Shown here: piece after piece, positions 1-64,000 of the stretch
Numbering within the stretch: the stretch's first letter is position 1
Layout: the number at the start of each line of letters is the position of its first letter
Assembly: GCA_002686085.1 (NCBI GenBank)
Contig: NZAC01000001.1
Location: forward strand, 1-64,000
Source: Roseibacillus sp.
GTDB taxonomy: Bacteria > Verrucomicrobiota > Verrucomicrobiia > Verrucomicrobiales > Akkermansiaceae
DNA: 64,000 nt
Reading direction: 5' to 3'
The notes under the pieces: generated by a model
What the model saw: only the letters and a program-made list of their open reading frames with translations
The model's database searches: none
What the model was told of the DNA's origin: nothing
Program-made: the position numbers and the translations under genes

Positions 1-1
1 C

Positions 2-874
2 GCTGCGTGGATCATCTCGGAGATGGAGAAACCTCAGGAAAAACCCTTCTTCCTTGCTTACGGACTAACGAAGCCCCACTTAGACTGGAGGGTTCCGCAG
101 AAATACTTCGACCTGCATCCGATCGAAGAAATTGAGCTGCCACCAGTAAAGAAAGGAGATCTTAGTGACCTCCCTGTCTTCGGAAAAAAGTTAGCGAGGG
201 AGGTCTATGATCCTTCCGACGAGAAGAACTTTGCAGTGAAGCCAGATGGAGATCATGCGAGCGTGGTCGCGCATGGACAATGGCGAAAAGCAGTGCAAGC
301 CTACCTGGCCACCATTAGTTTTGCGGATGCTCAGATTGGTCGGGTGCTCGACTCGCTGGATCGCAGTATTCATGCCCGTAAAACCATCGTTGTTCTATGG
401 GGAGACCACGGCTGGCATCTTGGAGAGAAGGAGCACTGGCGTAAACATGCCTTGTGGGAGGTTTCAACGCGGACGCCCTTGATGTTTTTAGTGCCCGGGG
501 GAGCAGCGAAAGGTCAGCTCTGCCAGCGACCGGTCAGCCTGATCGACATCTATCCCACGCTGGTCGAGTTGTGTGGTCTGCCGCAGCGACTTGGGATGGA
601 TGGGCAAAGTCTGAAGCCTCTTCTTGAAGATCCGGATCGGGAATGGGAACGTCCGGTAGTTACCACCTTTGGATTCAGGAATCATGCCATCCGAACAGAG
701 CGTTGGCGTTACATACAATACAGCGATGGAGGGCAGGAGCTCTACGACCATGAAGCTGACCCAAATGAATGGAGTAACCTTGCTTCTCTTCCGCGATACT
801 CTTCACTGAAGTCTCAACTTGCCAAATGGCTCCCGGTAACAAACGTGAAGCCTGCCACGAAGAGTTCACGCTAA
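2..874 (+). CDS. Sulfatase, iduronate-2-sulfatase-like, C-terminal part (5' end outside window)
   Basis: The reading frame is open to the left edge, so the N-terminal half, including the C-x-P-S-R formylglycine site, lies outside the window. What remains is the C-terminal part of a type I sulfatase of the iduronate-2-sulfatase-like group: PFFLAYGLTKPHLDW (family form: FFLA-G--KPH-P) near the start, then LWGDHGWHLGEKEHW, which carries metal- and substrate-binding residues, then the R-T-P-L segment and the usual C-terminal subdomain ending in an LYDHEADPNEWSNLA motif. Family role: hydrolysis of sulfate esters on sugars, usually outside the cytoplasm. The stop overlaps the next sulfatase start by one base (TAATG), implying translational coupling. 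An internal ATG at 23 is probably not the real start, because homology runs through it. Confidence 0.9.
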   Translation, partial: AAWIISEMEKPQEKPFFLAYGLTKPHLDWRVPQKYFDLHPIEEIELPPVKKGDLSDLPVFGKKLAREVYDPSDEKNFAVKPDGDHASVVAHGQWRKAVQAYLATISFADAQIGRVLDSLDRSIHARKTIVVLWGDHGWHLGEKEHWRKHALWEVSTRTPLMFLVPGGAAKGQLCQRPVSLIDIYPTLVELCGLPQRLGMDGQSLKPLLEDPDREWERPVVTTFGFRNHAIRTERWRYIQYSDGGQELYDHEADPNEWSNLASLPRYSSLKSQLAKWLPVTNVKPATKSSR

Positions 875-2430
875 TGAAACAGACAAATCTGATAGTCACA
901 TTTATCCTGCTAACTTTCCTGTCAGGAGACTTAGCTCTGGGCTCCAAGGAGGACCAGAAACCGAATATTGTCTTCTTCCTGGTTGATGACCTTGGATGGA
1001 GCGACGTTGGTTGCTATGGCAGCACCTTTCACGAAACTCCGAACGTCGACCGCCTGGCGAAGGAGGGCATGCGATTTGATAATGCGTATTCGACCTGTCA
1101 TGTTTGCTCGCCGAGCAGGGCCAGTATCCTGACTGGGAAATATCCGGCCCGGACGGATCTGACGGAGTGGTTGGGGGGACGCCCAGAGAGAGATTTCGAG
1201 AAGCTTCACAGCGCAAAGAAGCTCAGGGCTCTTCCTGATGAGGAGATTACTCTCGCGGAGACCTTGAAGAGTCATGGGTATGCTACAGCCAATTATGGGA
1301 AGGCACATCTGAGCAGGGATCCCAGGACCTATGGGTTTGACGAAGCAATTACAGGATGGGTGCGTTCCTACTATCATCCCTTTTCGCCACAGTATTCGAA
1401 AACGCTGCCAGCGAAGAAGGGAGATTACTACACCGATAAGCTGACGGATGCTGCACTCGACTTCATTGAGAGGAACAAGGATCGGCCATTCTTCGTGCAT
1501 ATGGAGCACTTCGCGGTGCACGACCCGATTCAAGGGCGTAAGGATCTCGTGGAAAAGTATCGGAAGAAGCTGGCTAACATGCCAGAGGGCAAGGCTCCCG
1601 AATACATTCTAGAGCCGAACCCTGACGGTCCGCCGCTTTCAAAGGAGGAGCTGAAAGAGTTAGAGAAAAACGACATTCTCAAGTTGCATCAGGAGAAGCG
1701 AGTGTGGTGGGTGAAGCAAAGGCAGGATAATGTGGAGTTTGCCGGTATGCTTGAAGCGACGGACGAGAGTCTGGGCCGTATCCGATCCAAGCTTGCGGAG
1801 CTTGGCCTGTCTGAAAACACGATCGTGATTTTCACAGCTGATAACGGTGGGATGTCTGCCTCAAACCAGTATCGGGGAATCAATCACCCCCGAAAACGGC
1901 TCGATAGCCGTTTCGCTTCTTCCAATCTCCCCCTGCGCGGTGCGAAAGGATGGAACTACGAAGGTGGGATTCGAGTGCCCCTGATTGTCCACTGGCCCGG
2001 AAAAACCAAGGGCAATACCATTTCGCATGCGATGGTGACCGGAACAGATTTTTATCCGACCCTCCTGGAAATGCTTGAGTTGCCCACGCTCCCCAAGCAG
2101 CACGTCGATGGGATGAGCTTTTTGCCTGCGCTCCAGGGAGGAGATCACGACCGGGGTGCGATTTACTGGCACTTTCCACACTATAGCAACCACGGTTACC
2201 AGAGTCCGGGCGGAGCGATCCGATTGGGGAACTACAAGCTTCTGGAGTATTACGAAAATGGCAGTGTGCAGCTGTTTGATCTTGAGAACGATCTTGGTGA
2301 ACAGAACGACTTGTCAAAGGTGAAGCCGGCAATCACGGCGAAGCTGTTGAAAATGCTGCATGACTGGCGACGCCAGTTAGACGCAAAAATGCCTCAGCCC
2401 AAGGCCACGGCCTCAGCGGGAAGCAAGTGA
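874..2430 (+). CDS. Secreted type I sulfatase (arylsulfatase family)
   Basis: A 518-residue sulfatase. An N-terminal hydrophobic stretch (about residues 6-22) looks like a signal peptide. Asp-Asp at 38-39 in the segment FFLVDDLGW binds the catalytic calcium. C78-S-P-S-R82 is the C-x-P-S-R signature whose Cys is converted to formylglycine. A TADNGG segment follows in the second half of the catalytic domain, then a C-terminal subdomain ending LFDLENDLGEQNDLS. I chose ATG 874, which overlaps the upstream sulfatase stop, because an in-frame ATG at 826 would put a charged extension before the signal peptide. Family knowledge: cleaves sulfate esters from carbohydrates in periplasm or outside. The substrate cannot be read from sequence. 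A Cys-type sulfatase needs a formylglycine-generating enzyme, which is not in this window. Confidence 0.92.
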   Translation: MKQTNLIVTFILLTFLSGDLALGSKEDQKPNIVFFLVDDLGWSDVGCYGSTFHETPNVDRLAKEGMRFDNAYSTCHVCSPSRASILTGKYPARTDLTEWLGGRPERDFEKLHSAKKLRALPDEEITLAETLKSHGYATANYGKAHLSRDPRTYGFDEAITGWVRSYYHPFSPQYSKTLPAKKGDYYTDKLTDAALDFIERNKDRPFFVHMEHFAVHDPIQGRKDLVEKYRKKLANMPEGKAPEYILEPNPDGPPLSKEELKELEKNDILKLHQEKRVWWVKQRQDNVEFAGMLEATDESLGRIRSKLAELGLSENTIVIFTADNGGMSASNQYRGINHPRKRLDSRFASSNLPLRGAKGWNYEGGIRVPLIVHWPGKTKGNTISHAMVTGTDFYPTLLEMLELPTLPKQHVDGMSFLPALQGGDHDRGAIYWHFPHYSNHGYQSPGGAIRLGNYKLLEYYENGSVQLFDLENDLGEQNDLSKVKPAITAKLLKMLHDWRRQLDAKMPQPKATASAGSK

Positions 2431-2477
2431 TGCCCGTCCCGGATATCGGATCTCGTGGAGTGAAATAGGACGAAATC

Positions 2478-3467
2478 ATGAAATCGATTCTCACCGGAAT
2501 TCTTATCTGCCTGACCTCGTGGATCCCATTGTGTGGCGACGAGGAATTACGGGAAGTCATTGTCAGTCATGCCGATAAGGAGGGCGTCCTTCAGCTATTT
2601 CGGATGAAGGAGGACGGGACTGATAGTATTCAGCTGACTCATTCGAAATCTGGCTGCCGCATGCCTTCTATTTCACCCGATGGCAAAACGCTCCTCTATG
2701 TGGAATCCGGTAAGAATTCACTGTCTCTGTGGATCTCGGATCTTAATGGAAAGAAGGCGCGCGCTCTGGTGGAGGAGGGGATGAATCTTCTTCCTTCATG
2801 GCTTCCTGACTCCCGCCATATTGTCTGGATGAAGGTGAGGCAGGGCAGCAAGGGGCAGGACCCGGCATCCAATAGTCGACTCTATCTTCTGGATACTCGA
2901 ACAGGTGGATCCCGGAGGCTCTTCAGCGATCCGGAGCAGACCAAATTCAGCAACGCCATGCCCTCGGTGTCACCTGACGGCAAGCAGGTGGCTTTTGTTT
3001 CGAACCGAAACGGCCCCTTCAGGGTGTGGGTGAGCAATCTGGATGGGAGCAAGGCAAGGATTATCTCTCCCGTCCTTCACGAAATGGACCAGAGTCTCAA
3101 TTTGCCCATCGAGCAGAAAGTTCCGGTATGGTCTCCTAACGGAAAATGGATCGCCCATTGGGAAGGGGTGGAAATGATTCATATGAGTCCCTACACTGGA
3201 GTCAAGGATCCGGAACGAGATCAGAAGATCTCGAAAACCTTCAACGTCTGGGTTGCCAGCAGTAAGGGTGGAAAGCGAAGAAAGGTAGGGCCAGGAGATG
3301 ATCCAACGTGGTCTCCCGATGGATTTGTAACCCGGGCGTTTCCTGATCCTGAACGAGGCGGACCAAAGGTGGTCGTTGAAACTGCCTCTGGGAACAAGGA
3401 TTTGGAAATTGTGCCACCGCGGGTCAATTGGGGTCGATTCGCTTGGGTCCCCAAGTCGCATCCTTGA
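2478..3467 (+). CDS. Exported TolB-like beta-propeller (PD40 repeat) protein
   Basis: A 329-residue protein with a signal peptide (about residues 1-20, ending PLCGD). It is made of WD40/PD40 repeats, recognisable as S-P-D-G-K-x-(L/V) units: ISPDGKTLLYVES, a degenerate blade around LPDSRHIVWM, VSPDGKQVAFVSNRNG, WSPNGKWIAHWEG and WSPDG near the C terminus. This is the TolB-type propeller, about five or six blades. ATG 2478 has an AGGA Shine-Dalgarno about 7 nt upstream. It lies between a sulfatase and a phosphoesterase in a run of co-directional exported proteins. In these clusters such proteins are usually annotated only as TolB-like translocation or binding proteins. I infer a periplasmic binding or scaffold role and see no catalytic motif. 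Confidence 0.8.
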   Translation: MKSILTGILICLTSWIPLCGDEELREVIVSHADKEGVLQLFRMKEDGTDSIQLTHSKSGCRMPSISPDGKTLLYVESGKNSLSLWISDLNGKKARALVEEGMNLLPSWLPDSRHIVWMKVRQGSKGQDPASNSRLYLLDTRTGGSRRLFSDPEQTKFSNAMPSVSPDGKQVAFVSNRNGPFRVWVSNLDGSKARIISPVLHEMDQSLNLPIEQKVPVWSPNGKWIAHWEGVEMIHMSPYTGVKDPERDQKISKTFNVWVASSKGGKRRKVGPGDDPTWSPDGFVTRAFPDPERGGPKVVVETASGNKDLEIVPPRVNWGRFAWVPKSHP

Positions 3468-3574
3468 AATTCCGAGTGATTGCTCGCGGGGAACTTCTGG
3501 GCCATTCGCGGGCGGGAGAGCCCATCATCCTTGCGGAACGGGTGACGAGCACCTACAAAGCTGGCCCTGATCCT

Positions 3575-4876
3575 ATGCAAACGCTATTTGGAAAAGTTTC
3601 GCCAAGGTGTGCACTTCCTTTTCTCGCTCTTCTGGCCTGCCTGTGTGGAGGGCAGGTTTACGGTCAAGCGTCAAAGTTGAGGGTGAATAATGAGAAGCCG
3701 GAAAAGGGAAAGCAGAATAAACGTATGCATCCCCATGCTCTAAAGTTGATCCTTAAGGGAAAGAATGAGGAGGCGATTTCCTACCTGAGATCGACCGCGA
3801 GTAAGGGAGTTAATCCGGAGCATACGAAAATGCTTCTGGATCTTGCCGAGGGGAAACCTGGAGCGTGGAAGTTTGATGCGAAGAGCTGGCCTTGGAAGCG
3901 GACCCTTCCGAGCACTTCGCTGAAGAAGGATGCGCCAGTCGATAAGTTCACTATCGCTTTTGGAGGAGGAGCTGGATACGTGCCGGCAAATGAGCGGGTC
4001 TGGGACCGGATCAGGGAGATTGATCCGCGGGCTCTCCTTCTGCTGGGAGATAATGTCTACATCGATGATCCCGAAAGTCCTGAGATGCAGCGCTTTCATT
4101 ATTTTCGACGACAGAGTCAGCCGGAATGGAGAAAGCTGGCCGCAAGAGTTCCGATTTATGCTATCTGGGATGACCACGATTTTACAACTAATGATGGATG
4201 GGGAGGGCCGGCTGTTGATGAGCCAGCGTGGAAGCGTGAGGTCTGGAGAATCTTCAAGGAGAATTACGACAACCCCTATTATGGAGGTGGTGAAGAGCTG
4301 CCCGGGTGCTGGTTTGATTTCGAGATCGGTAAAGTGCGCTTCATCATGATCGATGGACGCTATTATCGTGAATCGCCTAAGGAAGGAGGGGACCCGTCGA
4401 TGCTTGGACCGGCCCAGATGAAGTGGCTCAAGTCTGTTCTTTCGAAGAAGCCTGCGACTTTTACAGTGATCTGCTCCAACGTTCCTCTTGCTCCGAAGGT
4501 CAAGCCCGGATCGAAAGACACCTGGGATGGCTACAGCAGAGAGCGGAGTCGAATTTACGAGTATATTGCGTCCCAGAAAATCCCCGGAGTGATTGTTCTG
4601 TCCGCCGATCGACACCGGTCGGATGCCTATCGCACTGATACGGGGATCAAGGGCATGTACCCGGTGTATGAATTCAGTTCCTCGCGCCTCACCAATCAGC
4701 ACGTCCATCCTCTGATTAAGTCTTCGCTCTTCGGATACAATGAAAAGCAATCCTTTGGGCGGGTAGACTTTGATCTGGAGGTTAATGACCCATCTGTCAC
4801 CTACACAATTGTGAGTATCGATGGGAAAGAAATCCACTCGCTCAAGGTGAAGCGCAGTGAGCTGGAGTTTGACTAG
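3575..4876 (+). CDS. Exported PhoD-like metallophosphoesterase
   Basis: A 433-residue protein of the alkaline phosphatase D (PhoD) type. N-terminal hydrophobic segment about residues 12-30 (LPFLALLACLCGGQVYGQ) is a likely signal peptide with a possible lipobox-like Cys. Metal-binding motifs appear in PhoD order: GDN at about 158-160, W-D-D-H-D at about 198-202 and S-A-D-R-H at about 343-347, the family's C-terminal His motif. Family role: phosphomonoester or phosphodiester hydrolysis outside the cytoplasm using metal ions. The frame is open back to 3428 inside the preceding gene, but ATG 3575 places the signal peptide correctly. Neighbouring sulfatases suggest scavenging of phosphate or processing of decorated polymers. 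The specific substrate is unknown. Confidence 0.85.
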   Translation: MQTLFGKVSPRCALPFLALLACLCGGQVYGQASKLRVNNEKPEKGKQNKRMHPHALKLILKGKNEEAISYLRSTASKGVNPEHTKMLLDLAEGKPGAWKFDAKSWPWKRTLPSTSLKKDAPVDKFTIAFGGGAGYVPANERVWDRIREIDPRALLLLGDNVYIDDPESPEMQRFHYFRRQSQPEWRKLAARVPIYAIWDDHDFTTNDGWGGPAVDEPAWKREVWRIFKENYDNPYYGGGEELPGCWFDFEIGKVRFIMIDGRYYRESPKEGGDPSMLGPAQMKWLKSVLSKKPATFTVICSNVPLAPKVKPGSKDTWDGYSRERSRIYEYIASQKIPGVIVLSADRHRSDAYRTDTGIKGMYPVYEFSSSRLTNQHVHPLIKSSLFGYNEKQSFGRVDFDLEVNDPSVTYTIVSIDGKEIHSLKVKRSELEFD

Positions 4877-4922
4877 TAAAGTTCTGTGCCGCTGAGATCT
4901 TCTGCGGATACGGAGTAGAGAG

Positions 4923-6395
4923 ATGAATATTCAAAAGAGTATGCAGTCGAAGCCCTCGGGCTCACCTCACTCAAGGGCTGCCACTTGGCCGGTCGCACTG
5001 GTTTTGATGATGACGCTTTGGCTATTTCCCTCGATTCTTGGAGCAAGTTCTCCCAATGTTGTTCTGATCTATATCGATGATCTGGGCTATGGAGATCTTG
5101 GCTCTTACGGGTGTCGAGATATCCCTACCCCTTATCTTGACAGGTTGGCGAAAGAGGGAGTTCGGTGCACGGCATCCTATATTACGAATCCACCCTGTTG
5201 TCCGAGTCGGTGCAGCATGCTGATGGGGCAGTATGGCCAGAAATTCGGGAAGTATGGCATGTCGAGAGGGCTTTCGCTTCCAGACGACCGTCCGACGCTT
5301 GCCCAGTTTCTCAGTGGCCAAGGCTATGTCACTGGGCATATTGGCAAATGGGATATAGGAAGTAGGGCTCAGGGGCCACTTCAGACCGGTTTCAGTAAGG
5401 CGGCCAGAACCCCTCCAAAAAAGAAGTATACCAAGAGGGAGTTGCTACGCCTGTCGCCATCCTTGCGCAGAAAGCTGGAGGAGAAGGAGGGGAAGTCAAA
5501 ATACTACTGCATCGATGAGGGTGGGAAAACGATGTGGCTCACTGATTACGATGGGGATGCGATGGTGGACTTCGTTCAGCAGCACAAAGACGAGCGTTTC
5601 TTTCTCTACTGGTCGCCGGAGGCGGTGCACTCCTTTAATACGGAAGTCCCCGACCGTCTGATGAATCGAGTGAAGTCCAAGGGGAGTCGCCGTTATCTCG
5701 CAGGGGCGATCGCTTCGGTGGATGATCAGATTGGCAAGCTTCTCAACGCTCTGGAGGGCAGTGGGCTCCGAGAGAAGACACTGATTATCTTTTCCAGTGA
5801 TAATGGTGCCAATAGCGGGGAGGGAGGTAGTTCAGCCCCCTACAGCGGTGGAAAAGGCAAGGGGACCCAGAAGGAGGGTTGGGTCCGGGTTCCTACGATT
5901 TTCTCCATGCCTGGTTCGCTGCCAGAGGGGGGTGTTCATAAAGGACTCATCGCGAACTTTGATTTCTACTCGACGATCGCTGGACTTTTGGGGAAGGCAG
6001 CTCCCCCGCATTGCGATGGGGTGAACTTGTTACCGTTTCTACGGGGCGAAAAGAAAGGAAGTGCGCACGAGTTTCTCTTTTGGCTGAACAACGAACCGGG
6101 GGATGCGGTAAGGCGGCATCTTGTTGCGGTGCGTTGGAAGCAGTGGCGTCTCTACCGAAAGTATCAAAAGGATCCCTGGCAGCTCTTTGATCTCACGACG
6201 GATCCCCTGGAAGAAAAGGATGTCTCTGGCAAAAATCCGGAAGTGGTAAGACAGCTTGCGGAGAGACACAGGGACTGGGTTAAGACTCTTGCTCCAATCC
6301 GCGAAGTATCGAAAGAGAATAGTCCAGCTCAGCGGGTGACCACCGGTCATGGATGGGAGGTGTCTCAAAAAGCGAGGGATTCAAGTGGCAGGTAA
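4923..6395 (+). CDS. Secreted type I sulfatase
   Basis: A 490-residue sulfatase. Hydrophobic segment around 23-40 (VALVLMMTLWLFPSILGA) is the signal peptide, preceded by a rather long hydrophilic N terminus. Asp-Asp at about 52-53 in LIYIDDLGYGD binds metal. C92-C-P-S-R96 is the formylglycine signature; the x position is also Cys, which is uncommon. SSDNGA continues the active-site region, and the C-terminal subdomain contains WQLFDLTTDPLEEKDV. Family role: sulfate ester hydrolysis on carbohydrate. It is the third sulfatase in 6.4 kb, 46 bp after the PhoD-like gene and followed after one base by the glycosidase-like gene, which suggests one transcription unit for a sulfated polysaccharide. 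Confidence 0.92.
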   Translation: MNIQKSMQSKPSGSPHSRAATWPVALVLMMTLWLFPSILGASSPNVVLIYIDDLGYGDLGSYGCRDIPTPYLDRLAKEGVRCTASYITNPPCCPSRCSMLMGQYGQKFGKYGMSRGLSLPDDRPTLAQFLSGQGYVTGHIGKWDIGSRAQGPLQTGFSKAARTPPKKKYTKRELLRLSPSLRRKLEEKEGKSKYYCIDEGGKTMWLTDYDGDAMVDFVQQHKDERFFLYWSPEAVHSFNTEVPDRLMNRVKSKGSRRYLAGAIASVDDQIGKLLNALEGSGLREKTLIIFSSDNGANSGEGGSSAPYSGGKGKGTQKEGWVRVPTIFSMPGSLPEGGVHKGLIANFDFYSTIAGLLGKAAPPHCDGVNLLPFLRGEKKGSAHEFLFWLNNEPGDAVRRHLVAVRWKQWRLYRKYQKDPWQLFDLTTDPLEEKDVSGKNPEVVRQLAERHRDWVKTLAPIREVSKENSPAQRVTTGHGWEVSQKARDSSGR

Positions 6396-6396
6396 G

Positions 6397-8706
6397 ATGT
6401 CCATGCCCCTATGGAAGTTCTCTTCGAGGCGTCTCGGAAATTGGGAGTCAGCTGACAGAGAAAAAGGCTGCGTAGGGCCGAGTGGCTCGCGAGGTTACGC
6501 TCCTGAGAAAAGGGATGCTGAGCGGAGTTGGGGCAGGTATGCCAAACGATACTTCTGGGGGATAATCCTGTTTCTGGTGATGCCGGGTGGTGTTGCATTG
6601 AGTGAAGAGCAGCCAGCCTTCGAGGATTACTGCGCCCGGCTTGAGCAGGAGATTCAGGGAAGAAAACATGGCTTCATGGCAGGGAATCTTTCCTATTACG
6701 TGGGCGGTTTTCATGCGAGCTGGGAACTGGTGGAGGATGAGACAATCGGGTTGACCCATCCGTTTCATCATGACCTGAGAAGCAGGGGTGTCGGCTTGCT
6801 GGAGAGTCAACTGGAAGGATCCGAACACACGGGGATTGGTAATGACTATCAAGGGTGGGAGTTTTATAAGGATACCCGGGTTCTTTACGGTAGCGTCCTC
6901 ATTAACGGTAAGCTTCATGTAAATCCGAAGCCGAGGAGCATGCGGTGGCGGCCGGACAGGTTGATTTGTGAGTATGAGGTGGGAGGAGTTCAAATCAGAG
7001 AAGTGAAGTTTATTGCCGGCAACGATGCGGCGGCTTCCGTGATCACTTCCTCAGAGCCAGTCACTCTTCGGTTCTCGGGGCATAGTTTCTATCATCGCAA
7101 CAGCGTATCTTCTTCCGCCACGGCCCGTGTCGATACGGCAAACAATTCCCTCATTATCCGGGAGGGTGGGATGGTGAGATCCCGTCCGGATCCCGGGGGT
7201 CCCGAAAGGACGGGTCCCATGGTCTACGAGGGCATGTCCACAGTCCTGAGCTCTTCGCGTGGACTTGGTAGCACAGTAGAACTCAATCAAGATAAGAGAG
7301 GGGTGCAGCACTACGAATTCTCGGTGCCCTGTGACCGAATGGGAACTGTGGTGGCGTGGGCCATGCATGATAAGGCTGAAGATGCTGTAAGAGCAGCGCG
7401 CACTGTCATTGCGGAGCATCCCTCTCTTCTTGCTGCCAAAACGGCGGAATGTAATCGCGAATTGAATGATGAAATCCCGTGGTTTCGTTGTTCAGACCGA
7501 CGATTTGTCGATGTCTATTACTATCTCTGGTCACTGTATTTAATGTATTACATCGAGGTCGGAAAAGGGTGGGAGAATGAGCCGCATACCCAGACTGCGG
7601 TAAACAATTTTCTTGGAATACACCGCTACGATGCAGCGTTCCAGATCAAGGTAGGTAGCTGGACGCAGACAAAGAGTAGATACGCCTACGGGAACGTCCT
7701 GACATGGAGGCATCTCACGGAAAGTGGCCGATATCGTGAGACCCCGGATGGCCATCGATTGCTCTCAGATAATAAGGGGATCTCCTGGCACAGTGGCGCA
7801 TATGGAGGAGAAACATCAGAGCACGTCCTGGGTGCCTGGCAGATCTATCAGCACACTGGTGATGTTGAGTTTCTAAAAAGGTGCTACGACGGGCACTTTG
7901 CCAAGTTGTTCTGGAAGAGGCTTTCGAGCATGGCGATGAATCAGTTTGAAGTCGCCGATGTTCTTGAAAAGATGGCTCGGTTGACAGGGCATGAGGAGGA
8001 TGTGGATCATTGGAGAAAGATGGTCCGGCGAGATCCTGAACACGTGCGGCGCATGTTTGAGGATCGCTGGGGGATGAATGGAGTTCCGTCCTTCTTTGCG
8101 GCTCCCCGTAACGGCATGCTGATGACTAATGGGTTCTGGGCCATGCGATCCCCTTATTTTCCACAGGCCTATGCGCAGCCCATGTTGAGAGAATGGGCCC
8201 TCGATAAGGAAAAGGGGTTTTTCGGGGAGTTCTTCCCTCTCGCGATGTCGCGGCAGTCGATGAGTAAGTTTGCTACCAAGGTAGATCACTCCTTTGGGTA
8301 TACTCCGGACACTGCGTATTTTACCCTTGATGGAATGTTTCAACAGGGCCTCGGGCAGGAAGCGGCCGCGTTGGCTCTGAACCATATCAAAAACTATAAC
8401 TACCATTCCGCGTGGAATATTCCGATCGCTCCAGAAGCCTATCGTCGCGATCTCAGTCTCTTTGGGGATCAGTTCTCCAATTTCAATGCGGGGAAGATTC
8501 TGCTGTATCTGGAAGGTTTGGCAGGGCTTGAGTATTCTGTTCCTGACAATCACATGACGATCACTCCTGTCCTGCCACGAGCCTGGGAGTGGATGGAGCT
8601 CTGTTTGCCGATCAAGGGCGCATGGACCCGGATCCGGTACGAGAGAGGTGGGGTAAAGGTAACGGGGTGCCCGGTGGATGTCGTCCTGAACGAGGACCAG
8701 AGTTAG
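6397..8706 (+). CDS. Exported large (alpha/alpha)6 glycoside-hydrolase-like protein
   Basis: About 769 residues. A hydrophobic stretch (GIILFLVMPGGVALS, about residues 53-67) is the likely export signal after an unusually long basic N terminus. A beta-rich N-terminal half (about 70-350) is followed by an alpha-helical half with Trp/Tyr-rich segments such as LYLMYYIEVGKGW, KGISWHSGAYGGETSEH, ATKVDHSFGYTPDT and NAGKILLYLEGLAGL. This two-part layout resembles (alpha/alpha)6-barrel glycosidases (GH63/GH37/GH65-like 'MGH1-like' folds) with an N-terminal beta-sandwich. I cannot assign a CAZy family. It begins one base after the sulfatase stop; the open frame also extends back to 6349 inside the sulfatase. 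Likely role: releasing monosaccharide from desulfated oligosaccharides. Confidence 0.65.
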   Translation: MSMPLWKFSSRRLGNWESADREKGCVGPSGSRGYAPEKRDAERSWGRYAKRYFWGIILFLVMPGGVALSEEQPAFEDYCARLEQEIQGRKHGFMAGNLSYYVGGFHASWELVEDETIGLTHPFHHDLRSRGVGLLESQLEGSEHTGIGNDYQGWEFYKDTRVLYGSVLINGKLHVNPKPRSMRWRPDRLICEYEVGGVQIREVKFIAGNDAAASVITSSEPVTLRFSGHSFYHRNSVSSSATARVDTANNSLIIREGGMVRSRPDPGGPERTGPMVYEGMSTVLSSSRGLGSTVELNQDKRGVQHYEFSVPCDRMGTVVAWAMHDKAEDAVRAARTVIAEHPSLLAAKTAECNRELNDEIPWFRCSDRRFVDVYYYLWSLYLMYYIEVGKGWENEPHTQTAVNNFLGIHRYDAAFQIKVGSWTQTKSRYAYGNVLTWRHLTESGRYRETPDGHRLLSDNKGISWHSGAYGGETSEHVLGAWQIYQHTGDVEFLKRCYDGHFAKLFWKRLSSMAMNQFEVADVLEKMARLTGHEEDVDHWRKMVRRDPEHVRRMFEDRWGMNGVPSFFAAPRNGMLMTNGFWAMRSPYFPQAYAQPMLREWALDKEKGFFGEFFPLAMSRQSMSKFATKVDHSFGYTPDTAYFTLDGMFQQGLGQEAAALALNHIKNYNYHSAWNIPIAPEAYRRDLSLFGDQFSNFNAGKILLYLEGLAGLEYSVPDNHMTITPVLPRAWEWMELCLPIKGAWTRIRYERGGVKVTGCPVDVVLNEDQS

Positions 8707-8718
8707 GAATCGGCTGCG

Positions 8719-8738
8719 TCCTGAGAGTTACTTCAGGA
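8719..8738 (+). terminator. Weak hairpin after the glycosidase gene
   Basis: TCCTGA and TCAGGA form a perfect 6-bp inverted repeat around an 8-nt loop, 12 bp after the glycosidase stop, followed only by TTTGAGG. It could be a weak terminator or an mRNA-end stabiliser. There is no proper U-tract, so the call is tentative. Confidence 0.25.
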
Positions 8739-8840
8739 TTTGAGGTGTCAAAATAGGACTGCGGTATCTTGGGCAGGACCTCTCGTCGTCAAGCAAGCTT
8801 GGTGGACATTGTAAGATTCATCTCTATACCAACGATAGTC

Positions 8841-9827
8841 ATGATCAGATACATCATACTATTTTCAGCGATTTTGGGGCTTTTTGCTTATGGCGAGGAG
8901 GGCCGAAAAACTCCGAGGAAAGCTGGTCAGGAGTTTGTAGACTCTCTTCTTCGCGCGCGGGCTGAAAGTCCCGTGCCGGAGAGTGAAAAAGAATGGGAGG
9001 TGCTGAAAAACAAATGGATGGGTCGAATTAAGGAGGAGTGCTTTTCTGGTTGGCCAAATCGTGCCCGGGCGGATGACTCAAAGGAGGTTTTCCGTGTTGA
9101 GAAGGACGGATTGGCTCTCCGGTGTGTTGAATATTCGAGTATGGGGAGACGCCTCCCTCTTTACGTGGCTCACCGTTCTGGTCTGGAGGACCCTGATCTC
9201 GTCGTCCTGAATCTGCTTGATGCGGCAGCTTGGGAAGATTTCCTGGCGACGATGAGGCCGGGTTTTGAGGAGCAATTAAATAGGTGGGAGTTACCCGAGG
9301 GAGATTTTAAGTCGTTTAAGCAGCACCAAGGGATGTTCAGTTCGTTCAAGTGGGTCATGGCTTATGCTCCGCCGACTGGAGTTGGTCCGACCCAACTGGG
9401 TCCTGAGAAAACGGGAAAGCGAAATCTCAGGCTGCAGGCTGCCGGGCACACGATTGATAGCGTCAGGGTTTGGGACGCCCGAAGGGCGATTCAGACTCTT
9501 CGATCTGCAGGAGAAATGGACCAAGTTTCGCTCTGGCTTCAGGGAAGCGGGAAGATGGCGGGTGTGCTCACCTATGCGTCTCTTTTTGAGCCTGAGATCA
9601 CACGTCTCGATCTTCATAACCTACCCCTCTCCCATAGCGATGGCCCGTTCTTCTATGGCATCCTACAAATCATGGATGTTCCGCAGGCAGTGGCGATTGC
9701 ACTTGAGCGATCAAAAGTGGTCATCTACCAGAAGGGAAAGAAGGGCTGGGAGTATCCCTCTTTAGTGGCCCAGAGGCTTAGTTGGGAGACAAAGCTCCAA
9801 CTCAGGTCGAGGCAAGAGGACGATTAG
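8841..9827 (+). CDS. Exported acetyl-xylan-esterase-related (alpha/beta hydrolase-associated) protein
   Basis: About 328 residues from ATG 8841; the signal peptide is MIRYIILFSAILGLFAYG. The frame is open from 8769, but the extra residues would bury the signal. The C-terminal two thirds has motifs I recognise from the C-terminal half of large planctomycete/verrucomicrobial acetyl-xylan-esterase proteins: LPLYVAHRSGLEDPDLVVLN, MAYAPPTGVGPT, DSVRVWDARRAIQTLRS, GKMAGVLTYASLFEP and LDLHNLPLSH. Here that part stands alone, without the usual N-terminal alpha/beta-hydrolase half. It appears to be a truncated-architecture relative with an alpha/beta fold. Catalytic residues are not clear, so esterase activity is uncertain. 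It follows the glycosidase in the same orientation. Confidence 0.55.
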   Translation: MIRYIILFSAILGLFAYGEEGRKTPRKAGQEFVDSLLRARAESPVPESEKEWEVLKNKWMGRIKEECFSGWPNRARADDSKEVFRVEKDGLALRCVEYSSMGRRLPLYVAHRSGLEDPDLVVLNLLDAAAWEDFLATMRPGFEEQLNRWELPEGDFKSFKQHQGMFSSFKWVMAYAPPTGVGPTQLGPEKTGKRNLRLQAAGHTIDSVRVWDARRAIQTLRSAGEMDQVSLWLQGSGKMAGVLTYASLFEPEITRLDLHNLPLSHSDGPFFYGILQIMDVPQAVAIALERSKVVIYQKGKKGWEYPSLVAQRLSWETKLQLRSRQEDD

Positions 9828-9905
9828 AGGTGGTGGAGGGAATAGTATGAACAGTTCTAGTTGCTTTTCAGCTTGCTGTCGCCATTCCTATTCCCAAAGA
9901 GCGCA

Positions 9906-10376
9906 ATGATTTTCTGGAAGAAAGCACTTCTCTGCATCCTTCTTGTCGAAGTGGTTGGGAATGCCAGTGGGCTAGTGACCTTTGGTTCAATCAAGGATTG
10001 GTATGACATGCTCGAGCGCCCTCCTGGAACGCCGCCGAATGGACTCTTTGGTCCCGTTTGGACCCTTCTTTTTGGCTTGATGGGCTTTGCTCTCGCCTTG
10101 GTGCTTTCCACGGAATTGGGAAAGGATCGGCAGATCGCGCTACGATGGTTTGTGATCCAGTTTCTTTTGAATCTCGCATGGACGCCGGTATTTTTTGGAT
10201 GGCATCGGATGGATGTGGCCCTCGCGGTCATAGGCCTGCTGGTAGTTGCCGTGGCCTTCACGGTCAGGCAATTTGGGAAGGTCCACCGATTCGCGGGATG
10301 GCTGCTGGTTCCGTATCTTCTCTGGGTGGGATATGCTTCTTACCTTAATGCAGGATTCCTGTTGTTAAATACCTAA
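9906..10376 (+). CDS. tspO: TspO/MBR-family membrane protein
   Basis: A 156-residue integral membrane protein with five hydrophobic segments and TspO/MBR hallmarks: RPPGTPPNGLFGPVWTLLF (family form W-x-P-P-x-x-x-F-x-x-V-W), a central LNLAWTPVFFG (family form N-x-x-W-x-x-x-F-F) and a C-terminal VPYLLWVGYASYLNAG (family form P-Y-x-x-W-x-x-x-A-x-x-L-N). TspO proteins bind porphyrins and other hydrophobic ligands; bacterial versions are linked to tetrapyrrole and stress signalling. ATG 9906 is preferred over an upstream in-frame codon at 9861 because it begins directly before the first membrane helix. It has no obvious functional link to its polysaccharide-degrading neighbours. Confidence 0.9.
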   Translation: MIFWKKALLCILLVEVVGNASGLVTFGSIKDWYDMLERPPGTPPNGLFGPVWTLLFGLMGFALALVLSTELGKDRQIALRWFVIQFLLNLAWTPVFFGWHRMDVALAVIGLLVVAVAFTVRQFGKVHRFAGWLLVPYLLWVGYASYLNAGFLLLNT

Positions 10377-10590
10377 GAGAATTCGAGAAGTTCCGAGACG
10401 GTCGCCTCAGGAGCGCTAAATAATTCGCATTTAGAAAATTAGGGGGAATATGCACGAGGAAAAAGTAAGTGGTCCTTGGTGCTGTAGTTGGAGCAGATCC
10501 GGGGAATTCGATCACTCAGATACGTGAGAATTCAGGGCTGGTCTCGGGCCCACGGCGGGTTAAAATCGGGATGTTACTCCAAGTAAGGTT

Positions 10591-11859
10591 ATGCGAAGTC
10601 CCTTGAATCGAAGAACATTCCTCCGCGGGAGTGGTGTAGCGATGGCTCTACCCATGCTTGAGGCAATGATTCCAACAGCGCGGGCAGCGCGCGCCGCCAC
10701 CGGTCCTGTGAAGCGGTTCGTATGCCTCTCCAATAATTATGGAGTCTACCAAAAGGGATTCTTTCCGGATGAGACTCAGGTTGGAGCCGAGTATGAGATG
10801 CCGGAGACCTTGAAGTCCTTGGAGAAACACCGGAAGGATTTTACCGTTTTTTCCAACCTCGATCACGGTTTTACCGGCGGGCATCAGGGGGTGCCGGTTC
10901 TTCTGAGTGGAGTGCGGCCGGTGCTTGCCCATAACTATGCTGAGGGCAACATTAGTCTCGATCAGAAGTTGGCAGAGTATCATGGCGCTGCGACTCGGTT
11001 CCCTTCGATGACTCTGGGAGTGAGGGAACGTAATCTTTTGAGTTTTACACGGACTGGGGTGCAAGTGCCTTCCATTGACATGAAGGCGGCCTATCGTGCG
11101 ATGTTCCTTGAAGATAGCGCAGAGAAAAAAGCCTCTTCGGGAGAGCGCTTTAAGCGGCACTCTAGCATTCTGGATGTGGTTGGAGAGCAGGCCAAGAGTT
11201 TGAACAGGCAGCTGGGAAAACAGGATCAGAGAAAGCTCGAGGAGTATTTCGACTCTGTGCGGACCATGGAAAAGAAAATCATCCAGCAGGAGCCCTGGCT
11301 TGAGAGGCCAAAACCGACGACAGATGTCAAGGAGCCCAATCCCGGGAACGGAACTGCGGAGCAATTGAAGGTCATGATCGAGATGATCGCGTTGGCTTTG
11401 CAGACGGATTCTACGAGGGCCATCACAATGGTGAGCGGGTTTGCCAACGGAGATTTTGGATTGAATGGAGGCTACCACGGGTTTTCCCACCACGGGGAAA
11501 GACCTGAGCCCGTTGCGGCTCTCAAAAAGATTGAGGGTTACCAGATTTCGATGATGTCATATCTGATTGATTTGCTGAAGGAGCAAGAAGACCCCATTAA
11601 TGGAGGTACTCTTTTCGACCACACAGCGGTTCTATTTGGATGCGGGATGGCCGCAGGCACGCATCAGACGAAGAATCTCCCGCTTGTCCTTGCAGGGGGT
11701 GGCTTCAAGCATGGAGAGCACAAGGTTTACCCGAAAGAGGAGATTCAACGGGTTCCCGCCGCAAATCTGCTTCTCTCTATTCTGCAGAATAGTGGGCTCG
11801 AAGTGGACCAGTTTGGCTCTAGTTCGGGGACGCTCCGCGGGCTTGAGTGGAAGGCGTAA
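10591..11859 (+). CDS. DUF1552 protein, TAT-exported, first copy
   Basis: A 422-residue DUF1552 protein. The N terminus has a twin-arginine signal (NRRTFLRGSG, then the hydrophobic VAMALPMLEAMIP and an A-R-A cleavage-like site). Conserved segments include FVCLSNNYGVY near the start, DHGFTGGHQG, SLDQKLAEYHG, TRAITMVSGFANGDFG, a HGFSHHG histidine cluster and VLFGCGMAAGTHQTKNLPLVLAGGG. No biochemical function is established for the family. It is almost always found beside DUF1592/1588-type cytochrome-like proteins in PVC bacteria, as here, where one starts 40 bp downstream. The C-terminal half resembles the alkaline-phosphatase/sulfatase-like fold of DUF1501 proteins, but I see no clear metal site. 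The start is ATG 10591 with a weak AAGTAAGG Shine-Dalgarno just upstream. Confidence 0.88.
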   Translation: MRSPLNRRTFLRGSGVAMALPMLEAMIPTARAARAATGPVKRFVCLSNNYGVYQKGFFPDETQVGAEYEMPETLKSLEKHRKDFTVFSNLDHGFTGGHQGVPVLLSGVRPVLAHNYAEGNISLDQKLAEYHGAATRFPSMTLGVRERNLLSFTRTGVQVPSIDMKAAYRAMFLEDSAEKKASSGERFKRHSSILDVVGEQAKSLNRQLGKQDQRKLEEYFDSVRTMEKKIIQQEPWLERPKPTTDVKEPNPGNGTAEQLKVMIEMIALALQTDSTRAITMVSGFANGDFGLNGGYHGFSHHGERPEPVAALKKIEGYQISMMSYLIDLLKEQEDPINGGTLFDHTAVLFGCGMAAGTHQTKNLPLVLAGGGFKHGEHKVYPKEEIQRVPAANLLLSILQNSGLEVDQFGSSSGTLRGLEWKA

Positions 11860-11899
11860 TTATCAGTTAAGAGGCTTCCGCTCCCAGCAAACCTATCCG

Positions 11900-14800
11900 A
11901 TGCTCGTACGGCTGTTTGCCATCGTAATTGTCTCGCTGAGCTTTTCTCCCGGGCTGGTGGCTGAGAATAGTCTTGGTGCAATTCGCCCGTTTTTGAAAGA
12001 ATACTGCATCGATTGTCATGGGGCGGAAAAGCAGAAGGGGGATTATCGCTTCGATACCCTGAAAACCGATCTTTCGGATATTGAGACTCTGGAGACCTGG
12101 CAGAATATTCTCGATCAGCTCAATCTTGGGGAAATGCCGCCCCGTAAGAGCCTCCAGCCGTCAAAAGAGGAATGGTCTCCGGTCGTTCATCAGCTCACGG
12201 AAGAACTTTCTTCGTTTTATGCGAAGATGCGCAGCACAGGTGGGCGCACCGTCATCCGGCGTCTGAATCGCCATGAGCTACGAAATACTTTGCGAGATCT
12301 CCTCTATCTCGATGGGCCGCAATACAGGCCCGATGCAGCGGGATCCCGTCTCGTTGATAACAATGGGAATGGGAGCGTAGAGCGAACGGGCAATGATCCC
12401 CTGAGATTTTTCCCGGAGGATGAGCAGGAGGATGGCTTCTTTAACCTCGGAGATCATCTGGTGATGTCGGACTTTCTCCTGAAGCTGACGCTAGGCGCGG
12501 TGGAGGAGACTTTGGAGCAGGCGACCAAGCTCGGAACGCGGCCCGAGGCGAAGGCTCATCAGTTCACAGGGCATTTGATTAAAGGTAAGGGGCGCAATCT
12601 GATTGAGGCAGTTTCTCGGGAATTAGAGGATAGCTACGAAATGATGGCGGTGGGATATGAGCGTTTCGGTAGAGTAGCGCCCACTGATTTACGCGGTGGT
12701 GTGGGTCTCTCGGGGAGATACCGGATCACACTGGAAGTATCGGGACATAATCCCCGGCACCCATGGGAAGAGACCGTGAAGGTTGATGCGAAAGATCCGT
12801 TTCAACTGTGCTTGAACATTGCGGATACAAAAAATGGAGGGCTTGCGGGACCAACTTCCACACCCGAGGCATTGTGGTCGGTTCCTTCCGATGGTAGTAA
12901 AAAGGTGTTCAGCCATGAGGTCTGGATGGATAAGACTTGGACGCCCTGGCTGGGGTGGGAGAATGGTCCCACCGAAAAAGTTGTCCGACCGGAAAAGATC
13001 GTGGAGGATTATCTTCCGGCGAAGTTCTTTAAACGACCCGACAAAAAAGCCGATAAAGAGGGACATGACGATTGGGGGATGAATATGGCGCGCCTCCTTT
13101 TCGAGGGAGGGTATCGTGGGCCTCATCTCAGGATTCATAGCCTTAAGGTGGAGCCCGTTGTGGGAGCGTGGCCTCCCCGGAGCCATACGGCTCTTTATGG
13201 TTCGTCCTCAGGAGAAGAAGAGGAAATCCGAAATCTTCTTCTGTCCTTCGCAGAGAGGTGTTTCCGACGCCCGGTGCAGGCTGATGAGATAGAGCCTTAC
13301 GTGCAGCTGGTGCTTAAGCAACAGGCTGGTCCGGTGGTGAAGGTTGCGGGTGGCATCAAGAATCTTCGTTACCGGGTCTATGAGGGGAAATGGGACAAGC
13401 TTCCGGATTTTGATGCCCTCAAGCCGGTTTCTAATGGTGCGTTACCAAAGGGCTTCATCGATATAGGGGCCTCGGGAAGAAAGGAGTATTTTGGTATGGT
13501 ATTCGAAGGGCTGATTGAGGCCCCCAGGGCGGGTGAGTATCTCTTCGAAATGGCGTCGGATGATGGAGCCAGACTGCTCGTTGAGGGGCAAGAGGTCATC
13601 TTGCATGACGGCTTGCACGGCCCTGAATTGAAGAAGGGTAAGATAGAACTCGGCGAGGGGGAGCATGTGATCCGGGTCGAATATTTCGCTTATGGGGGAA
13701 ACAACAGTTTCCGGGCTGGATGGAGTGGAGCGAATTCAACTCACGTTAAGCTCTCAAAAGATCCCTTGCACAATGTGGCTCAGCCCAAAAAGTCAAAAGA
13801 GGCGGTGCCGCCCTATATAAGGGCCATGCAGGATGGATACGCTGCGCTCATGTGCTCTCCTCAGTTTCTCTACCTTAAGGAGGATTCTGGGGCGCTTAAT
13901 GATTACGCCCTTGCTTCGCGTCTAAGCTATTTTCTCTGGTCCTCAATGCCGGATCAGATTCTCATGGACTTGGCGGCGAAGGGGAAACTCCGGAATCCTA
14001 CTGAGCTTGATCGTCAGGTGGAGCGAATGCTTCGGGACCCGAGGGCGGCAGCCTTCGTCAGGCATTTTCCGTCAGCGTGGCTGCGGATGGATAAGCTTGG
14101 TAAGATGCCTCCTTCAGGTGGAGATTATCAGTTTTACAAGAATCTCAGGGTGGAACCTTTGCTCATGAAGCAGGTGACTGCCTACTTTGAAGATATTCTT
14201 GAGAGAAATGGACGTATTGAGGAGTTCATCGACGGGGACTATACCTTCATGAATCAGACGCTGGCGAAATGGATCTACCGCCGGGAGGGGATTCGGGGGG
14301 AGCGCCTACGCAAGGTGAAGTTGGAGGATCCCCGGCGTGGTGGAATCTTTACTCAGCCGGGGGTCATGACCGCAACCGCCAATGGGGTGGAGACCTCACC
14401 GGTTATCCGAGGAGTCTGGATTCTTGACAACGTGCTTGGGACTCCCCCTTCTCCGGCCCCACCGGATGTCGAGCCGCTTCCCACCGACACTCGCGAGGCT
14501 ACCACCATACGAGAGTTGCTGGATCTGCACCGAGCGAATGAAGCGTGCGATAGCTGTCACCGCAAAATTGACCCTATGGGGTTCGCTTTTGAAAACTTCG
14601 ATGTGGTGGGGCGTTGGCGGGACCGCTACAGGGGGGCAAACGGTCCAATTGATACGGTGACGACTCTTTCAAGTGGGAGAGAGATCAAAGACATCGTGGA
14701 GTTCAAGAGCATGTTGATGGAAAGGAAGGAGCTTATTACGAGAAACCTCGCGAAGAAGATGCTTACCTATGCTACGGGGAGGAAGCTTGAAGCTGTAGAC

Positions 14801-14905
14801 CGTGGTGAGCTCGACCGGATTACTGCGGAATTGGAGAAAAGGGACAATCGTCTCCGTGAACTAGTCCGACTGGTTGTGAGGAGCCAAATCTTTCTGAAGA
14901 ATTAA
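11900..14905 (+). CDS. Secreted DUF1587/1592/1588/1585 protein, c-type cytochrome-like, with PA14-like insert
   Basis: 1001 residues from ATG 11900, which gives the signal peptide MLVRLFAIVIVSLSFSPGLVA; the frame runs on from 11600 inside the upstream gene. C36-I-D-C39-H40 (planctomycete-type cytochrome c domain) comes first, followed by the DUF1587 block (RLNRHELRNTLRDLL). About residues 490-625 contain a PA14-like module (FEMASDDGARLLVEGQEVI, then DGLHGPE), a fold often involved in carbohydrate binding. DUF1595/1592 follows (YALASRLSYFLWSSMPD), then DUF1588 with a second heme-type motif C883-D-S-C886-H887 and DPMGFAFENFD, and finally DUF1585 (LAKKMLTYATGR). Family function is unknown; a secreted redox role on polymers is inferred from CxxCH motifs and carbohydrate-binding modules. 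Its partner is the DUF1552 protein upstream. Confidence 0.9.
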   Translation: MLVRLFAIVIVSLSFSPGLVAENSLGAIRPFLKEYCIDCHGAEKQKGDYRFDTLKTDLSDIETLETWQNILDQLNLGEMPPRKSLQPSKEEWSPVVHQLTEELSSFYAKMRSTGGRTVIRRLNRHELRNTLRDLLYLDGPQYRPDAAGSRLVDNNGNGSVERTGNDPLRFFPEDEQEDGFFNLGDHLVMSDFLLKLTLGAVEETLEQATKLGTRPEAKAHQFTGHLIKGKGRNLIEAVSRELEDSYEMMAVGYERFGRVAPTDLRGGVGLSGRYRITLEVSGHNPRHPWEETVKVDAKDPFQLCLNIADTKNGGLAGPTSTPEALWSVPSDGSKKVFSHEVWMDKTWTPWLGWENGPTEKVVRPEKIVEDYLPAKFFKRPDKKADKEGHDDWGMNMARLLFEGGYRGPHLRIHSLKVEPVVGAWPPRSHTALYGSSSGEEEEIRNLLLSFAERCFRRPVQADEIEPYVQLVLKQQAGPVVKVAGGIKNLRYRVYEGKWDKLPDFDALKPVSNGALPKGFIDIGASGRKEYFGMVFEGLIEAPRAGEYLFEMASDDGARLLVEGQEVILHDGLHGPELKKGKIELGEGEHVIRVEYFAYGGNNSFRAGWSGANSTHVKLSKDPLHNVAQPKKSKEAVPPYIRAMQDGYAALMCSPQFLYLKEDSGALNDYALASRLSYFLWSSMPDQILMDLAAKGKLRNPTELDRQVERMLRDPRAAAFVRHFPSAWLRMDKLGKMPPSGGDYQFYKNLRVEPLLMKQVTAYFEDILERNGRIEEFIDGDYTFMNQTLAKWIYRREGIRGERLRKVKLEDPRRGGIFTQPGVMTATANGVETSPVIRGVWILDNVLGTPPSPAPPDVEPLPTDTREATTIRELLDLHRANEACDSCHRKIDPMGFAFENFDVVGRWRDRYRGANGPIDTVTTLSSGREIKDIVEFKSMLMERKELITRNLAKKMLTYATGRKLEAVDRGELDRITAELEKRDNRLRELVRLVVRSQIFLKN

Positions 14906-14998
14906 TCGTATTCATGAAGTCGCGCTGATTTTCTTTTAGTTGGTAGGGTCGTGGGCTTTCACTTACGTTTCTACTCAGCTCTCTGCCGGTCTGATCTC

Positions 14999-15910
14999 AT
15001 GATTCTAGCACGACTTGTTCTTCTATGCTTGCTGGTGCAGGCGCCCGTGGTGGAGGCGCTGGAGCCGGGTCCTGAAGGGTCAATCGTAGAGCAGACTACG
15101 GTTGAGAAGATTTACCGGGGAGTCGTTTTTGCGGAGGTGGACGATATCCAATTGAGCTTGGATGTATATCTCCCGAAGAAAAAGGGGAGTAGGCCCCATC
15201 TGGTTGTCTTTTTTCATGGAGGGTCATGGCGGTCCGGGTCCAAGGAGAGTTGTCAGGTGCGGTGGCTTGTCCGGCATGGGTATGCCGTGGCGAGTGTCGG
15301 TTACCGCAAGAGTCATGCTGCCAAATTCCCTGTCATTCTGCATGACTGCAAAGGGGCGATCCGTTTTCTACGGGCGCGTGCGGATGCGCTGGGGTTTCAG
15401 GCAGAGCGGGTCGCGGTGGCGGGAGCATCTGCAGGCGGACATCTCGCCTTGCTTCTGGCCACTACGGGGGGTGTTGAAGAGTTAGAAGGATCCGTTGGAG
15501 GTCACCTCGAGTATTCGAGCAGGGTTCAGCTTGGCCTCGGAATGTATAGTCCTACGGATCTTCATCATGATGCCATTACAGCTCCAGATCGTTGGGATAA
15601 GCCCGCGAGTTCCCTCTTCCAGCTTCTCGGGGGTAAGCCCTCGGAGAAGGTCGCTCTTGTGCGCAAGGCCAGTGTGACGAGCCACATCACATCGGATGAT
15701 CCGCCAGTTCTTTTTCTTGTAGGTGGGGCTGATCAGCCGGAGCGGATAGAGCACGGCAAAAGGCTCAAGGCCGCCTACGATAAGGCAGGGCTGCAGGCCG
15801 TGCTGCAAATCATCCCGGGAGCAGGTCACGGGGGTCCTGAATTTCGCGATGAACAGCGTGCGGCGCTGATCCTCGAAATGCTAGACGAGGAGCTTGCGGG
15901 TCGACCTTGA
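14999..15910 (+). CDS. Exported alpha/beta hydrolase (esterase/lipase, BD-FAE/COG0657 type)
   Basis: 303 residues from ATG 14999, giving the signal peptide MILARLVLLCLLVQAPVVEA. It has the classic order of an alpha/beta-hydrolase esterase: oxyanion-hole motif FFHGGSW, then GYAVASVGYR, nucleophile elbow GASAGGH (G-x-S-x-G), a late acid-residue segment PPVLFLVGGADQPE and the final catalytic His in PGAGHGG. Such esterases in polysaccharide loci deacetylate or cleave ester-linked substituents on polysaccharides. The substrate is not determinable. It lies 93 bp after the DUF1592 gene and converges on the peroxiredoxin gene with a 27-bp gap. Confidence 0.88.
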   Translation: MILARLVLLCLLVQAPVVEALEPGPEGSIVEQTTVEKIYRGVVFAEVDDIQLSLDVYLPKKKGSRPHLVVFFHGGSWRSGSKESCQVRWLVRHGYAVASVGYRKSHAAKFPVILHDCKGAIRFLRARADALGFQAERVAVAGASAGGHLALLLATTGGVEELEGSVGGHLEYSSRVQLGLGMYSPTDLHHDAITAPDRWDKPASSLFQLLGGKPSEKVALVRKASVTSHITSDDPPVLFLVGGADQPERIEHGKRLKAAYDKAGLQAVLQIIPGAGHGGPEFRDEQRAALILEMLDEELAGRP

Positions 15911-15937
15911 GGGTTTTGCCGGTAGAGGCTGGCTGGA

Positions 15938-16564
15938 TTACAGTCCCTTGGCGTTTTCTGAAAGGTAGTCGGCGAGTTTTGAGGGGTCAGCGGGTGTGAA
16001 GGCTGCCTTGTCCTTGTTCCATCCAGCGGGACATACTTGGCCATTTTCCTCAAAAAACTGGAGCCCCTCAATAGTGCGAATCACCTCGTCCAGGTTCCGT
16101 CCAAGGGGTTCATCGTTGACGGTCATGCTCCGGATGATTCCTTTCTGGTCGATGATGAAAGTGGCGCGCATGGCAACTCCTGCAGGGTAGTAAGACTCCC
16201 CCCCGTCACTTTCAATGCCATAGGATTGGCAGATGGCGTGGCTGAGATCTGCTGCGAGAGTGTAGTCTACTTGGCCGATGCCACCGCTATCGACATCTGT
16301 ATTTCTCCATGCGTTATGAGTCCAGTGGGAGTCGATCGATACTCCAACAACTTCTACCCCTAAGTCACGAAATGTGTCTATTCGGTTATTCAGGCTGATC
16401 AATTCGGTTGGACATACAAAGGTGAAATCCATCGGGTAAAAGAAGAGAACAGCGTACTTTCCGGCAATCGCGGAACTGAAATTATAATCTTCGACCACTT
16501 CACCATTTCCCATGACTGCTTGGGTGGTAAAGTCCGGGGCTGTTTTTCCTACGAGTGTAGTCAT
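15938..16564 (-). CDS. Typical 2-Cys peroxiredoxin (AhpC/TSA family)
   Basis: 208 residues on the minus strand. The peroxidatic Cys is C51 in DFTFVCPTE and the resolving Cys is C178 in GQVCPAGW, as in typical 2-Cys peroxiredoxins of the AhpC/Prx1 group. The intermediate motif DSHWTHNAWRNT and the YPAGVAMRATFIID strand are also family-typical. Role: cytoplasmic reduction of hydrogen peroxide and alkyl hydroperoxides using thioredoxin or AhpF-like donors. The frame extends upstream to 16690, but residues before MTTLVGKTAPDF do not match the family, so I place the start at 16564. No AhpF or OxyR gene is adjacent. It is divergent from purC across 242 bp. Confidence 0.93.
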   Translation of the reverse strand: MTTLVGKTAPDFTTQAVMGNGEVVEDYNFSSAIAGKYAVLFFYPMDFTFVCPTELISLNNRIDTFRDLGVEVVGVSIDSHWTHNAWRNTDVDSGGIGQVDYTLAADLSHAICQSYGIESDGGESYYPAGVAMRATFIIDQKGIIRSMTVNDEPLGRNLDEVIRTIEGLQFFEENGQVCPAGWNKDKAAFTPADPSKLADYLSENAKGL

Positions 16565-16806
16565 TGGTAGAATTCGTTCTGTTGCTCTTTGTGAAGTTAG
16601 CTGCTGATGGGCTAGGGCACGGGAGGATCCGTGTCCGGTGGAGAAAGTAGCACTTCCTGCGGGTATGGCAATGTTAGCAACTGTGAACAAGTGGGAGAAA
16701 TTGGATGGCCGATATGGGGGCTGGCCCGCTCATTTTCTCTCGGGCGAACTTTCCGCTCCCCTCGCGGGCATCCAGAATGTAGCAGTTTAGCAACTGGATT
16801 AAATCT
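16565..16806. other. Divergent intergenic region between peroxiredoxin gene and purC, with a stable hairpin
   Basis: This 242-bp region must hold promoters for both genes. I see a hairpin at 16615-16636 with arms GGGCACGG and CCGTGTCC around a 6-nt loop (one G-U pair), and a GGCC/GGCC repeat near 16707. There is no convincing sigma-70 pair, no match to a purine riboswitch core and no small ORF. Whether the hairpin is an operator or RNA structure is unknown. Confidence 0.35.
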
Positions 16807-17859
16807 ATGTTAGACGAGCAACAGATACGTGAACTTGTGGTGGCCCATGGGGCTACCGTAAATGAAGGACGCCCGATCAAGCAGTTGATTGAGGATGGTG
16901 ACATTCCACGGTTGAACGGGAGCACCGTTCTCGAAGGGAAGGTCTCAGACTCTGTCTTTGGTCCGGACCTGAAAAGTGCCTCGGGGAAGCCAATTCGCCT
17001 GATGTTTCGGAATAATCGCATCTCGACTCATGATGTGAACCGGGGAGCGATTCCATTCAAGGACCAGGTTCTGGCATTTAATCACGATCACATGCTCCGA
17101 TTGGTCAAGCCGGTGCTTGGTTCTTCGCAATTCGAAATTGAAGGTCTTTCTCCGTCTTCGACGGTGATTCCTGCGGAAAATTTGAAGCTTATCCAATTGG
17201 AGAATGTGCTGCGTCTCTACATGGCCGAGAGTTCAACTTCAACCTCCCTCTATCAACACTGGCTTGCCGCTAAAGAAGAGGGGCAGTCCGTTATGCATTA
17301 TGCAGGGCACGAGCTTGCAATTGGTGGTCTTGAGCCCAATGGCCTGCTGCCGTACCTGATGGATACTCCCAGCACCAAGGAGGCGGTGGATCGAACTATT
17401 GACGCGGCTTACCTGATTGAAAATGGGATCTGCAGCGAGGGCCAATATGCCCAAGTGCGCAATTCATCCCTGATGGCCTTTGGAATAGTTTCCCAGTATC
17501 TCTCAGAGAAAGGAATGGTTCTTGTGGACACGAAGACGGAACATGGGATTAATGCGGAAGGGGAAATCGTGGCTGCGGATGAGTTATACACGATGGACTC
17601 TTCCCGCTTCTGGAGGATCGATGAGCGAGGAGAATTACTTAGCCGGGACGGTAAACCGGTCTCCTTTTCCAAAGAGTTTGCCCGGGGCATGGTCAAGGAG
17701 AAGGGACAGCAGTTCTCGGAAGATCAGGCTAATGAAATCGCTGTTCGCTATATCGAAGGTCTGCAGCACCTTACGGCTACAGCATTCACTCCAGATCTAC
17801 GGCCTAGAGAACAAAGGATTGTAGAATCCACGAATCTGATTCTGGATGCGCTACTTTAA
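16807..17859 (+). CDS. purC: Phosphoribosylaminoimidazole-succinocarboxamide synthase (SAICAR synthetase)
   Basis: 350 residues. PurC joins CAIR with aspartate using ATP to form SAICAR in purine biosynthesis. Supporting segments: GKVSDSVFG and NRISTHDVNRGAIPFKDQVL (the family's phosphate-binding and catalytic R-x-S-(T/A)-x-D region), GLLPYLMDTPSTK, GMVLVDTKTEHGIN (family form D-x-K-x-E-F/H-G), AADELYTMDSSRFW (family D-E-x-x-T-x-D-S-S-R-F-W motif) and a C-terminal VRYIEGLQHLT. The length, about 100 residues more than the short E. coli form, fits the long PurC subgroup. It is monocistronic by context, with intergenic spaces of 242 and 352 bp on either side. Confidence 0.93.
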   Translation: MLDEQQIRELVVAHGATVNEGRPIKQLIEDGDIPRLNGSTVLEGKVSDSVFGPDLKSASGKPIRLMFRNNRISTHDVNRGAIPFKDQVLAFNHDHMLRLVKPVLGSSQFEIEGLSPSSTVIPAENLKLIQLENVLRLYMAESSTSTSLYQHWLAAKEEGQSVMHYAGHELAIGGLEPNGLLPYLMDTPSTKEAVDRTIDAAYLIENGICSEGQYAQVRNSSLMAFGIVSQYLSEKGMVLVDTKTEHGINAEGEIVAADELYTMDSSRFWRIDERGELLSRDGKPVSFSKEFARGMVKEKGQQFSEDQANEIAVRYIEGLQHLTATAFTPDLRPREQRIVESTNLILDALL

Positions 17860-18211
17860 GGGACGACTTGTTATGGTCGCTAGCGGGAGTTGAGAGGACC
17901 CCGGGATCGACCGCGTGTGTCCGTATGCAACCTTGGGCCGTAGTGAAGGGCCCAGGGCTCGATGCTGCCATGGTGCGATCGATGTAAAATGACACTCGAA
18001 GAGCGGAGCGTCTAGTGGTAGACTTCGTCTTAGAGCCGCAACTTATTGACTCTGCGCAGGGGGCTAATAATGCGGATCGCTTGCCAAACCCATGGCGTCG
18101 GAAAGTTCCTCAGGGAATCTTTCGGATGCTGCTTCTCCTGCTGCAACGATAAAACCAGAGTCCTGACTTCTCGATTCATTATTGATTCAGTAGAATTCAG
18201 GCGTCGCATCC
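17860..18211. other. 352-bp intergenic region between purC and acnB
   Basis: No gene was recognised. A hairpin at 17931-17957 (CCTTGGGCC paired with GGCCCAGGG, one G-U pair, 9-nt loop) may terminate purC transcription although no U-tract follows. A second hairpin is at 18010-18023 (GTCTA, loop GTGG, TAGAC), flanked by CGAA and TTCG that can extend it. The last about 150 bp before acnB could be a structured 5' leader. Short ORFs here overlap acnB out of frame and are not convincing. Confidence 0.4.
17931..17957 (+). terminator. GC-rich hairpin after purC
   Basis: A nine-base-pair stem (CCTTGGGCC with GGCCCAGGG) closes a 9-nt loop, 72 bp after the purC stop. It is stable by inspection but lacks a downstream T-run, so it is a possible terminator or processing site rather than a textbook rho-independent one. 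Confidence 0.3.
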
Positions 18212-20983
18212 ATGAACTTGTATTCGGAATACCTAAGAGAAATCGAGGAGCGCAAGGATCAGGGACTACATCCCAAGCCAATTGATGACGGCCCTCTTTT
18301 GGCAGAGATTATCGCGCAAATCGAAGACTTAGGGAATGAGCACCGGGAAGACTCGCTCAGATTCTTCATTTACAATACGTTGCCGGGGACAACCGCCGCC
18401 GCTGGCGTAAAGGCTCAATTCCTCAAGAGGATTATTGAGGGCGAGGTAGAAGTAGAGGAGATTACCAAGGGATTTGCCTTTGAGTTATTGTCTCATATGA
18501 AAGGGGGGCCTTCGCTTGAGGTGCTGCTCGATCTTGCCCTTGGGGCTGATGCTGTTTTGGCAAAGGAAGCAGCCGTTGTTCTCAAGACTCAAGTTTTCCT
18601 GTATGATGCGGATACCAATCGTCTCAAGGACGCTTATGAAGCTGGTCACAAAATCGCCCGGGATATTCTTGAGAGTTATGCGAGAGCTGAATTCTTTACC
18701 ACTTTGCCGGACGTGGAGGAGGAGATCGAAGTGGTTACCTATATCGCAGCCGAAGGGGATATTTCCACGGATCTTCTCTCTCCTGGAAACCAGGCTCACT
18801 CACGCTCTGATCGCGAGCTGCATGGAAAGTGTCTGATTTCTGAGTCAGCTCAAAAAGAGATAGAGGGTCTACAGGCCAACCATCCCGGTAAAAGGGTAAT
18901 GCTCATTGCCGAAAAGGGAACCATGGGAGTCGGTTCATCCCGGATGTCTGGAGTGAACAATGTGGCCCTTTGGACGGGGAGACAAGCCAGCCCTTATGTG
19001 CCCTTCGTCAATATTGCACCCATCGTCGCTGGAACAAATGGTATCTCCCCGATTTTTCTCACTACTGTGGGGGTTACCGGGGGGATTGGTATTGATCTCA
19101 ATAACTGGGTCAGGGAGTTGGATGAGAACGGAGAACCGGTTCTTGATGAAAGTGGGGACCCAGTGCTCGAGCAGGTCTACTCGGTTGAAACGGGTAAAGT
19201 CCTGACGATTAACACGAGGGAGAAAAAACTTTACGAAGGGGATAAGGAACTTGTGGATATTTCATCTGCACTGACTCCTCAGAAAGTTGAATTCATCAAG
19301 GCGGGTGGGTCTTACGCGGTAGTCTTCGGCAAAAAACTCCAGAGTTTTTCTGCAGAGCTGCTCGGGGTTGAACCGGAGCCGGTTTTCGCTCCCTCGAAGG
19401 AGGTTTCTCATGAAGGGCAGGGTCTTACTGCGGTGGAGAAAATTTTCAATAGGAACGCAGTGGGCGTGGCCGGGGATAAGATTCTCCATGCGGGCTCTGA
19501 TGTGAGGGTGAGAGTCAATATCGTCGGGTCGCAGGACACAACTGGCCTGATGACCTCTCAAGAGCTGGAGGCCATGGCTGCAACAGTTATTGCGCCAACG
19601 GTTGATGGGGCCTACCAGTCAGGATGCCATACCGCTTCCGTCTGGGACAAGAGAGCTCAGACGAATATTCCCAAATTGATGAGCTTCATGCATGAGTTTG
19701 GGCTTATCACCGCGCGGGACCCCAAGGGAAACTACCACGCGATGACTGATGTAATCCACAAGGTGCTCAATGACCTCACCGTAGATGAATGGGCGATTAT
19801 CATAGGAGGGGATTCCCATACTCGGATGTCGAAAGGAGTGGCATTTGGGGCTGATTCAGGAACGGTAGCTCTCGCTCTGGCGACAGGCGAGGCCACCATG
19901 CCGATTCCAGAATCCGTTAAGGTGACCTTCAAGGGTGAGCTCAAGGGTCATATGGATTTTCGGGATGTGGTGCATGCTACACAGGCTCAGATGTTGAAAA
20001 AGTTTGGGGACAATGTGTTTCAGGGGCGGATCATCGAGGTGCATATTGGCACCTTGCCTTCCGATCAGGCGTTCACGTTTACAGATTGGACCGCGGAGAT
20101 GAAGGCCAAGGCCTCGATCTGTATCTCCGAAGACGCCGTCTTAATTGAATCCTTGGAAATCGCGAAGGCTCGCATCCAGATCATGATCGACAAGGGGATG
20201 GACAATGAGTCCGAGGTCTTGAGGGGGCTGATTGAGATAGCCGAAAAGAGAATTGAAGACATACAATCGGGCGAAAAACCCGCCTTACGACCCGACCTGA
20301 ATGCAAAGTATTCTGCTGAATTTGTGGTTGATCTGAATGAGATCGTAGAGCCGATGATTGCGGATCCTGATGTCACCAACGATGACGTCTCCAAAAGGTA
20401 CACGCATGACACGATCCGAGCTGTTTCCTATTACGGAGGAGAGAAAAAAGTGGATCTCGGGTTCGTGGGTTCATGCATGGTTCACAAGGGGGATCTGAAG
20501 ATTGTTTCTCAGATGCTAAGGAACCTCGAGAAGGAGCAGGGCGCCGTTGAGTTCAAGGCGCCACTCGTCGTGGCGGCTCCTACCTATAACATTATTGAGG
20601 AGCTGAAAGAGGAGGGAGACTGGGAGATTCTGCAGAAGTATTCAGGCTTTGTCTTTAACGATGATGCTCCCAAGAATACCGCTCGGCTTGAGTATGAGAA
20701 CATGATGTATCTCGAGAGGCCCGGGTGTAACCTCTGTATGGGAAACCAAGAGAAGGCGGAGAAGGGAGACACAGTGCTGGCGACTTCGACACGTCTTTTT
20801 CAAGGCCGGGTGGTGGAGGATTCCGAACGCAAGAAGGGAGAGTCCTTGCTCGCCTCGACGCCAGTCGTGGTTCTCTCCGCGATTCTTGGGCGTATCCCCA
20901 ACATGGAAGAATATAAACAGGCCGTGGAGGGAATCAATCTGACCAAATTCGCCCCTCCGGTTGAGCAGCTAGCGAGTGCTTAA
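18212..20983 (+). CDS. acnB: Bifunctional aconitate hydratase 2 / 2-methylisocitrate dehydratase
   Basis: 923 residues, close to but longer than the about 865 of E. coli AcnB. The N-terminal HEAT-like domain is at about residues 1-160 (EYLREIEERKDQGL, LPGTTAAAGVKAQFL), then the swivelling domain with GTMGVGSSRMSGVNN, then the catalytic core with GAYQSGCHTASVWD, IIGGDSHTRMSKGVAFGAD and the [4Fe-4S] ligands: one Cys in GFVGSCMVHKGD and two in RPGCNLCMGNQEK. Role: citrate to isocitrate in the TCA cycle, and hydration of 2-methyl-cis-aconitate. The start at ATG 18212 matches the family N terminus. E. coli AcnB is also an iron-responsive RNA-binding protein; whether this one is cannot be told from sequence. 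Confidence 0.95.
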   Translation: MNLYSEYLREIEERKDQGLHPKPIDDGPLLAEIIAQIEDLGNEHREDSLRFFIYNTLPGTTAAAGVKAQFLKRIIEGEVEVEEITKGFAFELLSHMKGGPSLEVLLDLALGADAVLAKEAAVVLKTQVFLYDADTNRLKDAYEAGHKIARDILESYARAEFFTTLPDVEEEIEVVTYIAAEGDISTDLLSPGNQAHSRSDRELHGKCLISESAQKEIEGLQANHPGKRVMLIAEKGTMGVGSSRMSGVNNVALWTGRQASPYVPFVNIAPIVAGTNGISPIFLTTVGVTGGIGIDLNNWVRELDENGEPVLDESGDPVLEQVYSVETGKVLTINTREKKLYEGDKELVDISSALTPQKVEFIKAGGSYAVVFGKKLQSFSAELLGVEPEPVFAPSKEVSHEGQGLTAVEKIFNRNAVGVAGDKILHAGSDVRVRVNIVGSQDTTGLMTSQELEAMAATVIAPTVDGAYQSGCHTASVWDKRAQTNIPKLMSFMHEFGLITARDPKGNYHAMTDVIHKVLNDLTVDEWAIIIGGDSHTRMSKGVAFGADSGTVALALATGEATMPIPESVKVTFKGELKGHMDFRDVVHATQAQMLKKFGDNVFQGRIIEVHIGTLPSDQAFTFTDWTAEMKAKASICISEDAVLIESLEIAKARIQIMIDKGMDNESEVLRGLIEIAEKRIEDIQSGEKPALRPDLNAKYSAEFVVDLNEIVEPMIADPDVTNDDVSKRYTHDTIRAVSYYGGEKKVDLGFVGSCMVHKGDLKIVSQMLRNLEKEQGAVEFKAPLVVAAPTYNIIEELKEEGDWEILQKYSGFVFNDDAPKNTARLEYENMMYLERPGCNLCMGNQEKAEKGDTVLATSTRLFQGRVVEDSERKKGESLLASTPVVVLSAILGRIPNMEEYKQAVEGINLTKFAPPVEQLASA

Positions 20984-21081
20984 AAAGCCCGTGCCTGCTT
21001 AGTAAGGTTTCCTTGCCCCGTTTGGGAGATTGCTTATTCTGCGGGCCGCGTGGTCACACGAGAGACGTTAATCCAAAGATC

Positions 21082-21099
21082 AGAAAGGACACTAAAGTG
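21082..21099 (+). promoter_or_regulatory. Shine-Dalgarno that decides a GTG start for the DUF1080 gene
   Basis: AGAAAGGA at 21082-21089 lies 7 nt upstream of GTG 21097. That start gives a compact signal peptide (KFENIAAHIAILTFVLLAAPAGA after the initiator, read in two pieces: KFENIAAHIAI and LTFVLLAAPAGA). The upstream in-frame ATG at 21013 would add a Cys/Arg-rich segment with no homology. Confidence 0.7.
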
Positions 21100-21888
21100 A
21101 AATTTGAAAATATCGCCGCCCATATTGCTATTCTGACATTCGTTCTGCTTGCTGCTCCAGCGGGCGCAGATCCCAAAGCTCCCAAGCCGCAAGATAAGCC
21201 CGGGTATGACAAGACTAAGGACGCTGGTGCAAAGGCCCCTGAGGGTGCGGACATCCTCTTTGACGGGACCCAGAAATCAATCGACGCCAACTGGGAAATG
21301 TGGCCCAAAAAAGACATGAAGATCACGTGGTCGCTGGTGAAGAGCCCGACCGATGATGGAAAGGTTCTCATGACTAATGGAGGAAAGAGTTGGGGGACGC
21401 ACGATCTGGTCACAAAGAAGAAATACAAGGACCTGGAAGGTCATGTGGATTTCGTCCTGTGTGGCAAACGGGGTGATGATTCACTTGAGGGCTACTCGAA
21501 TAGTGGCGTCTACCTCCATAACCGTTACGAGATCCAGATTGAATCACCGAAGGGGAAGGATACGAAAGATCCCTACAACTGGAAGATCGGGCCCCACGGT
21601 ATTGCTGCTTTTTGCATGGAGCGTGTCCCGGACGTCAACGCCTGGCGCCCCAATGGGGAGTGGCACTCCTTTCATTTTATCACGAAAGCGGCCCGCTGGG
21701 ATGGGGATAAGCTGATTGAACCAGCCCGCGCCACGGTATGGTGGAATGGCGTCAAAGTTCACGATGATATCGAGATCAAGAAGGCCAACGGAGGGATCAA
21801 GATCAGTCCCGCGCTTGGAGGTCTCAAGCTTCAGGAGCATGGTCAGGATGTCCGCTATCGGAACGTCTGGGTGAGGGAAATGAAGTAA
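21097..21888 (+). CDS. Secreted DUF1080 protein (3-keto-disaccharide hydrolase-like domain)
   Basis: 263 residues from a GTG start with good Shine-Dalgarno spacing. Signal peptide about residues 1-24 (ending APAGA), then a lysine-rich linker, then the DUF1080 (PF06439) concanavalin-like jelly-roll. Supporting motifs: ADILFDGTQKSIDANWEMWP (family F-D-G-x-x-L-x-x-W), FVLCGKRGDDSLEGYSNSG, GVYLHNRYEIQI (family G-V-x-x-x-x-x-Y-E-x-Q) and GEWHSFHF, ending in GLKLQEHGQDVRYRNVWV (family L-Q-x-H-G-x-x-V-x-F-R-N-I). Some family members hydrolyse 3-keto-glycosides. The next gene is a TAT-exported Gfo/Idh/MocA oxidoreductase that could make such keto sugars, so a two-step pathway is plausible. Activity here is inferred. 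Confidence 0.85.
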   Translation: MKFENIAAHIAILTFVLLAAPAGADPKAPKPQDKPGYDKTKDAGAKAPEGADILFDGTQKSIDANWEMWPKKDMKITWSLVKSPTDDGKVLMTNGGKSWGTHDLVTKKKYKDLEGHVDFVLCGKRGDDSLEGYSNSGVYLHNRYEIQIESPKGKDTKDPYNWKIGPHGIAAFCMERVPDVNAWRPNGEWHSFHFITKAARWDGDKLIEPARATVWWNGVKVHDDIEIKKANGGIKISPALGGLKLQEHGQDVRYRNVWVREMK

Positions 21889-22034
21889 AGCAGCGAGGAC
21901 GCTCTGGAGGCGACCAGAGGATTAGATCTCCAACCAGGCTCCCTGATGTTGACCTGTCTGTAGCCGTTGCTCTGTCACCCTGCTCAAACCAGAGGAACCC
22001 CGTGTATGGGGAGCCATAAAACGCAGTACATCGC

Positions 22035-23324
22035 ATGAATTCTGAGACCAACCGCCGCAAATTCCTGAGTTCTACAGCTGTTGTCAGCATCGGTTTTCCC
22101 GCCTTGATTCCGGCCAGTGCTCTAGGCAGGAATGGGAGCGTTGCTCCCAGTAATCGCATTGTTGTGGGCGGTATCGGAGTGGGACGACGAGGCCAAAAGG
22201 TCTTGGATAGTTTTCTGCAGCAGAGGGATACTCAATTTGTGGCGGTTGCCGATCCGCAAAAGGCACGACGCGAACTGATCAAGAGCGAGGCCGACAAGCA
22301 TTACGGGAACAGGGATTGCGCCATTTACGACGATATGTCCGGCGTTCTTGAGCGCGACGACATTGATGCAGTTCTCGTCACCACAGGGGATCGCTGGCAT
22401 GCCACCGCATCAATTTACGCTGCTCGTGCGGGTAAGGATATCTATTGTGAAAAGCCCTGTGCGATGAACATTCAGGAATGCCAGGAGCTGGATGATAACA
22501 TCAAGAAGCATGGGAGAGTTTTCCAGGCAGGAACGCAGCGCCGTAGTGTTCCCAACTTCAGGTTGGCAGCTGATCTGGCGCTTAAGGGCAAGCTGGGGCA
22601 GGTCAAAGAAGTTCACGCCGGCATTCTCCAATTGCAGGATTATCTTGATCCATTGCCGGCTCAGAATGAACCAGATCCAGCCATTATCGACTGGGATAAA
22701 TGGCTCGGGCCAGCGCCCAAGATTCCCTTCAACGAAGCCTATTGCCGGGGGCGTTGGCGTAATCACAAGGGGCTCTATTCTGCCTGGCGACTGCCAGAGT
22801 GGGGTTCTCATACAATCGATCTTTGTCAGTGGGCTGCCGATGCTGACGGAACGACGCCGATTGAATTTGAGGCTGCGTCCAATAGCCTGCTTCACGCTAA
22901 ATACGCTAACGGAATCAAGCTGGTGATGCGGCTCTCCTCTGGCAAGGGGGTGGGTAAGTGGATCAAAGGACTGGGAACCTGTCCCGTGCGATTTGTCGGC
23001 GACGAAGGCTGGGTGGAAGCGGGTGATCATCTAGGCCTCTCGGCGAGTCATCCTGAGCTTCTCAAAGGCGAGCCCAAAAGCCAGATGCGTGGCACGGATC
23101 CACTTCTCCACGTCCGAAACTTCCTCGATTGTGTGAAGTCTCGTGAGCAGCCTGTCTGTAACTCCACAGCTGTCCGGTATGGTCACATGGCCTGCTTCGC
23201 CGCTGCGATCAGCTGGAAGCTTGGCCGGAGGGTCACTTTTGACCCCAAGAAAGAAAGTTTCGTTAACGACGCCGAGGCCAACGCCCTGCGTGGCTATCAA
23301 CGCCGCGCTCCTTTCACGATTTGA
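22035..23324 (+). CDS. TAT-exported Gfo/Idh/MocA-family oxidoreductase
   Basis: 429 residues. Twin-arginine signal NRRKFLSSTAV followed by a hydrophobic stretch to about residue 35. A Rossmann NAD(P)-binding domain follows: VVGGIGVGRRGQ (a variant of G-x-G-x-x-G), VAVADPQ, DIDAVLVTTGDRWHA and the family's catalytic-lysine motif Y-C-E-K-P. The C-terminal alpha/beta domain contains AGTQRRS, a WDKWLGPAPK segment typical of the exported PVC subgroup and a WGSHTIDLCQWA active-site helix (family G-x-H-x-x-D). Family role: NAD(P)-linked oxidation of sugars or related polyols. Export by TAT implies it folds with bound cofactor, as Zymomonas glucose-fructose oxidoreductase does. It sits 146 bp downstream of the DUF1080 gene. 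Confidence 0.9.
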   Translation: MNSETNRRKFLSSTAVVSIGFPALIPASALGRNGSVAPSNRIVVGGIGVGRRGQKVLDSFLQQRDTQFVAVADPQKARRELIKSEADKHYGNRDCAIYDDMSGVLERDDIDAVLVTTGDRWHATASIYAARAGKDIYCEKPCAMNIQECQELDDNIKKHGRVFQAGTQRRSVPNFRLAADLALKGKLGQVKEVHAGILQLQDYLDPLPAQNEPDPAIIDWDKWLGPAPKIPFNEAYCRGRWRNHKGLYSAWRLPEWGSHTIDLCQWAADADGTTPIEFEAASNSLLHAKYANGIKLVMRLSSGKGVGKWIKGLGTCPVRFVGDEGWVEAGDHLGLSASHPELLKGEPKSQMRGTDPLLHVRNFLDCVKSREQPVCNSTAVRYGHMACFAAAISWKLGRRVTFDPKKESFVNDAEANALRGYQRRAPFTI

Positions 23325-23680
23325 GCGATTGGTGAGCAGCGGTGTGAGGACCCTCCGAAAATATGCTTATTCCATAAGAGCGTGCGATACGCATAGAATC
23401 TAATGTGTCCTCCCAATGAGCCGTCGTCTGCCGACGTTTCTTCTCTAGTTATGCCTGCTCCAGTCGCTTCTCAGGTAGCGTCACTATTGCGATAACGGAC
23501 GCTCGTGGATGCAGAGGTAAGGCTCGAGAAGTCGGTGTTTTTGCACAACTCCAGCGCGGTGTTTCTGCCGGCAAGAAGAGTGGACGTCGCCAGAATATCG
23601 AATTAGTGGTGAGCGGAGCTGAGGCGCAATATAGCGAGAAATAAACGCAAAAAGGATTCTTTGTTTTCTGGCTCTTTGGC
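23325..23680. other. 356-bp intergenic region with a T-rich repeat-like tract at its right end
   Basis: No gene was recognised; an antisense frame here (23449-23862) has no family features. The right end (about 23640-23690) and the start of the next gene (about 23735-23775) share a CTCTTTGG core within T/G/C-rich tracts (GGCTCTTTGGC and TTGCTCTTTGGTGCCTTTG). They look like imperfect copies of one short low-complexity repeat. The rest shows nothing I can name. Confidence 0.35.
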
Positions 23681-26600
23681 ATGAAGAAGGCCAAGGTCCG
23701 GTTTGACGTGGGTTTGATCAAAGGGAATTCATGGCGGCACGGAATTTTTGCTCTTTGGTGCCTTTGTGCCATGCAACTTCCTGCTCGTTCGGCGCCGATC
23801 GCAGAGGGGGAATTGCGGGGCGTTACGCTCGACCCGGTCCAGTTAAAGGTAGGGGCGACCAAGCTCCTGGAGACCTACTGCGTGTCCTGCCATGGTCCCA
23901 AGAAGCAGAAAGGCAAGATACGGTTTGATGTGCTGGAATCCATCGATGCGGTCGATCGCCAGGCCCTATTGGCTCAAGTTCAAGACGTGGTTCATCTCAA
24001 AGAGATGCCGCCCGATGAGGCAAATCAGCCAACTACGCATGAGCGGGAATTGCTGCTGCTTTGGGTTAATAGCCAGCTCACGGGCAAAGCCGCGAAGGCC
24101 TTGGAGGAGAAGTTACAGCGCTTTGAATATGGTAACGTGGTGCCTCACGAGCAGCTCTTCTCCGGGGATTACGCGAACCTGCCCGGGTCTACGTCAGACC
24201 GTCGTTGGCTGATCAGCGAATTCATCTTTAACGAAAAGATCAATCGCCTACTGGACTACCGTCCAGCTCGGACAATTTATGGAAGTCCCCAGCAGGTACA
24301 CGGAGATAGTGGCGTCCACTGGAGTCCGAAGACGGAGCGTGGTAGCAAGTCTCGCCGTGCGATCACGAACCCTTATCTTCTCCCAGAGAAGGTGGGGGTT
24401 CGCTACAGCGCGCACAAGAGGCTCACTACCGGGCACCTGTTGACGATGATCGGGAACGCTAAGCGTGTGGCGGCCCATATGTCGTCCGAGGTCACAATGA
24501 AGGCGCGGTATCCCGCCACCTATGCGCTGATGGAGGGTGAGTTAGAGCATCGTGAAATACTGCGCAGGCGTGAGGAATTTCTGAGAACGTATCCCTTCAT
24601 GGAGCAGTTGCTTCAAGAGATGTATGGAGAGCGGCATGAGAAGCTTCTGCCCAAATTCGTCCGAAAGAAGATTTCTTATCCCGGTCCGCCGAAGCATTCG
24701 AACAACCGAATTCAAAAACGCCACCAAAACCTCGAGTTTTTGGAGCGATTTGATAAGGATGACATCCGAGCTATTCTGGAGGGGATCACGACTTACAGCC
24801 GTAATTCTTTTGAGGTTCAAGAACTGAAAGATCGATCAGAAACGGACAACCGCGGCAATCTGGTCTGGGCTCCTTATAGCGAGGCCAATCGTGCCGAGTA
24901 TGATGAGATTATCCGGCAATGCGAAAGAGATTGGTGGAGAGAAGGGGTGAGTGACTACCGTATCGAGAATCGCATCACGACTATGAAGCTGTTCTACGAT
25001 ACGTGGGACATGAAGCGACTCTATCTACATGTCAAGAATGGCAACTTTGGGCGCCCGAAATATATTCCACTGAATGATGCCGAGATGGCTGTGCTCACCG
25101 ACAAGATCAGGCAGCATCGCAATAAGGGTGATCGCTACAGCGAGATTATCGATAAGTGCCTCGCCGACTGGGATCGGTCCTTCAAAGCGAAGCGTGAGGT
25201 GGAGGGTGATCGGGGTGAGGCGTTGGTGGACGGAATGATCGCGGAGCTTTTTGAGGCGATTTTGGAGCGCCTGCCGACGCAGCGAGAGTGTGTTGAAAAC
25301 GCTGAACAGTTTAATCTCTATGCCGAGAAAATCGGCCGGCAAAAGGCCATTGGGAAGCTTATCGAGTCTCTGGTCCTGAGCTCCGAGTTTGCCTATCGAG
25401 ACGAATTTGGGCAGGGTGTTGAAGATGCTGATGGGCGGCGGATGATGTCGCCTAGGAGTGCTAGTTATGCGTTGGCTTACGCGCTGACTGATGCGAGTCC
25501 TGATGACCAGCTGAAACAGGCAGTAGAGGCAGGGCGGTTGACGACACGGAAGGACTATGAGCGTGAGGTCCGGCGAATGCTGGGCCGCCGCGATCAGTGG
25601 TGTGTTATCGACGAAAACGTCCAAGCAGCAAATCTCAATGCAAGCGTCACAAACCAGCCAATCCGCAAGCTGCGCTTCTTCCGTGAGTTTTTTGGGTATC
25701 CGAAGGCTCAAGATGTCTTCAAGGATGACTCGCGTTTTGGCGCAGGACGTCACGAGCAGGCGGTCAGCCGTCTCATTGACGAGGCAGACATGCTGGTCGA
25801 GCACATCCTTGAACGCGACGAACAGGTTTTTGAGCAACTACTCACGACCGACCGCTTTTTCATTTATCATTCCGGAGATAACAAAGCGATGAAGGCAGGT
25901 TCGGAACAGCTGAACAAGGTCTATGAGTATTTTGGGAACCTCGACTGGCAGGACTGGCAGCCGGAGGACATCGCCCCTCACCGGGAGTTTCTGCTCACAA
26001 TCTGGGAATTTCAGAAGACGCGTGGTGGCGAGAACAAGGCTTTGTTGACCACGCTCAAAAGGATGATGCCGGCCTTGGAGCTTCATTTCGGTCAGGGTCA
26101 AGCGAGCGGAATGCCCTATATGAAAATGTCGATGGGGTTCTGGCACGGTGGCAATGTGCTTGGTCGCACCGGCCAGCAGATGCGTGGCGAACAGGTTACC
26201 TCCTACTGGAATATCGACTGGAAGACCTGGGACTACCCGTCTTCTCAGCCTGCCTTCGTTCCTAACCGGAAAGGGATTCTTACTCATCCAGCATGGCTTA
26301 TTGCGCACGCACAGAATCTCGAGACAGATCCGATCCACCGTGGCAAGTGGGTCCGCGAAAAACTGCTGGCTGGGACGATTCCCGATGTGCCGATTACCGT
26401 GGATGCAGTGATACCTCCGGATCATCATAAGACGCTCCGCCAGCGGATGGAGATTAGGACCGGCGACTCCTACTGCTGGCGATGTCATCAGAAGATGGAC
26501 CCACTAGGCTTCGCGTTTGAGAATTTCGACGATTTTGGCAGGTTTCGGACCGAAGAACGTCTCGAGCACCCGGATAATCTCCTGCGAGAAGCCAAGCGTG

Positions 26601-26941
26601 GTGAGACTAACGAGTTCGGAGCCTCGCTCCCGGTATACAAGACCCTGCCGGTTGATGCTGGAGGTGTATTGGAGGGCACGGGGGATCCCACTCTTGATGG
26701 GGATGTTGAAAACGCCTTCGATCTCGTTGAGCGTCTCGCGAGGTCAGACCGGGTCCGCCAGTCAATCATTCGGTATGCCTTTCGCTTTTTTCTCGGTCGG
26801 AATGAAACGCTTTCGGATTCCAAAACGTTGATGGATGCGGATAAGGCATATCTTGAAAATGGGGGGAGTTTTGATGAAGTGATTGTGTCTCTTCTGACCT
26901 CGGACTCCTTCGTGTTACGCAAATCAAGCCCTACAGAATAA
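23681..26941 (+). CDS. Secreted DUF1592/1588/1585 protein, c-type cytochrome-like, second copy
   Basis: 1086 residues. Signal-peptide-like stretch at about 20-38 (HGIFALWCLCAMQLPARSAP), so initiation may be at 23681 or slightly downstream. First heme-type motif C67-V-S-C70-H71 in the segment ETYCVSCHGPKKQKGKIRFD. The middle is a long charged helical region (about 280-520) without the PA14-like insert of the first copy. Then come ALAYALTDASPDDQL (DUF1592-type), a second motif C932-W-R-C935-H936 with KMDPLGFAFENFDDFG (DUF1588), and DUF1585 near the end (RYAFRFFLGRNETL). Function unknown. It is only weakly similar to the first copy outside the conserved blocks, so this is divergence rather than recent duplication. 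It is followed after 3 bp by its DUF1552 partner. Confidence 0.88.
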   Translation: MKKAKVRFDVGLIKGNSWRHGIFALWCLCAMQLPARSAPIAEGELRGVTLDPVQLKVGATKLLETYCVSCHGPKKQKGKIRFDVLESIDAVDRQALLAQVQDVVHLKEMPPDEANQPTTHERELLLLWVNSQLTGKAAKALEEKLQRFEYGNVVPHEQLFSGDYANLPGSTSDRRWLISEFIFNEKINRLLDYRPARTIYGSPQQVHGDSGVHWSPKTERGSKSRRAITNPYLLPEKVGVRYSAHKRLTTGHLLTMIGNAKRVAAHMSSEVTMKARYPATYALMEGELEHREILRRREEFLRTYPFMEQLLQEMYGERHEKLLPKFVRKKISYPGPPKHSNNRIQKRHQNLEFLERFDKDDIRAILEGITTYSRNSFEVQELKDRSETDNRGNLVWAPYSEANRAEYDEIIRQCERDWWREGVSDYRIENRITTMKLFYDTWDMKRLYLHVKNGNFGRPKYIPLNDAEMAVLTDKIRQHRNKGDRYSEIIDKCLADWDRSFKAKREVEGDRGEALVDGMIAELFEAILERLPTQRECVENAEQFNLYAEKIGRQKAIGKLIESLVLSSEFAYRDEFGQGVEDADGRRMMSPRSASYALAYALTDASPDDQLKQAVEAGRLTTRKDYEREVRRMLGRRDQWCVIDENVQAANLNASVTNQPIRKLRFFREFFGYPKAQDVFKDDSRFGAGRHEQAVSRLIDEADMLVEHILERDEQVFEQLLTTDRFFIYHSGDNKAMKAGSEQLNKVYEYFGNLDWQDWQPEDIAPHREFLLTIWEFQKTRGGENKALLTTLKRMMPALELHFGQGQASGMPYMKMSMGFWHGGNVLGRTGQQMRGEQVTSYWNIDWKTWDYPSSQPAFVPNRKGILTHPAWLIAHAQNLETDPIHRGKWVREKLLAGTIPDVPITVDAVIPPDHHKTLRQRMEIRTGDSYCWRCHQKMDPLGFAFENFDDFGRFRTEERLEHPDNLLREAKRGETNEFGASLPVYKTLPVDAGGVLEGTGDPTLDGDVENAFDLVERLARSDRVRQSIIRYAFRFFLGRNETLSDSKTLMDADKAYLENGGSFDEVIVSLLTSDSFVLRKSSPTE

Positions 26942-26944
26942 GCA

Positions 26945-28342
26945 ATGTATCTCAGTCGAAGAGAACTCCTGAAGAAAACGGCCCTGGGGACCGCCAGTCT
27001 GGCGCTTAGTCCATCATTCAGCCACCTTTTGGGTGCTCCGGTGAATGGGAGAAGTCAAACTCCGCACCGATTTGTGTTTATTCGAAAGTCCAACGGTAAT
27101 TTGCCTACCCAGTTCGGGCTTCCGTCCTTCTCTCAGCAAGAGTTAAAAAAACACGAGGAGAAGGAAGCCTTCGAGGTGGATCTGGACCGACATGAGTTGC
27201 CTGACTGGTTGAAAGGGTTGGACTCCTACAAGGAGAGCATGACCATTCTGCATGGCATCTCCATGTCGGTCAGTGGGGGAGGACATTACTCTTATTCGGG
27301 CTGCATGGGGGCATACAAAGCTGGTCGGGATATTCTCAGTAATATTAAGTGGGCAACGGTAGACTTCGAGTTAGCCCGCCTCTTTCCTTCTCCTTTCGGT
27401 CATGTCGAGATGTCGTTGGCCGTGCCGCACGGCCGGGACCACCGGACCGGGATCGTTTCGGGGTATTCCGCCCCGGCCGCTAAGCAGCGCAATTACTGCT
27501 ACGCCGATCCCATGACTGCCTATCAGGAATTATTCAAGTCTGTGATTAATACTGATGAGGCGGGTTCCGACAATGCACTACTCGACTACCTGCACGACAA
27601 GGAACAGCGCCGGTTAAAAGGTCTTGATGGAGACGAGCGCCTTAAAATCAGCGACCAGATAGATTCTCTTCAGTCGATCCGCGACCGGAATTCCCAGGTT
27701 GGCTCTCTGAGCGAAAAGATCAGGCAATATTTGCCTAAGATTAAGCCCATTCATGCGGACGGTGGTGCCGATGCAACTCTGCCGCAGAAACAGGCAGCCT
27801 TTACCGATGTCATTGTTGGAGCGCTAGCCTCGGGGTTGACGAACGTGGTGACCTATACCATCGATGACCTAGGGACAGATATAACCTCGCTCCCGGAGAA
27901 TGAGCAGAAGACGAGTATCCACCAAATCGGGCATGGAGGGCAGATTTCCGGGGCTGCGAGAATGAGAGACGCGATCAAAACACATCATATGAAGCAGGTG
28001 GCCACCCTTGTGAGTCGGCTTAAAGCCATTCCGGAGGGGAAGGGGACGATGTTCGATAACACGACGATTATCTATATGCCCGAGACCGGGGCTGGACATC
28101 ATGGCCCGGATACCGAGGCCCCAATGGTTCTTTTGACGGGAAGTAACTCCAAGCTTGATCTTGCAGGTCGCTACGTTCGGCTGCCGTTCCATGGAACGGA
28201 GGGGCACAAGACACTGAGTAACTGGTATACGACGCTGCTCAATGCCTATGGCAATCCAATTCAGCACTATGGAGATCTCGACCTGACCATGCAACGTAAT
28301 CGCCTGGAGCAACGCGGGGCGATCAATCGATTCCTAACTTAA
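26945..28342 (+). CDS. DUF1552 protein, TAT-exported, second copy
   Basis: 465 residues. Twin-arginine-like N terminus SRRELLKKTALGTASLALSP. DUF1552 features: RFVFIRKSNGNLPTQFG, MTILHGISMSVSGGGHYSYS, SLAVPHGRDHRTGIVSGYS, DGGADATLPQKQAAFTDVIV, HQIGHGGQISG (histidine cluster at the position of HGFSHHG in the other copy), and TTIIYMPETGAGHHGPDTE with VLLTGSNSKLDL near the end. It starts 3 bp after the DUF1592-type gene, so the pair is certainly co-transcribed; the gene order is the reverse of the pair at 10.6-14.9 kb. Enzymatic function unknown; acts outside the cytoplasmic membrane by its signal. Confidence 0.87.
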   Translation: MYLSRRELLKKTALGTASLALSPSFSHLLGAPVNGRSQTPHRFVFIRKSNGNLPTQFGLPSFSQQELKKHEEKEAFEVDLDRHELPDWLKGLDSYKESMTILHGISMSVSGGGHYSYSGCMGAYKAGRDILSNIKWATVDFELARLFPSPFGHVEMSLAVPHGRDHRTGIVSGYSAPAAKQRNYCYADPMTAYQELFKSVINTDEAGSDNALLDYLHDKEQRRLKGLDGDERLKISDQIDSLQSIRDRNSQVGSLSEKIRQYLPKIKPIHADGGADATLPQKQAAFTDVIVGALASGLTNVVTYTIDDLGTDITSLPENEQKTSIHQIGHGGQISGAARMRDAIKTHHMKQVATLVSRLKAIPEGKGTMFDNTTIIYMPETGAGHHGPDTEAPMVLLTGSNSKLDLAGRYVRLPFHGTEGHKTLSNWYTTLLNAYGNPIQHYGDLDLTMQRNRLEQRGAINRFLT

Positions 28343-28437
28343 AAAATCGATAGGACGGTAACCGCGACGCGAATAGTCAGCGCCCTGATTTTGGTTCTGG
28401 CACTTATCAGTCTCTTAACCACTATTCCCGGTAAGAA

Positions 28438-29940
28438 ATGAAAAAGCGTGGTTTAGTTTGTCTCGCACTGCTGCTCCTGCCTGAGGCCTTGGTGGGTCAG
28501 GTGCACTATTTCGAAAACGGGCGCCCCTGGAATCAGAAAGCGGGCTCGGGACCGGACGCCGAAGTGAATGGTTGGTTCTACAACCTTGGCATCACTGGGA
28601 TGCGGGCCGAGCTCATTGCCAAGGATCCGAAATTCCTGCTTGTCCGGCATGTGTTCGATGGAGGTCCCGCCGCGGGCAAGGTCAGAGTGGGCGATCTTGT
28701 AGTGGGGGCCAACGGTCGCGCCTTTGAGACACCCCACCGGAATGGCTACGGGATGAAGGTTTTCGGCCCAGACGGGCCCCTTTTCGACTTTGCGATGGCG
28801 TTGGAGGAGAGCCAGAGCAACGCTCGGAACGGCCGTTTGGATCTGGATCTCCAGCGGAAAGACGAGGTTCTCAAGGTTACTCTGGATGTCGGCACCCACT
28901 ACGGCACCTATGGCCCGAATTTCCCAACCGATTGCGCGAAGAGCACCCGCCTTCTGAAAGGGCTTCTTGATTATCTTTTAAAGACCCAGCGAGACGATGG
29001 CTCTTGGGGGAGTCCTCCGCATGATACCTTTGCTCCTCTTGCTCTGCTGGCCAGCGGCGAACAGAGACACATCGACCTCGTCAGAAAGAACGCGAAGTTT
29101 CACGCCCGAACTACCAAGGCCAAGGATCGGAGTTGGCTTATCAATTGGCGCTACATGGCGGCAGCCATTGTAATGAGCGAGTTCTACCTCGCCACCGGTG
29201 AGGAGTGGGTGCTACCGGAGCTCCAAGAGGTCTACGATTTCCTGATTTCGAGCCAGTATGTGGACATGTCCCAGATCGACGAGAAGTCACGCGAGACTCA
29301 CCCAGGGGCGGTCCCCAAGGACAAGATGGGTGCTCACGGTGGCTGGGGACACAACCCTGGGTTTGAGGGTTACGGGCCGATCAGTATGCTCACTGGGCAG
29401 GGCGCACTGGCCTTCGCCATGATGAAGCGCTGCGGTATCGAGGTGGATCGTGAGCGTCACGACAAGGCTTATGAGTTTCTTGGCCGGTCTTCTGGTCGTA
29501 ACGGCTATGTCTGGTATGCAGACCAGGCAGCCGGCCACGACAATTGGGCCGACATGGGTCGCACCGGAGCGGCCGGCATCGCCAACGCCATGAGTCCCTA
29601 CAACGACGACAGGTATCTCGAGCGGGCCCTTGCTCACGCAAAGGTGATTGGCAGGCATCCGGAGAGCTTTCCAGACACCCATGGATCTCCGGTCATGGGC
29701 ATGGCATATGCCGCTACTGCAGCTCATCTCGACCCTGCGAGCTTCCGGCGCTTGATGGATAAGAATAAGTGGTGGTTCATTCTGTCACAGTGTCTGGATG
29801 GAACCTTCTATTACCAACCGAACCGTGACAATGCGGGCTACGGTGCTGATTCCCGCCTTTCGGCCTCCGCGGTGACGGCCTTCATCCTGTCGCTGGATAA
29901 AAAGAGCTTGTGCCTTTCGGGGAAGAAGCCGGACCGTTGA
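28438..29940 (+). CDS. Secreted DUF6288 protein (PDZ-like plus alpha-toroid)
   Basis: 500 residues with a signal peptide (MKKRGLVCLALLLLPEALVG). About residues 25-140 hold a PDZ-like domain: VRHVFDGGPAAGKVRVGDLV carries the typical hydrophobic-G-x-P-A-x-x-x-x-x-x-x-G-D pattern. From about 160 it is alpha-helical with prenyltransferase/squalene-cyclase-like repeats (LLKTQRDDGSWGSPPHDTF resembles a QW motif), then MGAHGGWGHNPGFEGYGP and a C-terminal FYYQPNRDNAGYG segment. This architecture corresponds to DUF6288 proteins of PVC bacteria, whose function is unknown. It lies 95 bp after the DUF1552 gene and upstream of a membrane protein and a phosphoesterase. I infer a periplasmic binding or glycan-processing role only. 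Confidence 0.75.
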   Translation: MKKRGLVCLALLLLPEALVGQVHYFENGRPWNQKAGSGPDAEVNGWFYNLGITGMRAELIAKDPKFLLVRHVFDGGPAAGKVRVGDLVVGANGRAFETPHRNGYGMKVFGPDGPLFDFAMALEESQSNARNGRLDLDLQRKDEVLKVTLDVGTHYGTYGPNFPTDCAKSTRLLKGLLDYLLKTQRDDGSWGSPPHDTFAPLALLASGEQRHIDLVRKNAKFHARTTKAKDRSWLINWRYMAAAIVMSEFYLATGEEWVLPELQEVYDFLISSQYVDMSQIDEKSRETHPGAVPKDKMGAHGGWGHNPGFEGYGPISMLTGQGALAFAMMKRCGIEVDRERHDKAYEFLGRSSGRNGYVWYADQAAGHDNWADMGRTGAAGIANAMSPYNDDRYLERALAHAKVIGRHPESFPDTHGSPVMGMAYAATAAHLDPASFRRLMDKNKWWFILSQCLDGTFYYQPNRDNAGYGADSRLSASAVTAFILSLDKKSLCLSGKKPDR

Positions 29941-30031
29941 GTGGAGGCGGGTTGGCTTGTCGGCACTCGAGGCCTTTCCCTGACCGATGCAGTTCTGAAT
30001 AATACTGTCCTTGAAAGAACATCCTCTTTTC

Positions 30032-30940
30032 ATGATGCGATTCGCTGTCCTTGCGGGAATGATGACGATTTTTGGCGCAGTCTGGCCCGTATTGTTCAAC
30101 GGCGGCAGCGCAGCCGGGGAGTTATTGGTGCGAACGCATGAGGTAGAAGCGGCCGGTGATGCTGACTTCGAGGCGATGATGGAGGCCGAGCTTTATGGGG
30201 AAACAGGGAAGCTCGCAGGTCCTTTTATCGAACGCGATCCAGGATCCACCACTGGGCATGTGTCGCTACTGCGGGATCTGGATCGCGGAGTGGCTGTCCT
30301 GTGCCTATTACTGGTTGTAGGGCTGCCGTTTCTCTGTGGTAAGTGGCCCAAGTTGGCGTGGCTATACCTTTTGCCGGCCGGGTGGTTGCTGATGAACGCG
30401 CATGCCAGTGCAATGAATGGTGGTAAGGCCTTTGCGGCTTTGGCAGTACCAGCCCACGCAACGCGTTGGGGAATGTTTGTGGTATTGGCAATGTTGCTCT
30501 CGCGGAAATCGCAAACTGATCCCGTCGTAAACTGGGTGCTGCGCATTACGTGTGCGCTGACGTTTGCCATCCATGGCTGGGAGGCGTTCCAGCTCAGTCC
30601 GCCATTTCAGGATCTTCTGTATGCCACATTTGGGCACGTTGGGATTGGGCTCTCGGAGCCGGTGTGTCATGGTCTTCTTCGTGCCATTGGTGTGATGGAC
30701 CTTCTACTCGCTCTGGGTGTTACGGTCATTCATTTTCGTCCGCTTCTACTGTGGATGGGGTGTTGGGGGTTAATCACTGCTGCAAGCCGCCCTATCGCTA
30801 TGGGATTCGATGCTTGGCCCGAGTTCGCCATGCGTTTACCCAATAGTGCAGCGCCGTTGTTGGTGGTATTACTCGGTATGCCGGCGGCACTTTCACTGTA
30901 TCGTTCTAAAAGCACCACGCAGCAGGAACCTGCTACGTAA
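30032..30940 (+). CDS. Multi-pass membrane protein, unrecognised family
   Basis: About 302 residues from ATG 30032 (an in-frame TTG at 30011 would add seven residues). One N-terminal hydrophobic segment is followed by an acidic soluble loop (about 30-85), then at least six membrane segments, including GVAVLCLLLVVGLPFLC, WLYLLPAGWLLMNAHAS, WGMFVVLAMLLS, LLLALGVTVIHF and PLLVVLLGMPAALSLY. There is weak resemblance to DoxX-like or quinol-linked small membrane proteins, not enough to assign. The stop overlaps the next gene's start (TAATG), so it is translationally coupled to the phosphoesterase. Function unknown. Confidence 0.7.
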   Translation: MMRFAVLAGMMTIFGAVWPVLFNGGSAAGELLVRTHEVEAAGDADFEAMMEAELYGETGKLAGPFIERDPGSTTGHVSLLRDLDRGVAVLCLLLVVGLPFLCGKWPKLAWLYLLPAGWLLMNAHASAMNGGKAFAALAVPAHATRWGMFVVLAMLLSRKSQTDPVVNWVLRITCALTFAIHGWEAFQLSPPFQDLLYATFGHVGIGLSEPVCHGLLRAIGVMDLLLALGVTVIHFRPLLLWMGCWGLITAASRPIAMGFDAWPEFAMRLPNSAAPLLVVLLGMPAALSLYRSKSTTQQEPAT

Positions 30941-32295
30941 TGAAGAAGAGATCTACAAAACTACCCCTTATGAATACTAATCGAGTAAGCTTTATCGGAG
31001 CGAGCCTCAGCTTCTCTCTGATCGTCGCTGTGCATGCGGAGGATATCACCTTGGCGAAACTAGACGTCAAAACTCTGGTATCAAAGATGACGCCGCTCAA
31101 GGGTACAACCCCGGCGCAGTGGCGGGTGGTATGGACCGGTGATGCCAGCCGAGAGGCGACGATCTCCTGGACGACTGCTGAACCTGGAACCAAGCATATT
31201 GTTCACTATGGAGCTGAGTCTGGAGGGGACGACAAGAAATTCGCGCTGAGTCAAACCTGTCAGTCCAACGGGGCCTACAGCATCGAGCAGCCCAAGCCGC
31301 AAAAGCCCAAGGAAGGAGAATCAGCCGCAGAAGCTGCCAAGCGAAACTCACGGATGAAGATCTCTCCGGCCTATTATCATCACGCCAGAATCAAGAATTT
31401 GAATCCGGATACATGCTACTATTTTGTTCTGGAAAGCGACGGGGAGCAGTCCAGGGAGTTCTATTTCCGCACGGCTCCTGCTGAAGGGGATGACTTTACC
31501 CTGATTCACGGAGGTGACTCGCGTAGTGGCCATGCCGATCGTTGCCGGATGAATTTGCGCATTGCCGCGCAGGCGGCCTCGGAGACCAAGGTGTTGGCCT
31601 TCGCGCATGGCGGAGACTACATCGTGACAGGTTCAAAGTGGGAGCAATGGCGCTTATGGCTCAGTCAGCACGAGCTGACGACGCTAAAGGATGGTCGCGT
31701 GCTGCCCATTATTCCGACTAAGGGGAATCATGATGGCGGTAAGAATGGACTCTACTTCGAGGTGTTTGACTTAGCTGAAAAGACAGAGCGTTGGCATACA
31801 ACCATGCTCGGAAAGGATGTGGCGCTGGTGACTCTTGATACGAACTCGGCGGCAGGAGGAGCCCAAGCGGAATGGCTGGAGGCCGAGATGAGACGTCTCA
31901 GGCCGGAGGTTCGTTGGTTGCTCGTGCAGTATCACCGCCCCATGTATCCTGCTGTAAAGGGCCCAGCCAAGCATGCGCCCATCTTCTGTCCACTATTCGA
32001 CAAATATAATGTCGACATCGCATTGGAGTCAGATGGTCACTGCATGAAGCGGACGGTCCCAATTCGCGACGGTAAGAAGGATCCCTCCGGCATTGTGTAT
32101 GTAGGTGAGGGGGGGCTTGGTGTCGGCCAGCGAAAGACTAGTGAGGATCGGTGGTATATTAACGACGGCGGTAAGGCGGGCAGCGAACACCACGTCATCC
32201 AACTTGACTTTACGCCTGACAATATGCGAGTGCGTTTCATTCTGATGGATGGTTCGGTATGGGACGATCATATGATCAAGGTACGTAAACGCTGA
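30940..32295 (+). CDS. Exported purple-acid-phosphatase-like metallophosphoesterase
   Basis: 451 residues. Signal peptide after a basic N terminus (VSFIGASLSFSLIVAVHAED). About residues 60-180 form an Fn3-like N-terminal domain as in purple acid phosphatases (WRVVWTGDASREATISWTT, then DTCYYFVLESDG). The calcineurin-type metallophosphatase core follows: GGDSR (about 191-195), HGGD (223-226), KGNHDGG (GNHD at 262-265), VQYHRPMYP and SDGHCMKR, which gives the five-motif metal site. Likely a secreted phosphomonoesterase or diesterase. ATG 30940 overlaps the upstream stop. The gene converges with ssrA on the opposite strand. Confidence 0.88.
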   Translation: MKKRSTKLPLMNTNRVSFIGASLSFSLIVAVHAEDITLAKLDVKTLVSKMTPLKGTTPAQWRVVWTGDASREATISWTTAEPGTKHIVHYGAESGGDDKKFALSQTCQSNGAYSIEQPKPQKPKEGESAAEAAKRNSRMKISPAYYHHARIKNLNPDTCYYFVLESDGEQSREFYFRTAPAEGDDFTLIHGGDSRSGHADRCRMNLRIAAQAASETKVLAFAHGGDYIVTGSKWEQWRLWLSQHELTTLKDGRVLPIIPTKGNHDGGKNGLYFEVFDLAEKTERWHTTMLGKDVALVTLDTNSAAGGAQAEWLEAEMRRLRPEVRWLLVQYHRPMYPAVKGPAKHAPIFCPLFDKYNVDIALESDGHCMKRTVPIRDGKKDPSGIVYVGEGGLGVGQRKTSEDRWYINDGGKAGSEHHVIQLDFTPDNMRVRFILMDGSVWDDHMIKVRKR

Positions 32296-32428
32296 TCGCC
32301 GTGGTAGAGACCGTCTACGGCAGACTTCACCGATAAAGGAGGGGATCTATCATTACACCCAAACAGCGAGCGAGGATCTCGCCAGGTCCGAGGCCCACTG
32401 TTTAATTCAGAGGGTGATGATGAGAAAG

Positions 32429-32781
32429 TGGAGGCGAGGGGAGTCGAACCCCTGTCCTGGAGACTTTTCGCGCAAGCGTCTACATGTATAGCGGCCAGTT
32501 GGTGTTTAAGGGAGCCAGCCTCTGTCCGCCAGTCTGGTTCCCCGATTATCCTGTTTAGTCTTACAGGTCGACCCGGATACCCGGCCTCTCTGCCAGCCTG
32601 CTGGTGGTCGCGGACTGCCGTAGCAGGCGTTCGACAGTCCACGTCGCTGTCAATTAAGCAGCGAGTGCAAGCTCGTTGGAGTCTGCAGTTATGTTTTTTG
32701 ATCGGCTTTTTAGGAGGCCAACCGATCAACCTCCACATGCAACCTGCGTTTCCAACCTTCAGTCGAAACCGTGGCGCCCCC
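32429..32781 (-). ncRNA. ssrA: tmRNA (transfer-messenger RNA)
   Basis: Read on the minus strand, the 5' end is GGGGGCG followed by CCACGGTTTCGACTG, the conserved tmRNA 5' tRNA-like part. The 3' end is a T-arm (AGGGG, loop TTCGACT, CCCCT) followed by CGCCTCC and discriminator A. GGGGGCG pairs with CGCCTCC over seven base pairs, one of them G-U, forming the acceptor stem. CCA is not encoded (the next bases read CTT) and must be added. The mRNA-like part encodes ADSNELALAA-stop starting at a GCA resume codon, the same length as the E. coli tag and with its LAA end. Role: rescue of stalled ribosomes together with SmpB, which is not in this window. Length is about 353 nt. It is a one-piece, unpermuted tmRNA. 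Confidence 0.95.
32654..32686 (-). other. tmRNA proteolysis-tag reading frame (ADSNELALAA)
   Basis: The GCA resume codon at 32684-32686 (minus strand) opens a frame of ten codons, Ala-Asp-Ser-Asn-Glu-Leu-Ala-Leu-Ala-Ala, and a TAA at 32654-32656. The hydrophobic A-L-A-A end is the ClpXP/ClpAP-type degron of known tags. The exact resume codon is inferred from tag length and from the upstream CATAACT context. Confidence 0.85.
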
Positions 32782-32800
32782 GATTTCAGGGTGTGACGTA

Positions 32801-32828
32801 AATATGCCTTTAAAAATTTAATAATCAA
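32801..32828 (-). promoter_or_regulatory. Possible sigma-70 promoter of ssrA
   Basis: On the minus strand, TTGATT (32823-32828) and CATATT (32801-32806) are separated by 16 bp. They match the -35 and -10 consensus at 5/6 and 4/6 positions. This would start transcription about 13 nt before the mature tmRNA 5' end, leaving a short leader for RNase P to remove. Read by eye only. Confidence 0.35.
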
Positions 32829-33004
32829 GCTCGGGTGCGCCCTCTGGCGTTGCTCTGTGGCTCAGTTCCCTGAGCTGCCAACACATAATGTCCTCCCGGG
32901 CCCTCTCGTATCATCGGATCACACGGGTTGGCTCCTAGGTGATTGTCTTGTCGGTCACGCTCGATATACTTGGGGAGTCTGATTAGAGAGCTTGGCACAA
33001 TCCT

Positions 33005-34342
33005 ATGTTGAATATCTTCGGAAGCGCGCAAAGCGGATTCTGTGACCGGCAGTCACGGCGAAACTTTATCAAGGTGGGGGCGCTTGGTATGGGCGGTTTA
33101 AGCCTTCCGCAGCTGCTGCAAGCCGAGAGGGAAGCAAAGAACGGTCGCTCTCACAAGGCGGTCATCATGATCTACCTGCCGGGGGGGCCGCCTCACCAGG
33201 ACATGTATGATCTGAAGGTCGATGCCCCATCCAATATCCGCGGGGAATTTAGCCCCATATCGACGAATGTGCCAGGAATCCGGATCTGTGAGCACTTGCC
33301 CCGGATGGCGGCGATGGCAGACAAACTTGTCTTCGTGAACTCGCTTGTGGGTTCTATCGGGCAGCATGCGTCTTTTCAGTGCACCACCGGACGGAGTAGC
33401 AATAATCAGCCTGCAGGGGGCTGGCCTGAGCTTGGGACAGTGATTTCGCGTCTGCAGGGCGGAAAGAAACAAACCGTGCCAAATTACGTCAATCTCTCTC
33501 CAAAGATGAAGCATACGCCCTACAATTTTGGAAAGAACAGCTTCGTGGGAGTCGGGCACCGGGCGTTCATGCCATCAGGCGAAACTAAGTCGGATATGAC
33601 ACTCCAGGGCATCACGATGGAGCGTTTGGAGGATCGGCGTGCCTTACTTCGGAGTTTTGACGGGTTGCGTCGTAATCTCGATGCGAGTGGGATGATGGAG
33701 GGGTTGGACGCCTTCCAGGAGGAAGCGTTTGATCTTCTCACTTCCAGTCGCCTGCTTGAAGCCCTCGATCTTAGCAAGGAAGATCCTAAGGTTCGGGAGC
33801 GCTACGGAAAGGGAACAACTAAGGTGCAGGGGGATGCCGCTCCGCGCATGAATGAACAGTTTCTTGTCGCCCGGCGCCTCGTAGAAGCGGGTGCTCGAGT
33901 AGTGACGGTGAGTTACAGCTTCTGGGATTGGCACGGGAGTAATTTTTCAAGAGCCAAGGATAATTTCCCGGATTTTGATAGGGCCCTCACTGCGCTGGTT
34001 GACGATCTGCATGACCGTGGAATGGATGAGGATACAACCGTGATTGCCTGGGGTGAATTCGGACGGACCCCGACTATCAATGAGAAGGCGGGCCGGGACC
34101 ATTGGCCGCGGGTGGCTAACGCTCTGCTGGCATGTGGCGGAATGCGAACGGGACAAGTGATTGGTACGACAGATCGTCTGGGGGGAGAGGCCGATGAGCG
34201 GCCTGTGCACTTTCAGGAGATGTTTGCAACCCTGTATCACAACATGGGGATCGATATTAACAAGGCCACCCTGCCTGATTTGAGTGGTCGGCCCCAGTTT
34301 CTCGTGGATACGGAGCACCAGCCGCTTCCGGAGGTGATCTGA
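33005..34342 (+). CDS. DUF1501 protein, TAT-exported
   Basis: 445 residues. Twin-arginine motif SRRNFIKVGALGMGG at about residues 17-31. DUF1501 features: HKAVIMIYLPGGPPHQDMYD (family form L-x-G-G-P-S/P-H-x-D-x-D/Y), APSNIRGEFSPISTNVPGI, ICEHLPRMA, VVTVSYSFWDWHGSNF, TTVIAWGEFGRTPTINEKAGRD and DHWPRVANALLACGGM. These belong to the alkaline-phosphatase/sulfatase-like superfamily, but the family's activity is unestablished. DUF1501 genes are usually paired with DUF1549/DUF1553 cytochrome-like genes; here the gene is solitary, next to ssrA and an acyltransferase gene. Start ATG 33005 gives a normal TAT signal. Confidence 0.9.
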   Translation: MLNIFGSAQSGFCDRQSRRNFIKVGALGMGGLSLPQLLQAEREAKNGRSHKAVIMIYLPGGPPHQDMYDLKVDAPSNIRGEFSPISTNVPGIRICEHLPRMAAMADKLVFVNSLVGSIGQHASFQCTTGRSSNNQPAGGWPELGTVISRLQGGKKQTVPNYVNLSPKMKHTPYNFGKNSFVGVGHRAFMPSGETKSDMTLQGITMERLEDRRALLRSFDGLRRNLDASGMMEGLDAFQEEAFDLLTSSRLLEALDLSKEDPKVRERYGKGTTKVQGDAAPRMNEQFLVARRLVEAGARVVTVSYSFWDWHGSNFSRAKDNFPDFDRALTALVDDLHDRGMDEDTTVIAWGEFGRTPTINEKAGRDHWPRVANALLACGGMRTGQVIGTTDRLGGEADERPVHFQEMFATLYHNMGIDINKATLPDLSGRPQFLVDTEHQPLPEVI

Positions 34343-34436
34343 TAGCGACGACGTTAAGACTGGCAAGCTCCAAGGTATGTCCTGGAGGGAAGAGCGATCT
34401 CAGCTGCAATACTGAAACGGCCTAAGGTTGCCGTCT

Positions 34437-35675
34437 CTAAAAGAGTTGGGCACCGAGAGCGTCGTTGGTGGCATTGATATCGTCGATTCCCGATTGTACT
34501 GCCGCTTCGCAGTCCTGGGTGAGGTCTGCGATTGTCTGGCGGGCTTTGGATCGAAACGGTTCAAGGCGTTCGCGAAGGTCGATCGGGTTGCCGAGCTGAA
34601 CGATGCAGCGCCGCTTCCCTGCAGGGTGAAAGGTCAGGGAGTGAACATCCTCACGAAGGCGGGCTACCGTTTCGGCGACCCGATCAAGTGTCGGTTTGGA
34701 GGCCATGTATCCGCCCTGATAGCCAAGAATCCTGAGGGCGAGAATCGCCTCATCGGCCCAGAGGGTGGCTGCTGGGTGGTCGACCTTCCGGTCGGGGTCA
34801 ATGCGAATGCCATGAATAGTGGACCGGATCCTCCGAATTCGTTCTGTGAGACCGGATCCGGGTTTGCTCTGAATCTCAATTTTCTCCTCCAGAGAGTTAA
34901 TGATCTGTTCGGCGGCATTGTGGATTTGTTCGTCTACCGGGGAGGTTTGCTCGCTGGAGCTGTAGCCGCGTTGTCGCAGGAAACGTTCGAGGGCGGTGGT
35001 GCTGATCCGGAGAAGTTCATCTCCGAAGTCGGCCTCGGGCTTGAGTTCCGTTTCGAAACGGCGGGCCAGCTCGTCGAGAGAACTTCTAAGTTGGTCCCGG
35101 ATGTCTTCGATATAGGTGAACTTCATGGAGACCGGGACGGCATAGACAGGATGGCTCTCGCCCAGTTTTTTCTGAGCACTCAGAGCGATGTAGGAGGCTC
35201 CTTCGGCGAAGGGCGCGACTGCATCGTTACAGAAATAGACATTTCCTTCCGGAAAGATGATAAGGGGGTGCTTGCCTTGAATAAGAACATCGGTCGCACA
35301 CTTCATGGATTTTCGGTCGCTTCCTTCGCGATCGACACTAAAGGCGCCAGTGCGCTGCATGATCCATGACTGGATCCGGCTGCGAGCGAACACATCGTAA
35401 GCCGCCATGAAGGACGGTTGTATTCCGAGGCGGCGAGTGACCTCGGACATAACCTGAGGATCGCTGTGGGTGGAGTGATTAGGGAGAAGCAGGATGTGGG
35501 CATCTTTTCCGCATAATTGACGGAAAGCGTCCTGCCCCCGGATTTCCAAATCCTCGATGAGGTGGCGTTTGCTGGGAAGGGCGACTTTTCCGATGACCCA
35601 CTGGGTGAGGGAGATCAAGAAAGGGTTGGGCTTGGGGGGGACAAAGCGGTAGGGAAGATCTTTAAATTCCAGCAT
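34437..35675 (-). CDS. PlsC-like glycerol-3-phosphate/lysophosphatidate acyltransferase
   Basis: 412 residues on the minus strand. Acyltransferase block I is N-H-S-T-H-S-D (the HxxxxD catalytic motif in LLLPNHSTHSDPQVM). Block II is the QRTGAFSVDREGSDRKS region and block III is the phosphate-binding LIIFPEGNVYF. No membrane segment is evident in the N-terminal part. The C-terminal 200 residues are helical and not assignable. Family role: acyl transfer to glycerophosphate or lysophospholipid at the membrane; the specific acceptor is unknown. The gene is longer than typical PlsC (about 240-280), so it belongs to a larger bacterial subgroup. A long plus-strand frame over the same bases is a shadow. 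Confidence 0.85.
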   Translation of the reverse strand: MLEFKDLPYRFVPPKPNPFLISLTQWVIGKVALPSKRHLIEDLEIRGQDAFRQLCGKDAHILLLPNHSTHSDPQVMSEVTRRLGIQPSFMAAYDVFARSRIQSWIMQRTGAFSVDREGSDRKSMKCATDVLIQGKHPLIIFPEGNVYFCNDAVAPFAEGASYIALSAQKKLGESHPVYAVPVSMKFTYIEDIRDQLRSSLDELARRFETELKPEADFGDELLRISTTALERFLRQRGYSSSEQTSPVDEQIHNAAEQIINSLEEKIEIQSKPGSGLTERIRRIRSTIHGIRIDPDRKVDHPAATLWADEAILALRILGYQGGYMASKPTLDRVAETVARLREDVHSLTFHPAGKRRCIVQLGNPIDLRERLEPFRSKARQTIADLTQDCEAAVQSGIDDINATNDALGAQLF

Positions 35676-35770
35676 CCTTCTAGCAGTTTACGTTTCTGTG
35701 ATAGAAGGACAAGAAAACGCTAAGGGAGCTGTGACTTGAATAGGCCGGTGATTTGGGGTGGCATAGAGGC

Positions 35771-36256
35771 GTGCAGGAAAACTGGATTCTTCGCCCGGGT
35801 CGCAGGGAAGATGGTCCCGGACTGGTTCGTTTGATTGACGAGGTCTACAGGGAGTATGGAGATGAGGCGGATGTGGATGGATATGACCGCGACCTGCTTG
35901 ATGTCGAGGCTGCCTATCGGCAGAAGGGAGGAGAGTTCGTTGTTCTGGAGGAGGATGGGGAGATCGTGGGAGCACACGCAACCCAGCCGATTGATCTGGA
36001 GAAGGGTCTCCTGACCTTTCGCAGACTCTACCTGCCGGCTAGGGTGCGGGGAAGCGGGGCGGGGAAATTCCTTATGGACTGGGCGGTACGGTGGAGCAGG
36101 GACAATGGCTATCGGCGTGTAGAGTTCTGGTCAGATACCCGCTTTTCTCGCGCACATCGATTTTTCGAGCGCTATGGATTTGAGAGAGGCGGTGTTCGTC
36201 ATGTAGAGGAAGGCAAATTGAAATTCTCCGAGTATTTCTTTGCGTTGTCGCTCTGA
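35771..36256 (+). CDS. GNAT-family N-acetyltransferase
   Basis: About 161 residues from GTG 35771, which has a GGGGTGG Shine-Dalgarno-like stretch about 9 nt upstream; an in-frame TTG at 35753 is the alternative. GNAT features: WILRPGRREDGPGLVRLIDE at the start (strand beta1 and helix), the acetyl-CoA pyrophosphate-binding loop RRLYLPARVRGSGAGKFLMD (family form R/Q-x-x-G-x-G/A), then VEFWSDTRFSRAHRFFERYGF, the typical late A-x-x-F-Y/F-x-x-x-G-F segment. Acceptor unknown. It is divergent from the acyltransferase gene and 25 bp before the HEAT-DUF1080 gene. Confidence 0.85.
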   Translation: MQENWILRPGRREDGPGLVRLIDEVYREYGDEADVDGYDRDLLDVEAAYRQKGGEFVVLEEDGEIVGAHATQPIDLEKGLLTFRRLYLPARVRGSGAGKFLMDWAVRWSRDNGYRRVEFWSDTRFSRAHRFFERYGFERGGVRHVEEGKLKFSEYFFALSL

Positions 36257-36281
36257 GTGTTGACGCTATACGGCTTTAGAT

Positions 36282-37703
36282 ATGTGGCGGATAGTCCATC
36301 TGACATCGTGGTTGTTTTGTCTGAGCATCCTTGGTGCGCAGGAGAATGAATCTCCGGAGGCGCTTCTTGATGCGCTTCTTCCTAACGCGAGAAAAATAGA
36401 GGAGTTCGATCGCCTCGTTGATGATCTCGGGGCAGACGGTTTCAAGGTGCGCGAAGAGGCGATGGACCGGCTTCTTGAAGCTCCGCTGATCCCTGATCGG
36501 GTGTTGCAACGCGGTTTGAAGAGTGAAGAACCAGAAATCAGGGCGAGAGTGAGAGAGGTTATCAAGCAGGGAGGGATAGCCAGGAGTGAGGCTGTGTTCC
36601 GAAGGGCCTTGGAACTTCTGGCGGCAGGAGAAGAGAAGGGGTTGCTTAATAAGGTGGCGGCTGTTCTTGAGGGTGGGTTGACGGTGAATGGGGCACTCGC
36701 TGCCCGTGTCGGATCCAAGATTTCCTTACCGGAAGACGCGGAACTGCTTGGCAGGCTCGCAGGTGCGGGTTCCACCAGTGCGCGTCGAATGGCCGCAGCG
36801 GGAGCGGAGGCTATCGAGGAAGCGGGGATGGGTATCTTGCGGGATCTCCTCGAGGATACGGAAGAGTCGGTTAGGATGCAGGCGGCCGTGGGCCTCGCGA
36901 ATCTGGGGCAGATTGCTGGAGCACGCGGCTTAGCGGAGTTTCTGGACTCGGAATCAACGGTGGCTCGTATTCGTGCGTGGGAGGGGTTGCAGGCCTTAAC
37001 TGGCAGGAATTTCGGTTACAGTCCTATCGACCGGCCAGATATAAGGAAGGCTGCCCGACAAAAGTGGGAGGAGTTTCTCAAGGGAGAGTTCGTGCTTAAG
37101 GGGAGAGTGGGCGAATCGAGGGCGATCGCGCTTTTCAATGGTAGAAACCTGGCTGGGTGGACGCACTACCGCAGAGGAAATGAGGTCGCACCCAATGAGG
37201 GAACTTGGAAGGTGGAGGATGGGGTCCTGCGTTGTCCCGGGGAAGGGCCGGGTGACTTACGAACCAACGCGGAATTTGAGGATTATGTCCTGGTGGTGTC
37301 CTACCGGGCCTCGCAACCGGTAGCAGATGGCGGAATCGGGGTAATGATGACACCCCGGGAGGGGCAGCCAGCGGTTGGTTTCCGGAGGGACGGGGGAGAT
37401 TACCTCGAGGTGCAATTATTGCCGGGCCGTTCGGGGGATCTCTATAAGATCGGGGGATTTCAGGCAAAGGTCGAAGGCAAAGAGCTCGGCTTCGCTCAGC
37501 GCCGAATGAGGGAGGTAAAGGAACCGTTGAATGAGTGGCACGAGATGCGCCTTGAGGTTCGTGATGGCTTGGTGAGGGTTTATCTCAATGGCCTTCTCGT
37601 GAATGAAGCGGTCGGGCATGAGAAGCCGGGACGAATCCTCCTGCGGGAAGAGCGCTCGAAGTTGGAATTTCGTCAGGTCACACTGCTTCCGGTAGGAGGG
37701 TGA
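36282..37703 (+). CDS. Secreted HEAT-repeat / DUF1080 fusion protein
   Basis: 473 residues with signal peptide MWRIVHLTSWLFCLSILGAQ. About residues 25-260 are helical HEAT-like repeats (DGFKVREEAMDRLLEAP, EPEIRARVREVIKQG, ESVRMQAAVGLANLGQ, TVARIRAWEGLQALTG). From about 280 it is a DUF1080 jelly-roll: ALFNGRNLAGWTHY (family F-N-G-x-x-L-x-G-W), GTWKVEDGVLRCPGEGPGDL, DYVLVVSYRAS, and a late LNEWHEMRLEVRDGLVRVYLNG. Role: possible binding or hydrolysis of (3-keto-)glycosides outside the cell, with HEAT repeats as protein scaffold. It differs from the 21-kb DUF1080 protein by having the HEAT module. Confidence 0.83.
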   Translation: MWRIVHLTSWLFCLSILGAQENESPEALLDALLPNARKIEEFDRLVDDLGADGFKVREEAMDRLLEAPLIPDRVLQRGLKSEEPEIRARVREVIKQGGIARSEAVFRRALELLAAGEEKGLLNKVAAVLEGGLTVNGALAARVGSKISLPEDAELLGRLAGAGSTSARRMAAAGAEAIEEAGMGILRDLLEDTEESVRMQAAVGLANLGQIAGARGLAEFLDSESTVARIRAWEGLQALTGRNFGYSPIDRPDIRKAARQKWEEFLKGEFVLKGRVGESRAIALFNGRNLAGWTHYRRGNEVAPNEGTWKVEDGVLRCPGEGPGDLRTNAEFEDYVLVVSYRASQPVADGGIGVMMTPREGQPAVGFRRDGGDYLEVQLLPGRSGDLYKIGGFQAKVEGKELGFAQRRMREVKEPLNEWHEMRLEVRDGLVRVYLNGLLVNEAVGHEKPGRILLREERSKLEFRQVTLLPVGG

Positions 37704-37718
37704 TCCCGGACAAGAAAG

Positions 37719-37814
37719 AGGCAGCCTGCCGGAAGTGGAGATCGTGGAGCCCTTTTTGACTAAGGTTTCGGTAATTCAGCGGGACCTGGGATCTCATTCC
37801 GGCAGAGGCTGCCT
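37719..37814. repeat. Long imperfect inverted repeat, hairpin-forming
   Basis: Left arm AGGCAGCCTGCCGGAA (37719-37734) pairs with TTCCGGCAGAGGCTGCCT (37797-37814), 16 base pairs with a 2-nt bulge. After a 3/1-nt internal loop, GAGATC (37738-37743) pairs with GATCTC (37790-37795), six more pairs, closing a 46-nt loop. The element sits in the 253-bp gap between the HEAT-DUF1080 gene and bactofilin. It is larger than a normal terminator and is followed by no T-run. It may be a structured RNA, a long terminator-like stem or a small non-autonomous repeat. No second copy was noticed in this window. Confidence 0.6.
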
Positions 37815-37956
37815 GTCTGTATTTCTAACCGGCTCGTCTGGTGGTGATTTCCAAAAAGTATCAAATTGTGAATAACTCCGTTCGTTTTTTTAAGGGAGGT
37901 GAAATTTACGAACTCCTTTATTGCATTGGGAGAAGGCAACTGGCCAACTTAGACCC

Positions 37957-38277
37957 ATGTCCAGCACGAAGAATGTCCTCGCAGAAGGGATTGAGATTAC
38001 CGGGACGATTAAGTTTCAGAATGACATGATTATTGATGGGAAAGTGGATGGGGAGATAAAGTCCGACCAAGGATCGCTGACGATTGGCGAAAATGCTCGG
38101 ATCAAGGGAGACATTAAGACCGGAGAGGTGAAGCTCTTCGGGAGAGTGAAAGGTGCGATTCACGCGGAGAGGTGCGAGTTGAAAGCGAACTCGAAGCTCG
38201 ATGGTGATATTACGACCGGAAGCCTGAAAATGGACGAGGGAGCCATCTTGTCCGGAAAGATGCAGACCGGCGGGTAG
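37957..38277 (+). CDS. Bactofilin (polymer-forming cytoskeletal protein)
   Basis: 107 residues. Bactofilins form a right-handed beta-helix and polymerise into filaments that localise cell-wall or appendage machinery. Supporting features: NVLAEGIEITGTIKFQNDMI (family form G-x-x-x-x-G-x-I/L), IDGKVDGEIKSDQGSLTIGE, NARIKGDIKTGEVKLFGRVKG and a terminal ILSGKMQTG. These are short glycine-spaced repeats at the beta-helix period. Start ATG 37957 is chosen because the frame upstream to 37921 is non-homologous; no strong Shine-Dalgarno is seen. A purine-rich AAGGGAGGTG further upstream (about 37891-37900) is too far away to serve it. Confidence 0.88.
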   Translation: MSSTKNVLAEGIEITGTIKFQNDMIIDGKVDGEIKSDQGSLTIGENARIKGDIKTGEVKLFGRVKGAIHAERCELKANSKLDGDITTGSLKMDEGAILSGKMQTGG

Positions 38278-38319
38278 GTGCTTTCCTGTTGGGAAGCTGA
38301 TGGTGGGGTGCGTGGGACC

Positions 38320-38943
38320 TTAGTTGTCCTCGCTTCGGAAGGTTCGAAGGTAGTCGACCAGTTTGCTGATGCGCTGGCTTACGCTTTGCTCCTCGAGCAG
38401 AGCTTGTCTGACGTCGGAATCTTGGACGAATTGCTGAGAAACAGCATCGGCCATGACCTCCGGCTCTGGAGCCCGGTCGAGGATCTTCCTGACTTCGGAA
38501 ACAAGCTCGTCCGGCAGGCCTAGAAGAATGGCTTCAACGGCCTCGCGAAGACTCCGAGTTCTCTCACCGCTAGCCGATTCTTCGAGCGGAGTAGATTTGA
38601 CGGGGCGGACTCGGGCATAAGGAAAAGGTTTTTCTCCCAACCACTCGATAAAGCGGACCCGGCAGAGTCCATGAAGTAAAAGATTGGAGCGACCTTCATG
38701 GTCCTCGCGAGAAGCACGAATCAAACCAGCGGTACCTACCGGCGCCGTGCAGGATTCAAGATCTGTGGTTTCCGTAGCGGTCAAGGTTCCAATACAAAAT
38801 ACACAGCTCCCCTCGACTGCCTCGGTCAGCATCTGACGGTAGCGAGGTTCAAAGATGTGCAAGGGCAGGGCTCCATGAGGGAACAGCGTGCACTCTGGAA
38901 GGAGCAGCGCGCCCAAGGTGTCAGGAATTTGTATTGGATCCAC
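38320..38943 (-). CDS. Stand-alone LON substrate-binding domain protein
   Basis: 207 residues, minus strand, GTG start. LON N-terminal-type (PUA-like) domain: LLLPECTLFPHGALPLHIFEPRYRQML (hallmark L-F-P-x-x-x-x-P-L-H-I-F-E-P-R-Y, read in two overlapping pieces TLFPHGALPLHIF and HIFEPRYRQML), GTAGLIRASREDHEG and HGLCRVRFIEW. The ATPase and protease domains of Lon are absent, as is usual for this COG2802 group of small proteins. Biochemical role unknown; predicted cytoplasmic. It converges with bactofilin across 42 bp. Confidence 0.87.
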   Translation of the reverse strand: MDPIQIPDTLGALLLPECTLFPHGALPLHIFEPRYRQMLTEAVEGSCVFCIGTLTATETTDLESCTAPVGTAGLIRASREDHEGRSNLLLHGLCRVRFIEWLGEKPFPYARVRPVKSTPLEESASGERTRSLREAVEAILLGLPDELVSEVRKILDRAPEPEVMADAVSQQFVQDSDVRQALLEEQSVSQRISKLVDYLRTFRSEDN

Positions 38944-39110
38944 AGGAAAAGTCTGAGCAGGAGAAATGCCAAGGCAAGGAGAGGAAAATTTTGCTCGAGG
39001 CTACCGCGACACTTTTGCCCGCAATCGTAACGATGCAACTGTTTTACTTCAAAGTTCCCGTCGCATAAGAAGTGTATTGCGTGAGCGCTTTGAATTTGCT
39101 CACTGATTCT

Positions 39111-39893
39111 ATGAAGTTACTGATGGTCCGAGTGTTACACCTTCTGATGGTGATGGGGTTTGTCGGGTTTCAAAGTGGTCTCAGGGCACAAACTTTGAGT
39201 GAAATGTTGACTGAATGGGATTCTGCCTGGCCGCAGCGGGCTGGGATTACGGCAGTTGGTTATTCGCAGAAACAGGATTACTCGCTGGACAATTTCACGA
39301 TCGACTTGCCTATCGAAGTTGACCCAACGCTCCTCCTCTCGGAGATAGAAAACGACGTGTCTCAATGGGGGACAAAGGCGGATTTCTGGATTCTACCCTT
39401 CCTGAATGTTCATGCCATGGTTGGAGTGGTCGATGGGCAGACGGGTGTGGGGCTGACGCCGGCAGCGGTTGAGCTGATCGGCACCGACCAAATTGCCGTC
39501 AAATACGATGGCACTGTGTATGCGGGTGGAACAACCCTCGCTTACGGACAGGACTGGTGGTTTTTATCCGTTACCGGTATTTACGCCTACACCGACGTTA
39601 AAGGGGAGATAGAGTCGATCCCTAGCTGGATGATCATGCCCAAGTTCGGTGTGCGCCGGGAGGCTTTAGAGCTCTGGTGCGGAGCCACTTATCAGAGTGT
39701 CGCAGAGCGTCAATCGGGGGTTTTTGACCTGGATGGTCTCGTTCTCAATTATGATCTAGAGCTCGAGGCCAAAGAGGGATGGAATGCCCAACTTGGATTC
39801 CGTTACAGATTTTCGGATAACGTGTTGCTCACTCTTGAAGCCGGGTTGGGTAATCGAAAGTCCGTGACTGGGCATCTCGAATGGAGATTTTAG
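39111..39893 (+). CDS. Putative outer-membrane beta-barrel protein
   Basis: About 260 residues from ATG 39111 (other in-frame Met codons at 39072 and 39123). Signal peptide at the start (KLLMVRVLHLLMVMGFVGF, then SGLRAQ). The rest alternates hydrophobic and polar residues with many aromatic residues: ADFWILPFLNVHAMVGVV, DQIAVKYDGTVYAGG, DWWFLSVTGIYAYTDV, NAQLGFRYRFSDNVLL and GHLEWRF. The C-terminal residue is Phe, the BAM recognition feature of outer-membrane barrels. No specific family recognised. It lies between the LON-domain gene (divergent) and lactate dehydrogenase gene (convergent). Function unknown; possibly a small porin or structural barrel. Confidence 0.72.
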   Translation: MKLLMVRVLHLLMVMGFVGFQSGLRAQTLSEMLTEWDSAWPQRAGITAVGYSQKQDYSLDNFTIDLPIEVDPTLLLSEIENDVSQWGTKADFWILPFLNVHAMVGVVDGQTGVGLTPAAVELIGTDQIAVKYDGTVYAGGTTLAYGQDWWFLSVTGIYAYTDVKGEIESIPSWMIMPKFGVRREALELWCGATYQSVAERQSGVFDLDGLVLNYDLELEAKEGWNAQLGFRYRFSDNVLLTLEAGLGNRKSVTGHLEWRF

Positions 39894-39895
39894 AT

Positions 39896-39913
39896 CTCTC
39901 CACAGGTGGGGAG
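39896..39913. terminator. Possible bidirectional terminator between convergent genes
   Basis: CTCTCCAC and GTGGGGAG form a 7-8-bp stem (one G-U pair) with a very short loop, 3 bp after the outer-membrane protein stop and 18 bp beyond the lactate dehydrogenase stop on the other strand. Position between convergent genes supports a terminator; no strong T-run on either side. Confidence 0.35.
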
Positions 39914-39930
39914 GGCTCAGGACCTTCTTC

Positions 39931-41070
39931 TCAGATAAGGTGATTGGGAAAATCAGTAACCCGCTCGCAGGCCAGTTGTTCCATAACTTGTTGGAGCTGC
40001 CGCTTAATCATGGAGATGGTGTGATCGCCACCCGAACGACCGAGCGCGCCTACTCCATACATGAAAGAACGCCCAAGGAACGTGAAACGAGCGCCACTGG
40101 CCAGAGAGCATGCAATATCAGGCCCTCCTCGCAAGCCACTGTCGATCATGACGGTAAGCTTGTCTCCGTAGGATTCGGCGAGGGAAGGAACCGGCCTGAT
40201 TGTCGATTGTCCTGCGTCGAGTTGCCTTCCACCGTGATTGGATGCGATAATGCCGTCCGCCCCTAAACGGTGAACTTTTTCGCAATCTTCCTCGTTGACG
40301 ATACCCTTGACGACGAGTTTTCCGTTCCAGCGATCCCGGATAGCCTTAATGCGGTCCTCGTTCAATCTGCCCGAGAAGGTCTTGTTCATGAAGAGACCGA
40401 GATGCTTCATGCTGAGACCCTTGGGGATGTAGGGAGTCATTGTTTTGAATTTAGGCACTCCCGCGGCCAGCTGTGAAAAAGACCAAGTTGGGTGCAGCAT
40501 CATCTGAATGACATTCCTCGGGGTCATTCGAGGAGGAATAGATAGGCCATTCCGAATTTCCTTGGGTCGATACCCGAATGTCGGCGTGTCAGCGAGAATG
40601 ACGAGAACGGGGCAGCCCGCAGCGCTGGCCCTTGCAAGGATCTTATCTCTCAACTCGTCTTCTGCGGGGTGATAGAGCTGGAACCATGCTTTGCCCCCTG
40701 TAATTTCAGAGACTTCCTCGATACTGGCAGTGCCAACCGTGCTGAGAATAAATGGAATATTATGTTCCGTTGCCGCCTTGGCCAGAATCTCGGTGGAGCG
40801 AGGCCACATCAGGCCTTGAAGACCAATGGGAGCGATGCCGAAGGGTGCGTCATAAGTCTGACCGAAGAGCTCGGTGCGAAGATCGGAGCCCGCGTAATCA
40901 CGAATATAATAAGGCTGCAGACGAATATCGCGGATCTCCTCGGTGTTGCGTTGCAGGTTAATATTGGAATTACACCCACCCTCAAGATAGTCAAAGGCGA
41001 AGCCCGGCATGCGGCGCCGAGCCTTATCCCGAAGATGTTCGATGGAGGGGTGTCTTGAGTTAATGGGCAT
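39931..41070 (-). CDS. FMN-dependent L-lactate dehydrogenase (LldD-like alpha-hydroxy-acid oxidase family)
   Basis: 379 residues, minus strand. FMN-dependent alpha-hydroxy-acid dehydrogenase family: FAFDYLEGGCNSNINLQRN (family D-Y-x-x-G-x-x-x-E-x-T-x-x-x-N), APFGIAPIGLQGLMWP, STVGTASIEEV, WFQLYHP, ADTPTFGYRPKEIRNG, LVVKGIVNEEDCEK, ASNHGGRQLD (the S-N-H-G-G-R-Q-L-D active-site signature), MIDSGLRGGPDI and LGRSFMYG (FMN phosphate binding). Role: oxidation of L-lactate, or a related 2-hydroxy acid, to pyruvate, passing electrons to the respiratory chain. It is last in the leftward operon with rhaB (17-bp gap), so it likely consumes the lactate produced by the BMC pathway. No membrane helix and no obvious encapsulation peptide. 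Confidence 0.87.
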   Translation of the reverse strand: MPINSRHPSIEHLRDKARRRMPGFAFDYLEGGCNSNINLQRNTEEIRDIRLQPYYIRDYAGSDLRTELFGQTYDAPFGIAPIGLQGLMWPRSTEILAKAATEHNIPFILSTVGTASIEEVSEITGGKAWFQLYHPAEDELRDKILARASAAGCPVLVILADTPTFGYRPKEIRNGLSIPPRMTPRNVIQMMLHPTWSFSQLAAGVPKFKTMTPYIPKGLSMKHLGLFMNKTFSGRLNEDRIKAIRDRWNGKLVVKGIVNEEDCEKVHRLGADGIIASNHGGRQLDAGQSTIRPVPSLAESYGDKLTVMIDSGLRGGPDIACSLASGARFTFLGRSFMYGVGALGRSGGDHTISMIKRQLQQVMEQLACERVTDFPNHLI

Positions 41071-41087
41071 AGGACGCAGCTTTGCTT

Positions 41088-42554
41088 TTAAAGGAGGCTC
41101 TGAAATCGCTGGAGGTTATCCTCCCAGGGAGTTGGATCGGAAGGGGAGAAGACCTTCAGAGGAATGGATTGCCTGATAAGCTCTCTTCCCGCAGCAATGT
41201 CGGGCAGGTCACCTGTGGCAACCATCTGGGTTATCAAATTTCCGCATGCGGTAGCCTCGATGGGGCCTGCGTGGACAGGAACTCCACAGCACGTGGCGAT
41301 AGATTGAGCAAGGAGCTCGTTTTTAATGCCGCCTCCACCCATGTGGATTCGGTTCAGGTTCTTGCCAGTAATTTCTCGTAGCTGATCGAATCGTACCCGG
41401 TGCTTGAAGGCAACGCTTTCGGCTACCAGCCTGAGTATCTCGCCCTTTCCTCTGGGAGGCTTCTGGCCGGTGTCTCGACATAGTGTCTGAATTCTCTCAG
41501 GCATGCCGCCGGGTGATTTAAGTGCATCATGATCCGGATCCACAAGTGATCCGAAGGCCGGAGCGTTTTCCGCGAGCTCATCCAGCTCGGCGTAGGATGA
41601 TTTATCACCTTCAGAGCGCCATTGACGTACGCACTCCTGAAAGAGCCATGCCCCAGAAATATTACGAAGGAAACGCGTGGTGTTCTCTACACCTTGCTCG
41701 TTGGCCCATCCAACACGGAAAGCTTCCTCGGTGAGAATAGGATCGCTAAGCTCGGTTCCAATAATTGACCACGTGCCCGAGGATATAAAGGCATAGTCAC
41801 CGTCTCCGGGAATTCCGGTGACCGCAGCACCTGTGTCATGAGTAGTGGTTGCAATCACAGGAAAATCCCCGCCGAGGTTGGTCGCTACAACCTCTCGAAG
41901 GTTGCCTAGAGGTGTTCCGGGCTCGACGACTTCACCAAATATCTTTCGGGGAAGCCCCAGTCCGTCAATCACGTCCCACGCCCAATCCTTGGTGATTGGA
42001 GAAAACAGCTGAGTGGTGGAGGCGTTTGTGCGCTCTACCGAGATGCGACCCGTGAGCCAATAAGCGAGAAGGTCGGGAATCATGACAAAATGGGAAGCAT
42101 TCAAGAGAGCGGCACCATCCCTCACAGCTTCGCTGAGAAGCTGATGGGAGGAATTGAGGAAGAAGGGCATGATTCCTGTCTCTTGATACATCTTGGCGTT
42201 CCCGTAGCGGCGCTCACATTCCTGCTCCATCCCGTCAGTCCGGGAGTCCCGATATTGATGGGGGAGCCCGAGGAGACGACCCTGCGCGTCCAAGAGAGCG
42301 AAATCCACTCCCCAGGTATCAATTCCAAGAGATTGAATCCTCTCGCCATATCTCGCGACCGCCAATTTGAGGCCGTAAAGGATTTCCCGGTAAAGGCCTA
42401 CGACATTCCAAACCAACCCGCCTGGTAAATTGGTCCCGGGATTCTCGAACCGATGGACTTCTTCGAGATCTAGATTTTTCAGGTCGGTCCGACCCGCCAA
42501 GAGACGTCCACTACCCGCTCCAAGGTCAATCGCGAGGTACACCTTATCGTTCAT
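41088..42554 (-). CDS. rhaB: Rhamnulokinase (FGGY carbohydrate kinase)
   Basis: 488 residues, the normal RhaB length. FGGY-family features: N-terminal phosphate-1 motif YLAIDLGAGSGRLLAG, LGIDTWGVDFALLD, the substrate region LPHQYRDSRTDGM, TTTHDTGAAVTGIP, the S-S-G-T-W-S signature (YAFISSGTWSIIGTE) and MGGGGIKNELLAQSIA. Catalyses ATP-dependent phosphorylation of L-rhamnulose to L-rhamnulose-1-phosphate, the step before the aldolase at 48.8 kb. RhaB and the fuculokinases are related; the T-W-S and G-G-G-I-K-N pattern favours RhaB. Transcribed leftward, 135 bp after the DeoR gene. No isomerase (RhaA/FucI) or transporter is in the window. Confidence 0.88.
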   Translation of the reverse strand: MNDKVYLAIDLGAGSGRLLAGRTDLKNLDLEEVHRFENPGTNLPGGLVWNVVGLYREILYGLKLAVARYGERIQSLGIDTWGVDFALLDAQGRLLGLPHQYRDSRTDGMEQECERRYGNAKMYQETGIMPFFLNSSHQLLSEAVRDGAALLNASHFVMIPDLLAYWLTGRISVERTNASTTQLFSPITKDWAWDVIDGLGLPRKIFGEVVEPGTPLGNLREVVATNLGGDFPVIATTTHDTGAAVTGIPGDGDYAFISSGTWSIIGTELSDPILTEEAFRVGWANEQGVENTTRFLRNISGAWLFQECVRQWRSEGDKSSYAELDELAENAPAFGSLVDPDHDALKSPGGMPERIQTLCRDTGQKPPRGKGEILRLVAESVAFKHRVRFDQLREITGKNLNRIHMGGGGIKNELLAQSIATCCGVPVHAGPIEATACGNLITQMVATGDLPDIAAGRELIRQSIPLKVFSPSDPTPWEDNLQRFQSLL

Positions 42555-42689
42555 GGCTTTAGCGAGGGTTGAGGATCTGGGCTTCTTTGAGCTTCAGCAG
42601 ATAAAACACACCGGCCAAGGGACAGGGTCAGGATACGTTTTCGAAGCGGAAGAGAAGTTAAGTGGGTCAACACCTTAGCAGGGACCCCA

Positions 42690-43448
42690 TCAGGCTTTCA
42701 ACACTTCAATCTGCTGATTGGTAAGAGCGGCGATGAATCCCGGATCACTGTCCTCATTGGTTATGACAGTAGTAAGCTCGGAGATTTCAGCGAAGAAGAA
42801 AGACGACTTGAGTCCAATCTTGGTGGAGTCCGCAAGGCAGAAGACATTCTCCGAACATTCGATCACTCGTTCCTTGAAGGATGCCTGCCGGGAGTTGGTC
42901 TCAGAGATTCCCCGCTCTAGGTGAATTCCATTACAGGAGAAGAACATCTTGTGGATATTGTGCTTACGCATAGTGGACTCTGCTGGCAGGCCTATGTAAG
43001 AGCGGGATCGTGGCTCGTAGATTCCTCCGGTGCAGACGATATCGATTCCCTCTCGATCTGCGAGGGCAGTAATTACATTATGAGCATTGGTTAGGACGGT
43101 CAGGTGGAATCCCGGGAGATGTTCAACAAGGGTGAGAGCAGTTGAAGACGCATCGATAAAGATCGTATCATTAGGTTCGATCTGCTTTGCTGCAAGACGG
43201 GCGATGGCGGTCTTTGCGTCTCGATTCACTTGCTTACGCTCGTTGAGAGCAAGCTCCACCCGGCTTTGATTTGGGCGAACCGCTCCTCCGTGGATACGGA
43301 GGAGCTCACCCCTTTGCTCTAAGCTTTCGAGGTCTTTCCGCACTGTTTCGTCTGTGACCTCGAGTGTCGTCGCAAGATCTGTGGTCCTCACGGACTCTTC
43401 CTCCGAGAGCTTGGCGATAATAAACGATTGGCGTTCAATGGGTAGCAT
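42690..43448 (-). CDS. DeoR-family transcriptional regulator of the BMC locus
   Basis: 252 residues. N-terminal winged-helix DeoR domain: RQSFIIAKLSEEESVRTTDL, VTDETVRKDLESLEQRGELL and RIHGGAV, the classical family signature. The C-terminal sugar-phosphate sensing domain (DeoRC) has IFIDASSTALTLVEHL, LTVLTNAHNVITAL, CTGGIYEPRSRSYIG and LADSTKIG. Family members bind an operator near their own genes and respond to a phosphorylated sugar intermediate. It is divergent from the microcompartment operon with a 112-bp shared region containing phased direct repeats and a palindrome. The expected inducer is rhamnulose-1-P or fuculose-1-P, inferred from the neighbours. Confidence 0.9.
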   Translation of the reverse strand: MLPIERQSFIIAKLSEEESVRTTDLATTLEVTDETVRKDLESLEQRGELLRIHGGAVRPNQSRVELALNERKQVNRDAKTAIARLAAKQIEPNDTIFIDASSTALTLVEHLPGFHLTVLTNAHNVITALADREGIDIVCTGGIYEPRSRSYIGLPAESTMRKHNIHKMFFSCNGIHLERGISETNSRQASFKERVIECSENVFCLADSTKIGLKSSFFFAEISELTTVITNEDSDPGFIAALTNQQIEVLKA

Positions 43449-43470
43449 CAGAATAGGGGGTTGAACAGGG

Positions 43471-43542
43471 TTGGGAAATTCTGCGTTTGAGTTGGGAATA
43501 TCTTGGAATATGATTGACTAGTCAAGAAAACCCAAGCATACC
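43471..43542. promoter_or_regulatory. Divergent promoter/operator of the BMC locus
   Basis: Between the divergent DeoR and pduL genes, three direct copies of TTGG(G)AA start at 43471 (TTGGGAAAT), 43492 (TTGGGAATA) and 43503 (TTGGAATAT), spaced 21 and 11 bp, about two turns and one turn of DNA. Next to them is the perfect 12-bp palindrome TTGACTAGTCAA (43514-43525), whose left half also makes a good -35 (TTGACT). A weak -10 candidate CATACC follows after 17 bp (43537-43542). This layout fits repressor sites overlapping the rightward promoter. DeoR binding is inferred. Confidence 0.55.
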
Positions 43543-43560
43543 CGTGTCGATTTCTGGAAA

Positions 43561-44235
43561 ATGCCAGTTGATTCCAACATTCCCCGGGCAGTCGTTGAGC
43601 ATATGGTTCGCGAGCAGGTCTACGCGAAGCTCGGAGTGGCTCTCCCAAGCTCTGCGTCCGCTCCGAACGGTTTGGTTGTTAACGTCAGCGCGAGACACTG
43701 CCATCTGTCGCCGCGGGCGGTGGAGGAGCTTTTTGGGCCTGGCTATGAATTGACACCGATGAAGAGTCTTTACCAGACCGGTGCCTTCGCAGCGAAAGAG
43801 ACTGTCACTCTTGTTGGACCGCGGAGTCGAGTCATCTCTAATCTCAGGATTCTTGGTCCCTGCCGGGAGTTCAATCAGGTTGAATTGGCATACACGGATG
43901 CCATCGCTCTTGGCTTTGATATTCCTCTTCGCCTTTCAGGTGATATCCAGGGGAGCCCCGGATGCATGCTTATGGGGCCCAAGGGCTTTTTCGAGATGCC
44001 TGAGGGTGTGATCCGCGCAGCGCCCCATGTCCACATGAGTCCAGAAGATGCTGCTTACTATGATGTAAGCCATAAGGACACGATGAAGATGAAAGTTCAT
44101 GGCTCCTGCCCAGTGACTTTTGAGAACGTGGTTGTCCGAGTGGACTCCAGCTTCAATCTCGAGGTGCATATTGACACCGATGAAGGGAATGCCTGCGGGC
44201 TACAGACAGATACTTACTGTGAGCTTATCAAATAG
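43561..44235 (+). CDS. pduL: PduL-type phosphate acyltransferase (microcompartment PTAC)
   Basis: 224 residues. PduL has two beta-barrel domains and two metal ions. Metal-binding motifs visible: VSARHCHLS (H46, H48), APHVHMS (H156, H158) and VHIDTDEGNACG (H203). Role in a BMC: acyl-CoA + phosphate to acyl-phosphate + CoA, here lactyl-CoA to lactyl-phosphate, which recycles CoA inside the shell. Residues about 8-25 (PRAVVEHMVREQVYAKLG) form an amphipathic helix before the first barrel, an encapsulation-peptide-like signal. It is first gene of the rightward operon, directly downstream of the operator region. Gene symbol by family. Confidence 0.92.
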   Translation: MPVDSNIPRAVVEHMVREQVYAKLGVALPSSASAPNGLVVNVSARHCHLSPRAVEELFGPGYELTPMKSLYQTGAFAAKETVTLVGPRSRVISNLRILGPCREFNQVELAYTDAIALGFDIPLRLSGDIQGSPGCMLMGPKGFFEMPEGVIRAAPHVHMSPEDAAYYDVSHKDTMKMKVHGSCPVTFENVVVRVDSSFNLEVHIDTDEGNACGLQTDTYCELIK

Positions 44236-44274
44236 CTCGCGAAACGATGAACCAAACAACCAAAGGATAAGAAT

Positions 44275-44547
44275 ATGAGACAAGCTCTCGGACTAGTTGA
44301 AACAAAAGGATACGCCGGCAACGTAGAGGCCGCTGATGCTATGGTAAAAGCTGCGGATGTCAGCTTCATCAAGCAGATCTCCATCGGAGCAGGATTCCTG
44401 ACCACGATCGTGCAGGGAGATGTGGGAAGCGTAAAGGCGGCAGTCGACGCTGGAGCCGAAGCTGCTGACAAGGTGGGAGAGTTGATTAGCTCTCACGTCA
44501 TTCCCAGACCCCATGAAGATCTTCTGAAACGTTTTGATCTCTCATAA
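44275..44547 (+). CDS. BMC-H hexameric microcompartment shell protein 1
   Basis: 90 residues, a single BMC (PF00936) domain: ALGLVETKGYAGNVEAADAM, KAADVSF, the pore loop ISIGAGFLTTIVQGDVGSVK, and the final helix region AAVDAGAEAADKV with SSHVIPRPH. Six copies form a hexagonal tile of the shell facets; the pore loop (S-I-G-A-G) lines the central channel for metabolites. Shine-Dalgarno AAAGGATAA upstream. It is 39 bp after pduL and 18 bp before a second BMC-H gene. Confidence 0.95.
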   Translation: MRQALGLVETKGYAGNVEAADAMVKAADVSFIKQISIGAGFLTTIVQGDVGSVKAAVDAGAEAADKVGELISSHVIPRPHEDLLKRFDLS

Positions 44548-44565
44548 CCAAAAACCTCTGAAATC

Positions 44566-44838
44566 ATGGCTAAACAAGCAGTAGGAATTATAGAAACGCG
44601 GGGCCTGGTCTCGATAATCGAAGCCTCCGATGCCGCGCTGAAGGCAGCAGACGTCTCGATGCTGGGATGGACAAAGATTGGAGCCGGACTCGTTACCGGG
44701 TTTTACGCTGGTGATGTCGCAGCAGTAAAGGCGGCGATAGATGCGGGTGCGGAGGCGGCCTCGCAGGTAGGTGAGGTTGCCTCTACCCAGGTGATCCCTC
44801 GCCCTCACGAGGATCTCTCGAAATTGGTGGAAATGTAA
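44566..44838 (+). CDS. BMC-H hexameric microcompartment shell protein 2
   Basis: 90 residues, a single BMC domain: QAVGIIETRGLVSIIEASDA, KAADVSMLGW, the pore loop TKIGAGLVTGFYAGDVAAVK, AAIDAGAEAASQVGEV and TQVIPRPHEDL. It is clearly paralogous to the preceding shell protein (same length, same C-terminal V-I-P-R-P-H-E-D-L) but with a different pore-flanking sequence (Y-A-G-D-V against V-Q-G-D-V), so the two tiles may pass different metabolites. Structural role: shell facet hexamers. Followed after 24 bp by the kinase gene. Confidence 0.95.
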   Translation: MAKQAVGIIETRGLVSIIEASDAALKAADVSMLGWTKIGAGLVTGFYAGDVAAVKAAIDAGAEAASQVGEVASTQVIPRPHEDLSKLVEM

Positions 44839-44862
44839 TCTCGGCTCTCCCCCGCAATCATC

Positions 44863-46041
44863 GTGAAGATTCTCGTAGCCAACCTTGGCTCAACGTCTTT
44901 CAAATTCCGCCTATTTGAAATGGGTGAGGATGAGGAGAGTCAGTTGGCAGAGGGTGGGTATGAGCGTGTCTCCGATCATGGAGAGGCCATTCGTGATGCT
45001 CTCGTATCGCTGGAAAACGATGGAGTCGCATCCCCGGGTGAGATCGAAGCGGTGGGATTTAAGACTGTGCTCGGACGGGGTTTAAGTGGATGTGTTGAGG
45101 CTGGTGACGAGGTGATCGAGGCCCTTGAGGGTTTTGCCGACGTTGCGCCGGCGCATAACCCGGCCTATGCAGATGGGATCAGGCAGTTCCGGGAAATCCT
45201 TCCCGAAGCCCGTCGGGTTGCTCTTTTTGAGACTGCATTTTACCAATGGCTGCCGGAGGCTGGGCGACGATATGCCGTTCCCCAGGCATGGTATGATGTC
45301 GGCATCAGGCGGCATGGCTTTCATGGAGCGAGTCATAAGTTCATTGCCGAGAGATCTGCGGAGATGCTGGGACGTCCCGACGTTGCGAAGCTTGCTCGTG
45401 GGCTGTATCAGGAAGGGCCTCAAAAGGTGGAGCATCCTCTTCGCGTGATATCCTGTCATCTCGGCGGAAGCAGCTCGGTTACGGGTATCCGAAATGGGGT
45501 AGCAATCGGCACGAGCATGGGGTTCTCCCCTCAGAGCGGTGTGCCGCAGAATAACAGAGTGGGTGATCTTGATGCGGGTGCTTTGCCTTATGCGGCCAAG
45601 GCTCTTGGTCTCACGATCGAGGAGGCGTCTCAGCAGCTCTCTTCAAAGAGCGGGTTGCTAGGGGTTTCTGGTGTCGGTAACGATATGCGCGATGTGCGTT
45701 CAGCTGCGCTCGAAGGGAACCCCGAGGCTCAAATTGCGGTTGAGCTCTTTATTCATGAGGTTCGGCGATGGGCTTCTTCAATGCTTTTCGAATTGGGAGG
45801 GCTTGATGCCTTCGTTTTTACCGCCGGTATCGGGGAGAATAACCCATGGCTCAGAGCAGCTGTCTGCGAGGGCCTGGAAGGATTGGGAATAGTGCTCGAT
45901 ACAGACAGAAATGAAGTCGCTGGCGGTGGCGAAGCCAAGGTCAGCGGGGAGGAATCGCCAGTTCAGATTCTGGTTATACCAGCCAATGAGGAGCTGGTTC
46001 TTGCAAGAGAGGTTTATCAGAAAGTTACGAATTTAAATTAA
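44863..46041 (+). CDS. ackA: Acetate/propionate kinase family (lactyl-phosphate kinase role proposed)
   Basis: 392 residues from a GTG start. ASKHA-fold kinase: KILVANLGSTSFKFRLFEM (family N-x-G-S-S-S-x-K-x-x-x-F), RRHGFHGASHKFIAER (family R-Y-G-F-H-G-x-S-H), SCHLGGSSSVTGIRNGVAIG (family H-L-G-G/N-G-x-S), TSMGFSPQSGVPQNNRVGDLD and FTAGIGENNPWLR (family F-T-x-G-I-G-E-N). Catalyses acyl-phosphate + ADP to acid + ATP. In this locus the acyl group should be lactyl (from PduL), giving lactate and ATP. It lies between shell genes, so it is part of the operon. No encapsulation peptide is apparent, so it may act outside or be recruited by others. Confidence 0.9.
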   Translation: MKILVANLGSTSFKFRLFEMGEDEESQLAEGGYERVSDHGEAIRDALVSLENDGVASPGEIEAVGFKTVLGRGLSGCVEAGDEVIEALEGFADVAPAHNPAYADGIRQFREILPEARRVALFETAFYQWLPEAGRRYAVPQAWYDVGIRRHGFHGASHKFIAERSAEMLGRPDVAKLARGLYQEGPQKVEHPLRVISCHLGGSSSVTGIRNGVAIGTSMGFSPQSGVPQNNRVGDLDAGALPYAAKALGLTIEEASQQLSSKSGLLGVSGVGNDMRDVRSAALEGNPEAQIAVELFIHEVRRWASSMLFELGGLDAFVFTAGIGENNPWLRAAVCEGLEGLGIVLDTDRNEVAGGGEAKVSGEESPVQILVIPANEELVLAREVYQKVTNLN

Positions 46042-46055
46042 ACAACAATAGAACA

Positions 46056-46355
46056 ATGGGAAAACAAGCAGTAGGACTTCTCGAGACACGCGGTCTGTGT
46101 TGTCTCGTTAGTGGCGTAGACGCAGCTCTTAAGGCTGCAAGCGTCGAGTTGACAGGACCAATGAGGAGCATAGGCAGTGGCCTTTGTAATGCAGTGGTAA
46201 CTGGCGATGTGGCCGCAGTAAAAGCTGCAATTGATGCAGGTGCTGATACTGCGGCTAGTCTAGGCGAGGTTGTCACCGCGCACGTGATAGCTCGTCCGGA
46301 CGAGGCAATTGACCCCGTGATTGTGGGTGAGAAGCCAGCTCCGAAGTCGAAATAG
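46056..46355 (+). CDS. BMC-H hexameric microcompartment shell protein 3 (cysteine-containing)
   Basis: 99 residues, a single BMC domain: QAVGLLETRGLCCLVSGVDA, the pore loop RSIGSGLCNAVVTGDVAAVK, AAIDAGADTAASLGEV and AHVIARPDEAID, then a short basic/proline tail (GEKPAPKSK). It differs from the first two by vicinal C15-C16 in strand 1 and C44 just after the pore-loop glycine, and by the longer C terminus. Function: shell tile, with a pore environment that could be thiol-sensitive or metal-binding (inference). Starts 14 bp after the kinase stop. Confidence 0.93.
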   Translation: MGKQAVGLLETRGLCCLVSGVDAALKAASVELTGPMRSIGSGLCNAVVTGDVAAVKAAIDAGADTAASLGEVVTAHVIARPDEAIDPVIVGEKPAPKSK

Positions 46356-46374
46356 GTAAGGATCCCTGAGAGTA

Positions 46375-46683
46375 ATGTTTCTCGCAGAGGTCATTGGTCA
46401 CGTGGTGGCCACCAAGAAAGACGAGAGTATGGTGGGCCAGAAGCTCCTCATCCTTCGTCCAAAGCTTGTCGACGAGGCCGATCCGACGCAATTTCGCGAT
46501 GGTTCCAACACTATTGTGGCCGTTGACACGGTTGGTGCAGGAGAGGGGGACATGGTCATGTTCTGCCAAGGTAGTTCCGCAAGGCAGGCTGGCGGTCTGA
46601 AGCAGCTTCCTGTTGATGCCGCCGTTGTTGCGGTCGTGGACAGCGTCGATGTTCTTGGAGGTAAAGTCTATGACGGGTCATAG
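46375..46683 (+). CDS. BMC-P pentameric vertex shell protein 1 (EutN/CcmL family)
   Basis: 102 residues. EutN/CcmL (PF03319) beta-barrel features: MFLAEVIGHVVATKKDESMVGQ (family form M-x-x-G-x-V-x-G-x-V-V-A-T-x-K-x-x-x-L-x-G, quoted in part), KLLILRPKL, IVAVDTVGAGEGDMVMFCQG (family V-A-V-D-x-V-G-A-G-x-G-D-x-V), SSARQA and VDAAVVAVVDSVDV. Five copies cap shell vertices. It has the full canonical pattern, unlike the two later BMC-P proteins. Located 19 bp after BMC-H 3 and upstream of the aldehyde dehydrogenase gene. Confidence 0.94.
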   Translation: MFLAEVIGHVVATKKDESMVGQKLLILRPKLVDEADPTQFRDGSNTIVAVDTVGAGEGDMVMFCQGSSARQAGGLKQLPVDAAVVAVVDSVDVLGGKVYDGS

Positions 46684-46712
46684 GTCTTACTCAAAATTGA
46701 AAAAGGAACACT

Positions 46713-48221
46713 ATGAGTATTAAGATTGATCAGGACATGCTCCGGGGAGTAGTGGAGAAGGTGATGGCAGACCTGGGGCGCCCGGTCAGCTCAGCTGGAG
46801 TTCCCGCTGCGGGGTCAGGCTCCGCCCCGCAGACCGCATCGCCTCCAGGAGGCAGCTGTGGCTGTCATTCTGGTCCAAAATCAGGAGCTGGACACTTTGG
46901 TGTCTTTGATTGCGTAAACACGGCGGCTCATGCGGCTCAGGACTCATTTCTTCAATTGAAGAATCTTGGGTTGGAGGGGCGCTCTAAAGTGATTGAGATC
47001 GTCAAGAGTGTCTGTGCAGCCAACACGGAGAGCTGGGGTCGGTTTGAATTACAGGAAACAGGAATCGGCCGCTTGGATCACAAGGTCGCAAAGTTGGAGA
47101 TTATGGACAAGGTGCCTGGGGTTGAGTGGCTCCAGCCCTATGCTCTAAGCGGAGATAATGGCATTACCCTTGAGGAGTATGCCCCATTCGGAGTGGTGGG
47201 TGCCATTCTTCCGGTAACGCATTCGGTTCCAACCTTGACCGGGAATGTGATCAACATGGTCGCCGCGGGGAATGCGGTGGTCTTCAATCCTCATCCGGGT
47301 GGGGCTAAAAGCGCAGCTTTGGCTGCCCGGGAATACAACCGTGCGATCGCAAAAGAGCTCGGGATTGAAAACCTGATCTGCGTCATTGAAAAACCAACTC
47401 TGGAATCCTTTGAGCAGATATCGAAACACGATCTGATCGCGATAATGGTGATCACCGGAGGGCCAGCTGTTGTTAAGGCGGCCATGACTTCTGGGAAGAG
47501 GGCCATTTGTGCAGGTCCCGGTAATCCCGTCGTAGTGGTGGATGAAACCGCAGATCTCGCAGCGGCAGCCCAAAGCGTGATCGAGGGAGCTTCTTTTGAT
47601 AACAACCTTCTCTGCATCGGGGAGAAGGCCGTGTTCGTAGTCGATTCGGTTTATAAGGAATTTATGGCATCGCTTGAAAGTGCAGGTGCTGGAAAGTTGA
47701 CTGGAACGCAGCTGGAGAAGTTAACGAGGGTGGCCTTTACCCAGAAAGATGATGGGGGTGGATGCTCCCACGCGGTTGTGAATCGCGACTTCGTTGGGGC
47801 GAGTCCGGCCCGTCTCGCTGCAGCTGCTGGTGCGAGCTTCAGTGATCGTTGCGAGCTGCTGTTCGCGGAGGCGGATAAGAGTCACCCCTATGTGCAGGAA
47901 GAGCAGATGATGCCAATGGTTCCTATTGTTCCAGTGGCAGACTTTGAGACTGGAGTGGAGCAAGCGAAGGTAGCGGAGCACGGCTACCGTCATTCAGCGA
48001 TAATTCACTCAACGAATGTGGGTCATATGACTCACATGGGGCGCCAGATGGACACGACAATTTTTGTCAAGAACGGTCCGTGTGTTGCAGGTCTCGGTCT
48101 GGGAGGCGAAGGGTATTTGAGCTATTCGGTTGCCACTACAACAGGCGAGGGAATTACAACGCCCAAAACCTTTACCCGGGTCAGGCGTTGCGTGATGGTA
48201 GAAAACCTGAGGATCGTATAG
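46713..48221 (+). CDS. CoA-acylating aldehyde dehydrogenase (PduP/EutE-like), microcompartment cargo
   Basis: 502 residues. CoA-dependent aldehyde dehydrogenase: GVVGAILPVTHSVPTLTGNV, NPHPGGAKSAALAA, MVITGGPAVVKAAM, CAGPGNPVVVVDETADL and the catalytic Cys C301 in FDNNLLCIGEKA. Oxidises an aldehyde with NAD+ and CoA; here L-lactaldehyde to lactyl-CoA is expected. Residues about 6-22 (DQDMLRGVVEKVMADLG) form an N-terminal amphipathic encapsulation helix, followed by a flexible Pro/Gly/Ser linker containing C49 and C51 (SCGCHSG) before the catalytic domain at about 65. Strong AAAGGAA Shine-Dalgarno. Produces NADH inside the shell, while no NAD-recycling alcohol dehydrogenase is encoded here. Confidence 0.93.
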   Translation: MSIKIDQDMLRGVVEKVMADLGRPVSSAGVPAAGSGSAPQTASPPGGSCGCHSGPKSGAGHFGVFDCVNTAAHAAQDSFLQLKNLGLEGRSKVIEIVKSVCAANTESWGRFELQETGIGRLDHKVAKLEIMDKVPGVEWLQPYALSGDNGITLEEYAPFGVVGAILPVTHSVPTLTGNVINMVAAGNAVVFNPHPGGAKSAALAAREYNRAIAKELGIENLICVIEKPTLESFEQISKHDLIAIMVITGGPAVVKAAMTSGKRAICAGPGNPVVVVDETADLAAAAQSVIEGASFDNNLLCIGEKAVFVVDSVYKEFMASLESAGAGKLTGTQLEKLTRVAFTQKDDGGGCSHAVVNRDFVGASPARLAAAAGASFSDRCELLFAEADKSHPYVQEEQMMPMVPIVPVADFETGVEQAKVAEHGYRHSAIIHSTNVGHMTHMGRQMDTTIFVKNGPCVAGLGLGGEGYLSYSVATTTGEGITTPKTFTRVRRCVMVENLRIV

Positions 48222-48227
48222 ATCGCT

Positions 48228-48488
48228 ATGTTGATGTGTCGAGTAGTTGGGAATGCGGTTGCGACCCACAGTCATCCAAGTCTGAAGGGGTTTAGCATGC
48301 TTCTTTGCAGGCAAGAGAACTCGGATGGAGAGTCTAATGGGGCGCCGCCCTTTGTGGCGATCGACCTTTTTGGTGCAGCGCTCCACCAGCGTGTTTTCGT
48401 AAGTACTGACGGAATCGGTGCGCGGGGAATCGTGGACGATGAGAGTTCGCCGGTTCGAAATTATATTCAGGGTCTTATCGACGAGTAA
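48228..48488 (+). CDS. BMC-P pentameric vertex shell protein 2
   Basis: 86 residues (ATG 48228; ATG 48234 is an equally good start). EutN/CcmL fold: MCRVVGNAVATHSHPSLKG (family V-x-G-x-x-x-A-T-x-x-x-x-x-L-x-G), SMLLCRQENS, PPFVAIDLFGAALHQRVFVS (in place of the usual V-A-V-D-x-x-G-A-G-x-G-D-x-V), and SPVRNYIQGLID in the position of the family's A-V-x-A-I-I-D. Short and divergent but clearly the same fold. Multiple BMC-P paralogues are normal in this BMC type. It lies 6 bp after the dehydrogenase gene and 2 bp before the next BMC-P gene. Confidence 0.9.
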   Translation: MLMCRVVGNAVATHSHPSLKGFSMLLCRQENSDGESNGAPPFVAIDLFGAALHQRVFVSTDGIGARGIVDDESSPVRNYIQGLIDE

Positions 48489-48490
48489 TT

Positions 48491-48811
48491 ATGCGGATTG
48501 GACAAGTTATTGGGAAGGTTACCATGGGGGTGCAGGATCCGGCTCTACGGGCTACCCGCTGGCTGCTGGTCAATCCGCTTGAGGGAGAGCAGTTGAATAC
48601 AGCATGCGATATTGAGCCTCGTATGACATCCCTGCCTTCTCTGGTGGTTTATGACGATCTGGGCGCAGGAGAGACCGATATTGTGGGGTTTGTGGAGGGA
48701 GCAGAAGCGACCGCTCCTTTTAAGGTTCCGACCCCTATCGATGCCATCACTGTGGCAATTTTCGACTGGATTGAACATCACCCGTATCCTCCAGAAGACG
48801 ACGACGATTAA
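48491..48811 (+). CDS. BMC-P pentameric vertex shell protein 3
   Basis: 106 residues. EutN/CcmL family: MRIGQVIGKVTMGVQDPALR (G-x-V-x-G-x-V pattern), ATRWLLVNPL, SLVVYDDLGAGETDIVGFVE (family V-A-V-D-x-L-G-A-G-x-x-D-x-V-x-x-x-x-G) and TPIDAITVAIFDWIE, then an acidic tail (PPEDDDD). Longer than BMC-P 2 because of an insert around residues 35-48. Separated by 2 bp from the upstream shell gene and 10 bp from the aldolase gene, so translation is probably coupled. Confidence 0.93.
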   Translation: MRIGQVIGKVTMGVQDPALRATRWLLVNPLEGEQLNTACDIEPRMTSLPSLVVYDDLGAGETDIVGFVEGAEATAPFKVPTPIDAITVAIFDWIEHHPYPPEDDDD

Positions 48812-48821
48812 CGAAGGAAGT

Positions 48822-49895
48822 ATGAAAAAGGTATTTACAGGCCGTGATGTAGAAGGGCTTCTCCGGGAGGGAAAGGGCTTGGACTCGATCCCCGAGGGAG
48901 CACTCCTGACGCCGACAGCTAAAGACGTGATCAAAGAGTCCCAATCCCGTCGCAGACGGGTTGAGTCGGATGCTCCTGAGCCTGTGGTGCCGGGGGTTCC
49001 CGACTATGAGTTCAAATGGGCCCCAGGAAGTGATCCAAAATCTCCGGAAGAAATCGCAAGGTTCTTCCGTTCGAAGGAACTCACGGATCTTAAGGAGAGG
49101 ATGGTTGATATTGGCGACCGGATGTGGAGAAAGAACTATACTGATGGGAATGGTGGGAATCTCACAATCCGAGTCGGAGATAACTTGGTTCTGTGTACTC
49201 CCACGCTGATCTCCAAAGGCTTCATGAGGCCGGAGGATATGGCGCTGATCGACCTTGATGGAAATCAGCTGGCTGGGACGAGGCGACGCACTAGTGAGTG
49301 TCTGACTCATATGGCGATCATGAAGAGGCAGCCAAAGGCGAAGGCCTGTTGTCATGCTCATCCACCGCATGGAACTGCCTTTGCGGTCGCAGGTGTGCGC
49401 CCCCCCACCTGTATGATCCCAGAGGCTGAGGTGTTTCTTGGAGAGATAGGTATGGCGGATTACCAGACGCCGGGCACTCCAGCGAACGCTAAGGCCGTTG
49501 GTGAAGCAGCGATTGAGCATATGTCGGTTCTGATGATCAACCACGGAGTGATTACGTGGGGTAAGGACATAGAGGACGCCTACTGGAAAATGGAAAACAC
49601 GGATGCTTATTGTCAGACGGTCCTGCTCGCCGCTCAGTTAAAGGGAAAAGATCTCCTGACCATCACTGGTAGTCAGGCAAAGGAGTTGATCGAGCTTCGG
49701 TCAAGCCTAGGAATGGAGGATAAACGCGCAGGTTGGAAGGAGTGCGAGCTATGTGATAACTCCGAGTTCCGACCGGGAGCGGTCTGCGAATTACCGGGAG
49801 GTCAACCCGGAGCGCCTGGGGGTGAGCTCGATGCGAATGCGGAGGAACTCGTAAAATCGCTGACTGAACAGATCATGGGACAGCTTTCGGGATAA
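48822..49895 (+). CDS. Class II sugar-phosphate aldolase (L-fuculose/L-rhamnulose-1-phosphate type), microcompartment cargo
   Basis: 357 residues from ATG 48822 with GAAGGAAG Shine-Dalgarno (the frame runs on from 48651). Residues about 1-60 are an extra N-terminal region with PEGALLTPTAKDVIKES. Class II aldolase (AraD/FucA) core: MVDIGDRMWRKNYTDGNGGN (family G-N-x-S/G-x-R), CTPTLISKGFMRPEDM, HMAIMKRQPKAKACCHAHPPH (zinc-binding His-x-His), INHGVITWG and a late His/Glu segment. Splits the ketose-1-phosphate to DHAP and L-lactaldehyde. C-terminal residues about 339-357 (NAEELVKSLTEQIMGQLSG) form an encapsulation-peptide-like helix after a Pro/Gly linker. The sugar could be rhamnulose- or fuculose-1-P; the rhamnulokinase nearby favours rhamnulose. 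Confidence 0.91.
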   Translation: MKKVFTGRDVEGLLREGKGLDSIPEGALLTPTAKDVIKESQSRRRRVESDAPEPVVPGVPDYEFKWAPGSDPKSPEEIARFFRSKELTDLKERMVDIGDRMWRKNYTDGNGGNLTIRVGDNLVLCTPTLISKGFMRPEDMALIDLDGNQLAGTRRRTSECLTHMAIMKRQPKAKACCHAHPPHGTAFAVAGVRPPTCMIPEAEVFLGEIGMADYQTPGTPANAKAVGEAAIEHMSVLMINHGVITWGKDIEDAYWKMENTDAYCQTVLLAAQLKGKDLLTITGSQAKELIELRSSLGMEDKRAGWKECELCDNSEFRPGAVCELPGGQPGAPGGELDANAEELVKSLTEQIMGQLSG

Positions 49896-50097
49896 TGAGG
49901 GTGTCATAGAATCTGGAGTTGGCAGAAGTGGGAGAGTTTGAGCTGGGTGCGCAGGTCAGCGGCAGATCTTACGGCATGATAGTCGTGGGCTGCTTGATAT
50001 TGTTTCGCTGCAATTCCAGTATCCGTGCGATGGGGCTTCGGCCGTTTGGGCATTCACGTATTTGAGATATTGGTCTTTTGAAGTAACATTTGGTCGA

Positions 50098-51165
50098 ATG
50101 CGTTCGATTCTGCACATCGATATGGACTGCTTTTATGCCGCGATCGAGGTGCGCGATAATCCTTCGCTAAAGGGAAAGGCTGTGGCGGTGGGAGGAAGGG
50201 AGCGCGGAGTGCTCACCACGGCAAATTACGAAGCGCGGAAGTATGGGTGTCGTTCGGCGATGCCTACTTTTAAGGCCCTTCAGCTTTGTCCGGGCCTGAT
50301 CGTGATGCCGACCCGGTTCGAGGTCTACAGGAAGGAGTCACAGAAAGTGAGGGATGTTTTCAATCGCTACACGGAGCTGGTGGAGCCACTTTCGCTCGAC
50401 GAGGCTTACCTTGACGTTACGGGTAACAGCGAGTCAGGAGTGTCGATCGCTTCTCAGATCAGAAAGCGGATTGAGGAAGAAACCGGGTTGACGGCTTCTG
50501 CGGGAATCGCACCCAACAAGTTGCTAGCCAAGATTGCTAGTGACTGGAAAAAGCCGAATGGGCAATTTGAGATCAAGCCGGGGGAGGTGGAGGAGTTCCT
50601 TGAGCATCTCCCCGTTAGAAGGCTTCATGGGGTAGGACGTAAGACCGAGGAGAGGCTTGCGTCAGTAGACGTTCTTACCTGTGGAGATCTACAGCGGATC
50701 AGTAAGTTTGAGTTGGCAGATCTATTCGGGAGCTGGGGTCTGGAGCTGTATGCGCTGTGTCGTGGTATCGATAATCGGCCTGTAAGGATTGATAGGATTC
50801 GCAAGTCTGTCAGTAGCGAGAGAACCCTGAAAGAGGATGTGGAAGACTTTCTGTCTCTGGTCGATATCATGGAAGAGTTGAGGTCGGGGGTAGAGGAGAC
50901 AATTGTCACGAAATATAAGGAGCGGGTGATTAAATCGTTGGTGGTGAAGTTGAAGTTTTCTGATTTCACGCAGACAACGGCGGAGCGAGCTCCGGAGGTA
51001 TCTGTTCAGAACCGTGGGATAAGGCCGGTCATGGAGAGCAATATCTGTCGCCAATTACTTGAAGAGGCCTGGGGTAGAAGTCAGGGGAAAGGCGTGCGGC
51101 TTGTTGGGGTTGGAGTCCGCTTCGCCGATGCGGGCAGTAAGTCGCAGTTGCAGTTTGATCTTTGA
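50098..51165 (+). CDS. dinB: DNA polymerase IV (Y-family, translesion)
   Basis: 355 residues from ATG 50098. Y-family polymerase: ILHIDMDCFYAAIEVRDNP (first catalytic Asp with the Asp-x-Asp and the Y-family steric-gate Phe/Tyr), VGGRERGVLTTANYEARKYG, SAMPTFKALQLCP, PLSLDEAYLDVT (S-L-D-E-A-Y-L-D-V-T, catalytic Asp/Glu), TASAGIAPNKLLAKIASD and the HhH region LPVRRLHGVGRKTEERL, then the little-finger domain. Role: DNA synthesis past lesions, normally SOS-induced. No confident LexA box was seen upstream. The C-terminal end (SKSQLQFDL) resembles a beta-clamp-binding motif (Q-L-x-F-D-L type), consistent with Pol IV. Confidence 0.94.
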   Translation: MRSILHIDMDCFYAAIEVRDNPSLKGKAVAVGGRERGVLTTANYEARKYGCRSAMPTFKALQLCPGLIVMPTRFEVYRKESQKVRDVFNRYTELVEPLSLDEAYLDVTGNSESGVSIASQIRKRIEEETGLTASAGIAPNKLLAKIASDWKKPNGQFEIKPGEVEEFLEHLPVRRLHGVGRKTEERLASVDVLTCGDLQRISKFELADLFGSWGLELYALCRGIDNRPVRIDRIRKSVSSERTLKEDVEDFLSLVDIMEELRSGVEETIVTKYKERVIKSLVVKLKFSDFTQTTAERAPEVSVQNRGIRPVMESNICRQLLEEAWGRSQGKGVRLVGVGVRFADAGSKSQLQFDL

Positions 51166-51274
51166 GCTGCAGTCTTGACCATGCGGGAGGGCATGCTCTT
51201 CTAAGGATGTGGATTTCACCGAAATTGACAGGGAGGATTTCAGTAGTCTGCTCGAGGAAATAGGGAGGACGAGT

Positions 51275-51541
51275 ATGCCGTTTGGAAAGTATGGACCCTC
51301 CAAGTATCCACCCCGTGGGGTTCCCGTGTTTGATCTTCCTGCCGAGTATCTTGGGTGGTTCGCCAAGAAAGGCTTTCCCAAAGGGCGTCTGGGGGAATTG
51401 CTCGCAACGGTCTTCGAGATCAAAGAGTGTGGGGCAGATGAAGTCTTTCAGCCGCTAAGACACAGTAATGGCGGGCGTTTCCGGTTGTCGCGTAAACCTT
51501 CTCAGACACTTGATTTTGGCTCAAACCCCGGGCATGAGTGA
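51275..51541 (+). CDS. Small DUF3820 protein
   Basis: 88 residues. Recognisable DUF3820 motif: MPFGKYGPSKYPPRGVPVFDL followed by PAEYLGWFAKKGFPKGRLGE and LLATVFEIK (family form M-P-F-G-K-Y-K-G at the start, then L-P-x-x-Y-L-x-W-F-x-x-x-G-F-P-x-G-x-L-G-x-L). I chose ATG 51275, preceded by GGGAGG with 6-nt spacing, over a GTG at 51209 that adds 22 non-family residues. The family is uncharacterised (once linked to quorum-regulated virulence factors in annotation). Predicted cytoplasmic. C-terminal 30 residues are unconserved. Confidence 0.8.
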   Translation: MPFGKYGPSKYPPRGVPVFDLPAEYLGWFAKKGFPKGRLGELLATVFEIKECGADEVFQPLRHSNGGRFRLSRKPSQTLDFGSNPGHE

Positions 51542-51660
51542 TGAAAGGTCGCGTAGGATGTTATATTGATTTTTTCCAAGGGTTCGATCTTCCGTGTGTC
51601 TCATAACAGAGAGAACGGTGCTCTGATATGATAGCAACTTGGCCGTAATCTTATTTTATC

Positions 51661-54600
51661 ATGAAACTCTATCTGATTCTTTTTGCGCTGGTTGTTGTCG
51701 GGGTCTCAACGCAATCCCAGTCCGGGCAGTCACCTGCTGAATTGAGAAGTAAGGCTGGGGCTCTTGCGAAAGACGGTAACTGGAAGGAGGCGCTAGAGGT
51801 AAGTCGAGTCGTTCTCGATACTGTGGATGATAGAGAGAGTGGGAAAGACCTTATGGACTCGCTTCGCTATCTGCGTGAGTTGAGGCAGGTTGCCGATGCC
51901 GATGAGCTTATTGAGAGTGCGGTGAGTAAGCACTCCTCAAACTGGGGGTTGTTACGTCAGGCGGCAAAAAGCTATCAGCAGTTACAGCACTCAGGGTTTC
52001 TTTTGGATGGCGAATTTCGGCGGGGCTACCACAGAGGTGGTGGCTCCTATGTGGAATGCATGGGGCGTGATCGGGTCAGGTCTATTCAGCTGGTTCGGCG
52101 AGCCATCGAGACCGTGGACGAGAATAGCGCAGGTGTCATCAGTGATCTGTATTCTGAGCTTGCAGGGTATCTGGCAATGGGTCGAACAGGGGTGCAGAGA
52201 GTCTGGGCGTTGGGAGTTCTTACGAATCTGGTAGAACTTCCAGACCATGGGGATGAAGGGCGGCGCTCCAGTGGGTCAGGTGCTCCTGTTGATACAAAAG
52301 GGGGGGCTCTCGTTTTCGAGGTTCCTGAGTCCTGGGAGAGCGCGAAGAATGATGGGGAGAGGTGGCGCTGGGCCACTAATGAGTCAGTGAGGTTAGCGCC
52401 AGAGAAGGAGCCGCAGGCTAAGGAGCAATGGGCTCGTTTTTTGGTGCAGCATTACGGGGTAGGCACCTTGGCAGGATTCGGAAGATGGATGCAACAGGAT
52501 CCGGAAGAGGCGGAGGCGGTTTTGCAGGTTCACACGCTGAAGGAGACTGAGACCATAGCAAAGCTCGCGTCTGGTGTTCAGCGTTTTGATTTGGCCCCCG
52601 ATTACCAATTTATTCCTCTTCTCAGGCGACTTTCTACGGGGAAGCAGTCAAACGCAGGCCTCGGGGATCAGCTCGTCCAGGTCTTGTTGAATCGCCGCCA
52701 ATATGCGGCCGGAGCCCGAGAGCTGAAGAGATTGATTGCTACCCATGGCAGGGGAAAGGGCAATCATCGGCAGAGTCTCCTCGGCCAGATCGAAGGTGAA
52801 TGGGGTCGTTTTGAGCATGCGCCGATGATGCAAGCCGGTTCAAAGCCGAAGGTCTCGTTTGTTTACCGAAATGCGGAGAACCTGAAGCTCACATTACATT
52901 CGCTCGATATTGATCAGGTTGTTGATGATATATTTAAGCACCTAGAGGGTAACCCGAGAGAAATAAACGGATCGAAGTTGGACGTGGCGCGGATCGGTAA
53001 CCGACTGGTGAATGAAAATCAGAAAAAGTATCTTGGAGAGAGAGTTGATGAGTGGGAGGTCGGGCTTCAGCCGAGGCAGAATCATTGGGACACTCGTGCC
53101 GAGTTGATTCTTCCGGTGCGGAAAGCGGGGGCTTATTTGCTTAAGGCCACTCCCGGCAAAGGCCCTGCTTCCTGGATTGTGGTCTGGATTGCAGATACAG
53201 CCCTGATAACTCAGCAGCTGCAGAAGGGTACATTGTTCTATCTTTCAGAAAGCAAGGCTGGGGCTCCGGTGAGTGGAAATCTCGAGCTTTTTGGATTTCG
53301 TGTTGAGCGCAGGGAGGGAGTGAAGGCCGTTCTCAGGAAGTTTGATGTTCAAACAAAAAGGATCAGAAAGAAGATAGGAGTGGATGGGTCTGTTATTCTG
53401 GCAAAAGATGAACTCGATGCAGAGTTTCAGTGGATGGCAGTGGGGCGCAGTGCTGCAGGAGGGCGTGCCTTGATGGGTTTTCAGAGCCACCGCTGGAACG
53501 ATTTTCGGTGGGATGAGCTCAATAACTCAAGATCCTACGGAATTACGGACCGCCCGGTTTATCGGCCTGAGCAGAAGGTGCATTTTAAATTCTGGAGCAG
53601 AACGGCAAGATATGACCTCGATGATGTCTCCCTGTTTGCCAACCGGAAGTGCTCTGTTGAGATTCACCATCAGGCCTCTGGGAAGGTTCATGAACTGAAG
53701 AATTTGAGGACAGACGAGTTTGGGGGGGTCGAGGGTGAGTGGATCCTGCCGCCAGATGCGCGGCTGGGTGGGTATCAGATCTTTCTTCAGGGAGAAGTGC
53801 CTCGTGGGGGGATTCAATTCCGCGTCGAGGAATACAAGAAGCCCGAGTTTGAGGTGTTGGTGGAAGCACCAGATGAACCCATCAGGCTCGGTGAGGTCAT
53901 TGAGGTGAAAGTGCGTGCAACTTATTACCATGGAGCTCCGGTTACGGATGGCAGGGTAAAGATCAATGTTCAGCGGTTTAGTCACACTGATGCCTGGTTT
54001 CCCGAGGGCCAATGGGATTGGCTCTACGGAGAGGGATATTGGTGGTTTGGCCAGGATTACAGGGATTACCCTGGCTGGAGTAAATGGGGCTGTATAGCTC
54101 CACGACCCCCTTGGTGGGGAGGCCAGCGATGGACTCCGCCGGAACTCGTCCTCGAGAAAGAGTTCGAAATCGAGCCTGATGGTACGGCAAAGGTTTTGAT
54201 TGATACCTCTACAGCAAAGCTTGTGCACGGGGATATTGACCATCGATATGTAATCTCTGCTGAGATTGTAGACTCTTCCCGTAGAACGGTGGTAGGCTCG
54301 GGGAATGTTCTTGTCGCGCGAAAACCGTTCAGCTCAAAAGTATGGCTCGATCGAGGTTATGCCCGGCCGGGAGAGACTGTGAAGGCTGGTTATTCAGCTC
54401 GTACGCTGGATGGGCGCGCGGTGAAGGTCAAAGGCGAAGCGAATCTTTATCGCGTGAGTTTAGATCCTGATGGTAACGTAGAAGAGGAGCGTATTCAGTC
54501 GATCAAGCTTGAGGAAGAAGATCAGGGTGAAGGTGAGGTTCGCTTCAAGGCGCCGTCTCCCGGGCAGTATCGCTTTTCTGTTCAGTTGACTGACATCAAA

Positions 54601-57600
54601 GGCAACGTGGAAGAGGGGGCAACCGTTTTCGTGGTCCGCAATGTTGACGATGATGGAGCGAAGAGCAGGTTTAACCCGCTTGAACTAGTCCTGGACAAAA
54701 GCGAATACCGGCCCGGAGAGGAAGCCCGCATTCTTGTGAATACAAAGCAGAAGAACTCCAGTGTGCTTCTGTTTTTACGAACGACAGGAGGGTCGGCGGA
54801 AGAGATGAGACTCGTTCAAGTCCGGGGAAAGTCGAAGGAGGTCACAGTGAAGCTGCTTCAGAAAGATATGCCGAATATTCATGTTCAGGCTGTGACGCTT
54901 GTGAATGGAGAGGTGGTTTCAGAGGTGCGGCAGATCGTCATTCCTCCCGAAAAGAGACTTCTCAGTGTAGAAGTTCTTCCAGGAAAAGACCGAGTTAAGC
55001 CCGGTGAGAAGTCAACAGTGAAGATCCGATTGAAGGATCAAAATGGTGAGCCATTTGAGGGAACGACAGCGGTTACGATTTATGACAAAAGTCTCGAAGC
55101 CATTGCAGGAGGCTCTAATGTGCCGAGCCTCAGAGACTTTTTTTGGAACTGGACGCGTCCATTCTACAGGAGGGAGGTGAGGCATTCACAGTCGTTCCAT
55201 GGAAGCCAGATCGGAAAGATGAGGGCGCCTCGGATGCAGACCTTGGGGCGTTTTGGAAACCGGTTTTCCGTTTATGCTGATTTGGATGCAAGAAGTCAGT
55301 TCTTGTCGGAAAATGCTTCATTCGGAATGGCAAAGTCGGTTGGTCGGGCTGCTCCTGCAGCTATGGCAGACTCCATGGCGAGTGACTCGCTCGTGGCCGT
55401 TAACCGCGGTGTTGAACAGGAGGGTCTAGGAGAAGCGGAGGGGCCGCAGGTGGTGGTGCGATCGGAATTTGCGGATCTCTTAAAGTGGGCCGGTGGGGTG
55501 ACAACAGACGAAAAGGGAGAAGCCGAGATTGAGGTGGAGTATCCTGATAACCTTACCACTTGGAAGGTGAAGATCTGGGCGTTGGGCAAAGGCACCCGGG
55601 TTGGAGAAGGCTCCGCAGAGGTAATTACGAGTAAGGACCTGATCGTTCGGCTACAGGCTCCCCGCTTTTTCGTCGAGAAGGATGAGGTCGTCCTCAGTGC
55701 GGTGGTTCATAATTATCGTGAGGATGCGATGGAGGTAGAGGTCACTCTTGAGCTGGAGGGTGGGGTGCTGGAGTCTATCGGATCAAGAGGGGCAAATGTA
55801 GTGATCCCCGGAGGGGGCGAGCAGAGGGTTGATTGGAGAGTGGTTGCAAGAAAAGAAGGCGTCGTGATGATCCGAATGAAGGCTCTGGCACATGGGAAGA
55901 AACGCGTAGTCGATGCGGTTGACGCCTCAGACGCCATGGAATTGAAGTTCCCGGTCTATGTGCACGGTATGTTACGAACGGAGTCTTGGAGCCGGTCTTT
56001 GCCACGTGAAAAGGATACATTGTCGATTGAGTTCGAGGTGCCCGAAGATCGGCGGCCGGGTCAAACGCGTCTCGAGGTTCGCTATTCACCGACTGTTGCC
56101 GGTGCGATGATTGATGCCCTTCCTTATCTTGCGTCTTACCCCTATGGCTCCACTGAGAATACGGTAAACCGCTTCGTGCCAGCGGTTATTACCCAACGAG
56201 TTCTCCGGGATATGCAGATAGATCTTGCTGAAGTAAGGAACAAGAGGCTGAACCTTAATCCGCAAGAGATTGGCGATGCCCGGGACCGGGCTTCTCAGTG
56301 GAAGGCCTGGAAGGAGAACCCAGTCTGGGATGTTGAAGGGGTAGACAAGATGGTCAGTAAAGGTGTGCAGCGATTAATGGAAATGCGTAACCGAGACGGT
56401 GGTTGGGGCTGGTTCAGCGCCTATGGATCGCGGTCGTATCCACATACTACTGCGGTCGTGGTGCATGGGTTAACAGTCGCAAAGGAAAATGGTGCGCCCA
56501 TTCCTGATGAGCTTCTCAAGGGAGGGATAGAATGGCTGAAGCGCTATGAGGCAGGTCAGGCCGAGATGATCCGATTTTGGAAAAAGCGCAAGAAGAAGAC
56601 CAAGCAGCGGGCAGATGCTCTCGATGCTCTGATACGGAGGGTCCTTGGAGCTGCTGGTTCCAATCAAAAGGAAATGCTGGGGTTTCTTAAGCGCGACCGG
56701 GTGAATCTTCCTGTTTACGCGAAGTGCCTCCTTGGCTTGGAGTTGCACCGGATAGGCGCTCTTCAAGAGCGTGACGAGGTAATCCGGAATATTGAGCAAT
56801 TCCTGAAACAGGATCAGGAAAATCAGACGGCATGGCTTGATCTTGGAAACGGGGGTTACTGGTGGCGCTGGTATGGCAGCGAATTCGAGGCTCATGCCTG
56901 CTATCTTAAGCTTCTGGCGCTTGCAAAACCGGGAAGTCCGCAGGCCAGTGGATTGGCAAAATATTTAGTCAACAACCGAAAGCACGCAACGTATTGGAAG
57001 TCCACGAGAGACACGGCACTTTGTGTGGAGGCACTTGCTGACTACTTACGGGCCAGTGGTGAAAATGAGACTGACATGGAAGTTGAGGTTCTTCTCGATG
57101 GAAAGAGCATCAAGACCGTGAAGATCTCAAAGGAGAATTTGTTCAGTTATGACGGTGTGATGACGGTGGCCGGAGATGTGCTGGGAACAGGAAAACACAA
57201 GGTCGAGTTGCGCAGATCTGGTAAGGGGGCGCTCTATGCCAACGTCTACCTCACAGTTTTCAGTAAAGAGGATTTTCTTCGGAAAGCAGGGCTGGAGGTC
57301 AAGCTTCAGCGATCCTACTACAAGCTTGTTCCCGTGAAGGCATCGGAGAACGTTGCTGGGTCGAGGGGTCAGGCTCTTCAGCAGAGGAGGCAGAAATTCA
57401 AGAGAATGAAGCTCGAGCAGGGAGATGAGGTTGCCAGTGGAGACCTCATTGAAGTTGAACTGTCTATTGAAAGTAAAAATGACTACAGCTATCTGGTATT
57501 TGAAGACTGGAAGGCCGCTGGGTTGGAGGCAGTGGAGCTGCGTAGTGGTCATGGAGGAGGCGGCCTGAGCTCGTTCGTGGAGTATCGAGACGAAAAGGTG

Positions 57601-57774
57601 GCTTTGTTTGTCCGCAGTCTGCCCCGGGGAAGGCATAATCTCAGCTATCGGCTGAGAGCTGAGACTCCCGGGGTTTTTAGCGCCCTTCCTGCCAGGGCAG
57701 AGGGTTTATACGCCCCTGAGCTGAGGGGCAATTCCGACGAGATGAAGGTCACCGTGGGTGAGCTAAAGAGATAA
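51661..57774 (+). CDS. Alpha-2-macroglobulin-like protein lacking the thioester residues
   Basis: 2037 residues with signal peptide MKLYLILFALVVVGVSTQSQ. N-terminal helical/TPR-like region (about 25-330), then a chain of macroglobulin-like MG domains (for example ITDRPVYRPEQKVHFKFWSR near 626; family T-D-R-P-x-Y-R-P-G-x-x-V), GEARILVNTKQ-type repeats, a bait-like region, then the A2M core GWAGGVTTDEKGEAEIEVEY-type segment around 1275-1300 and WKVKIWALGKGTRVG. At about 1493-1500 the thioester site reads Y-P-Y-G-S-T-E-N instead of the usual Y-x-Y-G-C-x-E-Q, so Cys and Gln are both replaced. TED toroid repeats follow (DGGWGWFSAYGS). Periplasmic protease-trapping is the family role; here covalent capture should be impossible. 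Confidence 0.88.
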   Translation: MKLYLILFALVVVGVSTQSQSGQSPAELRSKAGALAKDGNWKEALEVSRVVLDTVDDRESGKDLMDSLRYLRELRQVADADELIESAVSKHSSNWGLLRQAAKSYQQLQHSGFLLDGEFRRGYHRGGGSYVECMGRDRVRSIQLVRRAIETVDENSAGVISDLYSELAGYLAMGRTGVQRVWALGVLTNLVELPDHGDEGRRSSGSGAPVDTKGGALVFEVPESWESAKNDGERWRWATNESVRLAPEKEPQAKEQWARFLVQHYGVGTLAGFGRWMQQDPEEAEAVLQVHTLKETETIAKLASGVQRFDLAPDYQFIPLLRRLSTGKQSNAGLGDQLVQVLLNRRQYAAGARELKRLIATHGRGKGNHRQSLLGQIEGEWGRFEHAPMMQAGSKPKVSFVYRNAENLKLTLHSLDIDQVVDDIFKHLEGNPREINGSKLDVARIGNRLVNENQKKYLGERVDEWEVGLQPRQNHWDTRAELILPVRKAGAYLLKATPGKGPASWIVVWIADTALITQQLQKGTLFYLSESKAGAPVSGNLELFGFRVERREGVKAVLRKFDVQTKRIRKKIGVDGSVILAKDELDAEFQWMAVGRSAAGGRALMGFQSHRWNDFRWDELNNSRSYGITDRPVYRPEQKVHFKFWSRTARYDLDDVSLFANRKCSVEIHHQASGKVHELKNLRTDEFGGVEGEWILPPDARLGGYQIFLQGEVPRGGIQFRVEEYKKPEFEVLVEAPDEPIRLGEVIEVKVRATYYHGAPVTDGRVKINVQRFSHTDAWFPEGQWDWLYGEGYWWFGQDYRDYPGWSKWGCIAPRPPWWGGQRWTPPELVLEKEFEIEPDGTAKVLIDTSTAKLVHGDIDHRYVISAEIVDSSRRTVVGSGNVLVARKPFSSKVWLDRGYARPGETVKAGYSARTLDGRAVKVKGEANLYRVSLDPDGNVEEERIQSIKLEEEDQGEGEVRFKAPSPGQYRFSVQLTDIKGNVEEGATVFVVRNVDDDGAKSRFNPLELVLDKSEYRPGEEARILVNTKQKNSSVLLFLRTTGGSAEEMRLVQVRGKSKEVTVKLLQKDMPNIHVQAVTLVNGEVVSEVRQIVIPPEKRLLSVEVLPGKDRVKPGEKSTVKIRLKDQNGEPFEGTTAVTIYDKSLEAIAGGSNVPSLRDFFWNWTRPFYRREVRHSQSFHGSQIGKMRAPRMQTLGRFGNRFSVYADLDARSQFLSENASFGMAKSVGRAAPAAMADSMASDSLVAVNRGVEQEGLGEAEGPQVVVRSEFADLLKWAGGVTTDEKGEAEIEVEYPDNLTTWKVKIWALGKGTRVGEGSAEVITSKDLIVRLQAPRFFVEKDEVVLSAVVHNYREDAMEVEVTLELEGGVLESIGSRGANVVIPGGGEQRVDWRVVARKEGVVMIRMKALAHGKKRVVDAVDASDAMELKFPVYVHGMLRTESWSRSLPREKDTLSIEFEVPEDRRPGQTRLEVRYSPTVAGAMIDALPYLASYPYGSTENTVNRFVPAVITQRVLRDMQIDLAEVRNKRLNLNPQEIGDARDRASQWKAWKENPVWDVEGVDKMVSKGVQRLMEMRNRDGGWGWFSAYGSRSYPHTTAVVVHGLTVAKENGAPIPDELLKGGIEWLKRYEAGQAEMIRFWKKRKKKTKQRADALDALIRRVLGAAGSNQKEMLGFLKRDRVNLPVYAKCLLGLELHRIGALQERDEVIRNIEQFLKQDQENQTAWLDLGNGGYWWRWYGSEFEAHACYLKLLALAKPGSPQASGLAKYLVNNRKHATYWKSTRDTALCVEALADYLRASGENETDMEVEVLLDGKSIKTVKISKENLFSYDGVMTVAGDVLGTGKHKVELRRSGKGALYANVYLTVFSKEDFLRKAGLEVKLQRSYYKLVPVKASENVAGSRGQALQQRRQKFKRMKLEQGDEVASGDLIEVELSIESKNDYSYLVFEDWKAAGLEAVELRSGHGGGGLSSFVEYRDEKVALFVRSLPRGRHNLSYRLRAETPGVFSALPARAEGLYAPELRGNSDEMKVTVGELKR

Positions 57775-57805
57775 CAGTGCTCTGACAGGTCTCTCCGAAT
57801 AGATT

Positions 57806-59911
57806 CTAGCTGGAGGCCAGACTGGCCTCAAATTCGAGGTTGGGATCGGCTCCGCGGCGTAAAGCTTCCTGATAGAGTTTGAGGGCCTCGTCCTTCAGGC
57901 CCTTGCGAAGATAAATAACAGCTAGATTGTAGTAGGGATCGGAGAGGGTGGGATCGATTTCGATGGCGGTCCGGAAGTGCGCTTCGGCATCGTCGTCACG
58001 CTCCTCGCGTCCAGCAACATTACCGAGGAATACATGAGCCTTGGCGTTACTGTCATCGAGGTTGACGGCACGCTCCAGGGCCTGCTTAGAATTATCGAGG
58101 TCGGCCAGGCGATAATGGCAGACTCCGAGCATGAAGTGAGCAAAGGGGAGGTTGTCACCACGGATTACCAGTGCGTCATTAAACGAGGAAACAGCGAGGG
58201 GTATATCCTCATTTTTGACATGAACGACCCCCAGATTGAGCATGGTTTCCACATGGCCCGGATGCTGATCGAGAATGGATTCAAAAACTTCCCGAGCTGC
58301 TAGATAGCGCCCATTTGCAAACGCGCGCCGTGCAAGTTGATCCTTGATCGTGATATTCTGCTGAAGACTTCTTGATGCGTCCGCTACCTCCTGCTCCTTC
58401 GGTCTGTCGTCAAAAATGAATTCGTCATCGACTTTGAATTCCGCAATAAGTCTGCTTTCCTCGGCGGTTAGCTGTAATTCCTGGTCGAATAGACCTTGGA
58501 TGTTGTCAACCAGTGGTCCTTGTTGCTGCCCGATTTTACGAATCTCGGCCATAACGGCATCTTTCGCACTTTTCCTGTGTTCTTGGATCCGAAGCTGCCG
58601 GGCGATAATGTCGCGCAACATTTCCATTTCTTGCCGTGCCTTCGGCCCGGCATTCCCGTCCGCGAGTTCGTCCTGCAGTTCGATCCCTGCAGCTCTCAGC
58701 CGCTCCTCCATCGCTTCAAGGCGAATTTTCTGAGAGGCGTTTTCACGCTGGAAATCAATAAGCCGCCCCTTAGCCTGGGCGAGATCTCTCTTTGCCTCGA
58801 TGAGCTGGTCTTTGGTCGCATTATTATCGGAGTGAAGGGCTTTGAGACGCTCCCTTGCGGTGTTGAGACTCCGGCCCATTTCCATATTTTGCTTGATAAG
58901 CAGCTGGACACGCTCGCTCTCGTTGAGCTTCAAAAGGGCGGACATCTGATCGCGCTCGACAAGCAGCGCATCGCGTTCTCCCCGAAGGTCCCGAATCTGA
59001 TCCCTAGCCTCTCCAAGTTGCTGGTCGAGTTGAGCTGTCCTCGCCTCCAGGGCCACATATTTACGGTCCTTCTCCACCAGTGCCGCTTTCATCTCCTTCA
59101 TCTGGCGCCGCAGTCCTTCGACTACTTCCTTGGACGCCGACTGCTGAATGTTGACGACTTGCTCGAGGTCTGCAGCCCGCTTCTGCGCTTCGACTGTTTC
59201 ATCTCGGGCTGATGCTAGCTGGGCGAGCGCTTTTTCATGTTGAGCCCTGCTGTCCTGTAGCGCCTTGAACATAGCGTTACGCTCGTTCTCAACTTTTGCG
59301 ATTCGACGGTTTATATCGGCAAGCTGCCCGGAGACCGGTGCCCGCGCAACACTGTCCCGCTTCATCTCAAGCTGGCGGAGAGCCTCCCGGAGTCGTACGG
59401 AGTTGGCGTCGCGTGTCGACCGAGCTTTCTGGAGTTCGCTCCGATACTGGGATATCTGTTGCTGCAGTGCAGCCACCTCCGCCTTTCTGGCCGGGTCCAG
59501 CTCGGGTATCTGGAGGTCGCCAGCACCCGGAGCTGGTGTGCCGGACTCGACGAGATCGCCCGTACGCATGGCCTGTCGGTTTCGTTCCGCGAGCGCTTTA
59601 TCGCGAATTGCACCCATTGCAGATGTTGTTGATTCTGTACGGCTCTTAACCAGCTCAGGCTTGAACTCAGGGTTAGAAAGAGCCACTGATTCAAAAAGCT
59701 GCCTCGCTTTGTCGTAGCGATTGAATGCATCGAGAAACTTTCCGTCTTTTGCCGCTTTTTCGGCTTCGCGGACTGTCAGCCAAGCCTGAAAATAAATGTC
59801 TGATGGTTTGAACTTTGCATTTACGGGAGCCTGCGCGACCACAGGCAGGGAGAGGCAAAGCAGCATGGTAGCGATCTTGAGGCAATCGCATGTAGATCTC
59901 AGAGGGATCAT
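57806..59911 (-). CDS. Exported coiled-coil and TPR-repeat protein
   Basis: 701 residues, minus strand. Hydrophobic N terminus (about 14-28, MLLCLSLPVVAQA) is the signal. About residues 130-430 are a long charged helical coiled coil (AEVAALQQQISQYRSELQKA, RRQMKEMKAALVEKDRKYVA, SDNNATKDQLIEAKRDLAQA). From about 540, tetratricopeptide repeats: ANGRYLAAREVFESILDQHP (A-x-x-x-Y-x-x-A-x-x-x-F/L pattern), VKNEDIPLAVSSFNDAL, HYRLADLDNSKQALERAVN and YYNLAVIYLRKGLKDEALKL. Function unknown; scaffold or cell-envelope assembly role inferred. It is 55 bp downstream of polX on the same strand and converges on the macroglobulin gene. Confidence 0.8.
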   Translation of the reverse strand: MIPLRSTCDCLKIATMLLCLSLPVVAQAPVNAKFKPSDIYFQAWLTVREAEKAAKDGKFLDAFNRYDKARQLFESVALSNPEFKPELVKSRTESTTSAMGAIRDKALAERNRQAMRTGDLVESGTPAPGAGDLQIPELDPARKAEVAALQQQISQYRSELQKARSTRDANSVRLREALRQLEMKRDSVARAPVSGQLADINRRIAKVENERNAMFKALQDSRAQHEKALAQLASARDETVEAQKRAADLEQVVNIQQSASKEVVEGLRRQMKEMKAALVEKDRKYVALEARTAQLDQQLGEARDQIRDLRGERDALLVERDQMSALLKLNESERVQLLIKQNMEMGRSLNTARERLKALHSDNNATKDQLIEAKRDLAQAKGRLIDFQRENASQKIRLEAMEERLRAAGIELQDELADGNAGPKARQEMEMLRDIIARQLRIQEHRKSAKDAVMAEIRKIGQQQGPLVDNIQGLFDQELQLTAEESRLIAEFKVDDEFIFDDRPKEQEVADASRSLQQNITIKDQLARRAFANGRYLAAREVFESILDQHPGHVETMLNLGVVHVKNEDIPLAVSSFNDALVIRGDNLPFAHFMLGVCHYRLADLDNSKQALERAVNLDDSNAKAHVFLGNVAGREERDDDAEAHFRTAIEIDPTLSDPYYNLAVIYLRKGLKDEALKLYQEALRRGADPNLEFEASLASS

Positions 59912-59966
59912 ACGGCAGGGACAATAGGCTAGGAGAGGGTTGGGGAAAAGGCAGAATTGGCTCTCT

Positions 59967-61721
59967 CTAAACTCTTTGCTCCTTAGGTGTTTGCATCCAT
60001 TTAGCTATCTCCTGAGGAGACCTGCAATTCAGAATGTCCTCCTTGTTGAGCCAGCCCTTGCGTGCGACGCGAATTCCAAAGTGAAGGTTTTGGAATCCCT
60101 CAACGTGGTGAGCATCTGGGTTGATTGCGCATTTGACGCCCTTGTCGCGGGCACGCCTCCACCACCGCCAATCCATGTCCATGCGTTTGGGTGAGCAGTT
60201 GAGCTCGATCACAGTACCGGTAGCTGCTGCGCAATCGATGATCTTTTCATGATTCACGGCGTAGGCATCCCTGCGAAGAAGCAGGCGTCCGCTTAAGTGG
60301 CCCAGCATTGAAACGTAGGGGTTTTCCATCGCCTTGATGAGGCGTGCCGTCATTTCCTTTTCCGAGAGGTTGAATGATGCATGGACAGAGGCCACAACGT
60401 AGTCGAGCTCGGCAAGGATGCTGTTATCAAAATCGAGGGATCCATCTCTCAGGATGTCGACTTCATTTCCGGCGTAAAGGTCAATGTCCTTCAGGGTGGA
60501 GTCCATGCTCCTGATGGCTGATACTTGTTGGAGTAGTCTCTCTTCGTTTAGTCCGTTCGCTTGAAAAGATGATTTCGAGTGGTCAGAGATGCCAAGGTAA
60601 GAGAGTCCAAGCTCACGGGCGGCCTCCACCATTTCAGCGAGAGTAGAACGGCCGTCAGATTCGGTGGTATGATTGTGGAAAGTGCCACGTAAATTTTCCT
60701 GTTCGACGAGGCGCGGCATTTCGCCCTCCATGGCGGCCTCAAATTCGCCCCTGTTTTCTCTTAATGGAGGTTCGATGAACTGGAGTCCAAGCTCCCTGTA
60801 GACGTCCTCTTCCTCGTGGAGGTTAGGTGTAGGGTCCGTTCGCCCAGAATTTTCAACTGGCTTAAGGTGGTATTCGTTCAGGGTTAGGCCCTGTTTGAGT
60901 GCTTGAGAGCGCAATTCCACATTATGTTCCTTACTCCCGGTAAAATACATCAGCGCGAACGGCCACTCACTATTGGAGATGGCCCGGAGATCGCATTGGA
61001 GGCCATTTTCGAGGCGTATTGAAGCCTTCGTCTGGCCGTGCGCAATAATCTCATGAATGCCCGGCAGTTGGGTGAAAAATGTAGTAAGGGCGTCTGGATT
61101 TGTGGTCGCTACCAGAAAATCCAGATCATGGAGGGTTTCCTTGCCCCGGCGATAGGAGCCGGCGATTTCTACCCGGCTTGCTTCGGGATGCTGCCTGAGA
61201 ATGTTAAGAATTCGTTCAGCATCTGGTGCAACTTCCGCAAGAAGGTAGTGTCCGGAAAATCGCTCGTAGTCTTCGATCGAGCTCAGGATTTTCTTTTCGG
61301 TTTTTGCTCCGAACCCGGACAAGGTGGCGACCTCGCCTGCTTCGCATGCTCGCCGCAAATCACCGAGGGAGCTCACCTCAAGCTTATCATACAAAGCCCG
61401 TACCTTTTTGGGCCCAAGGCCCTGCAATTCAATAAGTTCAAAGATTCCCTCTGGAAATTCGCCTCTGAGATTCTGGTGAAAATCTAGTTTGCCAGTGAGG
61501 GCGAGTTCGTGAAGTTTCTGCTGCAGGGCCTCTCCAATGCCTTTGATGCCGCCAAGGTCGCCATCGATGGCTCGGGCAAGGATATCGCCATCAAAAGACC
61601 GGACTATTTCGGCGCCGTTACGATACGCTCTGATCTTAAACGGATTCTCGCCCTTCAGCTCCAACAGGAGGGCAATTTCTTCCAGAATATCAGCCAGATG
61701 ATCGCGGGTAACTTCAGCCAT
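59967..61721 (-). CDS. polX: DNA polymerase X family protein with C-terminal PHP domain
   Basis: 584 residues, the usual bacterial/archaeal PolX length. N-terminal HhH/8-kDa region (IALLLELKGENPFKIRAYRN, GGIKGIGEALQQKL, LQGLGPKKVRALYD). Pol X palm motif GSYRRGKETLHDLDFLV (family G-S-x-R-R-G-K/R-x-x-x-x-D-x-D) provides catalytic Asp residues. C-terminal PHP domain: LRGTFHNHTTESDGRSTL (H-x-H), GISDHSKSS, AGNEVDILRDG, VVASVHASF, and CAINPDAHH. The PHP domain is predicted to give 3'-5' exonuclease and phosphatase activity. Role: gap-filling DNA repair in the cytoplasm. It begins 20 bp after dnaX on the same strand. Confidence 0.94.
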   Translation of the reverse strand: MAEVTRDHLADILEEIALLLELKGENPFKIRAYRNGAEIVRSFDGDILARAIDGDLGGIKGIGEALQQKLHELALTGKLDFHQNLRGEFPEGIFELIELQGLGPKKVRALYDKLEVSSLGDLRRACEAGEVATLSGFGAKTEKKILSSIEDYERFSGHYLLAEVAPDAERILNILRQHPEASRVEIAGSYRRGKETLHDLDFLVATTNPDALTTFFTQLPGIHEIIAHGQTKASIRLENGLQCDLRAISNSEWPFALMYFTGSKEHNVELRSQALKQGLTLNEYHLKPVENSGRTDPTPNLHEEEDVYRELGLQFIEPPLRENRGEFEAAMEGEMPRLVEQENLRGTFHNHTTESDGRSTLAEMVEAARELGLSYLGISDHSKSSFQANGLNEERLLQQVSAIRSMDSTLKDIDLYAGNEVDILRDGSLDFDNSILAELDYVVASVHASFNLSEKEMTARLIKAMENPYVSMLGHLSGRLLLRRDAYAVNHEKIIDCAAATGTVIELNCSPKRMDMDWRWWRRARDKGVKCAINPDAHHVEGFQNLHFGIRVARKGWLNKEDILNCRSPQEIAKWMQTPKEQRV

Positions 61722-61741
61722 GGTAGCAATCGCTGACGGGC

Positions 61742-63241
61742 TTAGTCCTTCAGCTTGCCTTTGAATATCTCCAATGCTTCCTGAACCAATGGATCATCAT
61801 AAAACGAGTCGTTATCATTGGGGGGCACGGACTCATCTTTTTCAGGGTCCAGAGGCGATGGCGGTTCTTTGTCGCTGCTGATCTGAGCGGAATCGTCGGC
61901 AGCGGAAACGGCTGGTTCAGGGTGATTTTCAGGCGCTTGTTCGATGAGCGATTCAAGTTGATTTTCAACACCACGGTTTTTTTTTCGGGCACGGGCTGAG
62001 GTGCGTGTGGTGGGGGGGCTTTTGGGGAGTGCTTCAGGTGATTCGGGTGGGGATGCCGCAGGGGCTTTAGCCGGTTGTTCCTGAGGGCTCTCGCCAACAG
62101 TCCCGGTAGTGCTGCCGACTTCCAGAGCTCTGATGACATCGCTGATCTGCACTTCGTCTAGTGATTGAACTGCCCGAATCAGGGCTATTTCAAAGTGGAG
62201 CTGTTTATTCGAAGCCCGGCGCATATGGGCGTCTGCATTCGCTAATCTATCGAGGACTCCCAGAAGTCTGTCGTCACCGGGAAGTAAGGACGCATCGCCG
62301 ACCTGGTCCCAGAAGCCAGAGGGTATCTCCGTATTGTTTGTGCTGGGGTTGAGTCTATCGAGAAGCAGGGCTCGGATGAAACCGGCCAGCTCTGAAAGTA
62401 ACTGGGTCAGATCTTTTCCTCTTTCAGCTTCCGTCTGGATGAGGGCGATAGTCTCCGCCGTTTGCCTTCTCAAAAGGTGAGTGGCGAGAGAGGAGATTGT
62501 CTCGGAAGAGGTAAAGCCGAATACGTCCTGAACATTTTCTTCGTTAATGGCGTCGCCGCAAAAGGCAACGAGCTGGTCCAGCATGGATTGGGCATCCCGC
62601 ATCCCTCCATCTGCGCCCTTGGCGATGGACCATGCGGCCGATTGTTCAAGAGTCACGTTCTCCTTTTCTGCAATATGAAGAAGTTGATGAGCAATCACTT
62701 CTGTGGGTATTGGACGAAGGTCGAACCGTTGACAGCGCGAGATGATGGTTGGGAGAATCTTGTTAGGCTCTGTGGTTGCGAAAATGAATTTCACATGCGG
62801 AGGAGGTTCCTCGAGGGTCTTCAAAAGCGCATTAAAAGCGGCAGTCGAAAGCATATGCACTTCGTCAATATAGTAGATCTTGAAGCGGCTGCTGGCAGGG
62901 GCGTAATTGACAGTTTCTCTGAGCTCTCTGACCTGATCCACACCGTTGTTGGATGCCCCATCTATCTCGAGAACATCAAGAGAGCGCCCCTCCGCGATTT
63001 CGATGCAGGCTTCCTCATCCGGGTCGAAATCCAGCCGAGGGCCATCGCTGCAGTTCAGTGCTTTGGCAAAAATGCGCGCAGTTGAAGTCTTTCCCGTTCC
63101 CCGAGGCCCAACAAAGAGGTAGGCATGGGCGAGGCGATCCGCCTCGATTGCATTTCTGAGCGTAGTGACAACGTGGTCCTGACCAAGGACATCATCGAAG
63201 GTGCGGGGTCGATATTTGCGGGCAAAAACCTGGTAGCTCAT
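61742..63241 (-). CDS. dnaX: DNA polymerase III subunit gamma/tau
   Basis: 499 residues from ATG 63241 (frame open to 63352, no homology there). AAA+ clamp loader: Walker A GPRGTGKTS at 45-53, IYYIDEVHMLSTAAFNALLK (Walker B) and PTIISRCQRFDLR (sensor/arginine-finger region). The small zinc-binding loop has C64 and C79 in the standard positions, but the two middle Cys are D73 and E76. Domain III follows to about 370, then a Pro-rich, charged linker with an A9 run at codons 419-422. The full-length tail after it is only about 77 residues, much shorter than in E. coli tau. Role: loads sliding clamp and couples polymerase to helicase. Starts 10 bp after the upstream ABC-ATPase stop. Confidence 0.94.
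   Translation of the reverse strand: MSYQVFARKYRPRTFDDVLGQDHVVTTLRNAIEADRLAHAYLFVGPRGTGKTSTARIFAKALNCSDGPRLDFDPDEEACIEIAEGRSLDVLEIDGASNNGVDQVRELRETVNYAPASSRFKIYYIDEVHMLSTAAFNALLKTLEEPPPHVKFIFATTEPNKILPTIISRCQRFDLRPIPTEVIAHQLLHIAEKENVTLEQSAAWSIAKGADGGMRDAQSMLDQLVAFCGDAINEENVQDVFGFTSSETISSLATHLLRRQTAETIALIQTEAERGKDLTQLLSELAGFIRALLLDRLNPSTNNTEIPSGFWDQVGDASLLPGDDRLLGVLDRLANADAHMRRASNKQLHFEIALIRAVQSLDEVQISDVIRALEVGSTTGTVGESPQEQPAKAPAASPPESPEALPKSPPTTRTSARARKKNRGVENQLESLIEQAPENHPEPAVSAADDSAQISSDKEPPSPLDPEKDESVPPNDNDSFYDDPLVQEALEIFKGKLKD
61977..61985 (-). promoter_or_regulatory. A9 slippery run in dnaX (gamma-type product site)
   Basis: Coding strand reads CGA-AAA-AAA-AAC (codons 419-422). In the -1 frame the next codons are CCG-TGG-TGT-TGA, so a one-base backward shift, or one extra A in the transcript, would add Pro-Trp-Cys and stop, giving a protein of about 425 residues against 499 in frame 0. 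A small hairpin (GTTGA, loop AAA, TCAAC) lies about 6 nt downstream. No Shine-Dalgarno-like stimulator is seen upstream. Confidence 0.6.
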
Positions 63242-63251
63242 GGTGAGTGTT

Positions 63252-64000
63252 TCAGGCAGGAAGTTCGATCCGAGGTATCGCGTTGAGGAGAGTCTGGGTA
63301 TAGGGATGCTGCGGTTCCTCGAAAATCCTTCCGGAGGTGTTGTATTCAACAATTTCTCCGGCCTTCATCACGGCGATATTATCTGCGAGATACCGCACAA
63401 CTGAAAGATCGTGGGAGATAAAGATCATCGTGAGGGAAAGCTCGTCTCGTAATTTAAGAAGCAAATTCAAAATCTGAGATTGAATAGAAACATCAAGTGC
63501 AGAGACCGGTTCGTCGGCGAGGATTAGCTTGGGCTCCGGTGCGAGTGCGCGTGCGATGGCGATTCTCTGTCGCTGGCCGCCGGAGAATTCATGGGGATAC
63601 TTCTGCATGAAGCGTGCGTCGAGACCGACGCGTTCCATGAGCTCAGCTACTCGTTCAGTCAGATTATTTTTGAAATCCCGTAGGTCCAAGCTTGTTCCCT
63701 CCTTGCTGCGAATATTAAGGAGGGGGCGCTGGCAGAGAGCTTCTGCCAGGGTGGAGTAGACCGTCATTCTTGGATTGAGAGAGGCATATGGGTCCTGGAA
63801 CACCATCTGAAAGTCGAGTCGGCGAGACCGGATTTCACGTCGACTCAAAGAGCCCAGATCATCTCCATCCAAGGAGATCTGGCCGGAGTTAGCCGGCTGA
63901 AGCTGCATGATCGTTCTGGAGAGGGTCGATTTTCCGCATCCCGATTCGCCTACGAGGCCGAGAATCTCCCCCTTCTCCACACTCAGAGTCACTCCATTGA
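63252..64000 (-). CDS. Oligopeptide/dipeptide-type ABC transporter ATP-binding protein (5' end outside window)
   Basis: About 249 residues visible; the minus-strand frame is open to the window edge (codons before GTG 63992 read Asn-Gly), so the N terminus is missing. ABC ATPase: Walker A GLVGESGCGKSTLSRT, Q-loop region FQMVFQDPYASLNPRMTVY, signature EFSGGQRQRIAIARAL, Walker B LILADEPVSALDVSIQSQI, and the switch His in IFISHDLSVVRYLAD. The C-terminal EEPQHPYTQTLLNAIP is typical of OppF/DppF-type ATPases (the oligopeptide/nickel C-terminal motif, family H-P-Y-T-x-x-L). A 25-residue insert around 85-110 is not family-typical. Likely fuels peptide uptake with a partner ATPase and permeases upstream. 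Confidence 0.92.
   Translation of the reverse strand, partial: NGVTLSVEKGEILGLVGESGCGKSTLSRTIMQLQPANSGQISLDGDDLGSLSRREIRSRRLDFQMVFQDPYASLNPRMTVYSTLAEALCQRPLLNIRSKEGTSLDLRDFKNNLTERVAELMERVGLDARFMQKYPHEFSGGQRQRIAIARALAPEPKLILADEPVSALDVSIQSQILNLLLKLRDELSLTMIFISHDLSVVRYLADNIAVMKAGEIVEYNTSGRIFEEPQHPYTQTLLNAIPRIELPA

Follow-up and report, generated by a model that had tools for sequence, protein, structure and literature searches.

Gene pairs formed by a PSCyt3/DUF1592 protein and a conserved neighbour have already been described in freshwater Verrucomicrobia as a kind of unassigned function (He et al. 2017, PMC5615132), in agreement with the initial annotation of the locus analysed here, which had likewise assigned none. 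The present locus adds another member to this known kind. As in the system of He et al., PSCyt3 is found in the same domain combinations, PA14 is one of the CBMs, and a conserved neighbour family and sulfatases are close by, but the main text of that study gives neither name nor fold of the neighbour family (PMC5615132). The same authors predicted PSCyt proteins to reside in the periplasm or the cytoplasm (PMC5615132). The fold of DUF1552, its kinship with DUF1501 and the loss of its hydrolase residues are additions of the present analysis.

The second system for comparison is Cbp2D of Cellvibrio japonicus. This protein is composed of CBM2, X158, FN3, X183, DUF1587 and X132. Its X183 domain is a cytochrome and X132 bears a CxxCH motif (PMC8981238); the isolated X183 domain reduces lytic polysaccharide monooxygenases (LPMOs) in vitro (PMC8981238). 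A single deletion of Cbp2D delayed growth on insoluble cellulose, and growth was abolished when the deletion was added to a quadruple mutant (PMC12542752). A Cellvibrio homologue in a wheat-straw secretome is called a DUF1592-domain protein (PMC6004670). For DUF1552, the gene RB9955 of Rhodopirellula baltica is listed among stress-responsive genes and tagged 'regulatory mechanism' (PMC2754498).

The window, i.e., the whole stretch of 64,000 nucleotides of Roseibacillus DNA analysed here, belongs to a 96%-complete genome of 3.95 Mb; the genomes nearly related to it were assembled from marine metagenomes (Roseibacillus/Akkermansiaceae). Open reading frames and Pfam searches located both genes of the pair on the plus strand where the initial annotation had placed them. 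The DUF1552/HXXSHH protein (PF07586) of 422 aa is encoded at 10591..11859, and matches its profile at E 3.1e-68 (231 bits for a cut-off of 30) over positions 1-305 of 307. After a gap of 40 bases follows the gene for the DUF1592-type diheme protein (11900..14905; 1001 aa; AlphaFold2 pLDDT 83.8, pTM 0.76). The mechanical reading frame of this gene begins at 11600; the inferred start at 11900 was adopted because it provides a Sec-type signal peptide and because alignments of close relatives begin at that residue. NCBIfam profiles gave a name for neither protein. Export of DUF1552 by the TAT pathway, as initially proposed, is supported by the signal region NRRTFLRG (10591..10695, plus strand), in which R7 and R8 are conserved at 1.00 and 0.96 among 27 distant paralogues, but the Pfam TAT_signal match (E 4.3e-4, score 20.5) stays under its cut-off of 22.7.

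Along the diheme protein, the Pfam order was PSCyt1, DUF1587, DUF1595, PA14, DUF1592, DUF1588/PSCyt3 and DUF1585, every one above its cut-off and all on the plus strand. Heme site 1 (C36-x-x-C39-H40; 12005..12019) lies in PSCyt1, and is followed by M79 within GEMPP (12134..12136), PSD3/DUF1587 (12395..12526; 9.4e-11), PSD5/DUF1595 (13229..13327; 2.3e-12), the PA14 insert (13331..13807), PSD4/DUF1592 (13895..14272; 2.6e-37), PSCyt3/DUF1588 (14336..14626; 5.5e-33), the profile of the genome search, and PSD2/DUF1585 (14672..14893; 1.1e-20). Heme site 2 (C883-x-x-C886-H887) is at 14546..14560. The residue numbers given earlier for the two CxxCH motifs thus hold with the start at 11900. When the mature protein was shuffled 20,000 times, two CxxCH motifs never occurred together, and C36, H40, M79, C883, C886 and H887 were unchanged in 55 of 55 relatives, C39 in 54 with one ambiguous X. 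The two motifs point to a diheme protein, in which heme loading is predicted from sequence. Genes for c-type cytochrome assembly were found in the host genome, and all 18 of its PSCyt3 partners carry exactly two CxxCH motifs.

By profile comparison with PDB, PSCyt1 matched class I cytochromes c at E 1e-3, and X183 structures were not recognisable among these matches. The N-terminal domain thus resembles class I cytochromes c, and M79 is, by analogy, the likely second axial (sixth) ligand of heme 1. The profile of the DUF1592 core gave only chance-level matches in PDB, and Foldseek with the model of the whole protein returned mostly PA14 domains as top matches and none for the heme modules. The PA14-like domain that had been noted initially is well supported: Pfam detects it at residues 525-610 (2.8e-10; 40.6 bits, cut-off 24) within an insert of about residues 478-636, PDB entry 6qdi matches at 1.7e-8, and Foldseek aligns it with solved sugar-binding PA14 domains (prob 1.00). 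As judged from the predicted fold, this is a carbohydrate-binding-type domain. Its presence is all-or-none: the insert is found in 36 of the aligned proteins (157-160 aa, in one case 247), and 19 have a linker of 6-7 residues.

We then examined how strictly the two families go together. Within 115 sampled genomes of Verrucomicrobiota, both were detected in the same seven, and the numbers of DUF1552 and PSCyt3 genes were equal in each (18/18, 10/10, 1/1, 1/1, 1/1, 5/5 and 7/7). Judged from gene positions, a DUF1552 gene adjoins 39 of the 43 PSCyt3 genes; the exceptions are three of the ten pairs in one genome (G066), and a single pair in an assembly of about 370 contigs (G086). The profile search of the host genome gave 19 good DUF1552 and 18 PSCyt3 genes. 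The partnerless 19th DUF1552 begins 292 bases from a contig end, and one extra weak match is really a DUF1501 gene. Among related loci, a DUF1592-type gene was present within 4.5 kb, in either order, for all of the 101 testable DUF1552 genes; seven others, on contigs with the neighbour region absent or cut off, stand outside this count, and two of the 101 (L067 and L074), for which nearest-neighbour pairing was ambiguous, were excluded from trees. The order of the two genes varies, both orders occurring among paralogues. One such case is the second DUF1592 and DUF1552 pair of the window (23681-28342), which has the reverse order, two CxxCH motifs and no PA14; its DUF1552 is very diverged (17% identical in the alignment).

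The trees of the two partners mirror each other. For the 18 paralogous pairs of one genome, the distances correlated at r=0.89, a value reached by none of 5000 permutations. Since these paralogues are all from one genome, species history cannot explain the mirrored trees. Equal counts, adjacency and co-divergence altogether indicate that the pairing of DUF1552 with the DUF1592 protein is nearly strict, and the partner noted in the initial annotation looks obligate. One DUF1552 per cytochrome, diverging together and bearing its own TAT signal, might also be expected of a dedicated helper for export or maturation of the cytochrome that is no subunit of an enzyme. An assembly factor, however, should serve many paralogues, while here each of the 18 pairs has its own, and the invariant His/Asp set described below hints at a chemical site; we regard such a helper as improbable.

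As to the nature of DUF1552, an AlphaFold2 model (pLDDT 83.2, pTM 0.85) was compared with PDB by Foldseek. Sulfatases and YejM were recovered with prob 1.00 and E 2.1e-6, at a TM score of about 0.4, indicating a predicted fold of the alkaline-phosphatase/sulfatase superfamily. A direct sequence link between DUF1552 and sulfatases was tried and rejected, as hhalign gave 2%; for this reason the kinship rests on the fold and on DUF1501. The profiles of DUF1552 and DUF1501 aligned at 97.8% (E 7.7e-13), and DUF1501 aligned with sulfatases at 92% around the metal-binding strand. Thus, by profile comparison, DUF1552 and DUF1501, which accompanies the sister PSCyt2 cytochromes, are homologous. Model and profiles combined, DUF1552 appears to be a remodelled alkaline-phosphatase-superfamily protein, more than the exported partner noted earlier.

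Overall fold is what DUF1552 has in common with the superfamily members, S1 sulfatases and YejM/PbgA, but the nucleophile and metal-ligand residues are missing from it and a His/Asp set is present instead. The nucleophile motif [CS]-x-[PA]-x-R was detected in just two of 61 DUF1552 sequences and in none of the 23 from DUF1501, but 17 of 22 sulfatases have it. The metal-ligand acids are exchanged as well, the DD after the first strand for N48/N49 and the DN of the SDNG motif for G352/M353, so that the S1 sulfatase signature (nucleophile motif plus Asp/Asn metal ligands) was not found in DUF1552 sequences. On the plus strand, H98 (10882..10884), D124 (10960..10962) and both H296 and H300 of the HxxSHH motif (11476..11493; H296-G-F-S-H300-H301 in the window protein) are invariant in 27 of 27 distant paralogues, and D343 and H358 (11662..11664; 23 of 27) are nearly so. 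The set is retained in Proteobacteria, too: in five plasmid homologues H98, D124, H296 and H358 were found in all and H300 in four, one Planctomyces copy being without it. Counted to the TG motif, the His spacing is 9 in DUF1552 and 10 in most DUF1501, and that of the sulfatase nucleophile is 10; from this spacing H98 is placed at, or one residue beside, the nucleophile position. H358 falls in the same hhalign column as the invariant H366 of DUF1501. These conserved residues, H296 and H300 as putative metal ligands among them, may form a metal or substrate site.

The fold of DUF1552 and its sulfatase-rich neighbourhoods could be taken for signs of an active sulfatase or phosphatase, with a cytochrome next to it that is unrelated or has a regulatory role. 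The near absence of the nucleophile motif, the exchange of the acids after strand 1 and in SDNG, and the fact that DUF1552 is nearly always paired with the cytochrome and diverges together with it all speak against a hydrolase, and we consider it quite improbable.

The DUF1501 and PSCyt2/PSD1 pairs resemble the present pair in combining an exported DUF1552 homologue with a partner cytochrome family, and they are multiplied in the host genome (about 52 DUF1501 and 45 PSCyt2 genes). They differ in that DUF1501 retains Asp residues after the first strand and has Glu at the position of the sulfatase Asp metal ligand, and in that the partner cytochrome belongs to a PSCyt family other than that of the diheme protein. 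In the window, a DUF1501 gene, homologous to DUF1552, is located at 33005-34342, and none of the window genes that were scanned is evident as its PSCyt2 partner.

The domain order of the diheme protein was then compared with that of Cbp2D, for which published annotation was the basis. By that annotation, a small cytochrome c domain, DUF1587 and a C-terminal region with one CxxCH follow each other in both, whereas Cbp2D has CBM2 and YceI-like domains where the window protein has PA14, and its reported partner is Cbp2E. The literature passages describe no DUF1552 partner of Cbp2D. The same order of cytochrome c, DUF1587 and CxxCH-bearing region is present in a fusion protein of Pseudoalteromonas. 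Judged by published annotation and by this Pseudoalteromonas protein, the DUF1592 core looks like the Cbp2D modules.

In analogy to Cbp2D, the diheme protein might serve as an electron donor to LPMOs, an idea favoured by the activity reported for the X183 domain alone (PMC8981238) and by the general domain order of the Pseudoalteromonas protein, which by annotation is that of Cbp2D. The X183 domains of T. turnerae, however, failed to drive an LPMO (PMC10916295), and a profile search for the LPMO_10 family detected no such gene in the 96%-complete host genome despite its 18 diheme partners. This result for LPMO_10 weakens the donor role, which we hold to be highly improbable.

Variants of the pair define what is conserved. 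In Sphingobium, proteins of 536-565 residues contain the C-terminal CxxCH alone and are accompanied by DUF1552, so heme site 2 is the heme of the minimal form. In three closely related Sphingobium clusters, genes for cytochrome c' and b561 come after the pair, and a fourth Sphingobium pair is without these two. In Sphingobium sp. TomTYG65, an unannotated reading frame for cytochrome c' was observed at 11460-12000 of locus L122, between DUF1552 and cytochrome b561; the main text of the tomatine transcriptome paper mentions neither cytochromes nor DUFs. The Pseudoalteromonas fusion of 2157 residues carries three CBM26, a glucose/sorbosone dehydrogenase domain, a cytochrome c and the whole core from DUF1587 to DUF1585, and DUF1552 is encoded 16 bases downstream. 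The fusion gene is on a plasmid (L117, 3670-10143), where it is annotated 'starch-binding protein', and the product also contains PKD and four CxxCH motifs. PA14 and the N-terminal heme are dispensable, because relatives exist without them; from the Sphingobium and Pseudoalteromonas forms, the C-terminal heme module and DUF1552 are the conserved unit, and the rest is exchangeable. Both forms suggest a redox enzyme, the former by the cytochrome c' and b561 genes that follow the pair, the latter by the CBM26 and the sugar dehydrogenase domain joined to its core.

The gene context in Sphingobium suggests substrates other than polysaccharides. Copies there adjoin genes for cytochrome c', cytochrome b561 and acyl-CoA dehydrogenase, and also stand beside those for a TonB receptor, an AraC regulator, SDR and Rieske proteins. 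The pair might thus be a redox enzyme on small molecules, with PA14 only anchoring it to envelope or exopolymer of the cell itself. The absence of PA14 from many paralogues and relatives and the location predicted by He et al. (PMC5615132) fit with this, but the CBM26 fusion and a sulfatase density near the pair about three times the own-genome mean do not, and we consider it rather unlikely. For a role in envelope stress or redox sensing, apart from nutrition, the response of RB9955 (PMC2754498) may be cited; the fusion with CBM26 and a sugar dehydrogenase domain, the association with sulfatases and the 18 paralogues, which point to many substrates, make it very improbable.

The association with sulfatases was estimated in two ways. 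In the host genome, 9 of the 19 pairs have a sulfatase no farther than 5 kb away, where at most 18.6% would be expected (P=0.004, uncorrected for clustering). Around 80 related loci, sulfatase density was 0.083 per kb, about threefold the host-genome mean of 0.028, a value that is suggestive only because the loci are related and not independent. The association is thus real though moderate. Some relatives in the same family lack the pair although they carry 14-18 sulfatases, and one genome combines a pair with three sulfatases, indicating that the pair is not tied to the use of sulfated glycans. A link to 3-keto-disaccharide hydrolases (PF06439), prompted by the second pair and by a Planctomyces plasmid, was rejected, as one of 19 pairs in the host genome lies within 5 kb of such a gene (P=0.84); a minority of relatives do have PF06439 genes next to the pair. 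Redox attack on, or electron transfer from, polysaccharide had been proposed initially. The diheme redox protein, its partner, the carbohydrate-binding-type fold and the moderate sulfatase association are in its favour, but a role on polysaccharide only is at odds with the Sphingobium context and with sulfatase-rich relatives that have no pair.

The exact gene neighbourhood of the pair is kept only in close Roseibacillus relatives. The neighbouring sulfatases and esterase of the initial annotation were confirmed, but its glycosidase, a 785-residue protein at 6349-8706, gave a sub-threshold match to the GH65 C-terminal domain alone, and no relative was found in PDB. Immediately 5' of DUF1552 is a TspO/MBR-family gene (9861-10376), kept only among close Roseibacillus relatives, and past the esterase a 1-Cys peroxiredoxin-type gene is on the minus strand (15938-16690). 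Upstream of the second pair are a gene of the 3-keto-disaccharide-hydrolase family and one for a GFO/IDH/MocA oxidoreductase. Farther along, a bacterial microcompartment locus (39931-49895) includes three BMC-domain and three EutN/CcmL genes, with phosphate propanoyltransferase, acetate kinase, aldehyde dehydrogenase and class II aldolase, and beside it are an FGGY kinase, an FMN-dependent dehydrogenase and a DeoR regulator. This locus looks like the fucose/rhamnose type of Planctomycetes and Verrucomicrobia.

We propose, at about even chances, that the two genes encode subunits of one exported redox enzyme that feeds the respiratory chain and is targeted by PA14 to glycans. DUF1552 would be exported via TAT with its alkaline-phosphatase/sulfatase fold kept, and H98, D124, H296, H300 and H358 would replace the hydrolytic acids and nucleophile as a new metal or substrate site. 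In a physical complex, it may dock on its partner's C-terminal heme module (DUF1592-DUF1588-DUF1585). Electrons from the substrate, possibly a carbohydrate, would travel through heme 2 and the class I cytochrome c domain at the N-terminus (H40/M79), and from there through periplasmic carriers to the respiratory chain. In the present subfamily, the PA14 insert would direct the enzyme, probably to glycans.

In a wider and more tentative extension, DUF1552 and DUF1501 might both be redox enzymes derived from the sulfatase/alkaline-phosphatase fold, in which an invariant His/Asp metal site replaces the hydrolytic site and works with a dedicated multiheme partner. If true, this would be a large unrecognised class of exported oxidoreductases, with about 63 PSCyt2/PSCyt3 partners in the host genome. 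The most useful additions made here are the remodelled sulfatase fold that the two partner families have in common, the minimal unit found in different phyla, the fusion in Pseudoalteromonas and the lack of LPMO_10. If glycans are the substrate, the pair would provide an oxidative route for algal polysaccharide breakdown, alongside hydrolases, sulfatases and LPMOs. Genes for PSCyt-type cytochromes and for their partners, all of unknown function, have multiplied strongly in Planctomycetota and Verrucomicrobiota; with a remodelled alkaline-phosphatase fold predicted for both partner families and a Cbp2D-like PSCyt3 core, this catalogue of DUFs becomes one testable redox hypothesis.

Follow-up and report, generated by a model that had tools for sequence, protein, structure and literature searches.

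Bacterial microcompartments (BMCs) of the PVM type (Planctomycetes-Verrucomicrobia) have been described as organelles for the degradation of fucose and rhamnose (PMC4207490, PMC8857213). They are thought to govern the removal of fucose- and rhamnose-rich algal polysaccharides by marine Verrucomicrobiota, and the current account of NAD+ regeneration inside their shell rests on one gene-content inference. A locus of this type in a marine Roseibacillus-like Akkermansiaceae bacterium, found at positions 39,931-49,895 of the window (the whole 64,000-nucleotide stretch of DNA that was analysed), raises the question of where the lactate and NADH produced by such an organelle would go and from where its presumed substrate rhamnulose would come. 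The locus comprises the following features:

39,931-41,070, minus strand: FMN-dependent L-lactate dehydrogenase (LldD-like; PF01070, 1.4e-112), proposed to convert lactate to pyruvate
41,088-42,554, minus strand: RhaB-like rhamnulokinase (FGGY kinase; TIGR02627, 426 bits)
42,690-43,448, minus strand: DeoR-family regulator, counterpart of PvmA (PF00455, 2.1e-45; PF08220, 1.6e-13)
43,492-43,508, plus strand: candidate DeoR operator TTGGGAATATCTTGGAA, within the feature 43,492-43,542 (presumed function)
43,514-43,542, plus strand: candidate promoter TTGACT-17-CATACC (presumed function)
43,561-44,235, plus strand: PduL-type phosphotransacylase with N-terminal extension (PF06130, 2.6e-71; PRK15070, above cut-off)
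44,275-44,547, plus strand: BMC-H 1 (PF00936, 5.8e-27)
44,566-44,838, plus strand: BMC-H 2 (PF00936, 2.4e-25)
44,863-46,041, plus strand: acetate/propionate-family kinase (acetate kinase, 1.2e-91; TIGR00016, 298 bits, above cut-off)
46,056-46,355, plus strand: BMC-H 3 (PF00936, 1.8e-21)
46,375-46,683, plus strand: BMC-P 1 (PF03319, EutN_CcmL, 2.7e-28)
46,713-48,221, plus strand: CoA-acylating aldehyde dehydrogenase, AldDH (PRK15398, 581 bits, cut-off 403)
48,228-48,488, plus strand: BMC-P 2 (PF03319, 1.3e-18)
48,491-48,811, plus strand: BMC-P 3 (PF03319, 2.9e-15)
48,822-49,895, plus strand: class II aldolase of the fuculose/rhamnulose-1-phosphate type (PF00596, 2.1e-43)

All 13 genes are present at these positions with family matches that are far above chance in profile comparisons, and their content bears out the proposal of an earlier note that the locus is of the PVM type and directed towards rhamnulose. 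The leftward arm is organized as DeoR-RhaB-FMN-lactate dehydrogenase, with gaps of 135 bp between the first and 17 bp between the second pair of genes, and the rightward arm as PduL-H-H-AckA-H-P-AldDH-P-P-aldolase, with intergenic gaps of 2-39 bp, both arms diverging from a spacer of 112 bp. The rightward kinase, which the note had left unspecified, belongs to the acetate/propionate kinase family. The note had also placed a kinase before the aldolase in the divergent operon, which is incorrect since the rightward operon ends with the aldolase gene, which thus does not share a transcript with the RhaB kinase. For the aldolase itself, we rejected a start at 48,651, where a longer open reading frame overlaps a BMC-P gene; homologues begin at 48,822, which from the alignment is most likely the start. 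Three BMC-domain matches were detected genome-wide, all within the described region, which makes this the sole BMC locus of the genome, with three BMC-H and three BMC-P genes constituting its shell inventory.

The locus combines the features of PVM-type BMCs: the class II aldolase as signature enzyme, an acylating aldehyde dehydrogenase and PduL, ancillary genes encoding a DeoR regulator and an acetate-kinase-family protein, BMC-H and BMC-P shell genes, and a gene order syntenic with loci of the PVC clade. Its rightward gene order is shared by nearly all Verrucomicrobiota and Kiritimatiellota loci compared, which assigns it to a known kind; gene order had been proposed as a novel detail, but being the standard verrucomicrobial one, its novelty was overrated. 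The expected placement of the aldolase is consistent as far as similarity and synteny go, with the closest matches found in loci of the same genus, followed by those of the same family. Compared by description, the locus pvmABDEGHIJKLMNO of Planctopirus limnophila (PMC11958385, PMC4207490) has the class II aldolase, acylating aldehyde dehydrogenase, PduL, acetate kinase, DeoR regulator and both shell gene classes in common, but forms one gene run where a divergent arm is found here, lacks the added FMN lactate dehydrogenase and contains the lactate/malate dehydrogenase gene that is missing here. The PV-BMC loci of other Verrucomicrobiota (Puniceicoccaceae, Akkermansiaceae; PMC8857213, PMC13174399, PMC5615132) likewise carry three BMC-H and three BMC-P genes, in most comparison loci with the rightward genes in identical order, and in many of them the aldolase gene is followed by one for PvmL or a malate dehydrogenase, whereas the Roseibacillus locus has neither. 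The glycyl-radical microcompartment for fucose and rhamnose, GRM5, has homologues of both the class II aldolase and the DeoR regulator (PMC4207490), while the glycyl-radical enzyme gene, PduS and alcohol dehydrogenase are absent from the Roseibacillus locus. What is unusual compared to the standard locus is the nearby flavin lactate dehydrogenase, the location of PvmL on another contig and the lack of a recognised isomerase in the genus.

We consider it likely that the locus encodes a PVM-type catabolic microcompartment for L-rhamnose that is wired for respiration, and it probably serves L-fucose as well. In the proposed pathway, RhaB would phosphorylate rhamnulose, and an encapsulated aldolase would cleave rhamnulose-1-phosphate to DHAP and lactaldehyde, which the encapsulated aldehyde dehydrogenase would convert to lactyl-CoA and NADH. 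PduL would then return CoA and produce lactyl-phosphate, from which the acetate kinase homologue would generate lactate and ATP, and the FMN lactate dehydrogenase would finally oxidise the lactate, giving pyruvate and feeding the electrons into the respiratory chain. The DeoR protein, relieved by the sugar or a sugar phosphate, would regulate the two arms from the 112-bp spacer between them.

Several properties of the proteins bear on these assignments. In the aldolase, the catalytic glutamate and three zinc-coordinating histidines (E159, H178, H180, H241) are invariant in the alignment. The protein consists of an N-terminal mini-domain (1-47), a core, a disordered linker (311-336) and a C-terminal helix (338-356) resembling an encapsulation peptide, which is located behind the disordered linker in an AlphaFold2 model (mf29dce0f4a79); Akkermansia aldolases match residues 55-298 only, without either terminal extension. 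The aldehyde dehydrogenase carries a similar peptide-like helix at its N-terminus, followed by a linker rich in Gly, Pro and Ser, and an N-terminal extension is also found in comparison loci. When helical moments were used to test for encapsulation peptides, the proposed targeting helices did not stand out, and the test was not discriminating. In PduL, the zinc ligands are conserved, and an alignment to 5cuo places an alanine at residue 77 (rPduL numbering), a position that is tyrosine or phenylalanine in most pvm loci (PMC4784909). Across the compared loci, whose sets overlap, we find Gln in 76, Ala in 26, Tyr in 6 and His in 1 case, with 13 unread; with so few aromatic residues, the trait fails in this phylum and does not define the PVM type.

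The regulator PvmA, a DeoR protein, drives a rhamnose-inducible promoter (PMC11958385). In the shared spacer, the candidate operator TTGGGAATATCTTGGAA has no second zero-mismatch occurrence in the 3.95 Mb genome and is conserved at the same position across the genus and, in part, among sister genera, as judged from a spacer alignment read without the row of L106, which was in the wrong strand. Four sites with two mismatches were considered as indicators of further regulon members and dismissed, as they show no evident link to methylpentoses.

The fate of lactate is addressed by the leftward arm. RhaB is best matched among NCBIfam models by the rhamnulokinase TIGR02627, whose cut-off of 528 bits is not reached, and its score of 426 bits is far above the 105 bits obtained for the fuculokinase model, hence the designation RhaB-like. 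The FMN enzyme remains below the cut-offs of both curated L-lactate models (LldD, 248 bits, cut-off 550; PRK11197, 286 bits, cut-off 376), so that another 2-hydroxyacid is a possible substrate; its nearest PDB relative with a full-length single match is (S)-mandelate dehydrogenase. By genomic context it may act like LldD, although we do not claim membership in that family, and it has no targeting extension. Its gene adjoins RhaB in the flanked loci of the genus, FucI in another genus (g158), and RhaB away from the BMC in two further genera (g157, g5). The unrelated LutAB is a neighbour of RhaB or DeoR in L061-L063, L050, L058, L156, L170, L305 and L311 and of PduL in L304, and lies next to RhaB/DeoR once within the same genus. 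The suggestion that a lactate oxidiser belongs with the locus is upheld by this conservation: among loci with full flanks, not all of them independent, an FMN or Lut enzyme is present at 14 of the 22 that have RhaB, against 2 of the 49 that lack it. The same logic is known from the metabolosome of Chthoniobacteraceae SH-KS-3, where the operon of the rhamnulokinase also encodes the oxidiser of the organelle-derived lactate (PMC11596606), there as a LutABC complex and here as an unrelated LldD-like flavoenzyme; we found no literature report of such an FMN counterpart.

The fate of NADH is less apparent from the locus. PvmL, to which NAD+ recycling has been ascribed and whose gene usually follows the aldolase, is absent from the window and has its orthologue on another contig (G000:C6), which contradicts the notion that the whole route from rhamnulose to pyruvate is found in one place. 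This orthologue groups within the family's locus-linked PvmL genes. Of 71 flanked loci that are otherwise syntenic, 26 likewise have neither PvmL nor malate dehydrogenase, and we thus regard a lactate/malate dehydrogenase gene as usual in PVM-type loci but not as defining them. In the published model, PvmL, as the only other dehydrogenase of the PVM locus, was given the role of the core alcohol dehydrogenase (PMC4207490); it would reduce part of the lactaldehyde to 1,2-propanediol, the organelle would dismutate its substrate, and the lactate oxidiser would be merely ancillary. The orthologue on contig C6 would make this feasible in our organism, yet it is unlinked and without a candidate operator. 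As is well established, the lactate/malate dehydrogenase family reduces 2-oxoacids and not aldehydes. Moreover, where lactate dehydrogenase has Gln102, 50 of 53 PvmL sequences carry an arginine at the corresponding position, the residue also found in malate dehydrogenases, and in other lineages a malate dehydrogenase of another subfamily occupies the same slot in place of PvmL. We therefore regard dismutation as unlikely; the arginine at the specificity position, or a true malate dehydrogenase in the slot, instead suggests that NADH exits via oxaloacetate and malate and not via propanediol. As a tentative generalization, which we hold to be somewhat less probable than its opposite, PVM microcompartments would be respiratory, with PvmL (Arg102) or malate dehydrogenase re-oxidising NADH via oxaloacetate/malate, a co-regulated flavin or Lut enzyme oxidising lactate, and no propanediol formed, and the genus would possess an unrecognised methylpentose isomerase. 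The exchange of PvmL and malate dehydrogenase, the conserved arginine and the repeated recruitment of unrelated lactate oxidisers offer a concrete and cheap biochemical test of how NAD+ is regenerated. In five loci an early gene call had pointed to a gene (cluster c1) lying convergent with the aldolase; scoring against PvmL showed this to be the antisense shadow of the latter, and it was discarded.

The origin of rhamnulose poses a separate problem. That the isomerase missing from the locus would simply be encoded elsewhere is not what we find: RhaA and FucI were detected in 0 of 15 genomes of the Roseibacillus-like genus, whose completeness averages near 90%, and RhaI was not found in the window's own genome. 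These absences rest on a genome search tool for which control genomes behaved. RhaA and FucI were found in 18 and 24, respectively, of the 49 genomes searched, and most sister genera, in contrast to this one, retain one or the other. This absence speaks against the proposed pathway, which requires a supply of rhamnulose. The pathway would be complete if the isomerase, perhaps with transporters, resided on a plasmid lost by binning in every genome of the genus. Those genus genomes whose records were inspected are metagenome assemblies, and marine isolates carry fucoidan genes on megaplasmids that are not recovered in such assemblies (PMC8857213). A loss repeated across all 15 genomes, set against the frequency of both genes among those searched, and a sister genome (G363) holding RhaA and FucI on its single contig render this explanation rather doubtful. 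Alternatively, the organelle might serve another 1-phosphoketose or depend on an unrecognised isomerase, instead of receiving free rhamnose or fucose via a known one, which would agree with the absence of RhaA, FucI and RhaI, with Ala77 in the PduL of the genus, and with sugar-isomerase-like TIM barrels of unassigned role in the genome. We judge this improbable, as the locus is accompanied by RhaB orthologues and, in part of the genus, also by a bifunctional RhaD aldolase/alcohol dehydrogenase, which point to rhamnulose-1-phosphate. Having no known isomerase, the genus lends itself to the search for a new one. Twenty-one xylose-isomerase-like proteins of the genome were considered as candidates, none of those scanned fitting RhaI; one of them is an ordinary xylose isomerase with a sugar-kinase-like gene as its neighbour, and another is an EboE. 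One of the sugar-isomerase-like TIM barrels, C17, adjoins an RbsD/FucU homologue, which we note as a lead only.

All 13 genes that the earlier note had named or implied are present at 39,931-49,895, with family matches well above chance, and the locus belongs to the Planctomycetes-Verrucomicrobia microcompartment (PVM) kind and varies in its redox set-up. The window is part of a 204,505-bp contig, and the three BMC-domain genes found in its genome (3.95 Mb, 96.5% complete) are all located at this locus. Close relatives (98-76% aldolase identity) are assemblies from metagenomes that carry the label Roseibacillus sp. or Akkermansiaceae bacterium. The relevant features are:

Rightward operon, intergenic gaps of 2-39 bp: PduL, BMC-H, BMC-H, acetate/propionate kinase, BMC-H, BMC-P, acylating aldehyde dehydrogenase, BMC-P, BMC-P, class II aldolase (best start position 48,822)
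Leftward arm: DeoR regulator, RhaB-like kinase, FMN lactate dehydrogenase
Within the 112-bp spacer: candidate DeoR operator TTGGGAATATCTTGGAA, then TTGACT-17-CATACC
Contig C6 of the same genome, L066:8818-9744: PvmL orthologue, isolated among unrelated genes

The comparison drew on annotations of roughly 30 loci of the phylum, each no longer than 20 kb, of some 40 further stretches in the family and of 80 named loci; since these three sets overlap, locus counts do not represent independent events. The order from PduL to the aldolase is identical in nearly every complete locus of all three sets, and the novelty that had been proposed for the gene order is thus unsupported. The divergent DeoR-RhaB arm also occurs outside the genus (L036, L060-L063, L118-L120, L164, L303). 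The locus is ordinary in itself, and its moderate interest lies in the questions that it makes testable. The 17-mer of the candidate operator has its sole exact match in its own genome at this site; with few changes it is found again at the corresponding position in the genus, and partly in sister genera. In Planctopirus limnophila, a rhamnose-inducible promoter is driven by PvmA, likewise of the DeoR family and presumed to act as a repressor (PMC11958385).

The best curated models for the FMN enzyme are L-lactate dehydrogenases, with scores below the cut-offs of those models. It adjoins RhaB in the genus loci with enough flank, and the genus sequences form one group in its tree (97/91). Elsewhere, the enzyme is found next to FucI in genus g158, and next to RhaB at a distance from the BMC genes in genera g157 and g5. 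LutA-LutB, an unrelated L-lactate oxidising system, adjoins RhaB, DeoR or PduL in other lineages (L050, L058, L061-L063, L170, L304, L305, L311), and in one genome of the same genus (G459, L156) RhaB, a GlpX-like gene, LutA and LutB lie close to the aldolase. Altogether, 16 of 71 loci with full flanks encode a lactate oxidiser; RhaB is present in 22 of the 71, and these account for 14 of the 16. The idea of a lactate oxidiser accompanying rhamnulokinase is already known, as a LutABC-rhamnulokinase operon was noted in one Chthoniobacteraceae genome (PMC11596606); for the FMN version of this pairing we found no description in the literature searched. On the far side of the FMN enzyme, the window encodes a 273-residue protein (39072-39893) with a signal-like start, an outer-membrane-barrel-like end and no Pfam match, and an ORF of similar size keeps adjoining the FMN enzyme in the genus.

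The alcohol-dehydrogenase role in NAD+ recycling has been assigned to an LDH/MDH-family gene of the PvmL kind (PMC4207490). In many loci PvmL follows 3' of the aldolase, mostly within about 200 bp. It is found neither at the window locus nor at the other loci of the genus for which downstream flank is available, several of which carry a DinB-type and an A2M-type gene after the aldolase. The slot is likewise empty in many other Akkermansiaceae loci, with neither PvmL nor a malate dehydrogenase present in 26 of 71 flanked loci. The orthologue on contig C6 probably left the operon, as suggested by its position in the PvmL tree, where it nests in an Akkermansiaceae group in which every other member is locus-linked (support 92/89 for its pairing with g157 and 90/99 for the 13-row group). 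The candidate operator was not found at this orthologue.

Alignment to the Geobacillus LDH (1ldn) places an arginine of PvmL at the position of Gln102, where arginine is a textbook determinant of specificity for malate over lactate. Arginine occupies this position in 50 of 53 PvmL sequences; it is lacking only in three divergent Cerasicoccus proteins. In Pelagicoccus, f3 genomes and several genomes of Akkermansiaceae that are labelled Luteolibacter or Akkermansiaceae, a malate dehydrogenase from a different subfamily occupies the slot, and all 21 malate dehydrogenases, including the unlinked one of the window's genome, carry arginine at the equivalent position. Judged from these sequences, the arginine in PvmL together with the arginine-bearing enzyme in the same slot favours NAD+ recycling via oxaloacetate/malate rather than lactaldehyde/propanediol. 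In L061-L063, the aldolase and malate dehydrogenase are followed by a zinc alcohol dehydrogenase whose N-terminus resembles an encapsulation peptide. In L054, L056, L057 and L156, an extra BMC-domain ORF lies next to a PduS/RnfC-looking gene (assigned by eye and weak similarity), which could provide an alternative way of NADH re-oxidation.

None of the 15 genomes of the genus contains RhaA or FucI. Among 49 genomes searched, RhaA was found in 18 and FucI in 24, all from other genera of the family, and both are also missing in several members of genus g6. RhaI is absent from the window's genome, the sole one searched for this family. A live alternative to a true absence is an isomerase on a plasmid that is systematically lost in assembly or binning. 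Contig C17 of the same genome holds a sugar locus (L210:6608-10511) with an RbsD/FucU homologue, a GFO oxidoreductase, a zinc dehydrogenase and an unassigned xylose-isomerase-like TIM barrel, the latter being, as a lead, a candidate for the missing isomerase. In some genus members (L110, L111, L156, L264), a gene for a bifunctional rhamnulose-1-phosphate aldolase/alcohol dehydrogenase adjoins the locus, apparently constituting a second, non-encapsulated route.

N-terminal extensions are found on the aldehyde dehydrogenase and PduL. The model of the aldolase (10 sequences, mean pLDDT 75.9) displays an N-terminal mini-domain, a core, a disordered linker (311-336) and a C-terminal helix (338-356). 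A helical-moment test did not single out the proposed targeting helices. Homologues from a large genus of small genomes in the family, presumed on account of genome size and number to be Akkermansia, align with residues 55-298 only and lack both end extensions, and no BMC genes were found within the stretches examined around them. Such a PVM aldolase version is encoded in L069, L072 and L073, in the latter two with a FucI-type isomerase and a kinase resembling RhaB close by. PduL retains its zinc ligands and carries alanine at position 77; the published pvm signature has Tyr/Phe there (PMC4784909), and Gln is commonest across the loci of this phylum. Finally, genus g158 contains a tandem pair of class II aldolases within one PVM operon (L118:16968-19133, also L120 and L163), the second copy of which is missing the C-terminal encapsulation-type helix, and the pair possibly reflects a split between fuculose- and rhamnulose-phosphate.
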